Source: Oryzomicrobium sp.
GTDB taxonomy: Bacteria > Pseudomonadota > Gammaproteobacteria > Burkholderiales > Rhodocyclaceae
Direction: 5' to 3'
NCBI RefSeq assembly: GCF_021287045.1
Contig: NZ_JAJTBG010000011.1
Coordinates: 62,001 to 126,000 of the forward strand
Length of the DNA: 64,000 nt
Part shown: one piece after another, positions 1-64,000 of the stretch
How the letters are laid out: each line of letters starts with the position of its first letter
How positions within the stretch are numbered: the first letter of the stretch is position 1
Made by a program: the position numbers and the translations under genes
The notes under the pieces: generated by a model
Database searches by the model: none
What the model saw: only the letters and a program-made list of their open reading frames with translations
Told to the model about the DNA's origin: nothing

Positions 1-2
1 AC

Positions 3-740
3 GGCCGGCGTCGGGCCTTCCTCAAGGTGCTGCCGGCGGTCACCGCCGGTGCCGCCTCCTTGGCCGCCCTGCCGGCCGAGGCCGCCGAAGGCGCCAAGCC
101 CCACTGGGGCATGCTGGTGGATGCCCGCCAGTGCATCGGCTGCCAGGCCTGCACCGTGGCCTGCATCATGGAAAACGTGGTGCCCGAGGGCAGCTTCCGC
201 ACCGTGGTGTCCACCTACGCGGTGACCACCGGCGAGGGCGCCGCCGCCGTCACCGGCACCCACGTCCTGCCCCGCCTGTGCAACCACTGCGACAACCCGC
301 CCTGCGTGCCGGTGTGCCCGGTGGGCGCCACCTTCAAGCGCGAGGACGGCGCCGTGCTGGTGGACGGCGAGCGCTGCGTCGGCTGCGCCTACTGCGTCCA
401 GGCCTGCCCCTACGACGCCCGCTTCATCAACCACCACACCGGCAAGGCCGACAAGTGCACCTTCTGTAGCCACCGGGTCGAGGCCGGGCTGCTGCCGGCC
501 TGCGTCGAGACCTGCGTCGGCGGCGCCCGGGTGTTCGGCGACCTGAACGACCCGAAGAGCGAAATCCGCCGTCTGATGGCCGACGCCAAGGACGAGCTGA
601 AGGTGCTCAAGCCCGAGCAGGGCACCCGGCCCCAGGTCTTCTACGTCGGCCTCGACCCGCGCCTGCAAGGCAAGGTGGACGGCACCCAGACCCCGGCCCT
701 GAGCGGGCTCACCTGGCAACCCAAGAGCCACGGAGGCTGA
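3..740 (+). CDS. ttrB: Tetrathionate reductase iron-sulfur subunit TtrB (5' end outside window)
   Basis: Electron-transfer subunit that passes electrons from the membrane subunit TtrC to the molybdenum subunit TtrA during periplasmic tetrathionate respiration. 245 residues are visible; the start codon lies upstream of the window. The visible N-terminus carries a twin-arginine signature (RRRAFLK) followed by an Ala-rich stretch, as expected for Tat export of a folded Fe-S protein. Four ferredoxin-type cysteine clusters follow in order: CIGCQACTVAC, CNHCDNPPCVPVCP, CVGCAYCVQACP, and CTFC...CVETC, enough for four [4Fe-4S] clusters. The downstream ttrC starts 1 nt after the stop, and its Shine-Dalgarno sequence (GGAGG) lies inside this gene. 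NrfC/PsrB-type proteins are closely similar; the adjacent ttrC, ttrA and ttrRS decide the name. Confidence 0.9.
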   Translation, partial: GRRRAFLKVLPAVTAGAASLAALPAEAAEGAKPHWGMLVDARQCIGCQACTVACIMENVVPEGSFRTVVSTYAVTTGEGAAAVTGTHVLPRLCNHCDNPPCVPVCPVGATFKREDGAVLVDGERCVGCAYCVQACPYDARFINHHTGKADKCTFCSHRVEAGLLPACVETCVGGARVFGDLNDPKSEIRRLMADAKDELKVLKPEQGTRPQVFYVGLDPRLQGKVDGTQTPALSGLTWQPKSHGG

Positions 741-741
741 C

Positions 742-1845
742 ATGACCAACCCGCAAATCGTCGAAGTGGTGAACGTGGCCCGGGACGTGGCCTGGCTGCC
801 CTGGGCGGTCCAGTACTTCTTCCTGATCGGCCTGTCCGCCGGGGCCTTCCTGCTGTCCCTGCCCGGCGAGGTGTTCAAACGCCCGGGCTGGACCGGCATC
901 TCCCGGCGCGCCCTGCTCGCCGCCCTGCTGTGCGGCCTGACCGCGCCGGTGGCCCTGCTCGCCGACCTGCACCAGCCGGGGCGCTTCCTCAACTTCTACC
1001 TGCATCCCAACTTCGGTTCCTGGATGGCCTGGGGCGCCTTCTTCATCCCCCTCTACCTGGGCGGGTTGATGCTCTACGCCTGGCTGGTCCTGCGGCCCGC
1101 CCTGCTGCGCCTGGCCGAGTCCCCGGACACCGCGCCGCTGCTCGCCCCCTGGTACCGGCGCCTGGCCTACGGCGGCCTGGAAAGCCCCACGGCGATCGCC
1201 GCCGCCGCCCTGCTCACCGGCCTGGGGGCGCTGTTGGTGCTGCTGTACACCGGCATGGAGGTGATGGTGGTGCGCGCCCGGCCCCTGTGGGATACGCCGC
1301 TGCTGCCGGTGCAGTTCGCCGTCACCGCCCTGGCCGGCGCCGTGGGCCTGGTCCTGCTGCTGGAGCGGCGCTTCGCCGCCGAACCGGCCGATACCCTGCC
1401 GCGCCTCAACCGGGTGCTCGCCGCCACCCAGGTGGCTGCACTGCTGGTGGGGGCGGTATGGCTGACCCTGGGCTTGTTCGGCCTGTCGCCGAGCCACGCC
1501 GAAGCACTGGCCGAAGTGGCGCCTTCCGCCGCCTGGCGCATCACCGCCCTGTGGGCCGCCGGCTCCGCCGCCGCCACCCTGTGGCTGGCCTGGCGCCGTC
1601 CCGCCCACGGCCTGCTGGTGGGGCTGATCGCCCTGCACTCGGCCTGGATGATGCGCTGGACCGTGTTCATCGGCGGCCAGGAAATCCCCAAGATCGGCGC
1701 CGGCTACTACCGCTACCAGCTGCCCCTGGGCCACGACGGCCTGCTCGGCATCGTCGGCACCGCCGGCCTGTGGCTGCTGCTCTTCATCCTCCTCACCTCC
1801 TTCCTGCCCTGGGGCGACGACACCCGTCGCGCCGGGCGGGCGTAA
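742..1845 (+). CDS. ttrC: Tetrathionate reductase membrane anchor TtrC (NrfD/PsrC family)
   Basis: Integral membrane quinol-oxidising anchor of the tetrathionate reductase complex, 367 residues. Long hydrophobic segments spread over the whole protein fit the eight- or nine-helix NrfD/PsrC fold. The start (MTNPQIVEVVNVARDVAWLP) sits 6 nt after a GGAGG ribosome site and 1 nt after the ttrB stop. The N-terminal segment before the first helix and the WPWAVQYFF-like entry to helix 1 are typical of the family. It takes electrons from the quinol pool and gives them to TtrB. Context between TtrB and TtrA supports tetrathionate over polysulfide or nitrite reductase; sequence alone would not separate these. 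Confidence 0.9.
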   Translation: MTNPQIVEVVNVARDVAWLPWAVQYFFLIGLSAGAFLLSLPGEVFKRPGWTGISRRALLAALLCGLTAPVALLADLHQPGRFLNFYLHPNFGSWMAWGAFFIPLYLGGLMLYAWLVLRPALLRLAESPDTAPLLAPWYRRLAYGGLESPTAIAAAALLTGLGALLVLLYTGMEVMVVRARPLWDTPLLPVQFAVTALAGAVGLVLLLERRFAAEPADTLPRLNRVLAATQVAALLVGAVWLTLGLFGLSPSHAEALAEVAPSAAWRITALWAAGSAAATLWLAWRRPAHGLLVGLIALHSAWMMRWTVFIGGQEIPKIGAGYYRYQLPLGHDGLLGIVGTAGLWLLLFILLTSFLPWGDDTRRAGRA

Positions 1846-1868
1846 GGAACCTTCGCGGGGTAACGACC

Positions 1869-4800
1869 ATGAAACTGCCCAAACTCTCCCGTCGCCAGAT
1901 GCTCGCCGCCGGCGGGGCCACCGCCTTCGCCGCCGGGTTCTCGCAAACCGCCGTGCGCATGGGCGAAAAGGTCCTCGGCCACGACGCGCCCAAGCACAAG
2001 ACCGCCGGCGAGGCGCCGGAGCCCGAGTTCCGCATCGACCCGGCCAGCGGCAAGCTGTGGATCAACCCGGCCCAGCAGGTCAGCTACACCATGTGCACCG
2101 GCTGCACCACCTTCTGCGGCGTGCGGGTGCGCATCGACCGGGCCAGCGGCAAGGTGCTGCGCGTCGCCGGCAACCCCTACAGCCCCCTGTCCACCGACCC
2201 CCACCTGCCGATGAAGGCCAGCGTGCGCGACAGCTTCGTCGCCCTGTCGCGCTTCAACGAAAAGGGCCTGGCCGGGCGCTCCACCGCCTGCGGCCGGGGC
2301 AACGCCGTGTTGCAGCAGATGGATTCGCCCTTCCGCGTGCTCACCCCGCTGAAGCGGGTGGGGCCGCGCAACTCCGGGCGCTGGCAGCCGATCTCTTTCG
2401 CCCAGCTGGTCAAGGAAGTCACCGAGGGCGGCGACCTGTTCGGCGAAGGCCCGGTGGCCGGCCTCAAGGCCCTGCGCGACTTCTCGCCGATCGATCCGGA
2501 ACGTCCCGAGCTGGGCCCCAAGGTGAACCAGGTGGCGGTGCTCAACAGCACCAACGAAGGGCGCGAGAACTTCGCCCGGCGCTTCATGCAGAAGGCCTAC
2601 GGCACCCTCAACTTCGTCGGCCACGGCTCCTACTGCGGCGGCGCCTACCGCTCCGGTTCCGGCGCGGTGTTCGGCGACATGAAGAAGATGCCCCACGGCA
2701 AGCCCGACTTCCAGAACGCCGAGTTCGTGCTGTTCATCGGCACCGCTCCGGGCCAGGCCGGCAACCCGTTCAAGCGCCAGGGCACCCTGATCGCCAAGGC
2801 TCGCACCACCGGCGCCATGAACTACGTGGTGGTGGACCCGGTGCTGACCAATGCCGACAACCGGGCCGTGGGCGACCGGGCCCGCTGGGTGCCGATCCGC
2901 CCGGGCACCGACGGCGCCCTGGTGATGGGCATGATCCGCTGGATGTTCGACAACGGCCGCATCAACGCCGACTTCCTGGCCCTGCCCAACCAGGCCCTGG
3001 CCGAGGCCGCCGGCGAGCCGTCCTTCGCCAACGCCACCCACCTGGTGGTGGCCCAGCCCGGCCATCCCCGGGAAGGGCGCATGCTGCGCGGCTCGGACTT
3101 GGGCCTGCCTGTGGAGGAGGTCGACCGTTACAAGGAGGCGGACCCCTTCGTCACCCTGAGCGGCCCCCTCGATGCCGGCGGCAAGCCGGTGCCGATCGGC
3201 CAGGCGAAGGGCCCGGCGCCCCTGTTCGTGGACACCGAGATCGAGGTTGGCGGCAAGCCCCTGCGGGTCAAGTCGGCCCTGCAACTGCTCAAGGAAGAGG
3301 CCGAGGCCCACACCCTGGCCGACTATGCCCGGGACTGCGGCGTGCCCGAGCACGTCATCGCCGGCCTGGCCGAGGAATTCACTGCCCACGGCCGCAAGGC
3401 GGCGGCCATCGCCCACGGCGGCATGATGGCCGGCAACGGCTTCTACAATGCCTTCGGCGTGATCATGCTCAACGTGCTGATCGGCAACGTGAACCGCCCC
3501 GGCGGCCTGGTGGCCAACGGCGGCGGCTTCAAGGACGACGGCGAGGGGCCGCGCTACAACCTGGACAGCTTCGCCGGCATGGTCAAGCCCACGGGCATTC
3601 CCCTGGGGCGCAACGTGCCCTTCGAGAAGACCAGCGAGTTCGCCAAGAACAAGGCCGCCGGCAAGGCCTACCCGGCCCAGGCCCCCTGGTTCCCCAACGC
3701 CCCGGGGCTGGTCACCGAGTGGTTCACCTCGGCCCTGTCCGGCTACCCCTACTCGCTCAAGGCCCTGATCCTGTGGAGCAGCAACCCGCTCTACGGCATC
3801 CCCGGCCTGCGCCGCCAGGTGGAAAAGGATCTGGCCGACCCGAAGAAGCTGCCCCTGATCATTTCCATCGACCCCCTGATCAACGAGAGCAACGCCTACG
3901 CCGACTACATCGTCCCGGATTCGCTACTCTACGAGAGCTGGGGCTGGGCATCGGCCTGGAACGGGGTGCCGACCAAGGCGTGCACCGCCCGCTGGCCGGT
4001 GGTGGAGGCCAAGGCGGCCAAGACGCCCGACGGCCAGCCCATCGCCATGGAGAGCTTCTTCATCGCCCTGGCCAAGGCCATGGACCTGCCCGGCTTCGGC
4101 GACAAGGCGATCAGCGACGCCGAGGGCAATGCCTATCCCCTCAAGCGTGCCGAGGACTGGTACCTGCGCGGCGGCGCCAACATCGCCTGGCTGGGCAAGG
4201 AGCCGGTGGCGGACGCCAGCGACGAGGACATCATCCTGGCCGGGGTGGAGCGCCTGCGCCCGCTGCTGGAGGCGACCTTGAAGCCCGAGGAGGTGCGCAA
4301 GGTGGCCTTCCTGCTGTCCCGGGGCGGCCGCTACCAGCCGGCCAAGGACGTCCGCGACGAGGACAACCCGGAGTGGATGCGCAACCGCCTGAAAGCCATG
4401 CTGCACGTGTGGAACGACAACGTGGGCGGCAGCCGCCACAGCATCACCGGCAAGCGCTTCGTCGGCTGCCCGAGCTGGCAGCCGGCCCGCTTCGCCGACG
4501 GCACCCCGGTGCGCCAGGTCTATCCGGAGAGCAAGTGGCCGATGCAGCTGATCAGCTTCAAGTCGGCGTTGCAGAACTCCTACTCGATCGCCGCCGACCG
4601 GCTGCTCGGGGTCCATCCGGAAAACCCGGTGATCCTCCATCCCCAGGACGCCGAGGCCATCGGCGTGACCACCGGCGACCGGGTGGAGATCCGCACTCCG
4701 GGCGGCGCGGTACGCTCCCGGGTGCTGGTGCACGGCGGGGTGATGCCCGGCGTGGTGGCGGTGGAGCACGGCTTCGGCCACAAGGAGCTGGGGGCCCGCG

Positions 4801-4973
4801 CCCACCAGATCGGCGACCGGGAGCAGCCCCACAAGCCGCATCTGGCGGCGGGCATCAACCTCAACGACCTGGGGGTGCCCGACCCGACCCGCAAGGACCG
4901 GGGCCTCTGGGTGGACCCGGTGTCCGGCACCGCCGTGCGCCAGGGCCTGCCGGCCAAGGTGGTGCGGGTGTAA
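1869..4973 (+). CDS. ttrA: Tetrathionate reductase catalytic molybdopterin subunit TtrA
   Basis: Catalytic subunit that reduces tetrathionate to thiosulfate in the periplasm, 1034 residues, member of the DMSO-reductase superfamily. The chosen ATG gives a Tat signal (SRRQMLAAGG, residues 7-16). An open frame continues far upstream but overlaps ttrC and lacks the signal, so it was not used. A [4Fe-4S] motif is visible as Cys76-x2-Cys79-x3-Cys83 with Cys141 as the likely fourth ligand. Cys256, in a GSYCGGAYRSGSG stretch, is a reasonable candidate for the molybdenum ligand, by inference. The C-terminal part (about residues 850-1030) has the molybdopterin-dinucleotide-binding beta-barrel pattern. 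The length matches TtrA and is greater than PhsA/PsrA. A strong terminator follows 47 nt after the stop. Confidence 0.92.
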   Translation: MKLPKLSRRQMLAAGGATAFAAGFSQTAVRMGEKVLGHDAPKHKTAGEAPEPEFRIDPASGKLWINPAQQVSYTMCTGCTTFCGVRVRIDRASGKVLRVAGNPYSPLSTDPHLPMKASVRDSFVALSRFNEKGLAGRSTACGRGNAVLQQMDSPFRVLTPLKRVGPRNSGRWQPISFAQLVKEVTEGGDLFGEGPVAGLKALRDFSPIDPERPELGPKVNQVAVLNSTNEGRENFARRFMQKAYGTLNFVGHGSYCGGAYRSGSGAVFGDMKKMPHGKPDFQNAEFVLFIGTAPGQAGNPFKRQGTLIAKARTTGAMNYVVVDPVLTNADNRAVGDRARWVPIRPGTDGALVMGMIRWMFDNGRINADFLALPNQALAEAAGEPSFANATHLVVAQPGHPREGRMLRGSDLGLPVEEVDRYKEADPFVTLSGPLDAGGKPVPIGQAKGPAPLFVDTEIEVGGKPLRVKSALQLLKEEAEAHTLADYARDCGVPEHVIAGLAEEFTAHGRKAAAIAHGGMMAGNGFYNAFGVIMLNVLIGNVNRPGGLVANGGGFKDDGEGPRYNLDSFAGMVKPTGIPLGRNVPFEKTSEFAKNKAAGKAYPAQAPWFPNAPGLVTEWFTSALSGYPYSLKALILWSSNPLYGIPGLRRQVEKDLADPKKLPLIISIDPLINESNAYADYIVPDSLLYESWGWASAWNGVPTKACTARWPVVEAKAAKTPDGQPIAMESFFIALAKAMDLPGFGDKAISDAEGNAYPLKRAEDWYLRGGANIAWLGKEPVADASDEDIILAGVERLRPLLEATLKPEEVRKVAFLLSRGGRYQPAKDVRDEDNPEWMRNRLKAMLHVWNDNVGGSRHSITGKRFVGCPSWQPARFADGTPVRQVYPESKWPMQLISFKSALQNSYSIAADRLLGVHPENPVILHPQDAEAIGVTTGDRVEIRTPGGAVRSRVLVHGGVMPGVVAVEHGFGHKELGARAHQIGDREQPHKPHLAAGINLNDLGVPDPTRKDRGLWVDPVSGTAVRQGLPAKVVRV

Positions 4974-5020
4974 CGCCGGAGCGATGTGGAAGCAGCCCAC
5001 CGGGGGGAGGGCGACGTGAA

Positions 5021-5050
5021 ACGGGGGGGCAGCTGCTCCCCCGTTTTTTT
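5021..5050 (+). terminator. Rho-independent terminator of ttrBCA
   Basis: Arms ACGGGGG (5021-5027) and CCCCCGT (5038-5044), with extra pairing inside the loop (AGCT), are followed by TTTTTT. It lies after ttrA and before the convergent ttrR. Confidence 0.9.
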
Positions 5051-5100
5051 GTGCGGATGCTTGGAACCTGGGGCTACGGTAGCGCCAGGCGCCGGGGCGT

Positions 5101-5736
5101 TCAGTCCAGGCTCTTCGGATCGGCAGCCAGCATCAGGCGCACCAGGTCGGCGGCGGAGTTGGCGCCGGTCTTTTCCATGATGTGCTGGCGGTGGGCGTGG
5201 ACGGTGCGCTCGCTGATGTCGAGCCGGGCCGCCACCCGCTTGTTGGGGTGCCCCAGGGCGAGCAGGCGGGCCACTTCGATCTCCCGGGGCGACAGGGCGT
5301 GCAGGGAACGGCGGGCGTCCTCGGCGCGCTGGGCGGCGCTGATCAGCTCGCCGCTCTTGCGCACGGCGTGGCCCACGGCGTCGATCAGGACCTGGTCCTT
5401 GAACGGCTTCTCGATGAAGTCGGCGGCGCCCTGCTTCATCGCCTGCACCGCCAGGGATACGTCGGCGTGGCCGGTGATGAAGATCACCGGGATGCGGAAG
5501 CCCCGGGCGACCATTTCCTGCTGCAACTCCAGGCCGCTCATGGAGGGCATGCGGATGTCCACCACCAGGCAGCCCGGGGGGCCGCGCCGGTAGGCGTCGA
5601 GCAGGGCCTCGGCGCTGGCGTAGGTGGCGACCCGCCAGCCGACGGATTCGAGCAGGAAGGCGATGGACCGGCGCAGCGCGGCGTCGTCGTCCACCACGTG
5701 GATCAGGGCGTCTTCAAGGGGCGGCAGGGTGCTCAT
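5101..5736 (-). CDS. ttrR: Tetrathionate response regulator TtrR (FixJ/NarL type)
   Basis: DNA-binding response regulator expected to activate ttrBCA on signal from TtrS, 211 residues. The receiver domain spans about residues 10-130, with the acidic pocket at D16-D18 and the phosphoacceptor D60 (LVVDIRMPSMSG). A LuxR-type helix-turn-helix follows at about residues 140-205 (LSPREIEVARLLALGHPNK, ISERTVHAHRQHI). The start MSTLPPLED was preferred over an upstream in-frame ATG because it begins just before the receiver and lies within the last 23 nt of ttrS, which suggests translational coupling. FixJ-type regulators of other systems look alike; the TtrS partner and convergent ttrBCA support the name. 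Confidence 0.88.
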   Translation of the reverse strand: MSTLPPLEDALIHVVDDDAALRRSIAFLLESVGWRVATYASAEALLDAYRRGPPGCLVVDIRMPSMSGLELQQEMVARGFRIPVIFITGHADVSLAVQAMKQGAADFIEKPFKDQVLIDAVGHAVRKSGELISAAQRAEDARRSLHALSPREIEVARLLALGHPNKRVAARLDISERTVHAHRQHIMEKTGANSAADLVRLMLAADPKSLD

Positions 5737-7645
5737 GGCGGGGTAGGGTAAAGCATAGGGCCAGTCCCGGGCTATCGGCATTTTGGCTACCTGCCGGATC
5801 GTCCGCATTGCCAAAATCGACTGAATTCCCCGGCTCCGCCCACAGGCGGCCGCCGTGGGCCTCGATGATCGAGTGGCAGATGGCCAGCCCCAGACCCAGG
5901 CCGTCGGGCTTGGTGGTGAAGAAGGGCTCGAACAGGCGCTCGCTCAGGCCGTCGGGCAGCCCCGGGCCCCGGTCGATCACCGCGATCCGCACCTTGTCCT
6001 CCGGCCGCTCCGGGTCCGGCGCCAGGCGCAGGGTCACGGTGCGGCGCCCGGGGGGCAGGCCCTGGGTGGCGTCGGCGGCGTTCTTGAGCAGGTTCACCAG
6101 CACCTGCTGGATTTGCAGCGGGTCCATGTCCACCGTGGCGTCCGCCGGCAGCCGGTCGTCCACCTCGATGGCCGGGGCGTTGGCCATCATGCCGGTGAGC
6201 AGGGCCACCGCCTCGCCGGCCACCTCGCCGGGGGCGCGGGGCTCCCGCACCGCCGCCCGCTTGCGCGAGAAGGCGCGGATGCGCTGCATGATCGCCGCCG
6301 CCCGTTCGGCCTGGGCGGCGATTTCCTGGCTGGCCTCGCGCACCGCCTCGGGGGCCAGGCGCCCGGCGTCCTGGCGGCGGATCAGGCTGCTGGCGTAGTT
6401 GCCGATGGTGGCCAGGGGCTGGTTCAGCTCGTGGGCCAGAGTGCTCGACAGTTCCCCCAGGATCGACAGCCGCGACAGGTGCTCGGCCTGCTCCTGGTGG
6501 TGGCGCATGCGCGCCTCGGCCTCGTCCCGGGCGGCCAGGGCGGCGCGCAGCTCGGCGGTGCGGTCCAGCACCTTGTATTCGACCCGCACCACGTGGATCA
6601 CCCAGCCGGCCAGGGCCAGGAACACCAGCACCAGCCAGTGCCAGTAGCGCCGCGCCAGCCCCTGCAGGGTCGATTCGCGCAAGTAGGCGTAGGGGCCGGT
6701 CTGCAAGTCCTGGTACAGCTCGCGCACCGACTGGTAGTCCGCCGGCACGGTCCAGGCCATGCCTTCCGGCGAGGTGGGCATGGACAGGAGGGCGGTGGCC
6801 ACCGCCTTGGCCAGCTGGGGCGAATCGTGGGCGGTGGCGGTGGTGGTGGCGATGACCCAGTCCGGGTAGAGGTCGGAGGACAGCAGGCAGGGAAAGCCCG
6901 TCGCCTGGCGCGGCGCCAGCACCCGGTAGTCGTCCAGGCGCAGCTTGCCCGCCTTGGCCAGGCTCTCCAGCAGGCAGGCGCGGACGATGCCCACGTCGGC
7001 GCTACCGTCGTGGACCGCCTCCAGCACCTGGGACATGGGGAAGCCGACGAAGCGGCGCTCGGCGAAGGCCGATTCGTGGTCGATGCCCTGGCGTTGCATC
7101 TCCCGGGCCGCCACCAGGTAGCCGCCGAAGGCGTCCGGGGAAACGGCGGCCAGGCGCTTGCCGGGAAGGTCGGCCAGGGTGGCGAGGTCGGTGCGGTCGG
7201 CCCGCACCACGATGGCCGAGCCGACGGCGGCGGCGGCATCGGTGGCGGGGGAGTCCAGGGTGGCGATGCGCGACACGCCCTGTTCCGCCTCCAGGGCCAC
7301 GTACTGGCCGCCGTTGGTGATGACGAAATCCACCTGGCGCTGGCGCACCGCCTCGGCCAGCCCCGGGTTGTCGTAGAAGGTCAGCACGAAGCGGCGCTGG
7401 GGCAGGGCAGCGTTGAGCCGCTCGGCCACGTGGGACCAGTCGTAGTGGGCGGCCTCCACCCCTTCGTAGGCGAGCACGCCGATATGCACGGCCTGGACCG
7501 CCGGCGCCGCCTGCACCGCGTGCGGTGGCGCGGTCCGGGGTGCGGCCAGGGCCGGGGCGAAGCACCCCGGCGCGGCCAGGACCGCGGCCAGGACTGTCCA
7601 GCGGGCCCGGCGCTGGAGCCGGGCAGCGCCGGCGGACGGGCTCAT
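5714..7645 (-). CDS. ttrS: Tetrathionate sensor histidine kinase TtrS
   Basis: Membrane sensor kinase for tetrathionate, 643 residues. An N-terminal export signal (about residues 1-40) is followed by a PhnD-like periplasmic binding domain (about 50-330, beginning VQAVHIGVLAYEG). A transmembrane helix is visible (WLVLVFLALAGWVIHVV), then a coiled linker, a HisKA segment with phosphorylatable His405 (STLAHELNQP) and a HATPase domain with the N box (VLVNLLKNAADAT) and G boxes. This PhnD-like periplasmic domain fused to a kinase is the known TtrS layout. The start is the ATG whose ATGA overlaps the dacB stop. The gene end overlaps ttrR by 23 nt. Confidence 0.88.
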   Translation of the reverse strand: MSPSAGAARLQRRARWTVLAAVLAAPGCFAPALAAPRTAPPHAVQAAPAVQAVHIGVLAYEGVEAAHYDWSHVAERLNAALPQRRFVLTFYDNPGLAEAVRQRQVDFVITNGGQYVALEAEQGVSRIATLDSPATDAAAAVGSAIVVRADRTDLATLADLPGKRLAAVSPDAFGGYLVAAREMQRQGIDHESAFAERRFVGFPMSQVLEAVHDGSADVGIVRACLLESLAKAGKLRLDDYRVLAPRQATGFPCLLSSDLYPDWVIATTTATAHDSPQLAKAVATALLSMPTSPEGMAWTVPADYQSVRELYQDLQTGPYAYLRESTLQGLARRYWHWLVLVFLALAGWVIHVVRVEYKVLDRTAELRAALAARDEAEARMRHHQEQAEHLSRLSILGELSSTLAHELNQPLATIGNYASSLIRRQDAGRLAPEAVREASQEIAAQAERAAAIMQRIRAFSRKRAAVREPRAPGEVAGEAVALLTGMMANAPAIEVDDRLPADATVDMDPLQIQQVLVNLLKNAADATQGLPPGRRTVTLRLAPDPERPEDKVRIAVIDRGPGLPDGLSERLFEPFFTTKPDGLGLGLAICHSIIEAHGGRLWAEPGNSVDFGNADDPAGSQNADSPGLALCFTLPRHEHPAAP

Positions 7646-9099
7646 GGCCGGCCGCCGGCGACCCAGTCCACCACCGCGTCCAGGGCCGGCAGGGCCTGGC
7701 GGGCGCGGGCGTGCTGGGCGATGGCCACCACCACCCACCAGCGGCCGCTGCGGTCCGGCACGAAGCCGGCCAGGGCGCGCACATTGTCCAGGCTGCCGGT
7801 CTTGAGCCGGGCCCGGCCCCGGGCGGGGGAATTCTGGAAGCGCCGCTTCAGGGTGCCGTCCACGCCGGCCACCGGCAGGGAGGCGAGCAGTTCGGGCATC
7901 ACCGGGCTCGCCCAGGCGCTTTGCAGCAGCCGGGCCAGGCCCAGGGCGGTGACGGTCTCGCTGCGCGACAGGCCCGAGCCGTTGTCCACCACGATGCCCT
8001 CGCCGGCCAGCCCCCGGGCGGCGAGCCAGGCCTGGAGCCGTTCCCGGGCCTGGTCCGGCCCGGCGGGGACGGCATTGCCGGCGGTGGTTGTGTTGCGGCC
8101 GAGCAGCAGGAACAGCTGGCGGGCCATCACGTTGTTGCTGAACTTGTTGATGTCGCGCACCAGCTCGCCGACGCTGGCCGAGTCGATGGCGGCCACCGGG
8201 CGGCTGCCCGGCGGGAGCGCGCCGTCGCGCACCTGGCCGCCGATCTCGCCGCCGCTTTCTTCCCACAGGGCCCGGGCCATGGCGGCGGAGAACCGTTCCG
8301 GCGGCAGGGGCGACAGGTAGAGGCTCTGCTCGCCGCAGGCGGCGGCGTAGTTGCCGGACAGCACCAGGGTGTCGCTGTTGTCGCCGAAGGACGGCTGGAT
8401 CAGTTCGCGCCAGTCGCCGCAGGGGCCGGCGACGAGTTGCAGGCGGGAGAGGACGCGCAGTCCGGCCAGGGGCGTTTCCAGCACCGCCTGGACCGCTTGG
8501 CGGGCTGGGTCGGGGGCCAGGGTCAGCTTGAGGGCGTGGAAGTTCACCAACAGGCCGTCGGGGCCGGCGTTGTAGGGGCGCAGGCCCTCGCCGTCGAAGG
8601 CGCCGGGGTCGTGGGGTGGCGGGGCCAGGGCGGAGCGGTCGAGCACCAGGTCGCCGGCAATCCGCCGGATGCCCCGGGCCCGGGCGCTGTGGAACAGGCT
8701 CCACAGGGATTCGGCGGTGAGGCGCGGGTCGCCGCCGCCCACCAGCACCAGGTCGCCCTTGAGCACGCCGTCCTCCACCGGGCCGGTGGCGCGCAGTTCG
8801 GTGCGGAAGGTGGCGGCCGGGCCGAGCAGGTCCAGGGCGGCGTAGGTGGTCACCAGCTTCATGGTCGAGGCCGGCTGGACCGGTGCGTCGGCGCGCAGGG
8901 CCAGGCGCGGCCGGCCGCCGTCGGCGGGGGCCACCACCACTGCCAGGGCGCCGGCCGGCAGGTCGGCCTGGGCCAGGATCTGGCGCGCCGCCGGGGGCAG
9001 GTCGGCGGCCAGGGCAGGGGCCGCGGGCAGCAGGGCCGCCACGAGGAAAAACGCCGCGGCGGTGAGGCGGCGGCGTTGGAAGGGGGAAAAGCGCGGCAT
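7642..9099 (-). CDS. dacB: D-alanyl-D-alanine carboxypeptidase/endopeptidase (PBP4, DacB)
   Basis: Periplasmic class C penicillin-binding protein that trims or cleaves peptidoglycan cross-links, 485 residues. A Sec signal peptide covers about residues 1-32 (LPAAPALAA). The three catalytic motifs are present: S78-T-M-K81 (SxxK), SNN in DINKFSNNVMA (SxN), and KTG in RLKTGSLDN. The large insert between SxxK and SxN is typical of the S13 family. The start ATG shares one base with the TGA of the upstream chemoreceptor gene (TGATG), and the stop overlaps the ttrS start (ATGA). It therefore sits in the middle of a tightly coupled unit with signalling genes, an unusual place for a housekeeping PBP. 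Confidence 0.9.
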   Translation of the reverse strand: MPRFSPFQRRRLTAAAFFLVAALLPAAPALAADLPPAARQILAQADLPAGALAVVVAPADGGRPRLALRADAPVQPASTMKLVTTYAALDLLGPAATFRTELRATGPVEDGVLKGDLVLVGGGDPRLTAESLWSLFHSARARGIRRIAGDLVLDRSALAPPPHDPGAFDGEGLRPYNAGPDGLLVNFHALKLTLAPDPARQAVQAVLETPLAGLRVLSRLQLVAGPCGDWRELIQPSFGDNSDTLVLSGNYAAACGEQSLYLSPLPPERFSAAMARALWEESGGEIGGQVRDGALPPGSRPVAAIDSASVGELVRDINKFSNNVMARQLFLLLGRNTTTAGNAVPAGPDQARERLQAWLAARGLAGEGIVVDNGSGLSRSETVTALGLARLLQSAWASPVMPELLASLPVAGVDGTLKRRFQNSPARGRARLKTGSLDNVRALAGFVPDRSGRWWVVVAIAQHARARQALPALDAVVDWVAGGRP

Positions 9100-11207
9100 C
9101 AGGGAGTGGCGTGGAGGGTGAAGCCCTGAAGCATAGCCTTCAAGCGCCCGGACGTGGCGCGCAATTCCTCGGTGGCCGTCCGGGCCTCTTCGGCGCTGGC
9201 GGTGTTGCGGGCGATCAGTTCGGCGATGTGCTCCATGTTGCCGGCCACTTCCTCGCTGGCGGCGCCCTGCTGGCGCGAGGCTTCCGAGATGTGGCTGGCC
9301 ATGGCCGCCACCTGCTGGGAGGCAGTGGTGATGCCGGCCAGGCCGGCGACGCTCTCGCGCAACATGCCGATGCCGCTGGCCACCTCGTCCTGGGCCTGGT
9401 CCATGGTGCGCACCGCCTCGCCGGCGGCGGCCTGGATCTCGCCGATGGTGGCGGCGATGTCGGCGGTGGAGTGGGTGGTGCGCTCGGCCAGCTTGCGCAC
9501 TTCGTCGGCCACCACGGCGAAGCCGCGGCCGGCCTCGCCGGCCCGGGCCGCTTCGATGGCGGCGTTGAGGGCCAGCAGGTTGGTCTGGGCGGCGATCTCC
9601 TGGATCACCTGGGTGATCTGGCCGATCTTGTCGATGGAGCGGCCCAGGGCGTCGATGGTGGTGCTGGAGGCGGTCACCGTGTCCACCACCTTCTGGGTGG
9701 CGGCCATGCTGGCGTCGATCTGCTGCTGGCTGCTTTCCACCAGCTGGCGGGCGTTGCCGGCGGCATCGGCCATTTCGGCGGCGCTGCCGGCCACGCCCTG
9801 GACCGAGTGGCTGAACTCCTCGGTGCCGGCGGCGGCGCTGGCCACCTGGTCGGCCTGGCGGGCCGACTGCTGCTGCACGGCGATCATGCGCTCCTGCAAG
9901 TCGTCGCTGCGCCCGGCGATGCCGGTGGCGGCGCTGTCGATCTTGTCGAGCATGGCCTTGAGGTGGGCCTGCATGGTGGCCAGGTTGCTGAGCAGGCGGC
10001 CGGCTTCGTCCCGGCCGTCGATGGCGATGGAGTCGGTCAGGTTGCCTTCGGCGATCCGGTCGAAGTGGCGCACGGCCCGGGACAGGGGGCGGACGATGGC
10101 CCGGGAGAGCAGCCACCAGCCGGCCAGGGCGGCCAGCAGGGAACAGGCGATGCCGGCCACGGCCAGGTTGCGGATCAGGTTGGCGCGCTGGTCGGAGTTG
10201 GCCAGGGCGTCCCGGGCGTCCTGCTGGAAGCGTTCCAGCACCTGGCCGCTGGCGGCGCTCAACTCGGCGTAGATCGGGTTGAGCTGCTTGAGCAGGTGCT
10301 CGTTGGCCGCCTGGAACTGGCTGGCGGACAGGGCGTCGATGACCGGGCGCAGGCCTTCCTTGGCGTAGCGCACGCGCAGGGTGGCGAGCTTGCCGATGGC
10401 CTCCCGGGTGGCCGGGACGGCATCGACCTGCTGCAACTGGTCGAGCAGGGCGTCGATTTCGGCCTGGTTGGCCTGGATGTGGTCCAGGTGGGTGGCCAGG
10501 GGGTGGTCGTGCAGCCGGGCGAGCGGGTTGGACGGGTCGTGTTGCAGGCCGAGCAGGGCCTGTGAACGGTTCTCCGCCAGCAGGAAGACGAGGCGCTGGG
10601 CCTTGGCCGCCGGGGCCTGGATGTGGGCCACCTGGCGATCCAGGTCGGCGTGGGTGCGCTGGATGCCGTACAGGCCCATGGCGGCGCCGATCAGCAGCAG
10701 CAGGCTCATGAAGGCGAACATGGCGCCCAGCCGTACCTGCAACGACAGGCCGGCCAGCCAGCCGGTCAGGCCGGTGCGGGCGATGGTGAAGGGGCGGGGC
10801 TTGGCCTTGAGGGCGGCGTAGAGGGCCGCGGCTTCCCGTACCTGGACCGGGTCGGGCTTGGTGCGCACCGACATGTAGCCCACGGTCTGGCCGTTCTTCT
10901 TGACCGGCACGGCAAAGGCCTCGACCCAATAGAAGTCGCCGTTCTTGCAGCGATTCTTGACCAGGCCGCGCCAGGGCAGACCGGACTTGAGGTGGCGCCA
11001 CATGTCGGCAAAGGCCTCCGGCGGCATGTCCGGGTGGCGCACCACGTTGTGGCTGCTACCGATCAGTTCGTCGCGGGTGAAACCGCTGATGGCGACGAAG
11101 GCGTCGTTGGCGTCGGTGATGACACCCTTCAGGTCGGTGGTGGAGACGAGGTAGCGGTTGGTGGGGAAGGGGATTTCGGTGGAAGTGACAGGCAGGTTGG
11201 TCTTCAA
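9099..11207 (-). CDS. PAS-domain methyl-accepting chemotaxis receptor (Aer-like)
   Basis: Aerotaxis/energy-taxis type receptor, 702 residues. An N-terminal PAS domain (about 10-120: [36 protein letters not shown]) resembles the FAD-binding Aer PAS. A first membrane helix ([22 protein letters not shown]) leads to a helical-bundle sensor segment, a second helix ([20 protein letters not shown]), a HAMP domain and a C-terminal MCP signalling domain with the conserved hairpin ([19 protein letters not shown]). I chose a TTG start (M-K-T-N-L-P-V) because AGGA lies 6 nt before it and the N-terminus then matches Aer proteins. An ATG at 11255 would add 16 residues. There is no C-terminal NWETF-like pentapeptide. 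It is the first gene of a unit continuing into dacB, ttrS and ttrR. Confidence 0.88.
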
Positions 11208-11428
11208 GTTACATCCTATGCAATGCAATTTCGAATATTGTCTCCCCGTGCACATCCTACCGATATGTGCCTGATTTGCTATGACTTATGTCAGGGTGGC
11301 GTCAATAAATTCCTTAAGTGTTTTTACGGATATTTCGTTCGGTACTAAAAAAATGAAAAAACAGTCTTAATGGTTATTCCTTTGCGGCTTACCATGGCCC
11401 CATTCCCGTTTTCGATTGGACCGTTTCC
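11208..11428. other. Divergent intergenic region, chemoreceptor / metQ
   Basis: 221 bp, clearly more AT-rich than its flanks, and should hold the promoters of both divergent genes. I found no convincing -35/-10 pair, S-box (SAM) riboswitch, Met box or FNR box. The metQ ribosome site is weak (GGA 8 nt before the ATG). Confidence 0.5.
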
Positions 11429-12289
11429 ATGCGCACTTCCCGTCCCGCCGTCTCCGTCCTGGTCGCCCGCCGCCGCCTGCTCTCCCTGGCCCTGGTGCCC
11501 GTGCTCGGCGCCGCCCTGGGCCTTGGCCTGGGCAGTTCCCCGGCCCATGCCGGCGACGGCAGCGAGGCCAAGCCGTTCAAGGTCGGCGTCACCGCCGGCC
11601 CCCACGCCCAGATCCTCGAAGCCGTGAAGAAATACGCCGAAACCCAGGGTTTCAAGATCCAGATCGTCGAATTCACCGATTACGTGCAGCCCAACGCCGC
11701 CCTGGCCTCCGGCGACCTGGACGCCAACGTGTTCCAGCACAAGCCCTTCCTCGACGCCACCGTGCGCGACCGGGGCTACAAGCTGGCGGTGGCCGGCGAC
11801 GCGGTGCTGATGCAGTTCGGCGCCTACTCGAAGAAGGTCAAGCACCTCAAGGACCTGCCCAACGGCGCCAAGGTGGGCATCCCCAATGACCCGTCCAACG
11901 GCGCCCGGGGCCTGCTGCTGCTGCAAGACCAGGGGCTGATCAAGCTCAAGGCCGACAAGGGCTCCGCCGTGACCGTGCTGGACATCGTCGACAACCCCAA
12001 GAAGCTGAAGATCGTCGAACTGGAAGCGGCCCAGCTGCCCCGCTCCCTGGACGACCTGGACGCGGCCACGGTCAATTCCAACTACGCCCTGCCCGCCGGC
12101 CTGGTGCCCAGCCGCGACGCCATCGCCCTGGAAAACCCCAACACCCCTTTCGCCCGCATCGTCATCGCCGCCCGGGAGCAGGACAAGAACGCGCCGACGG
12201 TGCAAAAGTTCGTCAAGCTGTACCGCTCCGAACCGGTCAAGCAGTTCATCAACACCACCTTCAAGGGCGCCTACACGGCGTCCTGGTAA
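11429..12289 (+). CDS. metQ: MetQ/NlpA-family ABC transporter substrate-binding protein
   Basis: Periplasmic binding protein of the NlpA/MetQ family, usually serving D/L-methionine uptake by MetNI, 286 residues. An arginine-rich N-terminus and hydrophobic core end at an AHA|GDG-type signal peptidase I site (about residue 42). There is no lipobox cysteine, so unlike E. coli MetQ it should be soluble rather than a lipoprotein. The mature part opens KPFKVGVTAGPHAQILEAVKKYAE and has the family signature DYVQPNAALASGDLDANVFQHKPFLD. No metN or metI lies nearby. The next gene, 24 nt downstream, is a methionine-salvage dioxygenase, which supports a methionine-related substrate. Confidence 0.82.
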   Translation: MRTSRPAVSVLVARRRLLSLALVPVLGAALGLGLGSSPAHAGDGSEAKPFKVGVTAGPHAQILEAVKKYAETQGFKIQIVEFTDYVQPNAALASGDLDANVFQHKPFLDATVRDRGYKLAVAGDAVLMQFGAYSKKVKHLKDLPNGAKVGIPNDPSNGARGLLLLQDQGLIKLKADKGSAVTVLDIVDNPKKLKIVELEAAQLPRSLDDLDAATVNSNYALPAGLVPSRDAIALENPNTPFARIVIAAREQDKNAPTVQKFVKLYRSEPVKQFINTTFKGAYTASW

Positions 12290-12313
12290 GCCGGTAGCGA
12301 GAGGAACCGGCCC

Positions 12314-12943
12314 GTGGCCCGCCTGATCCATCCCGACGGCACCGTGGTCGCCGCCCCGGCGGCGGTGGCCCGGGCCGTGGCGGCCCTGGGCGCCCACCTG
12401 GACTGGCGCCCGCCGCCTTCGCGCATCGTCGACCTGCTGGCCAAGCCGGTGCTGGCCGAGGCGGAGAAGGCGACGGTGCTGGCGGCGGTGGATGCCCACG
12501 TCGCCCCCTGGGTCGAGCGTCTGGTGCGACGTGGGCGGGAGCGGGGCGGGCTAGGGTCTGAGGCCGCTGCCGAAGCCCCGTCCCCGGCCCCTGCACGGGA
12601 TTTGGTGGTGCTGCACGAGGGCATCCCCAACCTGGCGGCCCTGCGCGAGCAGTTCGCCACGCCCCATCGCCATGACGACGACGAGGTGCGCTACGTGGTG
12701 GACGGGGTCGGCTACTTCGGCTTCGTCGCCGCCGACGGCAGCCAGGTGCTGCTCGAAGTGGCGGCCGGGGATTATCTGGAAGTGCCGGCCGGGGCCGAGC
12801 ACTGGTTCGCCCTGGGGGCCGATCCGCGCCTCAAGGCGGTGCGCTACTTCCTTGGGGCACCGGCCTGGGAGGCAAGCTTCACGGGCACTTCCGTGATGCC
12901 TTCCCTGAAAGCCGCGCCCCTGGCCGATCTCCAGAGGGTCTAG
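12314..12943 (+). CDS. mtnD: Acireductone dioxygenase (methionine salvage)
   Basis: Cupin enzyme that converts acireductone plus O2 to the 2-keto precursor of methionine plus formate, with Fe or Ni as the metal, 209 residues. Metal ligands are visible as H-R-H-D-D-D-E (HxHxxxE) in FATPHRHDDDEVRYV, and the final histidine in PAGAEHWFALG. A GTG start is preceded by AGAGGAA at good spacing. The N-terminal ~100 residues are longer and more Ala-rich than the cupin core needs, as in other proteobacterial ARDs. Other mtn genes are not in view. The pairing with metQ suggests a small methionine uptake and salvage operon. Confidence 0.85.
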   Translation: MARLIHPDGTVVAAPAAVARAVAALGAHLDWRPPPSRIVDLLAKPVLAEAEKATVLAAVDAHVAPWVERLVRRGRERGGLGSEAAAEAPSPAPARDLVVLHEGIPNLAALREQFATPHRHDDDEVRYVVDGVGYFGFVAADGSQVLLEVAAGDYLEVPAGAEHWFALGADPRLKAVRYFLGAPAWEASFTGTSVMPSLKAAPLADLQRV

Positions 12944-12951
12944 TCCAAACG

Positions 12952-13197
12952 CTAGGACTGGCGCGGGGTTTGGGACGATGCCCCGCAAGCTTGGCCGTCC
13001 GGCACGCCGCACTTGCGCAGCACCAGGGCCAGGGGGCAGAAATTGCTCAGGCTGAACTGGAACAGGTTGGCGCCGACGAAGGCGGTTAGCCAAAGAAAGT
13101 AGGACGACACGTACAGCGGGCTGGCCGGGGCGCCCAGGGCCAGGCTGATCAGGATCATCAGGCCGGCAAAGAAGCGGATGGCACGTTCGACGGTCAT
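12952..13197 (-). CDS. DUF2892 (YgaP-like) small membrane protein
   Basis: 81-residue inner-membrane protein with two hydrophobic segments (RFFAGLMILISLALGA and YFLWLTAFVGANLFQFSL). The conserved FVGANLFQF...SNFCPLALVL pattern is that of DUF2892, the membrane part of rhodanese YgaP. The start MTVERAIRFF was chosen over an upstream ATG because AAGGAA precedes it. It is the last gene of the ArsR, AhpD-like, RND unit, 26 nt after the pump gene. DUF2892 proteins often accompany persulfide and sulfide genes, consistent with the regulator type here. No rhodanese domain is attached. It converges with mtnD, with only 8 nt between the stops. Confidence 0.75.
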   Translation of the reverse strand: MTVERAIRFFAGLMILISLALGAPASPLYVSSYFLWLTAFVGANLFQFSLSNFCPLALVLRKCGVPDGQACGASSQTPRQS

Positions 13198-13223
13198 GGC
13201 GGGTTCCTTATGAATGAGAGGGA

Positions 13224-16200
13224 TCACAGCCGCCCGCCGCGCTGGCGGTAGGCGACGAAATAGAGCAGCGGGATCACCACCAGGGTGAGCAGGGTGGAGA
13301 CGAGAATCCCGAAGATCAGCGCAATGGCGAGCCCGTTGAAGATCGGGTCGTCGAGGATGAAGAAGGCGCCGGTCATGGCCGCCAGGGCGGTCAGGGCGAT
13401 GGGCTGGGCCCGGGTGGCGGCGGAGTGCACGATGGCGTCCTTGAAGGGCACGCCGGCCTCCACTTCGAGGCGGATGAAATCCACCAGCAGGATCGAGTTG
13501 CGCACGATGATGCCGGCCAGGGCGATCATGCCGATCATGGAGGTGGCGGTGAACGGGGCGCCGAGCAGGGCGTGGCCGGGCATCACGCCGATCAGGGTGA
13601 GGGGGATCGGCGCCATGATCACCAGGGGCGCCAGGTAGGAGCCGAAGTGGGCCACCACCAGCAGGTAGATGAGGATCAGCCCCACGGCGTAGGCGGCGCC
13701 CATGTCGCGGAAGGTTTCATAGGTGATCTGCCATTCCCCGTCCCACTTCAGGCCGTAGCCCCGGTAGGCGTCGTCGGCCTGGCGGATGAAGGTCTCGGCG
13801 ACCGGGCCGCCGTCCGGGGCGACGATTTCGCCGATGCCCGAACGCAGGGCGAACATGCCGTAGAGGGGGCTGTCCGGCAGGCCGGCGCGGGTTTTTCCGT
13901 CACCGTAGTCGGAAACGTCGCCCATCACGTAGGTCAGCGGCAGGCCGTCCTTGCGGTAGCGGGCCTCGTCCACCGTGGCCGGGCGGGGGCTGACCAGCTC
14001 GCGGATCGGCACCAGGGCGCCGCCGGCGCCGCGCACGGTGAGGGCGAGCAGGTCCTGGTCGTTGCCCCGGGATGAATCGGGCAGGCGCAGTTGCAGGGGC
14101 ACCGGGTACTTGGCGCCATCGCGCAGGTAGGTCACGTCCTCGCCGGCCAGGCCCGCCGCCAGGGTGGCGACGATGGCCTGCTGGCTGACCCCGGCCCGGG
14201 CCGCCTTGTCCTTGTCTACCACCAGCAGGGTCTTGGGCGCCGGGGCGTTGTGAGTGCTGTCCACGTCCACCACCCCGCTCGTCTGCTGGAACACCCGGCG
14301 CACCGCTTCGGCCATTTGGTTACGCCCGGCCTCGCTCGGCCCGGTGATCTCGGCGACGATGGGCGAGAGCACCGGCGGGCCCGGCGGCACTTCCACCACC
14401 TTGACCCGGGCGCCGTAGCTGGCGCCGATGGCGGCCAGGGCCGGGCGCACCCGCTGGGCGATGGCGTGGCTCTGGGCGCTGCGGTGGTGCTTGTCGGCCA
14501 GGTTGACCTGGATGTCACCCACCTCGCCGCCGTCGCGCAGGTAGTACTGGCGCACCAGACCGTTGAAGTTGATTGGCGCGCTGGTGCCGGCGTAGGCCTG
14601 GTAATCGGCCACCTCGGGCACCGTGGCCAGGTAGGCGGTCATCTCGCCCAGGGCCGCGGCGGTGGTTTCCAGGGGCGTGCCGTTGGGCAGGTCCACCACC
14701 ACCTGGACCTCGGACTTGTTGTCGAAGGGCAGCATCTTCAACACCACCCATTGCACCGCCGGCAGGGCCAGGGAGAGGGCGATCAGCCCGGCCACCGCCA
14801 GCCCCAGGCGGCGGCGCTGGCGCGGCCCCCGGGCGTCGTCGAGGAAGGGGGCGAAGACCTTGGCGGCCAGGGGCTGCAGCTTGGCCGCCAGGCCGTCGTG
14901 ATGGGCCGCCTGCTTGGGCAGCCAGCGCGCCGCCAGCCAGGGAGTGACGACGAAGGCCACCGCCAGGGAGATCACCATGCCCATGGAGGCGTTGATCGGG
15001 ATCGGGCTCATGTAGGGGCCCATCAGGCCGCTGACGAAGGCCATCGGCAAGAGCGCGGCGATCACCGTCAGGGTGGCCAGTATGGTGGGGCCGCCCACCT
15101 CGTCCACCGCCCGGGGGATGAGGGCCAGGAGCGGCGCCTCCGGGTCGAGCAGGCGGTGGCGGTGGATGTTTTCCACCACCACGATGGCGTCGTCCACCAG
15201 GATGCCGATGGAAAAGATCAGGGCGAACAGGGACACCCGGTTGAGGGTGAAGCCCCAGGCCCAGGAGGCGAACAGGGTGGCCATCAGGGTGAGGATCACT
15301 GCCAGGCCGACGATGCCCGCCTCGCGCCGGCCCAGGGCCAGGGCCACCAGGGCCACCACCGAGGCGGTGGCGAAGAGCAGTTTGTGGATCAGCTTCTGGG
15401 CCTTGTCGTTGGCCGTCTCGCCGTAGTTGCGCGTGATCGCCACCTCCACGCCCTCGGGCAGCAGGGTGTTGTGCAGGGCATCGACACGCTTGAGCAAGGC
15501 ATCGGCCACCTGCACCGCGTTCTCGCCGGGCTTCTTGGTGATGGCCAGGGTGACGGCGGGGTGGTCGGCACCGGGAGGGATGGCCTTGTCGGTGCCGGCG
15601 GCAGCGGCTTCGCCCTGGGCCGCAGCCGGCCCGGTGCCGTGCCAGACGTAGCGGGTCGCCGGAGCCGGGCCGTCGCTGAGATTGGCCACATCGCGCAGGA
15701 ACACCGGCTTGCCGCTATGGACGCCCACCACCACCTCGCCCACGGCGGCGGCACTGTCGAGATAGGGACCCACCTCGACGGCCAGGCGTTGGGCGCCCCG
15801 GTCGGTGGGCACCAGCAGGTCGCCGGCGGGCAAGTTGGCGTTGGCCCCGGCCAGGGCCTGGCGCAGGTCGGCCACGGTGAGCCCCTGGGCGGCCAGGCGC
15901 TGGGGGTCGAGTTCGATGCCGATGGTGCGGTGCGGGCCGCCGTAGGTGGTCACTTCCCGGGTGCCGGGCACCCGTTTCAATTCCGCTTCCAGGCTGTGGG
16001 CCACCTGCTCCAGCACCAGGGGCGAGGCCGTGCTGCCTTGGCTATCCCGGGCGAACAGGGTGAGGGTGACGATGGGCACGTCGTCGATGCCCTTGGGCTT
16101 GATCAGGGGCGGCAGGGTGCCCAGGTTGGCGGGCAGCCAGTCGCCGTGGGAGTGGATGGTGTCGTAGAGGCGCACCAGGGCCTCGGTGCGCGGCACCCCC

Positions 16201-16526
16201 ACCTGGAACTGCACGGTAAGCACCGCCAGCCCGGGGCGGGAGACGGCGTAGAGGTGGTCGATGCCGGCCATCTGGCCGAGCACCTGCTCCGCCGGCTGGG
16301 CCACCTGGGCCTCCACGTCGGCAGAGCTGGCGCCGGGGAAGGGCACCAGCACGTTGGCCATGGTGACGTTGATCTGGGGCTCTTCCTCCCGGGGCGTCAC
16401 CAGCACGGCGAACAGGCCGAGCAGCAGCGCGGTCAGGGCGATCAGCGGGGTGATGCGGGCATTCTGGAAGTAGGCGGCCAGCCGCCCGGCCAGGCCCAGG
16501 CGGTCGACGTCGTGCGCCGCGCTCAT
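13224..16526 (-). CDS. RND-family efflux transporter permease subunit
   Basis: Inner-membrane proton-driven pump of the AcrB/hydrophobe-type RND superfamily, 1100 residues, a full-length two-repeat permease. The first helix is at about residues 25-45 (ITPLIALTALLLGLFAVLV). TM4 carries the double aspartate (GILVDDAIVVVEN) needed for proton relay. Large periplasmic loops lie after TM1 and TM7, and the C-terminal half has the matching set of helices (AGIIVRNSILLVDF). It overlaps the adaptor gene by ATGA. There is no outer-membrane TolC-type partner nearby. The exported substrate is not evident; the operon context suggests a sulfur- or thiol-related compound, by inference only. Confidence 0.88.
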   Translation of the reverse strand: MSAAHDVDRLGLAGRLAAYFQNARITPLIALTALLLGLFAVLVTPREEEPQINVTMANVLVPFPGASSADVEAQVAQPAEQVLGQMAGIDHLYAVSRPGLAVLTVQFQVGVPRTEALVRLYDTIHSHGDWLPANLGTLPPLIKPKGIDDVPIVTLTLFARDSQGSTASPLVLEQVAHSLEAELKRVPGTREVTTYGGPHRTIGIELDPQRLAAQGLTVADLRQALAGANANLPAGDLLVPTDRGAQRLAVEVGPYLDSAAAVGEVVVGVHSGKPVFLRDVANLSDGPAPATRYVWHGTGPAAAQGEAAAAGTDKAIPPGADHPAVTLAITKKPGENAVQVADALLKRVDALHNTLLPEGVEVAITRNYGETANDKAQKLIHKLLFATASVVALVALALGRREAGIVGLAVILTLMATLFASWAWGFTLNRVSLFALIFSIGILVDDAIVVVENIHRHRLLDPEAPLLALIPRAVDEVGGPTILATLTVIAALLPMAFVSGLMGPYMSPIPINASMGMVISLAVAFVVTPWLAARWLPKQAAHHDGLAAKLQPLAAKVFAPFLDDARGPRQRRRLGLAVAGLIALSLALPAVQWVVLKMLPFDNKSEVQVVVDLPNGTPLETTAAALGEMTAYLATVPEVADYQAYAGTSAPINFNGLVRQYYLRDGGEVGDIQVNLADKHHRSAQSHAIAQRVRPALAAIGASYGARVKVVEVPPGPPVLSPIVAEITGPSEAGRNQMAEAVRRVFQQTSGVVDVDSTHNAPAPKTLLVVDKDKAARAGVSQQAIVATLAAGLAGEDVTYLRDGAKYPVPLQLRLPDSSRGNDQDLLALTVRGAGGALVPIRELVSPRPATVDEARYRKDGLPLTYVMGDVSDYGDGKTRAGLPDSPLYGMFALRSGIGEIVAPDGGPVAETFIRQADDAYRGYGLKWDGEWQITYETFRDMGAAYAVGLILIYLLVVAHFGSYLAPLVIMAPIPLTLIGVMPGHALLGAPFTATSMIGMIALAGIIVRNSILLVDFIRLEVEAGVPFKDAIVHSAATRAQPIALTALAAMTGAFFILDDPIFNGLAIALIFGILVSTLLTLVVIPLLYFVAYRQRGGRL

Positions 16527-17629
16527 CGCGGCGTCCCGGCCGGGGCCTGGCGGGTGGCGGCTTCGGGATCGAGGGCGACCCGCTCGCCAGTCTTGAGTCC
16601 GGCCAGGATCGGCACGCTGCCGTCGGCCAGGGCGACGCCGGGGCGGACATAGCGCAGCCGGGGGCGTTGGGCGGCATCGAGCACATACACGGCGGTCAAT
16701 TCGCCGCGTCGCACCAGGGCCTTGCCCGGCACGGTGAGGGGAGCGGCCTCGGCCTTGCCGGCGGCCAGGGGAAAGGCCACCCGGGCGAAGGTGCCGGGGG
16801 GCAGTCGCTGCACCTCGGCGCCGGCGGGCAGGTCGAGGCGCACGGTGCGGGTCTGGGCCAGGGGGTCGGTGCTGGGCAGCCAGGTGACCTTGCTCGGGGT
16901 CAGGCGCAGCGGGGCGGCACCGTCCGGGGCAATGGCGATCTCGGGCAGGGCGTCGCGCCGCACCCGCTCGGCCACCGTGGCCGGCACCGTGGCGGTGACG
17001 CGCAGGGCGGAGGGGTCGTAGACCGTGAGCAAGGGCTTGCCCGGCACCGCCACGTCGCCCCGCTCCGTATCCACCTGCGATACCCAGCCGGCAAACGGCG
17101 CGGTGAGGCGGTACAGCCCGGCCTGGGCGGCAGCGGCGCCCGCCGAGGCGATCTGGGCCCGGGCCTGGGCCTCGGCGCTACGGAACTTGGCTTCGGCCTG
17201 GTCCAGGGCGGCGGCGGAGAGGAACTTCTGGGCCGCCAGGGCCTGGGCCCGGGCGTATTCCTGACGGGCCTGGACCCGCTGGGCCTCGGCGGCGGCGATC
17301 TGGGCGTGGGCGGCGGCGGCCTGGTCGGCGGCAGCCTTGCCCTCGACCTGCAACAGCATCTGCCCGGCGGCCACCCGGTCGCCGGCCAGCACCTTGAGCT
17401 CGGTCACGGCGCCGGCCACCGGCACCGCCAGGGCCGCCTGGCGCACTGCTTCGACCCGGGCCTCGGCCTGGTAGGCGGCTGCGTCCATCCGACTGCCCAC
17501 GGTGATGGCGGCCAGGGGGGGCGGAGTTGCTTCGCCCGCCCGAGCCGGCGAGGCCAGCGGAGCGATCAGGAACGCCGCCAGCAGGGCAAGGCGGCGGGCG
17601 GCGGGGCATCGGGAGGGCTGGATGGGCAT
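16523..17629 (-). CDS. RND efflux periplasmic adaptor subunit
   Basis: Membrane-fusion protein of the HlyD/AcrA type that links the pump to an outer-membrane channel, 368 residues. A signal peptide ends near LASPARAG. The lipoyl half-motifs (VPVAGAVTELKVLAGDRVAAGQMLLQVEG and LTAPFAGWVSQVDTERGDVAVPGKPL) flank an Ala/Gln-rich alpha-hairpin of about 75 residues. The C-terminal part is the beta-barrel and membrane-proximal domain. No lipobox is seen. I used the ATG at 17629 (MPIQPS), which leaves a sensible signal peptide; an in-frame ATG 51 nt upstream would extend it. The stop overlaps the permease start by 4 nt. Confidence 0.87.
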   Translation of the reverse strand: MPIQPSRCPAARRLALLAAFLIAPLASPARAGEATPPPLAAITVGSRMDAAAYQAEARVEAVRQAALAVPVAGAVTELKVLAGDRVAAGQMLLQVEGKAAADQAAAAHAQIAAAEAQRVQARQEYARAQALAAQKFLSAAALDQAEAKFRSAEAQARAQIASAGAAAAQAGLYRLTAPFAGWVSQVDTERGDVAVPGKPLLTVYDPSALRVTATVPATVAERVRRDALPEIAIAPDGAAPLRLTPSKVTWLPSTDPLAQTRTVRLDLPAGAEVQRLPPGTFARVAFPLAAGKAEAAPLTVPGKALVRRGELTAVYVLDAAQRPRLRYVRPGVALADGSVPILAGLKTGERVALDPEAATRQAPAGTPR

Positions 17630-17723
17630 GGGACGGCGTGGATGGCTTGGGGCTGCCCCGTCCCGCGCCAGTTGGGGCATCGGTGCGGAGAGGGGAGTTA
17701 ATGCGAAAGCGAGTACAGAACGC

Positions 17724-18068
17724 TCAGACGGCGAATTCTTCGTAGGCCTTGAGGGCGTGGGCGGCGTACATCAGGGACGGGCCGCCGCCCATGTACACGG
17801 CGGTGCCCAGCACTTCCTCCACTTCGGCCCGGGTGGCGCCGAGCTTGACCAGGGTCTGGACGTGGAAACCGATGCAGTCGTCGCAGCGGCTGGCCACGGC
17901 GATGCCCAGGGCAACGAATTCCTTGGTCTTCTTCTCCAGGGCGCCGTCCTTGATGGCGGCCTGGGCCAGTTGGGAAAAGCCGGCCATCACTTCGGATTGG
18001 CTCTGGCGCAGCTTGGCGAGCTGGGCGGACACATCCTGGGTGAGGGACTTGTGGGACTGGATCGACAT
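17724..18068 (-). CDS. AhpD-like carboxymuconolactone decarboxylase family protein
   Basis: Small all-alpha CMD-fold protein of 114 residues. The redox motif C62-D-D-C65 followed by H69 (RCDDCIGFH) is the AhpD-type thiol pair with its proton-relay histidine, so a thiol peroxidase or disulfide-exchange role is more likely than lactone decarboxylation. The C-terminal helix AVYMGGGPSLMYAAHALKAY is typical of the family. It lies 63 nt after the ArsR-type regulator and upstream of the RND adaptor. Together with the regulator's cysteine layout, this suggests handling of reactive sulfur or peroxide stress. Confidence 0.85.
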   Translation of the reverse strand: MSIQSHKSLTQDVSAQLAKLRQSQSEVMAGFSQLAQAAIKDGALEKKTKEFVALGIAVASRCDDCIGFHVQTLVKLGATRAEVEEVLGTAVYMGGGPSLMYAAHALKAYEEFAV

Positions 18069-18131
18069 GGGGGCACCTGGTGTGAAGGAAGGAAAAGGAA
18101 AAGAGGGGAAAGAGCTTCAGGGGAAAGAGCC

Positions 18132-18479
18132 TCAGGCGCCGCAGGAGCGCTTGAGCACGTAGAGGATGTCGGCCACGTCGGGACGGGCCAGGGAATAGAA
18201 GACGGCCTGGGCCTGGCGGCGGCTCTTCACCAGCCCTTCGCCGCGCAGCACCGTCAGGTGCTGGGAGAAGGCCGATTGGCTGAGGGCCGAGGCTCGGGCC
18301 AGTTCCCCCGCCGAACATTCGCCGGCGAGCAGGCGGCACAGGATCAGCAGCCGCTCCTCGTGGGCCATGGCCTTGAGCAGGCGCGCCGCCAGCTCCGCGT
18401 TGGGCCGCAAATCGCGCAGCAGCGCCGCGGCTTGGTCGGCATCGGGGAGTGGCGAAGAGCCGGTATCCGTGTATTGCAT
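18132..18479 (-). CDS. ArsR/SmtB-family regulator, likely persulfide sensor (BigR/SqrR-like)
   Basis: Winged-helix repressor of 115 residues. The DNA-recognition region is GELARASALSQSAFSQHLTVLRGEGLVKSR in the order expected for ArsR proteins. Cys48 (LLILCRLL) and Cys113 (LKRSCGA) sit 65 residues apart, close to the pair that forms a tetrasulfide bridge in BigR and SqrR; Cys55 is an extra one. There is no ArsR-type CVCDLC metal site. The ATG is only 2 nt from a perfect AT-rich palindrome at 18482-18509 and has no Shine-Dalgarno sequence, so autoregulation and perhaps a leaderless transcript are likely. It heads the unit ending in the DUF2892 gene. Confidence 0.82.
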   Translation of the reverse strand: MQYTDTGSSPLPDADQAAALLRDLRPNAELAARLLKAMAHEERLLILCRLLAGECSAGELARASALSQSAFSQHLTVLRGEGLVKSRRQAQAVFYSLARPDVADILYVLKRSCGA

Positions 18480-18481
18480 TT

Positions 18482-18509
18482 TTCTAATTTAGATTTTTCT
18501 AAATTAGAA
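18482..18509. promoter_or_regulatory. Perfect inverted repeat, probable operator of the ArsR-type regulator
   Basis: TTCTAATTTAGA, a TTTT spacer, then TCTAAATTAGAA: two perfectly complementary 12-nt arms ending 2 nt before the regulator's start codon. The position and AT-rich dyad symmetry fit an autoregulatory ArsR/BigR box. The binding protein is inferred. Confidence 0.7.
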
Positions 18510-18793
18510 GTCAATGATATTTCGGATGGCTTGACTGGTGCGGCAAATCCACCAATCCTTTCGTCATGTATTTATTATTTTTGTTTTAATTTTATTTATG
18601 ACGAAAGTCTTGTTTTGGGGGCGGTGAGCATGAAGTCAGTCGATAGTTTCCCGTGCGTTTACCCCTTGTGATATATAGGTTCTCCTGCTGTTGAGGCTTG
18701 AGCTGCCACACGGGTTTTTGCTTTGAATTGTTTGTGTGTTGTCATAAAAATTTTAAATTTGTCTTATTATTTTGGTTTTTGTGGAGGGGCGGT
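18510..18793. other. AT-rich region upstream of the eCIS locus
   Basis: 284 bp with strikingly low GC compared with everything around it; no gene was found. It contains an inverted repeat, CTTTCGTCAT at 18558-18567 and ATGACGAAAG at 18598-18607, around a 30-nt AT-only-like loop. A weak sigma70-type pair (TTGAAT at 18723-18728, TAAAAA at 18745-18750, spacing 16) faces the eCIS genes. Such an AT-rich leader could be a target for nucleoid-protein silencing, by inference. Confidence 0.5.
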
Positions 18794-19375
18794 GTGATCC
18801 ATGCTGCGCTGTTTCATCTGGCCGAACGGCTGAATGAATCCCTCTCCCGCGGGGCGGGCATATCCGAGGACCTCGTGGTGGTCTCCAGCCTGCTCGAACA
18901 GGACGGCACCGTTTCGCCCAGCATCGCCAACAAGCTGGTGCTTTTCCTGACCTGCATCGAGAAGGATTCTTCCCCTGCCAGCATCGGGGGAGGCCGGCCC
19001 GGGGCCGAGGTGGTGATGCGCCGCCACCTTCCCGTTCACCTCAACCTCTATGTCATGGTTGCGGCCAATTTCGGCGGTGGAAACTACCCCGAGGCGCTCA
19101 AGATGATTTCCGCCGCCATTCAGTTCTTCCAGAAGAACCCGATCTTCGACCACCAGACCAGCCCGGGGTTGGACGGCCGGATCGACAAGCTCATCCTCGA
19201 CATCGAAAACCTCAACCGCCAGGACATGGCCAACCTGTGGGGGGTCCTGAGCGGTAAGTACCTGCCTTCGGTGCTCTATCGGGTCCGCATGATCACCTTC
19301 GATTCCCAGGACGTGCGCTCGCTGGAACCGGCTGCTCTGGGGGTCGAAACCGGGCTGAGGACGCGCCATGGCTAG
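18794..19375 (+). CDS. eCIS DUF4255 protein (Pvc16/Afp16-like tube/sheath terminator)
   Basis: First gene of the contractile injection system, 193 residues. The N-terminus (V)IHAALFHLAERLNESLSR matches the DUF4255/Pvc16 N-domain family, and the body (NKLVLFLTCIEKD, HLNLYVMVAANFGG, YPEALKMISAAIQFFQ) follows that family. Afp16 caps the tube and sheath in characterised particles. I chose a GTG start because GGAGGGG lies about 7 nt before it and the N-terminus then aligns; a longer reading upstream begins in the AT-rich leader. Its end overlaps the next gene by 8 nt. Confidence 0.83.
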   Translation: MIHAALFHLAERLNESLSRGAGISEDLVVVSSLLEQDGTVSPSIANKLVLFLTCIEKDSSPASIGGGRPGAEVVMRRHLPVHLNLYVMVAANFGGGNYPEALKMISAAIQFFQKNPIFDHQTSPGLDGRIDKLILDIENLNRQDMANLWGVLSGKYLPSVLYRVRMITFDSQDVRSLEPAALGVETGLRTRHG

Positions 19376-20165
19376 GGTGCGGTCCCTTTTTTCCCTGGTG
19401 GCGACCCATGAGCACCACGCCGGTGGGGTGTGCCCGGATGTCTATTTCGTCCCGACGCGCGCTTGCCGGAGCGCCCTGACCCGCAGCGGCCTGCTACTGC
19501 GCACCGGGGAGGGGGGCGTGTCGGTGTTCTACGAGGCCGTCAGCGAGGACGCCCTGCCCGACCGGGGCGAGTTCGACTTCTGGGCCTATTCCCGAGACGG
19601 CGATTTCCTGCGCTACACCGACATCCGTTTCAACGGTGAAGAGCGCTACCTCTATTTCGACAGCCGCCGCGCCGGGGAAGGCGGGCGGCTCAGCCAGGGC
19701 GACCACGCGGCGGAGGCCGACATGGCGGAGGCGTCCGACGTACCGCAGGAATTGCTGTACTGGCAGGCGCCGCCGCTGTTCATGGTCCGGATCGTGATCG
19801 GGGGCGAATGGCCGGCCGGGGTCTCCTACGCCGTGCCTTTCCGTGCCCGCCGCACCACCTGGCGCTACTACGTCAGCGGCAAGGGCGTGAACGGGGCGGA
19901 TTTCTACGTGGCCGCGGCCAGCGGGGAAGAGGCATTCGATTACCAGGGCGAGGTGGTCTTGCCCAACCAGCGTCCCGCCAGCCTGTATTGCTCGCGGAGC
20001 GCCCTGCCGTTGCTGCGGGAGTCGGGCGAGCGTTATTCGCTCCGGGAACGCTTCAACGGTCACGTGGTGGTTCGGAACCTGCCCTTGCCGGCGGCGGGGG
20101 ATCTTTCCCGGGATGCGGCGCTGCCCGGCGAGGGATGGGTATCGCCGGTATTCGTCAATCTGTAG
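19368..20165 (+). CDS. Uncharacterised eCIS-associated protein
   Basis: 265 residues, no signal peptide or membrane segment, rich in aromatic residues and predicted beta strands by composition. I do not recognise a named domain. The pattern near the N-terminus (HEHHAGGVCPDVYFVPTRACRSALTRSGLLLRTGEGG) and the later FRARRTTWRYYV segment recall proteins that follow DUF4255 genes in other eCIS loci, as far as memory allows. It starts 8 nt before the DUF4255 stop, so the two are translationally coupled. A structural or cap-associated role is plausible; no function is assigned. Confidence 0.7.
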   Translation: MARVRSLFSLVATHEHHAGGVCPDVYFVPTRACRSALTRSGLLLRTGEGGVSVFYEAVSEDALPDRGEFDFWAYSRDGDFLRYTDIRFNGEERYLYFDSRRAGEGGRLSQGDHAAEADMAEASDVPQELLYWQAPPLFMVRIVIGGEWPAGVSYAVPFRARRTTWRYYVSGKGVNGADFYVAAASGEEAFDYQGEVVLPNQRPASLYCSRSALPLLRESGERYSLRERFNGHVVVRNLPLPAAGDLSRDAALPGEGWVSPVFVNL

Positions 20166-20231
20166 TGGAGCACTGCGCCGGGTGCCTTGCTCCGGCGAAC
20201 TTGATCAGCCGTCCAACCGTAAGGAGTAGTC

Positions 20232-21779
20232 ATGGGGCAAATGAAGACACCCGGTGTTTACATCGTGGAGAAGAACGCGTTTCCCAATTCGGTCGTCGAG
20301 GTGGCCACGGCCGTCCCGGCGTTCATCGGGCATACGCAAAAGGCCGACAACAAGGGCATGTCCCTGGCCAACAAGCCGTGGCGCATCACGTCGATGGCGG
20401 AGTTCGAGAACTACTTCGGCATGGGGCCCGACGTTCAGTTCAACCTGGGCACCGAGGCGCCCCAGGGCGCCGCGTCGTCCCTGACCATCGCCGGCAAAAC
20501 CTACTACCTGAGCCAGGCCTCGACCCCCTACCTGCTGTACTACAGCATGCGCCTGTTCTTCCAGAACGGTGGCGGACCCTGCTACATCGTGTCCGTGGGC
20601 TCCTACAGCGACGCTTTCGATCCGGGCCGTTTCTCCGCCGGCATCGACCTGCTCATCAAGGAGCAGGAGCCGACCATGGTGGTGATCCCGGAGGCGGTCA
20701 AGCTGAGCCTGGACGACTGCGCCGTGGTCCAGGGCGCGGCCCTCAAGCATTGCGGCCTGACCATGAAGAACCGCATCGCCGTCCTGGACGTCTATGACGG
20801 CTTCCGCAGCCGCCAGGACCCGCCGTCCGATCCGGTGCAGGTCTTCCGGGACCGGGTGGGCATCAACTTCCTCAGCTACGGCACCGCCTACTATCCCTGG
20901 CTCAACACCAGCGTGACCAGTGAGCGCTCCCTCAATTTCGATTCCCTGAGCGCCGACGGCAAGACCGCCCTGGTGGGCCTGCTGGAGGACGAGCTCGGGA
21001 TCACCGGCGTGGACGAGGCGAGCCTGAAGCCCCGCCAGCTGGAGCAGAAGAACGAGGTTGCCAAGGTCGTCAAGGACTGGTCCGCCGACACCACCGTGCC
21101 CGCGGACAACGTGCCGACCATCAAGGCGATGCTCAACCAGTCGCTGATCTCCATGAGCCCGGGCTACAGCCGCCTGCTGGAGCAGATGGCGGTCACCCTG
21201 AACCTGCTGCCGCCCAGCGCCGCCATGGCCGGGGTGTATGCCATGGTCGACGACACCCGGGGCGTGTGGAAGGCGCCGGCCAACGTCAGCCTGACCTCGG
21301 TGGTGTCGCCCACCGTGAGCATTTCCCACGAAGAGCAGGAAGACCTCAACGTCACCCCCCAGGGCAAGTCGATCAATGCCATCCGCTCGTTCATCGGCGA
21401 AGGCGTCCTGGTCTGGGGCGCCCGTACCCTCGACGGCAACAGCCTGGATTGGCGCTACCTCAACGTGCGCCGGACCATGATCATGCTTGAGGAGTCGATC
21501 CGCCTGGCCACCAAGGCCTACGTGTTCGAGCCGAACACCGCCAATACCTGGGTGACCATCAAGAGCATGATCGGCAACTTCCTGACCGGCATTTGGAAGC
21601 GTGGCGGCCTGGCCGGCGCGGTGCCCGGGGACGCCTTCTCGGTGTTCGTCGGCCTGGGGGAGACCATGACGCCCGAGGACATCCTCGAGGGCATCCTGCG
21701 CGTCACCGTCCTGGTGGCCATCAGCCGCCCGGCCGAATTCATCGAAATCACGTTCCAACAGCAAATGCAGAAGTCCTGA
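20232..21779 (+). CDS. eCIS contractile sheath protein (Pvc2/Afp2-like)
   Basis: Outer sheath that surrounds the tube and contracts to drive it into the target, 515 residues. The N-terminus MKTPGVYIVEKNAFPNSVVEVATAVPAFIGHT is the classic phage-like sheath entry, and the C-terminal half (WKAPANVSLTSVVSPTVSIS, DWRYLNVRRTMIMLEESI, WVTIKSMIGNFLTGIW, ISRPAEFIEITFQQ) is highly characteristic. AAGGAG precedes the ATG. Afp and PVC carry three sheath paralogues, but this locus has only one, as in simpler eCIS. The 66-nt gap before it may allow separate expression. Confidence 0.95.
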   Translation: MGQMKTPGVYIVEKNAFPNSVVEVATAVPAFIGHTQKADNKGMSLANKPWRITSMAEFENYFGMGPDVQFNLGTEAPQGAASSLTIAGKTYYLSQASTPYLLYYSMRLFFQNGGGPCYIVSVGSYSDAFDPGRFSAGIDLLIKEQEPTMVVIPEAVKLSLDDCAVVQGAALKHCGLTMKNRIAVLDVYDGFRSRQDPPSDPVQVFRDRVGINFLSYGTAYYPWLNTSVTSERSLNFDSLSADGKTALVGLLEDELGITGVDEASLKPRQLEQKNEVAKVVKDWSADTTVPADNVPTIKAMLNQSLISMSPGYSRLLEQMAVTLNLLPPSAAMAGVYAMVDDTRGVWKAPANVSLTSVVSPTVSISHEEQEDLNVTPQGKSINAIRSFIGEGVLVWGARTLDGNSLDWRYLNVRRTMIMLEESIRLATKAYVFEPNTANTWVTIKSMIGNFLTGIWKRGGLAGAVPGDAFSVFVGLGETMTPEDILEGILRVTVLVAISRPAEFIEITFQQQMQKS

Positions 21780-21819
21780 CGCGGCGTCGGACTGCAAACA
21801 TAGATAGGAGGACCCGATC

Positions 21820-22269
21820 ATGGCAGGTGAAAAGCAAGACACCAACTGGCCCTTGCCCAAGTTCTACTTCCAGGTGAAGTGGGATTCCAACGTGATGTCG
21901 TTCCAGGAAGTCTCGGGGCTCGACGTCCAGTCGGAGGAGATCAAGTACCGCCACGGCGACAGCAAGGTGTTCGCCCCGATCAAGATGCCCGGCCTCAAGA
22001 AGTACGGCAACGTCACCATGAAGAAGGGCATCTTCAAGAGCGATAACAAGTTCTGGGACTGGTTCGACCAGATCAAGATGAACACCATCAAGCGGGTGCC
22101 GGTCACCATCAGCCTGCTCGACGAGAACGGCGACCCGACCATGGTGTGGACCCTGCAGAACGCCTGGCCGACCAAGATCACCGGTACCGACCTCAAGGCG
22201 GAAGGCAACGAAGTGGCGGTCGAGACCATCGAGATCGTCCATGAAGGTCTGACCATCGCCAACAAGTGA
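21820..22269 (+). CDS. eCIS inner tube protein 1 (Pvc1/Afp1-like, gp19 family)
   Basis: Major tube subunit, 149 residues, T4 gp19-like fold. Signature stretches are FYFQVKWDSNVMSFQEVSGLDV, YRHGDSKVFAPIKMPGLKKYGNVTMKKGIF, and the C-terminal EGNEVAVETIEIVHEGLTI. A strong AGGAGG lies 8 nt before the ATG, as expected for a high-copy structural protein. A long GC-rich hairpin follows the stop and separates it from the second tube gene. Confidence 0.93.
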   Translation: MAGEKQDTNWPLPKFYFQVKWDSNVMSFQEVSGLDVQSEEIKYRHGDSKVFAPIKMPGLKKYGNVTMKKGIFKSDNKFWDWFDQIKMNTIKRVPVTISLLDENGDPTMVWTLQNAWPTKITGTDLKAEGNEVAVETIEIVHEGLTIANK

Positions 22270-22282
22270 TCCGTGTGATCAG

Positions 22283-22308
22283 GGCGGGGGGAGTGAGCTC
22301 CCCCCGCC
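22283..22308. promoter_or_regulatory. Strong intercistronic hairpin between tube genes
   Basis: Arms GGCGGGGGGAG (22283-22293) and CTCCCCCCGCC (22298-22308) with a TGAG loop; flanking GATC/GATC may extend the stem. There is no T-run afterwards, so it is not an intrinsic terminator. It could block 3' exonucleases and keep sheath and tube messages abundant. Confidence 0.65.
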
Positions 22309-22326
22309 GATCGGGAGTGGAATGCG

Positions 22327-22785
22327 ATGGCTGAAGACGTGCTGCCCGCGGCGTTTTATTTCAAGGTGAAGACCGGGGCGCCGGGGAGCGATACCGACGT
22401 TTCCTTCCAGGACGTGTCCGGCATCGTCGCCGAGATGGATCTGGAGACGTACAACGAGGGCGGCGAGAACACCTTCGTCCATCGCCTGCCCAAGGGCGTC
22501 AAGCACCAGAACCTGGTCGTGTCGCGCGGCATGGCGGCCGCCTCGTCCCCCCTGGTGACGTGGTGCAAGGAAACCCTGGAAGGCGGGCTGGCCAAGCCCA
22601 TCGAGACCCGCCTGCTGCAGGTGTTGCTGCTCGACGCCGAGGGCAATCCGCTGCGCAGCTGGTCGTTCCAGGGCGCCTACCCGGTCAAGTGGCAGGCCAC
22701 GGAATTCAATTCCCAGAAGAACGAACTGGCGATCGAGAAGATCGAGTTCGCCTTCAACGGCTTCGTGCGCGACGGCAGCCACTGA
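22327..22785 (+). CDS. eCIS inner tube protein 2 (Pvc5/Afp5-like, gp19 family)
   Basis: Second gp19-type tube protein, 152 residues. FYFKVKTGAPGSDTDVSFQDVSGIVAEMDLETYNEGG and WSFQGAYPVKWQATEFNSQKNELAIEKIEFAFNGF align with the first tube protein but with its own loop insertions. In Afp/PVC the Pvc5-type protein forms the ring that joins the main tube to the spike-adaptor layer. Its place directly before DUF5908, the LysM adaptor and the spike fits that role. Its stop overlaps the next start (TGATG). Confidence 0.9.
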   Translation: MAEDVLPAAFYFKVKTGAPGSDTDVSFQDVSGIVAEMDLETYNEGGENTFVHRLPKGVKHQNLVVSRGMAAASSPLVTWCKETLEGGLAKPIETRLLQVLLLDAEGNPLRSWSFQGAYPVKWQATEFNSQKNELAIEKIEFAFNGFVRDGSH

Positions 22786-22961
22786 TGAGCATCGAGATCA
22801 AGCAGATGGTGGTGAAGACCCAGGTCGTCCATTCCGCCGGGCCGGAAAACCGTGGCATGCCGGAAGAGGCGAAGCAAGCCGCCGAGCAGGAGCTGGGCCG
22901 CCTGCTTGACGAGTGCCGGCGCCTGCTTGCCGAGCTGCGCCGCGAGAAGCGGGAGCGCTGA
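22785..22961 (+). CDS. eCIS DUF5908 small protein (Pvc6/Afp6-like)
   Basis: 58-residue protein. The N-terminus MSIEIKQMVVKTQVV is the DUF5908 hallmark, followed by a charged helix (EEAKQAAEQELGRLLDECRRLLAELRREK) of likely coiled-coil character. It sits exactly where Pvc6/Afp6 is found, between the tube proteins and the LysM adaptor, with one base of overlap upstream and a 2-nt gap downstream. The molecular role in the family is not firmly known to me. Confidence 0.82.
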   Translation: MSIEIKQMVVKTQVVHSAGPENRGMPEEAKQAAEQELGRLLDECRRLLAELRREKRER

Positions 22962-22963
22962 CC

Positions 22964-23632
22964 ATGTCCAAGGTGCGCCTCTCCATCGCCGCCTGCACGC
23001 TCCGCAACGGGCGGGCCACGGTCTCGAAGGACCTGAATTTCGAGACCATGCTCAATCCCTCGTCCTACAAGCACAACCTGAACATCACCTACAACCGGAC
23101 CACGGCCCTCGGCAAGGCCAGCCAGGACGTTAAGTTCAACACGGCGGGCGGCGACACCCTGTCGTTCGACCTGCTGATCGACGCCACCGGCGCGGTGGAG
23201 CCGGTGACGCCCGACGGCAGCGTGCTGAAACGGATCAAGTTCCTGAAGAAGGTGGCCTACGACTACGACGGCGGCAAGCACGAACCGAACGTGGTGCGGG
23301 TGCTGTGGGGCGGCTTCCTCTTCTACGGCCGGCTGACGTCGATGACCATCGACTACACCCTGTTCAAGCCATCCGGCGAACCCCTGCGTGCCAAGCTTGG
23401 GTTGTCGTTCGTCGGCAGCATGAGCTCCAAGGAAGAGTCGCTACAGAGCAAGCGCTCGTCGCCGGACCTGACCCACGTGGTCGAGTTCAAGGCCGGCGAC
23501 AGCCTGCCCCTGCTGTGCCACCGGATCTACGACGACAGCAGCTACTACGCCGCGGTGGCGCGCTACAACGGCATCACCAACTTCCGCGCCATCGCACCCG
23601 GCCGCAAGCTGCTTTTTCCTCCCCTGCGCTAA
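22964..23632 (+). CDS. eCIS LysM tube-initiator/adaptor protein (Pvc7/Afp7-like)
   Basis: 222-residue adaptor between tube and spike. The N-terminal tube-like domain (about 1-160: FETMLNPSSYKHNLNITYNRTTALG, GGDTLSFDLLIDATGA, VVRVLWGGFLFYGRLTSMTIDYTLF) belongs to the contractile-injection tube protein family. A C-terminal LysM-like domain (about 170-222: VVEFKAGDSLPLLCHRIY, YYAAVARYNGITNFRAIAPGRKLLFPPL) follows. The ATG at 22964 was chosen because an earlier in-frame start would read through most of the DUF5908 gene. Confidence 0.9.
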   Translation: MSKVRLSIAACTLRNGRATVSKDLNFETMLNPSSYKHNLNITYNRTTALGKASQDVKFNTAGGDTLSFDLLIDATGAVEPVTPDGSVLKRIKFLKKVAYDYDGGKHEPNVVRVLWGGFLFYGRLTSMTIDYTLFKPSGEPLRAKLGLSFVGSMSSKEESLQSKRSSPDLTHVVEFKAGDSLPLLCHRIYDDSSYYAAVARYNGITNFRAIAPGRKLLFPPLR

Positions 23633-23635
23633 GCC

Positions 23636-25426
23636 ATGACCGTTTCGCCCGCCCTCAACAGCGACGGCCCGCTCAAGCTCGAGATCAGTGCCGCCGGAAA
23701 AAACATCGCCGACGACCTGGAAGTGATGTCCGTCCGGGTATTCAAGGCCGTCAACCGCATCGCCCAGGCGGAGATCGTCATCCGCGACGGCGACATGCCC
23801 ACGGGGACGTTTCCCGCCAGCGAGGGCGACAGTTTCAAGCCCGGGGGCGAGATATCCATCAGCGCGGGGTACGGCCAGGAGGCCACGGTCCTGTTTTCCG
23901 GCATCGTCGTCGGCCAGCGCCTGGGCATCGGCGAGGGCAACCTGGCCACGTTGACCGTGGAGTGCCGCGACAAGGCCGTGGCCATGACGGTCGGGCGCAA
24001 GAACGCCAACTACGTGGACCAGAAGGACAGCGACATCGCCTCCACGTTGATCGGCAACGCCGCCGGCCTGACGGCGGACGTGTCCTCTACCAGCACCCAG
24101 TGGAAGGAACTGGTCCAGTACTACTGCTCGGACTGGGATTTCCTGGTTGCCCGGGCCGAAGCCAACGGCTTCGTGGTGACGGTGAGCGACGGCACTGTCG
24201 GGTTCAAGGCGCCCGACACGTCGGCCTCCGCTGACCTCAAGGTCACCTACGGCTACGACCTGATGGAATTCCAGGCCAGCCTGGAGGCCCGGGACCAGTT
24301 CGCCAAGGTCAAGGCGACCGCCTGGGACATCAAGAACCAGGCCGTTATCGTCGCCGAGGCCAGCCCCGAAGGGCTCAACGAACAGGGCGACCTGGATTCC
24401 GCCACCCTGGCCAAGGTGCTCGGCAGCGAGCCCTTCGGTCTGCAGACCCCCGCCACTCTCGAAAGCGGCGCCCTCGAAGCCTGGGCCAAGGGGCAGCAGC
24501 TCAAGTCCGGGCTGTCCCGCCTGCGCGGTTCGATGGCCTTCCAAGGCTCGGCCAAGGCCAAGCCGGGGGGCATCATCCAGCTCGAGGGCGTGGGCAAACG
24601 CTTCAACGGCAACGTCTACGTCAGCTCCGTCACCCAGGAGTTGCGCGAGGGCAACTGGCTGACCCGGGTCGAATTCGGCATGTCCCCCACCTGGTACGCC
24701 GAGCGCGGCGACCTGGCGGCGCCCGGGGCGTCGGGCCTGGTGCCGGGCATCGAAGGGCTGCACGTCGGGGTGGTCAAGAAACTCGCCAGCGACCCGGAGG
24801 GACAGTTCAAGGTCCAGGTGTCGGTGCCCGTCATGCAGGCGAGCACCGACGGGGTGTGGGCCCGGCTGATGCAGTTCCACGCCACCAGCGGCCAGGGCGC
24901 CTTCTTCCTGCCCGAGATCGGCGACGAGGTGGTGCTCGGCTACTTCAACAACGACCCCTCGGCGCCGGTGATCCTGGGCAGCCTCTACAGCAGCTCGCGC
25001 AAGCCGCGCTATGACTTCGCCGATGCCAACAACACCAAGGCGATCACCACCCGCAGCGGATTGACCCTGGAATACGACGATGAGAAAAAGATCATCACCC
25101 TGGTCACGCCCGGCAACAACACCATCGTCATCAGCGACGACGACAAGTCCATCCTGCTCAAGGACCAGAACGGCAACACCGCCAAGCTGGGCACCTCGGG
25201 CATTGCCCTGGACAGTCCCAAGGACATCACCCTGTCGGCCAAGGGCAAGATTTCCCTGTCTGCCCTGAACAACGTCGAAATTTCCGCCACCCAGGACGCC
25301 ACCGTCTCCGGCCTGAACATCAGCCATACGGCCAAGGTCGGCTTCACCGCCAAGGGCAACGCCACCGCCGAGCTGTCCGCCTCGGGCCAGACCACGGTCA
25401 AGGGTGCCATGGTCATGATCAACTGA
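23636..25426 (+). CDS. eCIS central spike protein (VgrG-like, Pvc8/Afp8)
   Basis: Spike at the puncturing end of the tube, 596 residues. The N-terminal gp27-like part (about 1-370) includes VECRDKAVAMTVGRKNANYVDQKDSDIASTLI and the WDFLVARAEANGFVVTV stretch found in VgrG and phage gpD proteins. An OB-fold follows (about 380-470: GEFKVQVSVPVMQ-like, LPEIGDEVVLGYFNNDPSAPVILGSLYS). The C-terminus (about 500-596) has short beta repeats expected of the beta-helix needle. No extra C-terminal toxin domain is present. A PAAR tip gene follows 11 nt later. Confidence 0.93.
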   Translation: MTVSPALNSDGPLKLEISAAGKNIADDLEVMSVRVFKAVNRIAQAEIVIRDGDMPTGTFPASEGDSFKPGGEISISAGYGQEATVLFSGIVVGQRLGIGEGNLATLTVECRDKAVAMTVGRKNANYVDQKDSDIASTLIGNAAGLTADVSSTSTQWKELVQYYCSDWDFLVARAEANGFVVTVSDGTVGFKAPDTSASADLKVTYGYDLMEFQASLEARDQFAKVKATAWDIKNQAVIVAEASPEGLNEQGDLDSATLAKVLGSEPFGLQTPATLESGALEAWAKGQQLKSGLSRLRGSMAFQGSAKAKPGGIIQLEGVGKRFNGNVYVSSVTQELREGNWLTRVEFGMSPTWYAERGDLAAPGASGLVPGIEGLHVGVVKKLASDPEGQFKVQVSVPVMQASTDGVWARLMQFHATSGQGAFFLPEIGDEVVLGYFNNDPSAPVILGSLYSSSRKPRYDFADANNTKAITTRSGLTLEYDDEKKIITLVTPGNNTIVISDDDKSILLKDQNGNTAKLGTSGIALDSPKDITLSAKGKISLSALNNVEISATQDATVSGLNISHTAKVGFTAKGNATAELSASGQTTVKGAMVMIN

Positions 25427-25437
25427 GGACGCCAGCC

Positions 25438-25737
25438 ATGCCCCCCGCCGCCCGCCTTACCGACATGCACACCTGCCCCATGCAGACGCCCGGCCTGCCG
25501 CCCATCCCCCATGTGGGCGGGCCGATCGTCGGCCCCGGGGTCCCCACGGTCCTGATCGGCAAGCTGCCGGCCGCCGTCGTCGGGGACAACTGCGTGTGCG
25601 TCGGCCCGCCCGACACCATCGCCATGGGGTCATCCACCGTGCTCATCAACAACCGCCCAGCCGCCCGCCTGGGCGATACCACGGCCCACGGCGGCAAGAT
25701 CGTGCTTGGCTGCTTCACCGTCATGATCGGAGGCTAG
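25438..25737 (+). CDS. eCIS PAAR-repeat spike tip (Pvc10/Afp10-like)
   Basis: 99-residue PAAR protein that caps and sharpens the spike. Pro/Gly-rich repeats are clear: PPAARLTDMHTC at the N-terminus and NNRPAARLGDTTAHGG near the end. Histidines and cysteines (H and C in the first repeat, C in NCVCVG, H in AHGG, C in VLGC) could bind the tip metal. No effector extension is fused. It lies 11 nt after the spike gene and 3 nt before the gp25 gene. Confidence 0.92.
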   Translation: MPPAARLTDMHTCPMQTPGLPPIPHVGGPIVGPGVPTVLIGKLPAAVVGDNCVCVGPPDTIAMGSSTVLINNRPAARLGDTTAHGGKIVLGCFTVMIGG

Positions 25738-25740
25738 GGC

Positions 25741-26157
25741 GTGGCCTCCGACGCTCCTTTCCTCGGTACCGGCTGGCGCTTCCCGCCGTCGTTCGACCAT
25801 GGCGGCCGGCGGGCGGCCATGACCTCGGGCGAGGACGACATCCGCGAAAGCCTGGCCATCCTGTTCGCCACGGCCCAGGGTGAGCGGGTCATGCAGCCCA
25901 CCTACGGCTGCGAACTGCGCGCCATGGTGTTCACCGTCATCGACGCCAGCGCCGTCACCGCCATCCAGGATGCCGTGCGCCGCGCCGTGCTGTTCTGCGA
26001 ACCCCGCATCGACCTGGAAAGCGTCGAGGTGGACGAAAGCCGCGCCGCCGAAGGAATCTTGCACCTGGACCTGGTCTACACGGTGAGGGGCACCAACACC
26101 CGCAGCAACATGGTCTATCCCTTCTACTTCCTGGAGGGGACCAGCCTGGTGCGTTAG
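25741..26157 (+). CDS. eCIS baseplate wedge protein (gp25/GPW family, Pvc9/Afp9-like)
   Basis: 138-residue gp25-like lysozyme-related baseplate protein that links the baseplate to the sheath. The EDDIRESLAILFATAQGERVMQPTYGCEL segment is the family signature. A GTG start is used; GGAGG lies about 10 nt upstream, inside the last codons of the PAAR gene. The order PAAR then gp25 is reversed relative to Afp/PVC, where gp25 comes first. Confidence 0.92.
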   Translation: MASDAPFLGTGWRFPPSFDHGGRRAAMTSGEDDIRESLAILFATAQGERVMQPTYGCELRAMVFTVIDASAVTAIQDAVRRAVLFCEPRIDLESVEVDESRAAEGILHLDLVYTVRGTNTRSNMVYPFYFLEGTSLVR

Positions 26158-26177
26158 CCACCGGCTGTCAGCATGGC

Positions 26178-29100
26178 ATGGGGATGACCATCCGCGACGG
26201 AACCAGCCAGCAGGACCGGGGACTACCGGCCCTGCAGCCGGGCTATTTCCGTCCCGACGAGATGGGCTTGCCCGAGCTTCTGTTCCTGGGGCAGCGCATC
26301 GCCCAGCAACTGCGCTACGTCGGGCCGGCCGGTGCGGAGGGTGACTGGCAACCCCTGTTCCTGGGTGACGAAAGCGCCCTGCTGGGCGGCATCCTGGTCG
26401 AGGCCCGGAAGCTGGCGGCCCTGCGCGGTTCTCTCCACGGGTTCGTCGATCGCATCCAGGCTCTGCTGCTGGGGGTGGCGCCTTGCCCCCTGCCCCAGGA
26501 CGTGCCGGCCTACCGGATCGCGGTCCGCATCCGGGACTGGTGGCTCTGGTGCGGCCAGAACGGCGGCGCCGAGGCCGGACGGCTGCACCAGTTGCTCGAC
26601 GGATTGCGCAAGACGGCCCTGGCCCCCGCGCTGGATGGCTTGACCACGTTCATGGCGCGTCACGACCGGGACCGAACCGTCTTGCTGCGGCAGCGCCTTG
26701 GCGCCGATTGGTGCCACGGCGGGGGCACGGTGCCTGCCCGCGACGCCCGGCCGGATGAGGTCGCCCACTTTCTCCGCGAAAATTTCCTGACCTTCGCCAG
26801 TGCTCTGGCGGTGGTCCGCAAGGCGGTGGAGACGGCCTTTCCCGAGTCCCTGCGCAGCGGTGCCCATGATCCTGCGGCGGGCCTCTACCTGGCCTTCGCC
26901 AATCTTTTCCTCAAGGCCAAGGGCGGCATCGACGATTTCAGCCAGCGCTACCAGGATTTCTACTATGAACGGGTGCTGGGGTTCGCCCCCCGGCCCATGG
27001 TCTCGGACCGGGCGGATCTGGTGCTGGCGCCGGACGGGGTGGCCCAGGATGTGGTGGTGGCCAAGGGGGCCATGTTCGTGGCTCGTGCCGGGGATGGCAG
27101 CGAGACTCTGTATGCCGCCGAGGACGAGTTGCGCGTGTGCAACGTCCGGGTCGCCGCCCTGCATACCCTGTTCTTCGACCGGGATCCCAACCGCTCGCCG
27201 GAGCGGGACCTGGGGTTCGCCACGGCCGCGACCACCAGCACCATCCCGGTAACGCCCGGCAAACGCTACTTCTCCCTCTTCGGCGCCGCCCGGCGCCTGG
27301 GCGGCGGGACGGCCGGGCAGCCCGCCCGCCTCGGCTTTGCCGTGTCGAGCCCGGTGCTGCGCCTGGAGGACGGCAGCCGGGACGTGCGTATCGCGCTGTA
27401 TTTCCAGGCGGGCCGCTACAACCTGGATGCCCTGGTAAAGAAAATCTGCGAGCTGGCGCCGGGGATGTCGCCGGAAGGGGCGTTCTTCCGGGCCTTCGCC
27501 AAGATGTTCCGGGTACGCGTGACCGTGCCGGAGGGCTGGGCGGAAGTCCCCGAATTCATCCCGAGCAGCAGCATCGTCTCGGGCGAAATTCCGCCCGACT
27601 GCCTGGAGATTGCCTTCAAGCTGCCGGAAACCTTTCCCCCGGTCGTGGATTACCGGCAGGAGGTGCATGGAGAGAACTTCGCCGCCGATTGCCCGGTGCT
27701 GAGCTTCACCATCGAGCCGGATGCCTACCTGTTCCCCTACGAGTTCCTGGCCGGCCTGACGGTTTTCGAGGCGCTGATCACCGTGGACGTCTCCGGCAGC
27801 CGCAAGCTCACCCTGTACAACAATCACGGGGCTCTCAACGCCACCAGCCCGTTCGTCCCCTTCGGCCCCCTGCCCAAGGTTGGTTCCCACCTGATCGTCG
27901 GTAGCCGGGAAGCCTTCGCCAAGAACCTGACCCGCCTGGGCCTGCGCATCAAATGGGACGACCTGCCTCCCGAGGGGCTGGCCCGCCACTACCGGGGATA
28001 TGGCGCGGGGATCGAAGCCGCGTCGTTCCGGGCCACCCTCTCGTCCCTGGACGAGCACGGCTGGCAACCGGTCAAGCCCGGGGAGCGCATCGAAATCCCG
28101 CTATGGGGCCAGGTCGATGCGCACGGCGCAGCCCGGTACGACTGCGCCCGGGTCCTGCCCTACCTCCATCCCAGCGAGGAGGGCGGGGAATACGGCCCCC
28201 ACGCCCGGGGCGGCTTCCTCAAGCTGACGCTGGCGGCGCCGGCCCAGGCCTTCGGCCACGCCAGCTATCCCTTGCTGCTGGCCCAGGCGTTCACCCGCAA
28301 TGCCCAGCGCGAGGCCCTGGGGCCCTTGCGCCGGCTGCTGGGGCGCTGGGCGGCGGCCGAGATACCCGAGCCGCCGTACACCCCGCTCGTCAGCGCCATT
28401 TCCCTGGATTACACCGCCCAGGCCAGCATTTCGCTCCGCCAGGGCGGTGTCGCGGCGTCCCGGGACCTGCTTCACCACCTCCATCCGTTCGGCGTCGACA
28501 CCCTGAAGCTCGACGCCCGGGGCGAGACGCGGCTGCTCCCCGTGGCGCCCCACGATGCCTCCTTGTTCATCGGCCTGGCCGCCGCCGAACTGGGCGGCCC
28601 GTTGAGCCTGCACTTCCACCTGCGGCCCGATTCGGACATGAACATCGACGCGCCGCGTCCCAGCTTCCGTTGGTACCACCTGCAACGTAACCGCTGGATT
28701 CCCCTGGAAGGCTTCCGCGTCCTGTCCGACTCGACCCGGGGGTTCCTGACCTCCGGCACCGTCAAGCTCGACCTTCCCCGGGACATGGACAAGGGCAACA
28801 CCGTCATGGATGACGGCCTGTTCTGGCTACGCCTGGGGGCCGACGGCCCGGTGGCCAGCCTGTGCAGCCTGCACGCTGTTCATGTCAATGGCGTCCGGGT
28901 GGCGCGGGTGCAGGGTTCCGGGGCCGCTGCGCCGGGCCCCTTGCCCGCTGGCAGCATCCAGGCGGCCAAGGTCACCATTCCCGGCGTGGCCGCCATCCTC
29001 CAGCCCGAAGCCTCGTTCGGCGGCCTGCCGCAGGAGGAGCGCGCCGCCATGGCGATCCGCGCCGGCGAGCGGCTCAAGCACCGGCAGCGCGCCGTCACTG

Positions 29101-29822
29101 CGTGGGACTACGAGCGCTTGGTGTTGCAGCAGTTTCCCCACCTGCACAAGGTCAAGTGCTTCATCAACACGTGTTTTTCGGTGGACCCGGCCCAGTGGCA
29201 CCGGCCGGGGCACGTGCTGGTGGCGGTCATTCCCCGTTGTCCCGAAGGCAGCGACAGCAGCGACCACCTCAAGGAAAACGTGCTGGTGCTCCAGGACATC
29301 AAGGACTACCTGGCGCCGCTGGCATCCCCCTTCGTGCAGATCGACGTGCGCAACCCGGTGATCGAGCGGGTGCAGGTCCGCTGCGCGGTGCGCTTCCGCA
29401 ACGGCGGGGCGCAGGGCCTGCTGATCAAGCAGTTCAACCGGGACATCGGCGAGTTCATCGCCCCCGGCGGTGTGGCGGGCAACAGCGCCAGTTTCGGCTG
29501 GTCGCTGCGCTGCCAGGAGCTACAGGGCTACCTTCAGGGTTTGCCCTACGTGGATTCCGTCTGGGGGCTGTCGCTGCTCCGGGTGGTCGAGGACGGCCAG
29601 GAGCGCTTTTCCTTGCACGACACCGCCCGGGAGGCCAAACACGGGCCGATGAACACCGGCCCCCTGTACCCCTGGAGCATCGTCCTGCCCTTCCGCCACC
29701 ACCTGGTGGACGTGGAGCGGGATGCGGCCGACGGGCCCGGGCCGTGGAAATCGGGAATCTCGCAGTTGCAGGTCGGCGCGACCTTCATCGTATCCAGGAA
29801 GCATCATGGCGAAAAAGAATAG
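26178..29822 (+). CDS. eCIS baseplate protein, baseplate J family (Pvc11/Afp11-like)
   Basis: Large baseplate wedge component of 1214 residues. The N-terminal ~250 residues are helical (FLTFASALAVVRKAVETAFP, AFANLFLKAKGGIDDFSQRYQDFYYE). The central part is beta-rich, and the C-terminal part carries the baseplate J pattern RAGERLKHRQRAVTAWDYERLVLQQFPHLHKVKCF followed by a gpJ-like end domain. It is longer than most Pvc11 proteins I recall, by a few hundred residues. A second ATG two codons in (MTIRDG) is an alternative start. The last 17 nt overlap the fibre-like gene. Confidence 0.87.
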   Translation: MGMTIRDGTSQQDRGLPALQPGYFRPDEMGLPELLFLGQRIAQQLRYVGPAGAEGDWQPLFLGDESALLGGILVEARKLAALRGSLHGFVDRIQALLLGVAPCPLPQDVPAYRIAVRIRDWWLWCGQNGGAEAGRLHQLLDGLRKTALAPALDGLTTFMARHDRDRTVLLRQRLGADWCHGGGTVPARDARPDEVAHFLRENFLTFASALAVVRKAVETAFPESLRSGAHDPAAGLYLAFANLFLKAKGGIDDFSQRYQDFYYERVLGFAPRPMVSDRADLVLAPDGVAQDVVVAKGAMFVARAGDGSETLYAAEDELRVCNVRVAALHTLFFDRDPNRSPERDLGFATAATTSTIPVTPGKRYFSLFGAARRLGGGTAGQPARLGFAVSSPVLRLEDGSRDVRIALYFQAGRYNLDALVKKICELAPGMSPEGAFFRAFAKMFRVRVTVPEGWAEVPEFIPSSSIVSGEIPPDCLEIAFKLPETFPPVVDYRQEVHGENFAADCPVLSFTIEPDAYLFPYEFLAGLTVFEALITVDVSGSRKLTLYNNHGALNATSPFVPFGPLPKVGSHLIVGSREAFAKNLTRLGLRIKWDDLPPEGLARHYRGYGAGIEAASFRATLSSLDEHGWQPVKPGERIEIPLWGQVDAHGAARYDCARVLPYLHPSEEGGEYGPHARGGFLKLTLAAPAQAFGHASYPLLLAQAFTRNAQREALGPLRRLLGRWAAAEIPEPPYTPLVSAISLDYTAQASISLRQGGVAASRDLLHHLHPFGVDTLKLDARGETRLLPVAPHDASLFIGLAAAELGGPLSLHFHLRPDSDMNIDAPRPSFRWYHLQRNRWIPLEGFRVLSDSTRGFLTSGTVKLDLPRDMDKGNTVMDDGLFWLRLGADGPVASLCSLHAVHVNGVRVARVQGSGAAAPGPLPAGSIQAAKVTIPGVAAILQPEASFGGLPQEERAAMAIRAGERLKHRQRAVTAWDYERLVLQQFPHLHKVKCFINTCFSVDPAQWHRPGHVLVAVIPRCPEGSDSSDHLKENVLVLQDIKDYLAPLASPFVQIDVRNPVIERVQVRCAVRFRNGGAQGLLIKQFNRDIGEFIAPGGVAGNSASFGWSLRCQELQGYLQGLPYVDSVWGLSLLRVVEDGQERFSLHDTAREAKHGPMNTGPLYPWSIVLPFRHHLVDVERDAADGPGPWKSGISQLQVGATFIVSRKHHGEKE

Positions 29823-30603
29823 AACGTCCCTCAAGCACGCCTTCAGCGAAGGTGCTCAGCCTTCCGCCGAGTCGTTCGCCGATCTGATCGATTCGGCGCT
29901 GAACGTGGTGGACGACGGTTTCGACCGCAGCGACGAGGACGGCTTCCGGGTCGCCCAGCTGGGCAAGACCGGCAAGCTGATCAGCTTCTTCGAGAACATC
30001 GCGGTACGGCGGCCGTCCTGGTTCATGCGCCTGAGCCAGGGAAGCCGGCGCCTCTTCTTCGGCAGCGAGAGCGAAAAGCCCGTGCTGACCCTGTCCTCCG
30101 AGACGGTGGGGGACCAGGAGGCGACCCGGGTCGGGATCAACAAGGCCGACCCGGCCCACGAACTCGACGTGGACGGAGTGGTGGCGGCCAAGGGGCGGAT
30201 CGGCAGCCGGGGGGCATCGGTCAAGGCCGATGGGCAGTGGCACGACATCGCCGGTCCCCTGGACGGTTGCCGGGCCTTCGAAGTCATGGCCGGCGTGGGC
30301 GACAAGGACGCCGGGCGCTACGCCCTGCTCCATGCCTTTGCCCTGAACACCTTCAACCGCAAGGGCCATGTCACGCCCCACCAGTCCTACTACGGCTCCC
30401 GGTGCGACCAGCTGGACCTGCGCTGGGTCGGCGACACCCATGCCTACACCTTGCAGCTGCGTACCCGCTGCGCCTACGGGGAGCACGTCGCCATCCAGTT
30501 CTACCTGACCGACCTCTGGTTCGATCCCTTCATGCGGGGCAGCGACATCCGGGCTGCCGGGGCGGCCCCCGGTGCCGCTCCTGCCGGTGCCAACGGGGGG
30601 TGA
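29806..30603 (+). CDS. eCIS fibre-like / receptor-binding candidate
   Basis: 265 residues. The N-terminus (NRTSLKHAFSEGAQPSAESFADLIDS) is the attachment motif common in tail-fibre and collar proteins. RVGINKADPAHELDVDGVVAAKG matches the linker that precedes fibre head domains with S74-like repeats. The C-terminal half (about 140-250: WHDIAGPLDGCRAFEVMAGVG, YALLHAFALNTFN, YYGSRCDQLDLRWVG, LQLRTRCAYG, YLTDLWFD) forms a compact beta-rich domain that could bind a target surface. It is much shorter than the Afp13/Pvc13 fibre, so particle targeting may be minimal or different. The start overlaps the baseplate J gene. Confidence 0.68.
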   Translation: MAKKNRTSLKHAFSEGAQPSAESFADLIDSALNVVDDGFDRSDEDGFRVAQLGKTGKLISFFENIAVRRPSWFMRLSQGSRRLFFGSESEKPVLTLSSETVGDQEATRVGINKADPAHELDVDGVVAAKGRIGSRGASVKADGQWHDIAGPLDGCRAFEVMAGVGDKDAGRYALLHAFALNTFNRKGHVTPHQSYYGSRCDQLDLRWVGDTHAYTLQLRTRCAYGEHVAIQFYLTDLWFDPFMRGSDIRAAGAAPGAAPAGANGG

Positions 30604-30613
30604 CGGGGTGGCC

Positions 30614-33049
30614 ATGACTCCGGCGGACCTGCCCTCCATCGCCCGGCGCCGGCCCGATCCGGCGGGGCTCGACTTCGACGGCCTGCGCCAGGCCGGCATC
30701 GATCAGTTGCAGGCCCTGTGCGGCGAGGTGTGGACCGACTACAACCTCCACGACCCCGGCGTCACCATGCTGGAGCAGCTGTGCTACGGCCTCACCGACG
30801 TGGTGTACCGCACGGGGTTCGCCACGGAGGACTACTTGTTCGGCGCCGACGGGCGCATCGACGGTCCGCGCCATGCCCTGTTGCCGCCGGAGGAGGCGTT
30901 GCCCTGCCGCCCCATGACCCCCGGGGATTACCGGCGACTGTTCGCCGACCAATTGCCCGAAATCCGCAACGTCTGGGTGGCGCCGTCGACCCAGCCTGGG
31001 CCGCCGGGGCGCCTGGATATCCACTTCCTGCTGGCGGACGACGTCGAGGCCGGCGCCGACGAGGCCGCCGAACTGATGCAGAAGGCCGCGGCGCTGTACC
31101 TGGAACACCGCAACCTGGGAGAAGACCTGGGCACGATCGGCTTGGTCGAGCAGGTGGACTACCGCCTGGTGGGCGAGATCGAGATTGACGGCGGACGGCC
31201 GGTGGCCGAAACCCTGGCCGATGTGTTTCTCGCCGCCCTGGCGATCATTTCGCCCCCCCTGGCGACGCGCCCCTACCACGAGGCGGCGGGTGAAGCGCCG
31301 GAATTGGTGTTCGAGGGCCCCTTGACCCGCCACGGCCGTATCGACGTGCCGGATTTCCGGCCCTGGAGCGCCTCGATCGTTTCCGAGCTGGTGCGGGCCG
31401 TGGCCGGCGTTGCCGGCGTCGGGCGGGTGGTGGCCCTCGACCTGGTGGACGACCAGGGGCAGGCCTACCGCCCGGTAGATGGCGATGCCGCCCTGCGCCG
31501 GATGCCCCGCCTGCGGCTGCCGGCCGGGGACGACGATCAGCGCCTGGTCCTGCGCTTGGCCGGCAAGATGCGCAACGTTCCGGTGGCCGAGTTCCGCGAT
31601 CGCCTGGCCCGGCTGGCCTTCGCCCTGGATACCCGCCGCCACGGCTGCCCCCCCTACGAGCCCGAATCGCCCCTGCCGACCGGTGTGCCGGCGGAGGCCA
31701 ACGCCTATACCTCGGTCCAGCACCACTTCCCGCCGGTATACGGCCTGGGCGATTACGGCGTGCCGGCTTCGGCCTCCCCCGAACGCAAGGCCCAGGCGCG
31801 GCAGTTGCAGGCCTACCTGGCGATCTTCGACCAGGTCATGGCCAATTTCATGCAGGGACTGGCCGGGTTGCCGGACCTCTATTCCCTGGACGAGGGGCTC
31901 GGCCGCACCTACTTCCAGCAGGTCCTGGGCAACCGGGACCTGCCGGGGATCGAACCCCTGTACAAGGGCGGGCGCCAGGGGGTCGACGCCGCCCTGGCGG
32001 CCACCCTGGCCGAGCTGGACGATTTCGGCGGGCGCCGTTCCCGCAGCCTGGACGTCCTGCTGGCCTTGCACGGCGAAAAATTCACCCAGGAATCCCTGCG
32101 CAACTTCGCCGCGCTGGCCGGCGATGCGCTGGAGGCGGCGTTGCTCCGCGACAAGATCGCCTTCGCCCGGCAGGCGCCGGAACTGAACGCCCGGCGCATG
32201 GGGGCATTCAACTACCGCCGTCCGGCAGGCCCCGACAACGTGCCGGCCCTGGCCGAGAAGGTCGGCCTGTTGCTGGGGCTCGATTCCCACGGCGGCACCC
32301 GGGTCTCGGGCCTGCTGAAGGAGCAGGGCTGGCGCTACGTCGCCGACCGGGACTTTTGCCGCGAGGCCGGCCTGGAGGCCATTCCGGCCAGCGCACTCGG
32401 CGGCGGCGACGCCGTGCCCCACCTGCCGGAGTTGGCCGAGCTGCCGGGCGGCTCCGGGGATGAGGCCCCAGTGCCGCCCGTGCTATGCCGTTCCTTGTTG
32501 AACGGTGGAGGCGATCTGGGCAATTACCGCATCGTCGGCGACGATGGCGACGTGCAACTGTGCTTCGCCCTGGAAGGGGCGGAAGGGGGCTGCCTGCTTT
32601 CCCGCCATGACAGCCGGGCGGATGCGGCGCGAGTCGCCAACCGCTTTGCCCAACGGATGGCGGCGCTGGTGCATGGCAGCATCGGCTTCCATCTCGTCGA
32701 GCACCTGCTGCTGTATCCCGGGCATCCTGGAAATGGGCAGGCGGTTGCCGCGGATCGGCAGGAGTTCTACGCCTTCCGCATCAGCGCCGTGTTTCCCGCC
32801 TGGTCGCCCCGGCTGGACAACCCGGAGTTCCGCAAGCTGGTCGAGGAAAGCTTCGCCCTGTGCTGCCCGGCCCACCTTCAGGTCGACGTGTTGTGGCTCG
32901 ATTTCGACCAGATGGCGATCTTCGAGGGCCTGCATGGCGATTGGCTGGCCCAGAAGCGCGAAGGCGACGCCGACAAGGCGGCCCGGGTGCTGGCCCTGTT
33001 TCTGCAACGCTGCGCCCGCAAGTCGGGCGAGCGGGGCCGGTGGATCTAG
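30614..33049 (+). CDS. eCIS baseplate protein (Pvc12/Afp12-like)
   Basis: Second large baseplate component, 811 residues. The N-terminal stretch GEVWTDYNLHDPGVTMLEQLCYGLTDVVYRTGF is a hallmark of this eCIS baseplate family. The C-terminal region has HGSIGFHLVEHLLLYPGHPG and FPAWSPRLDNPEFRKLVEESFALCCPAHLQVDVLWLDFDQM, also typical. I used ATG at 30614, directly after the fibre-like gene; a GTG just before it is possible. It ends 8 nt before the tape-measure gene. Confidence 0.87.
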   Translation: MTPADLPSIARRRPDPAGLDFDGLRQAGIDQLQALCGEVWTDYNLHDPGVTMLEQLCYGLTDVVYRTGFATEDYLFGADGRIDGPRHALLPPEEALPCRPMTPGDYRRLFADQLPEIRNVWVAPSTQPGPPGRLDIHFLLADDVEAGADEAAELMQKAAALYLEHRNLGEDLGTIGLVEQVDYRLVGEIEIDGGRPVAETLADVFLAALAIISPPLATRPYHEAAGEAPELVFEGPLTRHGRIDVPDFRPWSASIVSELVRAVAGVAGVGRVVALDLVDDQGQAYRPVDGDAALRRMPRLRLPAGDDDQRLVLRLAGKMRNVPVAEFRDRLARLAFALDTRRHGCPPYEPESPLPTGVPAEANAYTSVQHHFPPVYGLGDYGVPASASPERKAQARQLQAYLAIFDQVMANFMQGLAGLPDLYSLDEGLGRTYFQQVLGNRDLPGIEPLYKGGRQGVDAALAATLAELDDFGGRRSRSLDVLLALHGEKFTQESLRNFAALAGDALEAALLRDKIAFARQAPELNARRMGAFNYRRPAGPDNVPALAEKVGLLLGLDSHGGTRVSGLLKEQGWRYVADRDFCREAGLEAIPASALGGGDAVPHLPELAELPGGSGDEAPVPPVLCRSLLNGGGDLGNYRIVGDDGDVQLCFALEGAEGGCLLSRHDSRADAARVANRFAQRMAALVHGSIGFHLVEHLLLYPGHPGNGQAVAADRQEFYAFRISAVFPAWSPRLDNPEFRKLVEESFALCCPAHLQVDVLWLDFDQMAIFEGLHGDWLAQKREGDADKAARVLALFLQRCARKSGERGRWI

Positions 33050-33057
33050 GGGGCAGG

Positions 33058-36000
33058 ATGGGGCGCCGGCATTTCATCGACGAACTGCGCTTCGAAACCG
33101 GCATGGGGCCAGGCGTGGACGCGGACCAACCGCCCTGGAGCGACTGGCCCGGGCTGTGCCGCGACCGCCTGGCGGCCGTGATCGACAGCGTGTTCGACGG
33201 GCTGGATGTTCCCGCCGGCGCGATATGCGCGATCGACCGCCTGGAGGTCGATCTCGGCGAAGTGTCCGACCGGCTCACCCCCGATGAGCTGTGCACCCGC
33301 CTGGGGGATGCCCTGCGCCGCAGCCTGCGGGACAGGATCGCGGCCCTCCTGGAAGGGAGCGAAGACGGGGCCAGGATCATTCCCGGCCATGCCGCCGAGT
33401 TCGAACTGCTGGCCAGCTACCTGCAAAACGGCGTGCTGCCCTGGAATGTCCCCGGCGACGAGCCGTTCGCGCTGGCGGCCACACTCCTGCGCCAGGCCGG
33501 ACCGAACCGGCGGCGCCTGCTGGAGTTGCTGCGGCAGGACGCTGCGGTGCAGGAGCGGATGATCCGCCAGCTACAGGACCCGGAACTGGCGCAATGCCTG
33601 GCCCTGCTGTACCCCGGAAGCCGGGCCGAAGGCTCGGCCCGCCATTGGGACCGGGTCGCCCAGCGAGCGGCCTCGGCGCGGCGCGGTGATACCCGCTTCC
33701 GCATCTGGCGCGAGGCGATGCGCCTGGTGATCGATGATGCGTCCGCCGTGGATGCCGCCGTGCCGGTGGCGTCCGGCGGTGTGGACGGCGTGGGAAGGTC
33801 GGAAGGGCCGAGCGGCGGCTCCACAGGCGGTGGCGCGCGGCGGGCGGGCGCAGGTCCAGGGGCCGGAAAAGCATCGATGGCGCAACCGCCCGTGCTGTCC
33901 GGGGACGGGCGTGAGGACGCCGCTTCTCGGGCCTTGGCCTTACCGTTCCGCGAGGTGGGGGCATCGTCTCCGGATGGCACCATGCCTCAGGGAGAGCCGC
34001 CATCGCCGCAGCGGGCCGCTACGAGCGGCTCCAGCCGGGAGCCAGTGGTGAAGCTGGGGACGGTGGTGGGTAGTGCGGTCCATGCCCAGGAAATGAGCAA
34101 GCTGCACAGTGGCGGCAACACGGTGCCTGGCGTCGTGAATGTCACTGCGGGCGAGGGCGCGGTTTCCCCGCCGGCGATGGCCGCCCTGTCTACGTCCAGT
34201 GCTGCGGAGGTCGTGGCACGGGAACAGGCGGATGCTTCACCGCCGCAGGGGTCAGGGGATGTCGCACCGAGCCTTGCGGACCGTGCCGCAGATCTTCCCG
34301 TGGCCACCGGAACGGCGTGGGAGGACGATAGCCGGCATGGTGCGCCGCTGGCACGGCCGGATGGTTCTCAAGTGGGGGCCTCCTTCATTGCCGCTGGAGA
34401 GCATGGCCAGGGCGAGGCACTGGAGCGCCCGGCCTCCAGGGCCGTTGCTGCGCGGGAGAAAACACTGGAGCCTGGGGCGGCTCAACTCGCCACTGCCGCC
34501 GCCCCGGCCGCCAGCCGTCGAAACGATCAAGCTGATCCAGCCGGGCAGCCTGGCGACCAGGGCCCGGTAGTCGAGAGCGCCGATGTACGAGAGGAGCAGC
34601 GCACTCCTGTGGCAGAAGTGGTAGAGGCGCAGGGCGCGGAGGCATCGCCGTTTTCCGCCCCGGCAGCCTTGGGAGGGGGCCAGGGGCGGCTGGATGCGAA
34701 AGCGCTGGGGGCGCCGCTCGCGCCATCGAATCGGGGCGGAACCGATGTCCCGCAAGTGGTCGTAGGCACGACGGTAGCTGTCCCCGTAGTTCCAGGACCA
34801 GAAACGGCGGCGGAGCAAGAAGCGGGGCAACCCGAAGGTCAGGAGCCTGGGCGCCCCCTCGGCATGGGCCGTGACGAGGATGGGGGCGGCGTCGCTGGCG
34901 TATCGAAGGCAGCCATTTCCGGTGGAGCGGCCCCCCTCGCCTCTGGGCAAGCCATGCCTCCGGCTGTCGCGGCGATTCTGCCCCTGACCGGATCGTCCGC
35001 CGTTTCCCGAGACGTGGCGTCCGGGGAGTCCGCCGCTTCCGCATCGATGCGGCCTCTGCCAATCCACGACGTGGGCAATGAGGGGAAACTCCACCTCTCG
35101 GATGCAGGGCGCATGGCTTCGTCGGCGGAACGGGGCGCGGTGGGGAGTGGGCCTCGACAGGATTCCGCGCTGCCGATCGAGGCAGGAGCTGGGCTTGCTG
35201 CCACGCCTCAGCTTTCACCCCAATCCCAGTCTCGATCCCGGCCGGCTGCATCCCAGGCGGACGTAGGCGGAGCCGGGGAGGGCGGTGCTCCGTGGGCCGC
35301 TGATTCACGGGTACAGACTCCTGGCGGCACGGGCTCCGCGTCAGCACACGACCTCGGCTCTCCGTCCGGTCATGCCTTGCCAGCTTCCTGCGTGGACGCG
35401 GCGCAGCGCCAGCGGCTTCTGGCGGCAGGAGGTGCCGCTACAGCATCCGGCCACGGGGCTACCATGGCAAGCGCCCCGGTTCGGGCGGTGGAAGCGGGGG
35501 AGCGCGGGATGAACGCCGTTGGCGCCCGCGATGGTCAAGGATCGGTGCTGCCCGGCGAAATCGGGCGGCCCCCTGTTACCGTCCCTTCGCCTGGCGTTGA
35601 GTCGTTACCGGCGTTCAACCAAGGGGCGACGAGTACTACGCGTGGAACGCCGTTACCGGCCAGGCCGGGCGATGGCGTCATCCCCGCAAGCCCGGCGCCG
35701 CGCGTTGCTTCCGGCGACATGGCGCTAGAAGAAGCGCCACGATCGGTCGGCGCAACCGCCAACCCGCCAGGAGCGGCAACGGATGGCCTGGGGGGCGATC
35801 AAGCGCGACTTCCCGGCGGCGCTACGATTCCCTCCGATTCTCCGCCCGGTCTTGGCCAAGGGCGCGATGGTGTGCTGCCCACGACTGGAGCTGGGTACCT
35901 GCCGGTAGACGCCGCTGCGGCACATGGTGAGCCTGCGGTGGCGGGGGGGCAGCGCCCCGACCTTTCCCCGGGCGAAGGCGCTTTGCCGTCTGTGATGGGG

Positions 36001-39000
36001 CGCCCGGATGCGCCTGACCTCCCGATGCTCGGTGGCGCGCGCGCCATGCTAGGCGCCCCCCGAGCATGGGACGCTCCTTCTTCCGAGGGGCTGGTGAGGA
36101 AAGGGGGAGGCCAGGAGACGCGGCGGGGTGGCATGGCTGCCATGCCGGGCGATGTTGAGGGGGGCCAGGCCGCTCAGCAGCCCACGGCAAAGGTGCCCGG
36201 GAGGGCAGGCGCCGGTCCAAGGGAAGCAACCGCCGGCAACGCCGCTCTGGTGACTGCGGCCGGGCGGGGGATGCCGGAATCCGGGAGGGCGGACCGAGCG
36301 TCCGGCGGCCCTTCGTCTGGAGCCGCCGACCGCGCTGCTGCCGGTGCCGCTTTTCAAGCGCCAGCGGATGAGTCCATGCCCTTTGCACAAGGGGGCGGCG
36401 GAAAGCAGGGTGAGTCCACCGCCGGGAATGGGCGGGCGACGCCCCATGGCGATGCGCCGAGGAGTGCTCCGGCGGGAACTGGTGCGCCATCGTTTGCGCA
36501 ACACGCGTTGCCCAGGACTGATGAGCACGCCACCCGACCACGGGATGTGAAGCCGCCGTCGGCAGACGTGGCATTGCCGGGAGGGGCAGGGCGGCAACGG
36601 ACCGCCCCTCTGGGCGCCGTGGAAGGGGAGGACACCCTTCCGCAGCAAGATCGGAGCACTGCTTCTGGAGCCGGGCGACCCGACGCGGCGGCTGCCGTGC
36701 CGGGTAGGGAAGTCCGTGCGCCGGAGGGGGCGGCACCTGCTGCTTCAGCGTCGATGCCGATGACGGCTCATGGTGATGTGATGCCCACGCTACCGGAAAT
36801 CTCGCTACCGGGAACCTCGCGGCCGCCTCCAGTGGAAAATCTCGGGGGTCCGAGGGAGGTTCCGGCACCTTGGCCGCCCGTGGCTGAGTCGCCGCCGGAG
36901 GACGTTGCCGCGACCGATGCGCCCGGGGCGCGACGAGACGATTCTCTCGGTGCAGCCGAGGAGCGCCTGCCCGTATTGCACGGGGAGGTGAAAGCATCGC
37001 TGGGCAGGGGAGCGAAGGAAGCGGAAGCGCGTACGGTCCCCACTCCCACGCAGGCGGGCGCGATGACGCATGGGCCAGGAAGGACGGAATCCGCGCTACC
37101 GGCCGCTACGGGCAGCTCAGAGGTTGGCTCAGAGGTTGGCGGCCATGAGCCGCCAGGGACGGTAATGCTGCTGCCGGAAGGCGGAGCGACGATCGGTTCG
37201 CCGGGGCAGCAACGCATCCCCCCTCCTGGTCCTCAGAAGGGGGATGCCGCCCTTCGACGGAACGGCGTTGAAGAACCGAATCCGAACCCTGCTTTCGGGC
37301 CGGGGCGGTCCGAAGCCGCGCCCGTATTGCCGGGCGGAACTGTGCGGGAGGTGGAAGGCTCGGCGCCTTCCGCCTCCGTGCAGGGTGCGGCGGCACGGAC
37401 TGGTGCTGTGTCCGTACCCCCGGCCGGCCTGTTCCCGCCGTCGGCGGCAACGGGTGGGCCGGAGGAACCACGTCATGGGTCTCCGCCGCAGGAGCGCGCA
37501 TCGCAGCCAGAGGGCGAGGCGGCGCCTGGGAAATTGGGGAGTGCCCCGCTGACGCATCGCACTGGCGGCGGGTTACGCCAGGAGGCTCCGGCCCCCGTTG
37601 CCCTGTCCCCGCTGACTTCGGCATCGGCATCAATGTCCGGCCGCGGCAGCGACAGTAAGGCGAGGCCAGGAGCGGCGTTATCGGATGTCGCGGAGCAAAC
37701 CTCGCCGCATCCCGCGGCCGACGGCAAAACCGCGATGCCCTCGGGCACGCTTGCCGCCGAGGGGGACGCCTTAACGTTGCGGCCCCCATCGGACGGGACC
37801 ACGGAAAGGTCCGCCGTAGCGCCGGGTGAGGAGCGGGATGAAAGCTCGTCTGTGGCGGCGGGACCACGGGTCGGCCCGGCGGCGCTCATCCCCAGCGTGG
37901 GCGCCGTTGCCGCCATGGCGGGCGCTGTCGATCGACGCGGAGTGGAAGAGAAAGTGAGCCCGGCGGGTGGCGACGAAGCGGTGGAGCCGACAGCCCCGCT
38001 GTCCGTATCCGCCATGCCAGGCGATGCCGCATCGGGTACTGCGCCTGTGGAGCGCTCCATAGCGCGGCCCATGCGCAACCCCATCGGGGGGAGCGAGCGG
38101 CCTGCCGCCGTTTCTGCCGCGGATAGGGCATCCCCGGCTGGGGGAGCGGCAGAGGGGCATGGCGCCATTCCTCCTGATCCGGTTGGCAAAGGACTGTCTG
38201 CCGGGCCCGGAGTGGAAGAGAGAGTGAGCCCGGCTGACGGCGGCGGGGTGGCGGAGCCGACGGCCCCGCCGTCCGCATCCGCCATGCCAGGCGATGCCGC
38301 ATCGGGTACTGCGCCTGTGGAGCGCTCCATGGCGCGGCCCATGCGCAACCCCATCGGGGGGAGCGAGCGGCCTGCCGCCGTTTCTGCCGCGGATAGGGCA
38401 TCCCCGGCTGGGGGAGCGGCAGAGGGGCATGGCGCCATTCCTCCTGATCCGGTTGGCAAAGGACTGTCTGCCGGGCCCGGAGTGGAAGAGGGCGTGAGCC
38501 CGACGGGTAGCGACGGAGCAGCGGAGCCGACAGCCTCGTCGTCCGCACCTGCCATGCCCGGGGATGATGCATCGGGTGCAGCGCCTGTGGAGCGCACCAT
38601 GGCGCTGCCCACGCCTGATCTCGTCGGGGGGGGCGAGCGGGCTGCTGCCGTCTCCACTGCGGACAGGGCATCCCCGGCTGGGCTGGCGGTGGAGGGGCAT
38701 GGCGCCGTTCCTCAAGGGCTATCTGCCGGGCCTGAACGCTCCAGAGGGGGGCGGCTGGATGCGGCGCTTGGCGGTGCGCCGACGGCAAAGTCCGGGGAGG
38801 GGCAGCGTTTTTCTTCGGCCAATTCAACGGCACCCTCGGGAGCCTCCGTGGTGCCCGTTGGGGAAATCGACGCACAGGTCGTTCCCCGGCAAGCAACGCC
38901 GACAAGAGGGGTGCCCGAATCGGAGGTCGGCCGGGGCGATGAACGCCATGCCGGCCTTGCCGTAACCGCGGCAACCACTGCAATTGCCGAGGGCGCTACT

Positions 39001-40197
39001 GCCGAGCCAAGCCGTGGGGCAATCGCGTCTGTCGCTGCCTCGCCGGCGGGAGGGGCGACCATGTCGGTCCCCGGTGCGGGGCTGGGGAGCCCGGCCACCG
39101 GAAACACCACCGGGGCGGAGTCAGGAATGGTCTCCGATTCCGCCGGCCGCCATTCCTCTCCGCCGGCCGCGTCTACCGCTGCTCAACCTGAACCGCTTCC
39201 CGATTCCGCCTGGATCGAGCACGCCCTGGAAAACGATCCGAACGGCCTCGAGGCCGTGCTCCTGCCCCTGTTGGAGAGCCGGGTTGGCGCGGCGCGATTG
39301 ATTGAGGCGTGCCCGGATGCCCTGCTGTCCCGCCTGGCCCACTATTTCCGCGGGGCGGATTTTTCCCGGCTGCTGCCCTATGCCGAGGCGGTTACCGCCG
39401 CCAACCTGGGGATGGGCGAGGCCGAGCGCCGCCGCCGCCATTGGCGTTTCCTGCTGGGGACCTTGTTCCCGAAGGTGCGCTTCGCTTCCGCCGCGCCCTT
39501 CGTCAGCGCCTACATCGATTTCCTGGCGGCGGACTGGCCGGCGCCGGGCGATGCGCGCCAGGCCCTGCGTGCGTACCTGGAGTCGGCGGCGGCGCCGGGC
39601 ATGGTGACGCGCCACATCCTGTTCTGGCTGGGGGGCAAGGGCGGCGCGTCGGCCCCCGGTGCGGTGCCATCGGCGCCGCCGGCTCCGCTGGCGGGGCGGG
39701 GCATCCAGGTGGCCAATGCCGGCCAGGTTTTGGCCTCCCCCTACCTGCCCCGGCTGTTCTCCATGCTGGGCTTGCTGGAACAGGGTCGCTTCATCGACGG
39801 CGAGAATGCCCGGCGGGCCTGCCATCTCCTCCAGTTCATGGTGGACGAGCGATGCGCTGCGCCCGAGCACGAGCTGGCCCTCAACAAGCTGCTGTGCGGG
39901 CTGGAGTTGCACGAGCCCCTGGATGCCGGGATCGAGATCGACGAGCGGGAACGCTCCGCCATCGACGGCATGCTCGCCAGCATGATCGCGCACTGGAAGG
40001 CCCTGGGCGGCACCTCGGTGGCCGGGCTGCGCGAAGCCTTCCTGCAGCGCGGCGGGGGATTGTCCCGCCAGGACGACGCCTGGCGGTTGAAAGTGGAGCC
40101 AAAGACCATCGACGTGCTGATGGATCGGCTGCCCTGGGGCTTTTCGGTGATCCGCCATCCGTGGATGGCGGCACCGGTAATGGTGGAGTGGCGATGA
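33058..40197 (+). CDS. Giant eCIS tape-measure protein with a long low-complexity insert (Pvc14/Afp14-like)
   Basis: 2379 residues. The N-terminal domain (about 1-225) starts RRHFIDELRFETGMG and has helices such as LRDRIAALLEG and LLASYLQNGVLPW. The C-terminal domain (about 2050-2379) shows VANAGQVLASPYLPRLFSMLGLLEQGRF, PEHELALNKLLCGL, TSVAGLREAFLQR and LPWGFSVIRHPWM, which match the CIS tape-measure family well. Between them lie about 1,800 residues rich in Ala, Gly, Pro, Ser, Glu and Arg with almost no hydrophobic clusters. This stretch includes a 270-bp tandem repeat at 37942-38740. The frame stays open over 7.1 kb. The family sets tube length in Afp; here the insert may lengthen the tube, stay disordered, or act in the lumen. 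The end overlaps the ATPase gene by ATGA. Confidence 0.87.
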   Translation: MGRRHFIDELRFETGMGPGVDADQPPWSDWPGLCRDRLAAVIDSVFDGLDVPAGAICAIDRLEVDLGEVSDRLTPDELCTRLGDALRRSLRDRIAALLEGSEDGARIIPGHAAEFELLASYLQNGVLPWNVPGDEPFALAATLLRQAGPNRRRLLELLRQDAAVQERMIRQLQDPELAQCLALLYPGSRAEGSARHWDRVAQRAASARRGDTRFRIWREAMRLVIDDASAVDAAVPVASGGVDGVGRSEGPSGGSTGGGARRAGAGPGAGKASMAQPPVLSGDGREDAASRALALPFREVGASSPDGTMPQGEPPSPQRAATSGSSREPVVKLGTVVGSAVHAQEMSKLHSGGNTVPGVVNVTAGEGAVSPPAMAALSTSSAAEVVAREQADASPPQGSGDVAPSLADRAADLPVATGTAWEDDSRHGAPLARPDGSQVGASFIAAGEHGQGEALERPASRAVAAREKTLEPGAAQLATAAAPAASRRNDQADPAGQPGDQGPVVESADVREEQRTPVAEVVEAQGAEASPFSAPAALGGGQGRLDAKALGAPLAPSNRGGTDVPQVVVGTTVAVPVVPGPETAAEQEAGQPEGQEPGRPLGMGRDEDGGGVAGVSKAAISGGAAPLASGQAMPPAVAAILPLTGSSAVSRDVASGESAASASMRPLPIHDVGNEGKLHLSDAGRMASSAERGAVGSGPRQDSALPIEAGAGLAATPQLSPQSQSRSRPAASQADVGGAGEGGAPWAADSRVQTPGGTGSASAHDLGSPSGHALPASCVDAAQRQRLLAAGGAATASGHGATMASAPVRAVEAGERGMNAVGARDGQGSVLPGEIGRPPVTVPSPGVESLPAFNQGATSTTRGTPLPARPGDGVIPASPAPRVASGDMALEEAPRSVGATANPPGAATDGLGGDQARLPGGATIPSDSPPGLGQGRDGVLPTTGAGYLPVDAAAAHGEPAVAGGQRPDLSPGEGALPSVMGRPDAPDLPMLGGARAMLGAPRAWDAPSSEGLVRKGGGQETRRGGMAAMPGDVEGGQAAQQPTAKVPGRAGAGPREATAGNAALVTAAGRGMPESGRADRASGGPSSGAADRAAAGAAFQAPADESMPFAQGGGGKQGESTAGNGRATPHGDAPRSAPAGTGAPSFAQHALPRTDEHATRPRDVKPPSADVALPGGAGRQRTAPLGAVEGEDTLPQQDRSTASGAGRPDAAAAVPGREVRAPEGAAPAASASMPMTAHGDVMPTLPEISLPGTSRPPPVENLGGPREVPAPWPPVAESPPEDVAATDAPGARRDDSLGAAEERLPVLHGEVKASLGRGAKEAEARTVPTPTQAGAMTHGPGRTESALPAATGSSEVGSEVGGHEPPGTVMLLPEGGATIGSPGQQRIPPPGPQKGDAALRRNGVEEPNPNPAFGPGRSEAAPVLPGGTVREVEGSAPSASVQGAAARTGAVSVPPAGLFPPSAATGGPEEPRHGSPPQERASQPEGEAAPGKLGSAPLTHRTGGGLRQEAPAPVALSPLTSASASMSGRGSDSKARPGAALSDVAEQTSPHPAADGKTAMPSGTLAAEGDALTLRPPSDGTTERSAVAPGEERDESSSVAAGPRVGPAALIPSVGAVAAMAGAVDRRGVEEKVSPAGGDEAVEPTAPLSVSAMPGDAASGTAPVERSIARPMRNPIGGSERPAAVSAADRASPAGGAAEGHGAIPPDPVGKGLSAGPGVEERVSPADGGGVAEPTAPPSASAMPGDAASGTAPVERSMARPMRNPIGGSERPAAVSAADRASPAGGAAEGHGAIPPDPVGKGLSAGPGVEEGVSPTGSDGAAEPTASSSAPAMPGDDASGAAPVERTMALPTPDLVGGGERAAAVSTADRASPAGLAVEGHGAVPQGLSAGPERSRGGRLDAALGGAPTAKSGEGQRFSSANSTAPSGASVVPVGEIDAQVVPRQATPTRGVPESEVGRGDERHAGLAVTAATTAIAEGATAEPSRGAIASVAASPAGGATMSVPGAGLGSPATGNTTGAESGMVSDSAGRHSSPPAASTAAQPEPLPDSAWIEHALENDPNGLEAVLLPLLESRVGAARLIEACPDALLSRLAHYFRGADFSRLLPYAEAVTAANLGMGEAERRRRHWRFLLGTLFPKVRFASAAPFVSAYIDFLAADWPAPGDARQALRAYLESAAAPGMVTRHILFWLGGKGGASAPGAVPSAPPAPLAGRGIQVANAGQVLASPYLPRLFSMLGLLEQGRFIDGENARRACHLLQFMVDERCAAPEHELALNKLLCGLELHEPLDAGIEIDERERSAIDGMLASMIAHWKALGGTSVAGLREAFLQRGGGLSRQDDAWRLKVEPKTIDVLMDRLPWGFSVIRHPWMAAPVMVEWR
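37942..38740 (+). repeat. Three tandem 270-bp repeats inside the tape-measure gene
   Basis: Units begin at 37942, 38212 and 38482, each with GTGGAAGAG. Copies 1 and 2 are nearly identical over long runs. Copy 3 is more diverged and lacks about seven codons near its end. The period of 90 codons keeps the frame. Unit motifs in protein are MPGDAASG, APVER and RASPAGGAAEGHGA. Confidence 0.9.
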
Positions 40198-41579
40198 CGG
40201 CCATCACGATGCAGAAACGGGAACCCCGGACCGCCTCCTGGCCCGGGGACGACAACGCGGCGATCCTGTCCGGGGAGCTGGACTGGTTCTCCAAGGTGCT
40301 CGAAACGCGCCTGACCGCCTATTTCGAGCAGCGCCCCTGGGGGCTCGACGACCTGCCCCCGCCGGACCTGACGGCGGCGCAGGGCGCCTACGCCGAACTG
40401 GTTCGGGAGCTGGACATGAGCGCCGAGGAGCGGCTGGTGCTGCTTCTGGCCCTCATCCCTCACGTTCGTCCCCAGGCGCTGGACCCGCTGTTCACCCGCA
40501 ACCGGGCGCTGGAGCGGGCCTTCACCGAGTTCGGCGGCTGGCCGGGGAAGAACCACGGTGGCTTTCTGCCGACCTGCGAGACGGCGCTGTTCGTTGCGGC
40601 CGGCACCGACCTGGAGCGGCGCTTCCGCATGATCCCGCTGTTCGAGAACGATCATTTCTTCGCCCGCCGGGGCATCCTGCGCCTGGAGCACGGCGAGCGG
40701 GCCGAGACCCTGTTCAGCAGCGCCCTCACCCTGAGCGGCGAATATCTGCACCTGCTCATCGCCGGCACCCGGCACAAGCCCGATTTCAGCGCCACCTTTC
40801 CGGCCAAGCTGATCACCACGCCCCTGGGGTGGCAGGACCTGGTGCTGGGGCCCCAGGTCCTCGAAGAGGTGGGGCACCTCCAGACCTGGCTGGAGCGGGG
40901 GCCCGAGGTGATGCGCGAGTGGGGGTTGGAGCGCTCCGTCAAGCCGGGCTACCGGGCCCTGTTCTACGGGCCGCCGGGCACCGGCAAGACCCTGACGGCG
41001 ACCCTGATCGGCGCCAGCGCCGGGGTGGACGTGTACCGCATCGACCTGTCCATGGTCGTTTCCAAGTACATCGGCGAGACCGAGAAGAACCTGGCCGGCG
41101 TTTTCGACCAGGCGGCGAACAAGAACTGGGTGCTGTTCTTCGACGAGGCCGACGCCCTGTTCGGGCGCCGCACCCAGACGTCGAATTCCAACGACCGCCA
41201 CGCCAACCAGGAGGTGGCCTACCTCCTGCAACGCATCGAGGATTTCCCCGGCATGGTGGTCCTGGCCACCAACCTGCGCGCCAACATCGACGAGGCCTTT
41301 GCCCGGCGCTTCCAGTCCGCCATCTATTTCCCCCTGCCGGATGCCGAGCAGCGCCTGCGGCTGTGGCACGGCATGCTCGACCCTGCCACCCGCCTGGCGG
41401 ACGACGTGGATCTGGCCCGGATCGCCGCCGACCATCCTCTGGCCGGCGGGGCCATCGCCAACGTGGCGCGCTACGCGGTGTTGCGCGCCTTACAGCGCAA
41501 GCGGGCCCGCGTGTGCAGCGACGACCTGCTGGCGGGCATCGCCCGGGAACGCTTCAAAGAAGGAAAGTCCATCGCATGA
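40194..41579 (+). CDS. eCIS AAA+ ATPase (Pvc15/Afp15-like)
   Basis: 461-residue ATPase needed for assembly or effector loading in characterised eCIS. The N-terminal ~225 residues are the family-specific domain (ELDWFSKVLETRLTAYF, GFLPTCETALFV). The AAA+ core has Walker A GPPGTGKT at residues 259-266, Walker B VLFFDEAD at about 313-320, and sensor/arginine-finger region (VLATNLRANIDEAFARRFQSAIYF). ATGA overlaps join it to the tape-measure gene upstream and the membrane protein downstream, so the three are translated together. Confidence 0.92.
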   Translation: MTAITMQKREPRTASWPGDDNAAILSGELDWFSKVLETRLTAYFEQRPWGLDDLPPPDLTAAQGAYAELVRELDMSAEERLVLLLALIPHVRPQALDPLFTRNRALERAFTEFGGWPGKNHGGFLPTCETALFVAAGTDLERRFRMIPLFENDHFFARRGILRLEHGERAETLFSSALTLSGEYLHLLIAGTRHKPDFSATFPAKLITTPLGWQDLVLGPQVLEEVGHLQTWLERGPEVMREWGLERSVKPGYRALFYGPPGTGKTLTATLIGASAGVDVYRIDLSMVVSKYIGETEKNLAGVFDQAANKNWVLFFDEADALFGRRTQTSNSNDRHANQEVAYLLQRIEDFPGMVVLATNLRANIDEAFARRFQSAIYFPLPDAEQRLRLWHGMLDPATRLADDVDLARIAADHPLAGGAIANVARYAVLRALQRKRARVCSDDLLAGIARERFKEGKSIA

Positions 41580-44476
41580 CCACGAACCGCCTGGCCCAGG
41601 CCATCGTCCTGCCCTTGCTGGCCGCCGTGTGCTGCCTGCCGCTGCCGCTGGCCTCGGCACCCGATCCGGCTCGTCCCGCCGCCGCGCCTGCCGCCGCAAA
41701 ACCCGCTCCCCCCGCAGGCCAGCCGGGATGCGAGGTGGGGCGCGACACCTTTGCCTACCTGACCCCGGACGACGCCCGCCAGGTCCAGATCGCCCTGGCC
41801 TACTTCGGCCTCTATGGCAACCGCATCGACGGCATCGTCGGCATCGACACCCGGGCAGGGCTGGCCGCCTATTGCGGCCAGCAGGACATGACCATCGGCC
41901 GGGACATGGCCTCGCGCCAGGCCCTGGTGGCCGAACTGCTGCGGGATGCGGCCATCGACCGGGTGTTCCACAAGTGGCGGGGCATCGTCGCCAGCCGGGC
42001 GTTCGCCATCTGGCAGACCGAGCAGAAGGACGCGGACCAGATCCCGCCCCAGATCAAATCGGGGTCGGCGGCCCAGGTGATCGACATCATCGACCGCTTC
42101 CTCAAGTACCAGCCCGCGCCCGGCACGGCCGGGCGCCAGCGCTGGCTCGACGATCAAGGCATCTCCTACCAGTTGCTGGCCGACGACTTCAAGGCCCTGG
42201 GGACCCGGCAGGAGGCCCTGGCCGCCCTGGCGGTCATGAAGGACGCCGGCTTCCAGGAGCAGGAGGCCTTTTCCGCCCAGGTGCGCGAACTGCTCCAGGC
42301 CCAGGCCGGGGCCTGGTCGGGCGTGGTGCAGCGCTACGCCGAGTCCATGTCGGTCTTCTCCCTCACGCCCCAGGGCATGGCCCGGCTCAAGGCGGCCCGG
42401 GTGCCGGCCTACCTGCTCGACCAGTTGGGGGAGCTGGAGGACCCGGGCTATCCAAGCCGGGCGGCCGTCGAAAAGGCCTTGCAGGAGGTCTTGGCCGGCA
42501 TCGACCAGGAACTGGCGGCCTATCGGACGAAAAAGCTCGCCGTGCCGGCCGAGGCGCCGAAAACGGCTGCCGCCCCTACAGCCCCCGCCCCCGCTGCTGC
42601 TGCCGGAGATGGCGGCGCGTCCCTGCCCGGGGCCGGTGGCGGCTCGGGGCTGGCGGACGAGGTCAGCCTGCGCCTGCAAGGCAAGCCCATGGGCACGGCC
42701 AAGGAACGGGCCGATTCCCTGTCCCAGGCGTGCCAGGAGGTCATGGACGAAGCGCGGAAATGGCTTCCCCTGATCCTGGCACAGGTGGACGACAGCACCG
42801 CGTACCGGCTTTCCACCGCCTCGTGGAACCGGCTGCTGGCGGCGGCCGGCGCCGTGCCGAGCTATGCCCTGCCCATGCTCGACGGCATGGAGGGGGTGGA
42901 CTATCCGCTGCGCGGCATATTCCTTTCCGCCGTCCAGGGACGCATCGGCACCGGGCTGAAGGGATACGCCAAAACGATCCAGGGCGAGGTCGCCGGCAAG
43001 CGCCTGACCCAGCTGGACGACAAATTCTTCGCCTGGCTGAAGGCCAACAAGATTCCGGAGGACCTGGCCGGGACGTTGCAACCGCTCAAGGGCCGGGATT
43101 TCGCCACCCCCCGGGATCTGCTGGCCGAGATCGACACCGTGTTCCAGGCGCAGCGCGCCAGGGTGGCGGACTATCAGGATTTCCTGGCCGACCAGGCGCG
43201 CAAGCGGCACGTGCCGGACCCGGCCAAACCGGTCGAGTGGCAGCCGGTCCCGGACTGCAAGTGCCGGCCCAAGAAGATGGAAAAGCAGGTGTACGGTTTT
43301 TATCCCTTCTGGTTGGCGGGGGAGAGCCAGTCGGTCGATTTCAGCGTGCTCAGCCGCATCGGCTATTACGCCGTGGGCTTCGACGATTCCGGCACCGTGA
43401 GCAATGCGGCCCACTGGAACGCGGCCAGCAGCCAGGTGTTCGAAACCGCGCGCAAGTACCGCACCCAGGTCGACCTGGTCGTCCGCCGCAGCGACTGGTC
43501 GTCCTGGGCGTTGCTGAACCGGGAGAAGCGGGTCGCGGCCTTCGCCGCCCTGGCAGGCGAGCTCGACCGCCTGCTATCCATCGCGCCGACGGGGGCCATG
43601 GCGGCCATCCGTCCTTACCTGAGCCTGGGCACGGACCGGCCCAGCCTGGGCAACGGCGTCACCCTGTTCTTCGAGCATTACCCGGAAGACCCGGAATTCA
43701 TCGAGGACTTCAAAGGCTTCCTCGTCCAGCTCCATGGCCGGTTGGCCGGCCGAGGGCAGTTCGTGAACCTCATGCTGCCGTCGGACGCCCTGGGCCAGGG
43801 CATCTTCAACCACGCCAAACTGCTGCAATGGGCCGATCTCTACGACGCCGACGCCCGGGGCAAATATGAGGCGGACCGCATGCTGATCCTGGTGCTGCTG
43901 CGGGAGCCCACCACGGACGACAAGAAGCTTCTGCGCCGCAGCCTGGAGGAAAACCTGAAGGGCGACGACCGGCGCAACCTGCAACGCATGACGGTGCCGG
44001 TGATCGTTCCCGACGGCCGCGCGCGGATCGACGACGACGTGATCTACATGGGCGACAACTTCAACGGCATCGGCTTCTGGCGGCTGCCGACGGGGACGTC
44101 CGGGCTGCCGGCGGACGAGGTGCTGAAGAACGAGTTCTACCCGACCCAAACCAACCAGAGCTCGGCGGTGTGCGGCATCGTCTGCCCCAACCGCTGGCTG
44201 TTCCGGCTGGCCTTCGACTGCTTCCTGATGGTGTCGCTGGCCTTCCTGGTGGCCTTCGCCGGGTGCTGCGAATGCCGGGGCACCTTCCGCCGCCATTTCC
44301 TCTGGTTCCTCGGCGGCACCGTCGTGCCCCTGTTCGTCATCGGCATGGCGATGCTCTATTGCGACCCGGCCCTGGAGAGCATTGCCGAAGGCAATGGCCT
44401 GCTCTTCCTGGTGCTACTGGGCATCATCGTCTATGCCGTATGGGACTACCAGCAGAAAAAGCAGCAGATCCCCTGA
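41576..44476 (+). CDS. eCIS-linked exported protein: peptidoglycan-binding, GH18-like, C-terminal membrane anchor
   Basis: 966 residues. A signal peptide (about 1-28) is followed by a PG_binding_1-like module (about 60-100: DDARQVQIALAYFGLYGNRIDGIVGIDTRAGLAAY), a long helical region, and an Ala/Pro linker near 325-345. A segment from about 560 (KQVYGFYPFWLAG...DFSVLSRIGYYAVGF) resembles the start of a GH18 barrel. In the stretch where GH18 enzymes carry DxxDxDxE, this protein reads N693, T696, F698, E700, so only the glutamate remains and hydrolysis is doubtful. Three hydrophobic helices near the C-terminus (about 873-960) should anchor it in the inner membrane. It overlaps the ATPase gene by ATGA. 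Anchoring or release of particles at the cell wall is inferred. Confidence 0.75.
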   Translation: MTTNRLAQAIVLPLLAAVCCLPLPLASAPDPARPAAAPAAAKPAPPAGQPGCEVGRDTFAYLTPDDARQVQIALAYFGLYGNRIDGIVGIDTRAGLAAYCGQQDMTIGRDMASRQALVAELLRDAAIDRVFHKWRGIVASRAFAIWQTEQKDADQIPPQIKSGSAAQVIDIIDRFLKYQPAPGTAGRQRWLDDQGISYQLLADDFKALGTRQEALAALAVMKDAGFQEQEAFSAQVRELLQAQAGAWSGVVQRYAESMSVFSLTPQGMARLKAARVPAYLLDQLGELEDPGYPSRAAVEKALQEVLAGIDQELAAYRTKKLAVPAEAPKTAAAPTAPAPAAAAGDGGASLPGAGGGSGLADEVSLRLQGKPMGTAKERADSLSQACQEVMDEARKWLPLILAQVDDSTAYRLSTASWNRLLAAAGAVPSYALPMLDGMEGVDYPLRGIFLSAVQGRIGTGLKGYAKTIQGEVAGKRLTQLDDKFFAWLKANKIPEDLAGTLQPLKGRDFATPRDLLAEIDTVFQAQRARVADYQDFLADQARKRHVPDPAKPVEWQPVPDCKCRPKKMEKQVYGFYPFWLAGESQSVDFSVLSRIGYYAVGFDDSGTVSNAAHWNAASSQVFETARKYRTQVDLVVRRSDWSSWALLNREKRVAAFAALAGELDRLLSIAPTGAMAAIRPYLSLGTDRPSLGNGVTLFFEHYPEDPEFIEDFKGFLVQLHGRLAGRGQFVNLMLPSDALGQGIFNHAKLLQWADLYDADARGKYEADRMLILVLLREPTTDDKKLLRRSLEENLKGDDRRNLQRMTVPVIVPDGRARIDDDVIYMGDNFNGIGFWRLPTGTSGLPADEVLKNEFYPTQTNQSSAVCGIVCPNRWLFRLAFDCFLMVSLAFLVAFAGCCECRGTFRRHFLWFLGGTVVPLFVIGMAMLYCDPALESIAEGNGLLFLVLLGIIVYAVWDYQQKKQQIP

Positions 44477-44548
44477 CCCGGCAAGCGCTTCCTTGTCCTT
44501 TTACCACCTGTGCCATCCCATTCACGCCTCGAACCCTGGAGTAACGCC

Positions 44549-45277
44549 ATGCGGGCCTACAGCGAAAAACCGATGACATCCTCCGTTTCTACCGAGCATG
44601 AGCGCCGCCAAGGCGACAGCCACGTTTCCGCTGGCGGCGGACGGGAGGCGGGGCTCCAGGCTTTGCAGGCCAAGGCCGATGGGAGCCTGGCGGTAAGGCA
44701 GCTGGCCGCCCTCCAGCCGGATGGGGTGTCGCAGCGCCAGGCCGAAGAAGAGGACGAGGCCCCTATGCAGGCCAAGACCGCCCAGTTGCAGGCCGACGAC
44801 GAGGAGCCGCTGCAGGGCCGCTTCGATCCGCTGCAACGGGTGGCGGCGGACGAGGACGAGGTCCAGCGCAAGGCGGCTACGGGCGCCAGTCAGGCCCCCG
44901 TAGCTACAGGTGCCGCCGGCAGGAATGAGACGGGGCTGCCCGATTCCCTGAAAACGGGCATCGAGGCCCTGTCCGGCATTTCCCTGGATTCGGTGCGGGT
45001 GCATTACAACTCCTCCCAGCCGGCCCAGCTCAATGCCTTGGCCTACGCGCAGGGCAGCGACATCCACGTCGCCCCGGGCCAGGAGCGCCACCTGCCCCAC
45101 GAGGCTTGGCACGTGGTGCAGCAGGCCCAGGGGCGGGTGAGCCCCACCCTGCACACCGGCGGCGTACCCGTGAATGACGAGGTGGCCCTGGAACAGGAGG
45201 CCGACGCGATGGGCGGGCGGGCCAGCCAATACAAGGGGCCGGCCGTGCAAGCGAAGCGGGGCGGGCAGGACCGGTGA
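44549..45277 (+). CDS. DUF4157 (eCIS core domain) protein, possible effector
   Basis: 242 residues. The N-terminal ~130 residues are hydrophilic and acidic with repeated Gln-containing motifs (LQALQAK, MQAK, PLQR, VQRKAA). A DUF4157 domain follows (about 135-225): [52 protein letters not shown]184-E-A-W-H188 is a zincin-type HExxH, so peptidase activity is possible. DUF4157 proteins are strongly associated with eCIS loci and often carry toxins; no toxin domain is attached after the core here, just ~20 residues (VQAKRG). GGAG precedes the ATG. It is the last gene of the locus. Confidence 0.82.
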
Positions 45278-45314
45278 TCCGGAAACCCACGGGCCTCGGC
45301 CGCGAATGAAAAAA

Positions 45315-45337
45315 GGCAGGGGATCCCCTGCCGTTTT
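45315..45337. terminator. Bidirectional terminator between eCIS locus and pstB
   Basis: Perfect hairpin GGCAGGGGATCCCCTGCC (45315-45332) with A-tract before and T-tract after, so it can end transcripts of the DUF4157 gene and of the convergent pstB. Confidence 0.9.
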
Positions 45338-45358
45338 GCTGGGCGATGACGCGTTTTC

Positions 45359-46156
45359 TCAGCCGTAGCGCCCGGTGATGTAATCCTCGGTTTCCTTGCG
45401 CGACGGCTTGACGAAGATTTCGTCGGTGACGCCGAACTCGATCAGCTCGCCCAGGTACATGTAGGCGGTGAAGTCGGAAATCCGCGCCGCCTGCTGCATG
45501 TTGTGGGTGACGATGACGATGGTGAAGTCGTCCTTCAGCTCGCCCACCAGTTCCTCGATCCGGGCGGTGGAGATGGGGTCGAGGGCTGAGGTCGGTTCGT
45601 CGAGCAGCAGCACCTCGGGCTTCACGGCGATGCCCCGGGCGATGCACAGGCGTTGTTGCTGGCCGCCGGACAGGCTCATGCCGCTCTGGCTCAGCTTGTC
45701 CTTCACCTCGTCCCACAGGGCGGCCTTGCGTAGTGCCCATTCCACCCGGTCCGCCAGGTCGGCCTTGCCCAGGCGCTCGTGCAGGCCGACGCCGAAGGCG
45801 ATATTGTCGTAGATCGACATGGGGAAGGGGGTGGGCTTCTGGAACACCATGCCCACCTTGGCGCGCAGCGAGGCCACGTCCACCTTGGGGTCGAGCAGGT
45901 CGATGCCCTTGAACATCAGGGTGCCTTCGGCGCGCTGCTCGGGGTAGAGGTCGTACATGCGGTTGATGGTCCGCAGCAGAGTGGACTTGCCGCAGCCGGA
46001 CGGGCCGATGAAGGCGGTGACCTTGTTCTTGGCGATGTCGAAGGTCACGTTCTTCAGGGCGTGGTACTTCCCGTAGTAGAAGTTGAAATCCTTGAACTGG
46101 ATCTGCGGGACGTGTTTTTGCGAGTCGGTAGTGGTTTGCACGGTCTGGATTCCCAA
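45359..46156 (-). CDS. pstB: Phosphate ABC transporter ATP-binding protein PstB
   Basis: 265-residue ATPase that powers high-affinity phosphate uptake. Walker [10 protein letters not shown], the PstB-typical [16 protein letters not shown], signature [16 protein letters not shown] and Walker [13 protein letters not shown] are all visible. The C-terminus ([33 protein letters not shown]) is characteristic of PstB. It follows pstA by 6 nt. No phoU follows within view; the terminator comes next. Confidence 0.97.
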
Positions 46157-46162
46157 AACGAC

Positions 46163-47005
46163 TTAGTTAGTCTTTTCGGCGCGGAAAACCACCCGCGCGA
46201 GGATGTTCAACAGCAGGACGCCGACGGTGATGAGCAGCACGCCGGCCCAGGCCAGGCGCTGCCAGTCCTCGAAGGGACTCATGGCGAACTTGAAGATGGT
46301 CACCGGCAGGTTGGCGATGGGCGCGTTCAGGTCCAGGCTCCAGAACTGGTTGGAGAGCGAGGTGAACAGCAGCGGCGCGGTTTCGCCGGAGATGCGCGCG
46401 ATCGCCAGCAGCACGCCGGTGACGATGCCGGAACGGGCCGCCCGCAGCGTGATGCGGCGGATCACCACGTTCTTCGGTGCCCCCAGGGCGAAGGCCGCCT
46501 CGCGTAGGGAGTTGGGCACCAGTTGCAGCATGTTCTCGGTGGTGCGCACCACGATGGGCAGCACCAGCAGCGCCAGGGCGACGCCGCCGGACCAGGCGGA
46601 GAACTTGCCGGTGTGGGCCACCACCAGGGCATAGACGAACAGGCCGATGACGATGGACGGCGCCGACAGCAGCAGGTCGTTGACGAAGCGGGTGACCCGG
46701 CCGAGCAGGGTGTGGCGGCCGTATTCGCACAGATAGATGCCGGCCAGGATGCCGATCGGCGTGCCGATCGCGGTGCCCAGCACGACCAGGATCAGGCTGC
46801 CGACGATGGCGTTGAGCAGGCCGCCTTCTTCCGCGCCCGGCGGGGGCGTCATCTGGGTGAACAGGTCGAGGGAGAGGGCGCTGAAGCCCAGGTCCAGCAC
46901 CGTCCACAAGATCCAGGTCAGCCAGAACACGCCGAAGGCCATGGCCGACAGGGAGAGTCCGAGGGCCAGACCGTTGATGGCTTTGCGTTTGACGTAGAGA
47001 TTCAT
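46163..47005 (-). CDS. pstA: Phosphate ABC transporter permease PstA
   Basis: 280-residue inner-membrane permease with about six helices ([45 protein letters not shown]). The cytoplasmic EAA-like loop is [25 protein letters not shown]. The start [10 protein letters not shown] was chosen because AGGGGAA lies 8 nt before it; an ATG five codons upstream is possible. It partners PstC in the channel. Confidence 0.95.
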
Positions 47006-47016
47006 GGCCGTTCCCC

Positions 47017-48021
47017 TCATTTCTTGCCTTCACCCACGGCCAGGCGCATCAGCAGCAGCTTGGAGAGGATGAGGACGATCAGGGTGATGACGAAGAGGAT
47101 CAGGCCCAGCTCCATCAGGGACGAGGTGTGCAGGCCGGGGGAGGCCTCGGCGAACTCGTTGGCCAGGGCAGAGGTGATGCTGTTGCCCGGCATGAACAGG
47201 GACGGCGAGGTGAGGAAGTTGGTGTTGCCGATGATGAAGGTCACCGCCATGGTCTCGCCCAGGGCGCGGCCCAGGCCGAGCATGACGCCGCCGATGACGC
47301 CGGACTTGGTGTAGGGCAGGACCACGCGCCAGATCACTTCCCAGGTGGTGCAACCCAGGCCGTAGGCCGATTCCTTGAGCATGGTCGGGGTCAGCTCGAA
47401 GACGTCGCGCATCACCGAGGCGATGTAGGGAATGATCATGATCGCCAGGATGATGCCGGCGCTGAGCAGGCCGATGCCTAGGGACGGGCCGGAAAAGAGC
47501 GGGCCGATCAGGGGCAGCACCCCCAGGGTCTTGGCGATCAGGGGCTGGACGTGGGTGGCGAAGAGGGGGGCGAAGACCAGCAGGCCCCACATGCCGAAAA
47601 CGATGCTGGGAATGGCGGCGAGCAGCTCGACGGCGGTGCCCAGGGGGCGGCGCAACCAGACCGGTGACAGTTCGGTGAGGAACAGGGCGATGCCGAAGCT
47701 GACGGGAACGGCGATCACCAGGGCGATCAGGGAGGTCACCAGGGTGCCGTACATGGGCACCAGGGCGCCGAAGCGCTCGGCCGGCGGGTTCCACTCGGTG
47801 CTGACCAGGAAACGGGCGCCGAAGGTTTCGATGCTGGGCCAGGAGGCCACGGCCAGGGCGATGATGATGCCGGCCAGCAAGGCCAGGGCAAGGAAAGCGA
47901 AGCCGCGGGCCATGCCGGCGAAGACCAGGTCGCCGAACTTGCTGTGCGGCTTGCGCTGCAACTCGGGTGACTCGAGGGCGGCGGTAGAGAATGCCGCGGC
48001 GGGATTGGCTGGCTGACTCAT
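47017..48021 (-). CDS. pstC: Phosphate ABC transporter permease PstC
   Basis: 334-residue permease. An unusually long hydrophilic N-terminus (about 45 residues) precedes the first helix ([19 protein letters not shown]). Family-typical stretches include [43 protein letters not shown] and [17 protein letters not shown]. It lies 11 nt before pstA and is separated from pstS by a strong hairpin. Confidence 0.96.
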
Positions 48022-48041
48022 GGGAAGGGGCTCGTGTATGA

Positions 48042-48073
48042 ACGGCGTTGGGGGCCGCAGCCCCCAACGCCGT
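48042..48073. promoter_or_regulatory. pstS-pstC intercistronic hairpin
   Basis: Perfect 14-nt arms (48042-48055 and 48060-48073) with a 4-nt loop, without a T-run in the direction of transcription. It probably stabilises the pstS message and lowers readthrough into pstC, so that the binding protein is made in excess. Confidence 0.75.
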
Positions 48074-48093
48074 ATCGCCGATGGGGGGGCGGA

Positions 48094-49134
<1,041 letters not shown>

Positions 49135-49179
49135 GGATGCTCCGTGTGTGGGATGACCCGTGCAAAGTAGTCTGGAATT

Positions 49180-49197
49180 GTTACAGCGCTATTGCAA
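49180..49197 (-). promoter_or_regulatory. Possible Pho box for pstS
   Basis: On the minus strand TTGCAAT-AGCG-CTGTAAC: the second heptamer fits the PhoB consensus fully, the first fits only at four or five positions. A weak -10 (TACTTT) would follow after 10 nt. Confidence 0.35.
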
Positions 49198-49626
49198 ATC
49201 CGAGACATGCCCGGGCGAAGAAACCCGTGCCGTGACGTAGTGCCGCTTTTCCACGGCGAGGTCAAACCCTTGCCGGATGGGGGTTTCCGGAGCATGGGCG
49301 GCAAAGGCGGGCGAGGCGGTGGCGCCAGTCAGTAAATTTCACTGAACCTGACGCGGGGCTGAGGTCTGGGCCGATCTGGCCCAGTGGGCAGCCAGCCGGG
49401 GGGCGTTTCCCGGTCTCGGCTTCGCGCTGCCTGAAGATTGCCCCGAACCGCGCCGCGGCGCCTGCCCACCGGCCATTGCCGGCGACTCGCCGGTTTTCGT
49501 GACGCCGTCGTGGCGGGTCCCGCCGCCGCGGACGGGCCGGCGTGCCGGCTGCCGGAAGCGCCGGAGCGTGGGTTTGCCGCTTGGCGGTGCCGTCATCCTG
49601 CCGTCACCTACATCGCGGTTTCATGA

Positions 49627-49660
49627 CTGTAATGCGGCTATAACTTTCGACTTAGATAAT
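49627..49660 (+). promoter_or_regulatory. PhoB-type promoter of the chemosensory operon
   Basis: CTGTAAT-GCGG-CTATAAC (49627-49644) fits the Pho box (two heptamers with 11-bp period; 7/7 and 6/7 positions by the degenerate consensus). A -10 element GATAAT lies at 49655-49660 after exactly 10 nt, the spacing known for PhoB-activated promoters where the box replaces the -35. The start codon of the operon lies about 98 nt further on. Confidence 0.6.
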
Positions 49661-49757
49661 CCCGCCCGTTCTCCCGGCCATGTCCGGAATCCCCCGCAGC
49701 AGGCCTTATCGGGCCGCCGGCGGGGCCTCGCTTACCACCTCAGGCGGGTATCTCAAG

Positions 49758-52169
49758 ATGACTATTCGAAGCCGCATCATATTGCTGGTTGCCCTGACGT
49801 TCGTCGCCCTGTCCCTGATCGGCGGCTATTCGGTGATCCAGTCCCGGTCCAACGCCAGGGAAGTGCGGGGCGTCACCGAAGGCGTGGTGACCAGCGCCCT
49901 GGCCTCGGCCGACCTGGTGTCGCTGCTCAAGGAAGTGCAGCTCACCACCATGGCCCTGGTGTCCGCCCCGGACACCACCATCGCCGCCCAGGCCCGCGAC
50001 AAGCTGCTCAAGCAGCAACTGCAACTCAAGGAAAGCCTCGACTTCCAGGCCCACCAGGCCACGGGCAGCGCCCAGACCGGCCTGGTGGACCAGGCCAAGG
50101 AGAGCCTGGCCAACTACTTCGGCGAGATCGACCAGACCGCCCAGCTCAAGCTTGCCGGCCAGACCTCCCTGGCCGAGGCCAACCTGTTCGCCAACGTGGC
50201 CCAGTACCAGCGCGAGATGGAGCAGATCGTCGATGCCCTGCGCGTCGAGAAGAACCGCTCCAAGGACAGCGCCATCGCCGCCCTGAACGACAGCCTGTCG
50301 AACACGGTCACCACCATTTCCGCCGTCAGCCTGGCCACCATCCTGGCCCTGGGCGTGGTCGGCTACCTGCTCTACCGCCAGGTGGTCCTGCCCATCGGCC
50401 GCATGCAGGCGATGATGAGCGAGATCGCCGACAGCCAGGACTTCAGCCGCCGTCTGCCGGTGGGGGGCAAGGACGAGATCGGTCGCTCGATCGGTGCCTT
50501 CAACGTGATGGTCGCCAAGATCGAGGAAAGCTCCGGCCTGCTGCGCCAGAAGACCACCGACATCCAGACCATGTTGCAGCACATGCCCCAGGGCATCCTG
50601 ACCATCGCTGCCGGCAACCGGGTCCATCCGGAATACTCGGCCTTCCTCGAAAGCATCCTGGAAACCGCCGACATCGCCGGCCGAGACGTCATGGAACTGG
50701 TGTTCGCCGACACCGACCTGGGGGCCGATGCCCTGTCCCAGGTGGAGGCCGCCGTCGGCGCCTGCATCGGCGAGGACGCCATGAACTTCGAGTTCAACGC
50801 CCACCTGCTGGTCGGCGAGATCGAGAAGCGGCTGGCCGGCGGCCGGACCAAGGTGCTCGACCTCAACTGGTCGCCGATCGTGGACGACAACAACACGGTG
50901 GTCCGCCTGCTGCTGTGCGTGCGCGATGTCACCGAACTGCGCCGCCTGGCCGCCGAGGCCCGGGAGCAGAAGCGCGAGCTGGAGCTGATCGGCGAAATCC
51001 TCGCCGTCAGCCAGGAGAAGTTCCACGAGTTCATCGCCGGCGCCCTCAAGTTCATCGACGAGAACGAGCAGCTGATCCGCGCCACGCCCAAGCAGGACGC
51101 CGACGTGGTCGCCCAGCTGTTCCGCAACATGCACACCATCAAGGGCAACGCCCGCACCTACGGCCTGCGCCACCTGACCAACACGGTGCACGGGGCCGAG
51201 CAGATCTACGACGAGCTGCGCAAGCCGCGCCCCACCGTGGCCTGGGATTCGGCCGCCCTGCTGGAGCAACTGGCAGCGGTGCGAGCCGAGGTGGAGCAGT
51301 ACGCCAAGATCAACGAGGTCAGCCTGGGCCGTAAGGGCCCCGGGCGGCGCGGCGGCGAGCGCTACCTGCTGGTGGACCGGGAGCAGATCCAGGAAACCCT
51401 GCACCGCCTGGAAAAGGTCAATCCGGGCAACCTGCACGAGCTGGTGGCGGCCCGGGACCAGGTGCAGCGCGTGCTGCGCCTGCTCGGCACCGAATCCGTG
51501 GCCCAGATCCTCTCCGGAGTGTTCGATTCCCTGCCTTCCCTGGCCAAGGAGCTGGGCAAGGTGGCACCGGTGGTGAGCATCGAGGACAACGGCTACTTCC
51601 TGCACAACCAGGTGTCCGGCGCCCTCAAGAACGTGTTCATGCACCTGGTGCGCAACGCCATGGACCACGGTATCGAAACACCCGACGTGCGCCGCGAGTC
51701 CGGCAAACCCGCCGCCGGCGAGATCACCCTGCGCCTGGCCCTGGTCGGGGACGGCCTGCAACTGGCCCTGAGCGACGACGGCCGGGGCCTGGCCCTGGCG
51801 CGCATCCGCCGCATCGCCCTGGACAAGCAACTTATCGGTGCGGACGACGTTCTGAGCGACGAAGAAGTGGCTCAATTGATCTTCCGCCCCGGCTTCTCCA
51901 CGGCCGAGGCGGTCACCGAAGTGTCCGGCCGCGGCGTCGGCATGGATGCGGTGCAAGACCTGATCCGGCGCGAGGGCGGCAAGATCGCCGTGCGCTTCCT
52001 GGACGGGGCCGCCGGAGCCGACTTCCGGCGCTTCGAGACGGTGGTGACCCTGCCCGAGAAGGTTGCCGTGCGCGGCGAGGAAATCGCCGTGACGGCCGAT
52101 GCGCCGGCCGGCAGCGAGGACGGGGCGGCGGCCGGCGGCTCGGCGGATGTCGCCCGTGCCATCGCCTGA
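49758..52169 (+). CDS. Membrane sensor/CheA-like hybrid kinase (HAMP-PAS-Hpt-HATPase, no CheW domain)
   Basis: 803 residues. Layout: TM1 (IILLVALTFVALSLIGGY), a periplasmic helical sensor of about 165 residues, TM2 (AVSLATILALGVVGYLLY), HAMP (PIGRMQAMMSEIADSQ), a PAS-like region (TTDIQTMLQHMPQGILTIAAGN to about 410), an Hpt domain with His459 (NMHTIKGNARTYGLRH), then a CheA-type ATPase domain (FMHLVRNAMDHGIE, LALSDDGRGLAL, VSGRGVGMDAV). The CheA P5/CheW-binding domain and the dimerisation bundle are not evident, and Hpt follows the sensor instead of leading the protein. It thus looks like a receptor and CheA merged into one chain. MTIRSR is the chosen start; a longer reading begins at 49680. 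The downstream genes supply CheY and CheX partners. Confidence 0.8.
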   Translation: MTIRSRIILLVALTFVALSLIGGYSVIQSRSNAREVRGVTEGVVTSALASADLVSLLKEVQLTTMALVSAPDTTIAAQARDKLLKQQLQLKESLDFQAHQATGSAQTGLVDQAKESLANYFGEIDQTAQLKLAGQTSLAEANLFANVAQYQREMEQIVDALRVEKNRSKDSAIAALNDSLSNTVTTISAVSLATILALGVVGYLLYRQVVLPIGRMQAMMSEIADSQDFSRRLPVGGKDEIGRSIGAFNVMVAKIEESSGLLRQKTTDIQTMLQHMPQGILTIAAGNRVHPEYSAFLESILETADIAGRDVMELVFADTDLGADALSQVEAAVGACIGEDAMNFEFNAHLLVGEIEKRLAGGRTKVLDLNWSPIVDDNNTVVRLLLCVRDVTELRRLAAEAREQKRELELIGEILAVSQEKFHEFIAGALKFIDENEQLIRATPKQDADVVAQLFRNMHTIKGNARTYGLRHLTNTVHGAEQIYDELRKPRPTVAWDSAALLEQLAAVRAEVEQYAKINEVSLGRKGPGRRGGERYLLVDREQIQETLHRLEKVNPGNLHELVAARDQVQRVLRLLGTESVAQILSGVFDSLPSLAKELGKVAPVVSIEDNGYFLHNQVSGALKNVFMHLVRNAMDHGIETPDVRRESGKPAAGEITLRLALVGDGLQLALSDDGRGLALARIRRIALDKQLIGADDVLSDEEVAQLIFRPGFSTAEAVTEVSGRGVGMDAVQDLIRREGGKIAVRFLDGAAGADFRRFETVVTLPEKVAVRGEEIAVTADAPAGSEDGAAAGGSADVARAIA

Positions 52170-52188
52170 GGCCGGAGGACCGCCCAGC

Positions 52189-53166
52189 GTGGATACCCGG
52201 ACCCAGGTGGCCAGCAAGATGCTGGTGCTCGACGACGCGGGCACCTATGTGAATAGCCTCAAGGCCTTCTGCGAGGAATGCGCCCTCCTGGGCATCCGCC
52301 CCAACGTGGCCGGCAACGGCGACGTGATGGCGGTGCTGCGCGCCAACGTGGACTTGGGCGGCATCCTGCTCTACGAGAACTACGGCGGCCGGCCGGGCAA
52401 CGGCCTGGTCATGGCCCGGGAGATCCACGCCCTGCGCCCCGAGCTGCCCATCTTCCTGCGCCGCGACGCCGTCTCCAGCGTCGCCGGCCTGGGGGAGCGC
52501 GACGCGGCCATGTTCCGCTGCGCCTACACCCTGGCGACCCTGCAACAGCTGCGGGAGTCCCTGGACGCCTCGATCTTCAGCCGGATCTACCCCAACGCCC
52601 TGGTGCGGGGCATCGCCGAGATCACCCGGGCCTCTTTGGAAAGCCTCTTCCACGGCTGCGAGGTGGATGCCGAGACCCCCTACCTGGTCAAGGACCGCAT
52701 CATCTACGGCGAGGTGTTCACCCTGATCGCCATCGAGAGCCACTGGTGCCGGGGCTACATGATGCTGCAATCGTCCGAGGGCAGCGTGCTCGACCTGTTG
52801 CGCGGCCGGCCAGGCGGCGGGGACGGGCTCACCTTCCGCGATCTCAACGGCACCCTGGGCGAGGCCACCAACCTGATCTGGGGCGCCTTCAAGAACCGCT
52901 ACGTCGGCCACGGCACGGCGGCCTCCGCGCCGCTCCAGACCCAGGTGCCCATCGTCATCAACCACCAGCGCCGCTACATCTCCTTCGGCTCGGACGATCC
53001 CCAGCTGTGCCTGAAATACACCCTGCGGCTGCGGCAGTCCCCGGACGGCCCGGGCGTGCCGGTCTACCAGCGCTTCGTCTTCAACCTGGACTGGTCCCCG
53101 GACGAGTTCAGCGAAAACCCCACGGTGGAGTCCTTCGTCGAGTCCGGCGAATTGGAACTCTTCTGA
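52189..53166 (+). CDS. Pseudo-receiver fused to CheX-type phosphatase domain
   Basis: 325 residues, GTG start with GGAGG 10 nt upstream. The N-terminal ~120 residues follow the receiver fold (KMLVLDDAGTYVNSLKAFC, then GGILLYENYGG, then ELPIFLRRD). The position of the phosphoacceptor Asp is taken by Glu63, so it is probably not phosphorylated and may mimic the active state. The C-terminal ~190 residues look like CheX: E225-A-T-N228 in LNGTLGEATNLIWGAFKN is the ExxN catalytic motif of CheC/CheX phosphatases. The last residues, GELELF, resemble the tail of the second CheX of the operon. It lies 19 nt after the kinase gene. Confidence 0.72.
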   Translation: MDTRTQVASKMLVLDDAGTYVNSLKAFCEECALLGIRPNVAGNGDVMAVLRANVDLGGILLYENYGGRPGNGLVMAREIHALRPELPIFLRRDAVSSVAGLGERDAAMFRCAYTLATLQQLRESLDASIFSRIYPNALVRGIAEITRASLESLFHGCEVDAETPYLVKDRIIYGEVFTLIAIESHWCRGYMMLQSSEGSVLDLLRGRPGGGDGLTFRDLNGTLGEATNLIWGAFKNRYVGHGTAASAPLQTQVPIVINHQRRYISFGSDDPQLCLKYTLRLRQSPDGPGVPVYQRFVFNLDWSPDEFSENPTVESFVESGELELF

Positions 53167-53223
53167 CCCCGCGTTCGATCTTTTTTCCCCTTCCCGTTTG
53201 ATAACCAATAACAAGGAGTTCCC

Positions 53224-53589
53224 ATGGCCCAGGTTCTGGTCGTCGATGATTCCAGCACGGTGCGTAACGAGGTCTGCGATTTCCTCAAGAACAACGGCCT
53301 CGCCGTCACGGCAGCGGTGGACGGCAACGACGGGCTGGCCAAGCTCAAGGCCGACCCCGCCATCAAGCTGGTGTTGAGCGATGTGAACATGCCCAACATG
53401 GACGGCCTGACCATGGTCGAGAAGATCCGCGGCGACCTGAAGAACGCGGCGGTCAACGTCATCATGCTCACCACCGAGAACAGCCCGGCGATGAAGGAGC
53501 GGGGCAAGGCGGCCGGCATCAAGGGGTGGATCGTCAAACCGTTCAACGGCGCCGCCGTGATCGCCACCCTGAAGAAGCTGGTGGCCTGA
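53224..53589 (+). CDS. CheY-like single-domain response regulator
   Basis: 121 residues, a complete receiver: acidic pocket D8-D9, phosphoacceptor D53 (VLSDVNMPNMDG), switch Thr in MLTTENS and Lys105 in IVKPF. No output domain is attached. AAGGAG precedes the ATG. It is the likely phosphoryl acceptor from the Hpt of the upstream kinase and substrate of the CheX phosphatases. The target (flagellar motor, pili or enzyme) cannot be read from the sequence. Confidence 0.9.
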   Translation: MAQVLVVDDSSTVRNEVCDFLKNNGLAVTAAVDGNDGLAKLKADPAIKLVLSDVNMPNMDGLTMVEKIRGDLKNAAVNVIMLTTENSPAMKERGKAAGIKGWIVKPFNGAAVIATLKKLVA

Positions 53590-53592
53590 TCG

Positions 53593-54386
<794 letters not shown>

Positions 54387-54390
<4 letters not shown>

Positions 54391-54977
54391 TCACCACCGA
54401 AGCCATCGCCTCCGTCCAGTGGCTGTTCGACAAGGCCATCCGGGAAAATGCCGGGGCCGGCGCCGCCTGCGAGGTAACCGTTTCTCCCGGCCTGGGGCCG
54501 GCCATGGCGGACGATGCCCGCCGCCACCTGGTGGTGATCGGCATCTCGTCCTACCTGTTCCGCATGGTCGTCCTGTTCGACTTCGACGCGGCCCCCAGGA
54601 CCCTGGACTATCTGTCCCGCCGTGCCGGCGGCGAGCCGGGGGCGCTCCAGGGGCAACTGCTCGCCGACGCCTACGGCGAGCTGGTGAACATGATCTGCGG
54701 CGCGGCCAAGCGGACCTTGCACGAGGTCTTTCCCCACACCGGCCTGTCCACCCCGTTCACCCTGGAAAGCTCCTGCGCCCGCTACGTTTGCGCCCTGGAC
54801 CCGGCCCACAGCCTGACCTTCGCGGTGAATATCGGCGATCAGGGCGACGGCCAGCTCGGCTTCCGCATGACCGTCTGCCTGTGCGTGGCCCCGGGCACCA
54901 CCCTGGACTTCACTGTGGCGCGCACCGCCCCCGCCGATGCGTCGTCCGATTCCTGCGGCGAGATCGAATTCTTCTGA
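54387..54977 (+). CDS. CheX-like phosphatase domain protein
   Basis: 196 residues. E98-L-V-N101 in DAYGELVNMICGAAKRTL is the ExxN motif of CheX/CheC-type CheY phosphatases, in the helix expected for it. Beta-strand segments (LVVIGISSYLFRMVVLFDF, SLTFAVNIGDQ, GFRMTVCLCV) surround it. The protein ends GEIEFF, close to the GELELF tail of the pseudo-receiver-CheX protein. It closes the five-gene unit; a GC-rich hairpin without T-run (55001-55022) follows. Confidence 0.75.
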
Positions 54978-55060
54978 TCCGGCGCGGCCTGGACGGCCCT
55001 GGGCTGCGGGCCGGCGCAGCCCCGGGAGACATCGCCCGCATAAATAATTGGCGGGGCGCC
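54978..55060. other. Gap after the chemosensory operon
   Basis: It holds a stem-loop, GGGCTGCG (55001-55008) with CGCAGCCC (55015-55022), that lacks a T-run and so is at best a weak or Rho-assisted terminator. Nothing else is evident before the groES promoter. Confidence 0.5.
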
Positions 55061-55090
55061 CTTGAAAACCCCGGGGGGCGTCCCTATTAT
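55061..55090 (+). promoter_or_regulatory. groESL promoter (sigma70, possibly also sigma32)
   Basis: TTGAAA (55062-55067), exactly 17 nt, TATTAT (55085-55090). The same bases also read CTTGAAA, 14 nt, CCCTATTA, close to the heat-shock sigma32 consensus. The CIRCE operator begins at the last base of the -10. Confidence 0.85.
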
Positions 55091-55116
55091 TAGCACTCGT
55101 CACCGATGAGTGCTAA
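55090..55116. promoter_or_regulatory. CIRCE operator (HrcA binding site)
   Basis: TTAGCACTC, a 9-nt spacer, GAGTGCTAA: a perfect match to the CIRCE consensus. It overlaps the promoter start region of groESL, so HrcA should repress it. Confidence 0.97.
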
Positions 55117-55233
55117 CAGCCTCGCGCCGGCCCTCCCGGTGACCGGCAGCCGCGGCGGGTGCGAGCTTCGCTCCCCGAGTCCGGCGGCTCCCTATTCGTG
55201 TTTATGTCTGCAACTTTGTCAGGAGCCCACTCC

Positions 55234-57212
<1,979 letters not shown>

Positions 57213-57287
57213 CACCGCCCGGCCGTCCAGGACTCGTTCCTGGCGCCCTGCCGGCCGGCCGTTGGCGATTCGCCAGGGGCCGGCCCG

Positions 57288-57317
57288 AAAAACCCCGCAC
57301 TCCGGTGCGGGGTTTTT
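57288..57317 (+). terminator. groESL terminator
   Basis: AAAAA, CCCCGCAC (57293-57300), TCCG loop, GTGCGGGG (57305-57312), TTTTT: perfect stem, T-tract on the plus strand and A-tract on the other. Confidence 0.95.
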
Positions 57318-57788
57318 CTTTGCTCGGCGACAACGGGACCGCCGGTGCCTGGACCAACAGGCCCTTTGAACCGTCAGTGCAGCGGTGCGGGCCGGGGGCC
57401 AGGGGAGGGGGGCTGGGCGGGCAGGGGGAATACTTGAATTTTATTAATGTATTTTTCTTTGGCGAATGCCAAGGTCCAATACTGGCGCGGACTTTGAATT
57501 TTTCCCAGGCTAAATACATTAATTTTTTTCATGTATTGCACGGGCTGGCATTCGGGGAGCCCGGGCGGGGCGGCGGCCGGGGCCGTGGCGCTTGGCCGGC
57601 ATTGCCGCGCTGTGCGCCCTGTTCTGTCCCGGCCATGCTTCCCCCTGGCCGCGCCTGCCCGGCAGCGCGTCGCCCGTCGTTACGGCAGTCGTTCTTAGAA
57701 CGGATATGGCTTTGCAAATAGCGATTCCGTATAAAACTGTTATAAGCGGATCGTTTAGCATGGCCGTCATTCATCGAGGGGCGACGGC
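57318..57788. other. Gap between groL and the TauE/SafE gene, with interleaved inverted repeats
   Basis: 471 bp without a supported gene. An AT-rich core (about 57430-57540) holds two perfect inverted repeats in the order A-B-A'-B': A 57443-57454 with A' 57512-57523 (12 nt), B 57463-57471 with B' 57546-57554 (9 nt). TTGAATTTT occurs twice in direct orientation nearby. A short near-palindrome CGTTCTTAGAACG lies upstream of the exporter gene and could be a regulator site. Confidence 0.5.
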
Positions 57789-58553
57789 GTGGAAATCGGA
57801 TTCGTGGTGGCGGGACTGGCGGTGGGCTTCGTGGTCGGCCTCACCGGCGTGGGCGGCGGCTCCCTGATGACGCCCATCCTGCTCTGGTTCGGCATCCCGC
57901 CCTCCACCGCCGTGGGCACCGACCTGCTCTACGCCGCCCTGACCAAGGCCGGCGGCGTGGCGGTGCACCACCGCCGCGGCCACGTGGACTGGCGCCTGGT
58001 CGGCTGGCTGGCTGCCGGCAGCGTTCCCGCCTCCCTGCTCACCCTGGGGCTGATTTCCCACATCGGTCCGTCCCACGCCCTGGACGGCCTGTTCCGCTTC
58101 ATGCTCGGCGTGGCCCTGATCCTCACCGCCGCCGCCATCCTCGGCAAACCCTGGTTGCTGCGCCATGTGCCGACCCGCTGGCGCGACGCCCCCTTCGCTG
58201 CCATGCGCCCGGCCCTGTGGGTCACCGGCGCGGTGCTCGGCGTACTGGTCACCTTGAGTTCGATCGGCGCCGGCGCCCTGGGCACCTTGGCCCTGTTCCT
58301 GATCCTGCCGGCCCTGCCCACCACCCGCCTGGTGGGCAGCGAGATCGCCCACGCCGTGCCCCTCACCCTGGTGGCGGGCATCGGCCACGCCGGCCTGGGG
58401 CACATCGACTGGAGCCTGCTGGTGAACCTGCTGGCCGGCTCCCTGCCCGGCATCTGGCTGGGCAGCCACCTGAGCCACCGCCTGCACGACGGCTGGCTGC
58501 GCCCCGCCCTGGCGGTGATGCTGGCCTTCATCGGCGCCCGGCTGGTGGCCTGA
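57789..58553 (+). CDS. TauE/SafE-family sulfite/organosulfonate exporter
   Basis: 254-residue membrane protein with about eight helices in two related halves. The N-terminal AGLAVGFVVGLTGVGGGSLMTPIL and the second-half VTLSSIGAGALGTLALFLILPAL are the repeat signatures of the TauE/SafE family, which exports sulfite, sulfoacetate or related anions. GTG start with GAGGGG 6 nt upstream. It is a single gene behind its own leader. The sulfur substrate is inferred from the family; some members act on other anions. Confidence 0.85.
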   Translation: MEIGFVVAGLAVGFVVGLTGVGGGSLMTPILLWFGIPPSTAVGTDLLYAALTKAGGVAVHHRRGHVDWRLVGWLAAGSVPASLLTLGLISHIGPSHALDGLFRFMLGVALILTAAAILGKPWLLRHVPTRWRDAPFAAMRPALWVTGAVLGVLVTLSSIGAGALGTLALFLILPALPTTRLVGSEIAHAVPLTLVAGIGHAGLGHIDWSLLVNLLAGSLPGIWLGSHLSHRLHDGWLRPALAVMLAFIGARLVA

Positions 58554-58751
58554 TCTGGCCTGACGCGGCCTTTCCCCCGCGCCATTCCGGCGCGTTGGTG
58601 CGTGCTGGCGCGCTGGGGCGCGATTCACGATTCATCTATCCCTCGTTGTTCTGCCGCCCGCGGGGCCGGCGGGGGCAATCTCCCCCCGTTCCGGGTGAGG
58701 CTTTCCCGCGTGTCGCTCGTTTAGAGCAGCCTAGACCCCCCCGGCCCGTCC

Positions 58752-60263
58752 TCAGGCGGCGCCGGGCAGACGGACCTCGACCCGCAGTCCCCGGCCCTGG
58801 GGGCCGTCGTCCAGGCGCACGTCGCCGCCGTGGCGGCGGGCGATGGCGCGCACGATGGCCAGGCCCAGGCCGTTGCCCGGGGCGCCGCTGCCGGCGGGTC
58901 GGTAGAAGCGGTCGAACACCCGCTCCCGCTCCGCCGCCGCAATGCCCGGCCCGCTGTCGTCCACCCGCAGTACCACGTCCCCGGCCACGGCCATGGCCGC
59001 CACCGTCACCACCCCCTCGGCCGGGGTGTAGCGCAGGGCGTTGTCGATCAGGTTGGCTACCAGTTCCCGCAGCAGCACCGTGTCGCCCGCTACCTTGCAG
59101 GGCGCCTCGCCCTCGAAACCCAGGTCGATGCGCCGGGCCAGGGCCTGGGGCAGCCAGTCGAAGGTGGTCTGGCGGGCCAGTTCGGTAAGGTCGGCCACCT
59201 GGTCCGCCGGCGGCGCCGCGTCGCTGCGCGCCAGGGTGAGCAACTGCTGCACCAGCCGGGCGGTGGCCGTGGCGGTCTGGCCGATGTCGCCGACCATGCG
59301 TTGCAGGCGCAGCGGGTCGGTTTCGCGCTGGGCCAGGTCGGCCTGGGACTTGATGATCGCCAGGGGCGTCTTCAGCTGGTGGGCGGCGTCGTCGATGAAC
59401 TGGCGCTGGGCCTCGGTAAGCTGGCGCACCCGGGCGGTGTGGGCATTGACCGCCTCGACCAGGGGCATCACTTCGCTGGGCACGTTGTCGGCGGCCAGGG
59501 GCGACAGGTCGGCCGGGTCCCGGGCGGCCACGTCGCGGCGCAGCCGGCGCAGGGGGCCGAGGGCGTGCAGCACGCCGAAGGCGATGAGCAGGGCGCCCAG
59601 GACGATCAGGGCCCCTTCCTTGACCAGGGATTCGACCAGCAGCTGGCGGGCCAGTTGGTTGCGCGCCCCCAGGGTTTCGCCGATCTCGATCAGGAGAGGG
59701 CCGCGGATGCCCGGGTAGAAGAGGGGGCGCCACATGGCCGCGATGCGCAGGCGTTCGCCGTGGTAGGCCGTCTCGAAGAAGAAGGGCTTGCGGCTGTGTA
59801 CTTCGTCCAGGCCGTCGCCGGAAATGGCCCGGCCGATGCCGAAGCGTTTGCCCGGCGGCGGCTCGGGCAGGTCCGGGTAGCCGGTGATCTCGCCCTGCTG
59901 GGGGTGGCTGACCCGGTAGTAGATGCGGTCCTGGAAATCGTTTTCGAGCATTTCCAGGGAGGCGTAGGGCAGGTCGATGCGGATCAGCCCCTCGTCCACC
60001 GCCACCCGCTCCGAGATCGCCAGCAGAGCGCCCTGGAGTGTCCGGTCGTAGGCCTGGTTGGCCGAATCCAGGGCGGTACGGTAGGTCACCGCCGTGTTCA
60101 GCGCCAGGGCGGCGCCCAGGGGGGCGAGCAGGTAGATGAGCAGGGTGCGGCGCAGGCTGCGCCGGCGGCGCGGCGGGGTCGTGTCTTCCGCTTCGGCCTC
60201 CGGCACCGCCGGGGATGGCAGGGATGGGCCGGGGGCGCCGATCGGCGCGGGCAGGTCAGGCAT
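58752..60263 (-). CDS. TctE-like sensor histidine kinase
   Basis: 503 residues. A Pro-rich cytoplasmic N-terminus (about 1-40) precedes TM1 (LLIYLLAPLGAALALNTAV), a periplasmic double-domain of about 155 residues of the 2CSK_N type, TM2 (ALIVLGALLIAFGVLHAL), a HAMP-like linker, a HisKA domain with His295 (FIDDAAHQLKTPLAII) and HATPase motifs (LVANLIDNALRYTP, VDDSGPGIA, GNGLGLAIVRAI). The layout is that of TctE/QseC kinases. Its start overlaps the regulator gene by 8 nt. The transporter divergent from it is the likely target. Confidence 0.87.
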   Translation of the reverse strand: MPDLPAPIGAPGPSLPSPAVPEAEAEDTTPPRRRRSLRRTLLIYLLAPLGAALALNTAVTYRTALDSANQAYDRTLQGALLAISERVAVDEGLIRIDLPYASLEMLENDFQDRIYYRVSHPQQGEITGYPDLPEPPPGKRFGIGRAISGDGLDEVHSRKPFFFETAYHGERLRIAAMWRPLFYPGIRGPLLIEIGETLGARNQLARQLLVESLVKEGALIVLGALLIAFGVLHALGPLRRLRRDVAARDPADLSPLAADNVPSEVMPLVEAVNAHTARVRQLTEAQRQFIDDAAHQLKTPLAIIKSQADLAQRETDPLRLQRMVGDIGQTATATARLVQQLLTLARSDAAPPADQVADLTELARQTTFDWLPQALARRIDLGFEGEAPCKVAGDTVLLRELVANLIDNALRYTPAEGVVTVAAMAVAGDVVLRVDDSGPGIAAAERERVFDRFYRPAGSGAPGNGLGLAIVRAIARRHGGDVRLDDGPQGRGLRVEVRLPGAA

Positions 60264-60933
60264 CGCCGGACCCGGCTTCGAGCAGGTAGCCCAGGCCGCG
60301 CAGGGTGCGGATCGACAGGGCGGTGCCGGCCAGCTTCTTGCGTAGGCGGTGCACGTAGATTTCCACCGCGTCCGGGGTCACCGCGTCGTCCAGGTTGCAC
60401 AGGCGGTCGCACAGGGCCTGCTTGGCCACCGGCTGGCCGGCCTTGAGCAGCAGGGCTTCGAGCACCGCGTGCTCCCGGGGCGTCACCTCCAGGGGCGCCT
60501 CGCCGAGCTGGTAGCGGCGGCTCACCGTGTCGTAGCGCAGCGGGCCGAGTTGCAGCACCGGGGCGGGGCGGCCGTGGCGGCGCCGCACCAGGGCCTTGAT
60601 GCGGGCTTCCACCTCGGCCAGTTCGAAGGGCTTGGCCAGATAGTCGTCGGCCCCCTCGTTGAGGCCCTGGACCCGGTCCAGGGTACTGCCCCGGGCGGTG
60701 AGCACCAGCACCGGCACGTCGTCGCCCCGGGCGCGCAGGCGGCGCAGCACTTCCAGGCCGTCGAGGCGGGGCAGGGTGAGGTCGAGCAGCACGGCGTCGA
60801 AGCGCTCGCTCTGCAACAGCTGGTCGGCGTGCAGGCCGTCCCCCACCAGGTCGGCGACGATGCCCGATTTCTTCAGTCCCTCGGCCAGGGCCCGGGCCAA
60901 TTGGGGGGTGTCTTCGACGATCAGCAGGCGCAT
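60256..60933 (-). CDS. TctD-like OmpR-family response regulator
   Basis: 225 residues. Receiver domain (MRLLIVEDTPQLARALAEGL) with phosphoacceptor D51 (AVLLDLTLPRLDG) and K in YLAKPF. The winged-helix output domain runs from about 125 (LTPREHAVLEALL-like, DAVEIYVHRLRKKLAG, IRTLRGLGYLLE). The ATG at 60933 is the natural start; longer frames add an unrelated leader. A direct repeat in the gap upstream is a likely binding site. Confidence 0.9.
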   Translation of the reverse strand: MRLLIVEDTPQLARALAEGLKKSGIVADLVGDGLHADQLLQSERFDAVLLDLTLPRLDGLEVLRRLRARGDDVPVLVLTARGSTLDRVQGLNEGADDYLAKPFELAEVEARIKALVRRRHGRPAPVLQLGPLRYDTVSRRYQLGEAPLEVTPREHAVLEALLLKAGQPVAKQALCDRLCNLDDAVTPDAVEIYVHRLRKKLAGTALSIRTLRGLGYLLEAGSGDA

Positions 60934-60966
60934 GGCGGGAGCGGGGTACGGGTTGGCGGCGGCGGG

Positions 60967-60988
60967 ATTGAAAGCAATCTGAAAGCTG
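60967..60988 (+). promoter_or_regulatory. Direct repeat, candidate site of the TctD-like regulator
   Basis: TGAAAGC occurs at 60969-60975 and again at 60980-60986, a period of exactly 11 bp, the arrangement bound by OmpR-family dimers. It lies in the 130-bp divergent gap, and a weak -10 (TAGTGT, 60997-61002) toward the transporter follows after 10 nt. Confidence 0.5.
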
Positions 60989-61063
60989 CGGGCCACTAGT
61001 GTAGCGGCCATGCGGTGGTCGTGCGCCACCGCAATGCGTCCACAACGATACGAGGAGACAGCC

Positions 61064-62188
61064 ATGCAACGCTGGATTCGCACCCTGACCGCCACCGTCG
61101 CGGTCACCGCCGCCGCCCTGGCGCCAGTTCTCGCCACCCCCGCCCTGGCCCAGGCTCAGGCCCCTGCCGGCTATCCGGCCGACTACGCCAACCTGATCGT
61201 CGCCGCCCGCAAGGAGGGCAAGGTGATCGTTTACGGCGCCACCGACACCAACGCGGTGAACCCGCTGATCAAGGACTTCGAGGCCCTCTACCCGGGGGTC
61301 CGGGTCGAATACAACGACATGAACACCACCGAGCTGTATAACCGGGTGGTGAGCGAGAAGGCCGCCGGCGGCACCTCGGCCGACGTGCTGTGGAGCTCGG
61401 CCATGGACTTGCAGATCAAACTGGTCAACGACGGCCTGGCCCTGGCCTACAAGTCCCCCGAGACGCCTAAGCTGCCCGACTGGTCGGTGTGGAAGGGCGA
61501 GGCCTACGGCGTCACCTACGAGCCCATCGTGTTCGTCTACAACAAGCGCCTGCTCAAGCCGGACGAGATTCCCCACAGCCACGCCGACTTCGCCCGCCTG
61601 CTGCGCGAGAAGGGTGACCGCTTCAAGGGCAAGGTGACGTCCTACGACATCGAGAAGTCCGGCGTCGGCTTCATGCTGATCACCCAGGACAGCAAGGTGA
61701 ATCCGGCCTTCTGGGATCTGGCCAAGGCCGTGGGTGGCGTCAGCCCGCGCTTCCAGTCGAGCAGCGGCACGATGATGGAGCGCATCGGCTCCGGCGAGAA
61801 CCTGCTCGGCTACAACGTCTTCGGCTCCTACGCCATGCTGCGCGCCAAGAAGGACCCGGGCATCGGCTGGGTGGTGCCCACCGACTACGTGCTGATCATG
61901 TCCCGGGTGATGTTCATCGCCAAGACCGCCCGGAACCCCAACGCCGCCAAACTGTGGCTCGACTACATCCTCTCCAAGCGCGGCCAGACCATCATCGCCA
62001 ACCAGTCCGAGCTGGGCTCGGTGCGCGCCGACGTGGAAGGCGAGCTGACCGCCGCCGGCCTGGCCAAGACCCACGGCAATGCCTTGAAGCCGATCCCGGT
62101 CGGCCCCAGCCTGCTGGCCTTCCTCGACCAGAACAAGCGCCTGGAATTCATCAAGCAGTGGCAGCAGGCCATGGGCGCGCGCAAGTAA
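61064..62188 (+). CDS. ABC transporter substrate-binding protein, FbpA/AfuA-like
   Basis: 374 residues. The signal peptide ends near ALATPALAQ. The mature protein opens YANLIVAARKEGKVIVYGATDTNAVNPLIKDFEALYPGVRVEY, the entry typical of the Fe(III)/thiamine/phosphonate-like family of binding proteins. GAGGAG precedes the ATG. Family members carry ferric iron, but others bind organic phosphates or dicarboxylates, and the regulators are of the carboxylate-sensing TctDE type, so the substrate remains open. Confidence 0.82.
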   Translation: MQRWIRTLTATVAVTAAALAPVLATPALAQAQAPAGYPADYANLIVAARKEGKVIVYGATDTNAVNPLIKDFEALYPGVRVEYNDMNTTELYNRVVSEKAAGGTSADVLWSSAMDLQIKLVNDGLALAYKSPETPKLPDWSVWKGEAYGVTYEPIVFVYNKRLLKPDEIPHSHADFARLLREKGDRFKGKVTSYDIEKSGVGFMLITQDSKVNPAFWDLAKAVGGVSPRFQSSSGTMMERIGSGENLLGYNVFGSYAMLRAKKDPGIGWVVPTDYVLIMSRVMFIAKTARNPNAAKLWLDYILSKRGQTIIANQSELGSVRADVEGELTAAGLAKTHGNALKPIPVGPSLLAFLDQNKRLEFIKQWQQAMGARK

Positions 62189-62224
62189 TAAGCGCCGCTC
62201 CTGCGATTCTTACGGAGTCTTGCC

Positions 62225-63934
62225 GTGACCACGCCCGTTCCTTCCCTCGCCGCCGCCTCCGGGTGGCGGTTTTTCCCCACCCGGGGGCTGGTGATCGCCC
62301 TGACCGCGATCACCGTGCTGGTGCCCCTGGGCCTGATCTTCTACCAGAGTCTGCTCAACGCCCCGTTCTTCGATAGCCAGGCGTCGCCGGGGCTGGCGGC
62401 CTACGCCTTCATCTTCGACGACCCGGACTTTTGGGACGCCACCAAGAATTCCCTGATCATCGCCGGCAGCATGGCCCTGATCGCCGTGCCCCTGGGCGGG
62501 GCCCTGGCCTTCATCATGGCCCGCACCGACCTGCCCGGGCGGCGCTGGATCGAGCCCTTGCTGCTGGTGCCGGTGTTCGTCTCGCCGATGGTGCTGTCCT
62601 TTGGCTACGTGGTGGCCGCCGGGCCGGTGGGCTTTTATTCGATCTGGGCCAGCCAGCTGTTCGGCACCGTGCCCTGGAACGTCTATTCCCTGCCCAGCAT
62701 CGCCATCATCGCCGGCCTGACCCACGTGCCCCACGTGTATCTCTACTCGTCGGCGGCGTTAAAGAGCCTGGGCTCGGACATCGAGGAGGCGGCGCGCATG
62801 AGCGGCGCCGGCCCCCTGCGGGTGGCCCTGGATGTGAGCCTGCCGATGATCACCCCGGCCCTGCTGTATTCGGGCGTGCTGGTGTTCTTCCTCGGCTTCG
62901 AGATCTTCGCCCTGGCCCTGGTGCTGGGCGACCCGGAAGGCCACCTGGTGCTGGCCACCTACCTGTTCAAGCTGACCAACAAGCTGGGCACCCCGTCCTA
63001 TCACCTGATGGCGGCGGTGGCGGTGTGCATCATCGGCATCACCTTCCCTTTGGTGATGCTGCAACGGCTGCTGATGAAGAACGCCAGCCGCTTCGTCGCG
63101 GTCAAGGGCAAGGCCGGCCGACAGCGGCCCCTGGCCCTGGGGCCGTGGCGCTGGCTGGCCATCGGCCTGATCGGCCTGTGGCTGTTCGTCTCGGTGTTCG
63201 TGCCCCTGTCCGGCGTGGCCCTGCGCTCCTTCGTCACCTACTGGGGCGAGGGCATCCAGCTCTCCGAGGTGCTGACCCTGGAGCACTTCCGCACCGTGTT
63301 CGGCCAGCCGGCCCTGATGCGCGGCATCTTCAACACCATCGCCATCGGCGTCATCGGCGGCCTGCTGTCGGTGGTCTGCTACGCCGCCATCGGCCTGGCC
63401 ATGCACCGGCGCAACGACCGCTGGAGCCGCTTCATCGACTACCTGGCCCTGGTGCCCCGGGCAGTGCCCGGCCTGCTCGCTGGCCTGGCCTTCCTGTGGG
63501 TGTTCCTGTTCTTTCCGCCCCTGGCGCCGCTGCGCACCACCATCTTTGCGGTGTGGCTGGCCTATACCGTGGTGTGGCTGGCCTACGGTATGCGCCTGAT
63601 CCAGAGCTCCCTGCTCCAGGTGGGGCCGGAACTGGAGGAGGCGGCGCGCAGCGTCGGCGCCAGCGCTGCCCGCACCAGCCGGGACGTGACCCTGCCCTTG
63701 ATCCGCCATGGCCTGCTGGCCAGCTGGCTGCTGGTGTTCATGATCTTCGAGCGGGAGTACTCCACCGGCGTGTACCTGCTCAACCCGGGCACCGAGGTGA
63801 TCGGTTCCCTGCTGGTGTCCCTGTGGGCCACCGGCGGCGCCGACATGGTGGCCGCCCTTTCCCTGATCAACGTGGTGCTGGTGGGCTGCGGCCTGGCCAT
63901 CGCCCTTCGCTTCGGAGTGAAGCTCCATGATTAA
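62225..63934 (+). CDS. ABC transporter permease with two membrane domains (FbpB-like)
   Basis: 569 residues holding two binding-protein-dependent transport domains in one chain, as in FbpB. Each half has the EAA loop: IEEAARMSGAGPLRVALDVSLPMI in the first and LEEAARSVGASAARTSRDVTLPLI in the second. About twelve helices are visible. GTG start with GGAG at moderate spacing. It overlaps the ATPase gene by 8 nt. Confidence 0.88.
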   Translation: MTTPVPSLAAASGWRFFPTRGLVIALTAITVLVPLGLIFYQSLLNAPFFDSQASPGLAAYAFIFDDPDFWDATKNSLIIAGSMALIAVPLGGALAFIMARTDLPGRRWIEPLLLVPVFVSPMVLSFGYVVAAGPVGFYSIWASQLFGTVPWNVYSLPSIAIIAGLTHVPHVYLYSSAALKSLGSDIEEAARMSGAGPLRVALDVSLPMITPALLYSGVLVFFLGFEIFALALVLGDPEGHLVLATYLFKLTNKLGTPSYHLMAAVAVCIIGITFPLVMLQRLLMKNASRFVAVKGKAGRQRPLALGPWRWLAIGLIGLWLFVSVFVPLSGVALRSFVTYWGEGIQLSEVLTLEHFRTVFGQPALMRGIFNTIAIGVIGGLLSVVCYAAIGLAMHRRNDRWSRFIDYLALVPRAVPGLLAGLAFLWVFLFFPPLAPLRTTIFAVWLAYTVVWLAYGMRLIQSSLLQVGPELEEAARSVGASAARTSRDVTLPLIRHGLLASWLLVFMIFEREYSTGVYLLNPGTEVIGSLLVSLWATGGADMVAALSLINVVLVGCGLAIALRFGVKLHD

Positions 63935-64000
63935 GCTCGACGTTTCCGACCTGCACCTGTCCTACGGCACCAATCCGATCCTGAAGGGGGTGTCGATGCA
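63927..64000 (+). CDS. ABC transporter ATP-binding protein (3' end outside window)
   Basis: Only 24 codons are visible: MIKLDVSDLHLSYGTNPILK and a few more, which is the standard entry of ABC ATPases before Walker A. It overlaps the permease stop by 8 nt. It should energise the FbpAB-like system. Confidence 0.8.
   Translation, partial: MIKLDVSDLHLSYGTNPILKGVSM

Follow-up and report, generated by a model that had tools for sequence, protein, structure and literature searches.

An eCIS cluster with a long tape-measure gene

The stretch of DNA analysed here (the window, 64,000 nucleotides) carries an eCIS cluster that spans positions 18779 to 45277, in which a tape-measure gene sits beside baseplate and AAA ATPase genes. 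The following features were assigned:

18779..19375, + strand: Pvc16-type cap (tube terminator); PF14065, E 2.2e-32
20232..21779, + strand: contractile sheath, the cluster's single detected one; PF17482 above cut-off, PF04984 slightly under it; PDB 9r9h, E 1.6e-197
21820-22269 and 22327-22785, + strand: two gp19-type inner-tube proteins; PF06841; the first matches PDB 9r9h_B, Afp1 and Pvc1
22785..26157, + strand: DUF5908, CIS_tube, VgrG-like spike, PAAR tip and gp25 wedge genes; family matches
26178..29822, + strand: Afp11-like baseplate J protein; matches to PDB 9rce_A, Pvc11 and Afp11; TIGR02243 below its cut-off
30572..33049, + strand: Afp12-like baseplate protein, directly upstream of the tape-measure gene; PDB chains SalCis12 (E 7e-59), Algo12, Pvc12 and Afp12
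33058..40197, + strand: CIS_TMP (Afp14-family) tape-measure gene, 2,379 residues; open frame; Pfam PF19268, E 5.7e-96
40194..41579, + strand: AAA ATPase, Afp15/Pvc15-like by place and family; PF00004, E 1.3e-29
44510..45277, + strand: eCIS_core protein, likely cargo; PF13699, E 1.9e-9

The closest solved sheath, PDB 9r9h, is 59% identical to that of the window and is also present in 9rce, the entry with a chain named SalCis12; the 9r9h/9rce sheath is a useful structural template for the window sheath. Two other proteins are encoded inside the cluster. One, of 913 residues (41735-44476), is 57% identical in the sister locus described below; it lacks a match in Pfam, and those in NCBIfam are weak and sub-threshold. 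The other, of 265 residues (19368-20165, between the cap and sheath genes), matches no family or PDB entry; its position invites the guess that it is a cap adaptor comparable to Alg16B in AlgoCIS.

The tape-measure gene starts with an ATG at 33058, immediately preceded by a purine-rich tract, and stops with a TGA at 40197. The list of open reading frames opens the same frame at a GTG (32860). Such a start would run into the upstream gene, and the Pfam CIS_TMP match begins just past the ATG. Downstream, the ATG of the ATPase gene overlaps the tape-measure stop codon as ATGA, and this overlap suggests that the translation of the two genes may be coupled.

The tape-measure protein scored 323 bits against PF19268 (curated cut-off 27.8). 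The match falls into two pieces, at ~33067-33723 and ~39208-40191 (~547 residues combined), which cover PF19268 positions 1-216 and then 137-463, ordered from N to C in a single frame of 2,528 codons from stop to stop, without stops. The C-terminal domain also matches the contractile injection system tape measure protein of pADAP (29.8% identity over query residues 168-328, E 1e-9). The pADAP protein has 535 residues and its gene precedes an AAA ATPase gene; by this position in the cluster we take it to be Afp14. All together, the two matches support the assignment of the window gene to the Afp tape-measure family, as the first-pass annotation had proposed, and the ~550 residues that it allotted to the conserved ends agree with the ~547 found. 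A search of the window's genome returned no second CIS_TMP, and no solved structure matched the C domain convincingly (best E 0.4). The protein can be divided as follows:

33067..33744, + strand: N-terminal conserved part, i.e. the N end and the first helical module, to residue ~229; PF19268 positions 1-216, module HMM residues ~78-229
33745..39168, + strand: low-complexity, disordered-looking insert of ~1,800 residues; low-hydrophobic runs, no stops, Cys/Trp/Tyr depleted, no helical periodicity
39169..39468, + strand: second (last) helical module, directly before the C-terminal domain; module HMM, core residues 2035-2134
39703..40191, + strand: C-terminal conserved domain, ~163 residues; HMM built in this analysis and alignment

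In the anatomy read from the sequence, the insert follows a single N-terminal module and is followed by a single module ahead of the C-terminal domain.

Composition and constraint of the insert

The insert consists mainly of Ala (19.1%), Gly (15.2%), Pro (12.1%), Ser (9.2%), Val (6.8%), Arg (6.4%) and Glu (6.2%), with 17% hydrophobic residues and a net charge of -53. Low-hydrophobic runs, briefly interrupted, span residues 228 to 2050: at a threshold of our choice (22% in a sliding frame of 61 residues), 1,737 of the 2,376 core residues were low-hydrophobic, compared with 0-59 in ten other proteins of the cluster. Helical periodicity is absent (z -1.6), helicity being read here and below from this periodicity z. 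From composition, judged on a disorder scale, and missing periodicity, we infer a disordered middle of ~1,800 residues.

The reading frame of the insert is intact to a degree that its composition does not explain. No stop occurs in 1,790 codons, where 21.6 would be expected from the insert's own codon-position composition (P ~4e-10); 500 shuffles of the insert gave 11-36 stops each, and the remaining five frames contain 15-33. Cys, Trp and Tyr occur only 1, 4 and 1 times (~18, 15 and 13 expected); Phe is undepleted (10 against 11.6 expected). The composition and the missing stops bear out the earlier description of an Ala/Gly/Pro/Ser/Glu/Arg middle, disordered-looking and kept in frame over 5.4 kb. 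Codon use is relaxed: GC3 is 0.68, as opposed to 0.82-0.93 in the other eCIS genes, and the codons GCA and GCT occur several times as often as in seven eCIS stretches taken from the window.

We considered other origins for this sequence. A frameshifted ancestral module was rejected because the GC contents of the three codon positions (0.78, 0.67 and 0.68) are not a shifted form of the usual pattern, and a gene on the opposite strand because each antisense frame has 15-23 stops. A hidden domain was likewise rejected: no family match above cut-off was found inside the insert in Pfam, NCBIfam or PHROGs (for PHROGs, none to the whole tape-measure protein at E 0.01), and the Pfam scan at E 0.1 returned a DUF1206 match at E 0.035, below that family's own cut-off. 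One further feature was found by a search for repeats of 24 bases or more:

37938..38747, + strand: tandem repeat within the insert, three copies of 270 bp (90 residues); repeat search

The only other repeats detected in the insert were two arrays of ~30 bp, so that an insert made of repeats was also rejected. Copy 1 of the 270-bp unit shares 95% identity with copy 2 and 74% with copy 3. Between the first two copies there are 9 nonsynonymous and 4 synonymous changes (pN 0.047, pS 0.052), which, at 13 differences, is weak evidence; comparing both with copy 3 gave a pN of 0.23-0.25 and a pS of 0.31-0.36, an indel lying within the stretch compared. Since stops are missing, Cys, Trp and Tyr are depleted, codon use is relaxed and pN is close to pS, the insert seems to be held to its frame and composition, with little constraint on its sequence.

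Tape measures of related loci

Counting the window's own genome in both samples, CIS_TMP was detected in 27 of 395 genomes of the same family, 25 of them over cut-off, and in 10 of 369 genomes sampled from the class. The genome-wide scan is biased in that its patterns came from an alignment of five sequences that were themselves long or cut forms; 80 of 90 relatives were kept. In the same family, frames with both ends have 494-760 codons, with the exception of the window (2,528 from stop to stop) and of one genome, G003 (1,528). Of the 99 open frames in which the C domain was present, the 74 that joined it to the N end were counted (72 distinct ones, among them the window's), leaving out frames cut by contig ends, broken, C-only or without a full N match. 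Among the 71 distinct relatives so defined, 56 exceed 1,000 residues and 15 are shorter; the window protein is the longest of the 72. Ten rows labelled Nitrosomonas lie between 1,074 and 1,894 residues, and five Chitinophaga rows, which are close kin, between 1,229 and 1,239. Viral contigs held no further close relatives.

A module profile, built in this analysis from the N part, revealed how the long relatives are made: they carry up to eight copies of a helical module of ~150 residues, and by regression each further module adds 146 residues to the tape (r 0.80; 67 of 74 rows, the seven of the disordered groups being excluded and one duplicate remaining). The window protein has no such tandem-module middle, its two modules being confined to its ends. 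The periodicity z was 0.6 to 7.1 in 11 helical relatives and -2.0 and -0.5 in two Myxococcus inserts, which thus also lack helical periodicity. Low-hydrophobic residues number 1,737 in the window, 947 in its sister, 930, 804, 769 and 761 in the Myxococcus tapes and 410 or fewer in the rest.

The sister, the closest relative found, is the tape of Rhodocyclaceae bacterium CTSoil_117 (locus L046, taken as the same contig as G003:C38, since both give an identical frame of 1,528 codons). It resembles the window protein in its two modules and its disordered-looking, Ala/Pro/Gly-rich middle; it differs in its length, ~850 residues fewer, and in a relic of the helical module (41 residues, 1034-1074 of its frame, iE 6e-9) kept in the spacer, of which no counterpart was found in the window insert at E 10. 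The two loci are 91% (main) and 68% identical in their tube proteins, 77% in the sheath, 46% in the N part of the tape and 59% in its C part. Their inserts have no detectable similarity: the Smith-Waterman score was 351, the mean of shuffled sequences 362, and 78 of 100 shuffles scored as high, compared with scores of 430 and 931 for the N and C parts (shuffled ~36 and ~39). Insert length among close relatives, a check proposed in the first-pass annotation, came to ~940 residues in the sister and ~1,800 here. The sister insert shows the same relaxed codon tendency in weaker form (GC3 0.76, 0.91 in its C part). Its periodicity z of 1.7 overlaps the weakest helical relatives; its absolute power is 12.3, and 18.7-28.4 in all eleven of them.

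In a tree of the 163-residue C domain, the window and sister tapes form a pair (support 98) within a branch otherwise composed mostly of long helical tapes. The Afp comparison of the first-pass annotation is corrected here, the short pADAP protein (535 residues) not being the nearest one. The eCIS tapes of Myxococcus (L077, L081, L085 and L086) share a disordered middle, here Ser/Pro-rich and with 761-930 low-hydrophobic residues, but have three modules before the disordered stretch and are placed elsewhere in the tree. Disorder thus likely arose twice, in the window/sister pair and in Myxococcus, as the tree separates the two groups; this falls short of proof, because a single clade for both was not rejected (AU p 0.17). 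The unusual feature of the window tape is the replacement of modules by disorder, in the window and one sister, more than its length.

Some loci depart from the usual arrangement. An Azospirillum thermophilum plasmid (L044:10835-12507) has one annotated gene for the N part of the tape and another, next to it, for the C part; this could represent a split gene or a frameshift. Stand-alone C-terminal CIS_TMP domains occur in the same family as the window at L147:10302-10901 (200 codons) and L148:9947-10495 (183 codons), with no N part within the 20-kb stretch around them; the L147 gene directly adjoins a sheath-like gene, and both loci look orphan or minimal. At L050, L061, L066 and L071 the frame seems broken between the N and C parts, possibly by assembly errors, since the records appear to be metagenome-derived and have repeated modules. 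In Nitrosomonas supralitoralis (L058, residues 595-1382), three motif matches are evenly spaced (353 residues) with the same E-value, which suggests a recent tandem duplication of its helical modules. The tape of another relative of the same family (L033:16653-17612) looks helical by eye past its N part, and its contig ends within the gene.

A proposed disordered ruler and its alternatives

The likeliest mechanism, to which we give a probability of about 0.4, is a disordered ruler, closer in kind to FliK with its disordered linker than to the coiled-coil tapes of phages. In this reading, the chain of folded modules found in relatives has been replaced by ~1,800 residues that drift fast in sequence and are intrinsically disordered; such a replacement is suggested because the pair lies among mostly long helical tapes, has two modules and, in the sister, keeps a relic. 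The conserved ends of the tape would dock at the baseplate end of the growing tube and at its cap/terminator end, and the spacer would be stretched out inside the tube lumen, where its residue number would still limit tube growth until the cap engages. The middle would thus be a spacer whose amount, not sequence, counts, and the particles are predicted to be ~250-450 nm long, well over ~100 nm. The stricter proposal that the 1,800 residues act unstructured, as an entropic ruler in place of a helical tape, with a particle of ~250-450 nm, several times the 92-nm AlgoCIS trunk, is plausible but less likely than not.

Precedents exist for the parts of this mechanism. Afp14 is described as a regulator of Afp length (PMC10066040), a review has the tape measure fix tube length by scaffolding (PMC10598620), and deleting parts of the disordered linker of FliK is reported to shorten the hook (PMC6972891). 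For a scale, AlgoCIS is given a sheath of 92.4 nm and a tube whose lumen measures 3.6 nm across and 90.2 nm in length (PMC8894135). Nine calibration loci were read, the tape of AlgoCIS itself not among them, whose sheath fragments share 51-61% identity with Alg2; a tape was found in 8 of the 9, with 487-606 codons, which together with the AlgoCIS sheath length gives an indirect value of ~0.15-0.19 nm per residue. With assumed constants, a confined-polymer estimate places the insert at 236 nm for one chain, 341 nm for three and 430 nm for six, and by dry volume the same numbers of copies of the window protein would fill 28, 84 and 169 nm of a tube of AlgoCIS width. Six copies are therefore excluded inside a 90-nm tube of that width, and with three, cargo would have hardly any space left. 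Against the mechanism, the inner surface of the AlgoCIS tube is described as negative (PMC8894135) and the window insert is net negative too, and the authors of the PVC work classed pvc14 as accessory rather than structural.

Several observations argue against a ruler. The sister tape is ~850 residues shorter although its main tube protein is 91% identical, so that length is either very evolvable or irrelevant; the Nitrosomonas-labelled tapes also vary widely; and the adjacent Azospirillum genes and the C-only loci, one of them beside a sheath gene, suggest that a covalent ruler may not be universal. All of these fit at least as well with a second reading, the main rival, which we regard as a serious possibility: the folded ends alone would matter, joined by a nearly neutral disordered tether that is kept in frame and soluble, with length set by the cap, the ends or the subunit supply. 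The dissimilar, length-labile inserts of the pair, the relaxed codon use and a pN close to pS in repeat copies 1 and 2 (somewhat below it with copy 3) are what such a linker would produce. Less easily accommodated are the reported role of Afp14 in Afp length (PMC10066040), the recurrence of long middles over the branch, the steady length of the five Chitinophaga tapes, close kin as they are, and the cost of keeping a useless insert of 5.4 kb free of stops.

The chain might instead fill the lumen or tether cargo for the AAA ATPase without setting length, as filler, cargo matrix or loading factor. The ATGA overlap with the ATPase gene would suit such a role, as would the loading of PVC cargo through disordered N-terminal signals with the aid of Pvc15, as described in PMC11495950; by dry volume, two chains would occupy ~60% of an AlgoCIS-size lumen. 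A filled lumen would, however, compete with cargo, the insert and the lumen surface are both negative, and no family match above cut-off was found in the insert; we consider this role unlikely. Very improbable is an ejected activity within the insert, an effector or membrane-active region of the kind proposed for the tape-measure-related effectors of Streptomyces (PMC11126660, PMC13277306), given no Pfam, NCBIfam or PHROGs match above cut-off (DUF1206 being sub-threshold), the low share of hydrophobic residues and the dissimilarity to the sister's insert. An assembly artefact or a pseudogene, in which the middle is not a true translated insert, is hardly credible. The tandem repeat might be miscounted and GC3 is unusual, but the repeat accounts for only ~0.8 of 5.4 kb, both conserved ends share one frame, and 1,790 codons free of stops with biased amino-acid use are not what an artefact would leave; an assembly error, one of the refuting cases named in the first-pass annotation, is also unlikely because the separately assembled sister genome has an identical architecture.

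Returning to the disordered ruler, as long as every tape is helical one cannot easily tell whether length follows residue number, helix length or the ends alone. The window/sister lineage offers a natural test, in which the fold of the middle has changed, the ends are kept and tapes ~850 residues apart serve main tubes that are 91% identical. If residue number rather than fold sets length, disordered and helical tapes would be interchangeable in evolution, and disordered chains could be used as simple length spacers in contractile nanoparticles.

On intrinsic disorder in the tape measures of contractile injection systems, our literature search turned up only phage work; the eCIS literature, searched for tape measures and Afp14 rather than for disorder itself and with few subscription papers covered, contained no disordered or unusually long tape. 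Afp14 of Serratia entomophila, compared through the pADAP protein, and Pvc14, placed here by family, belong to the same CIS_TMP family (PF19268), but the pADAP protein has 535 residues and the window protein 2,379 with a disordered middle. The long helical CIS_TMPs of Nitrosomonas, Burkholderiales, Chromatiaceae, Bacteroidota and others share the N and C parts and mostly measure 1,000-1,900 residues; they differ in their repeats of the ~150-residue module and in a hydrophobic fraction of ~0.26-0.41 in most rows, compared with 0.17 here. The tape of diffocin is described as length-setting and as lying in the tube lumen (PMC11329794), a role only predicted for the window protein; it is a coiled-coil trimer (PMC11329794), whereas the window middle lacks helical periodicity. 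FliK has two functional ends and a disordered, proline-containing linker that is part of its ruler (PMC6972891). The likeness is one of architecture: FliK belongs to another machine, the Salmonella protein has 405 residues (PMC6972891), and a Pfam scan of the window protein at E 0.1 returned CIS_TMP and the sub-threshold DUF1206 and no FliK-type match. A two-ended tape measure is thus already known; what we judge to be new is a middle that has switched from folded repeats to a disordered chain.
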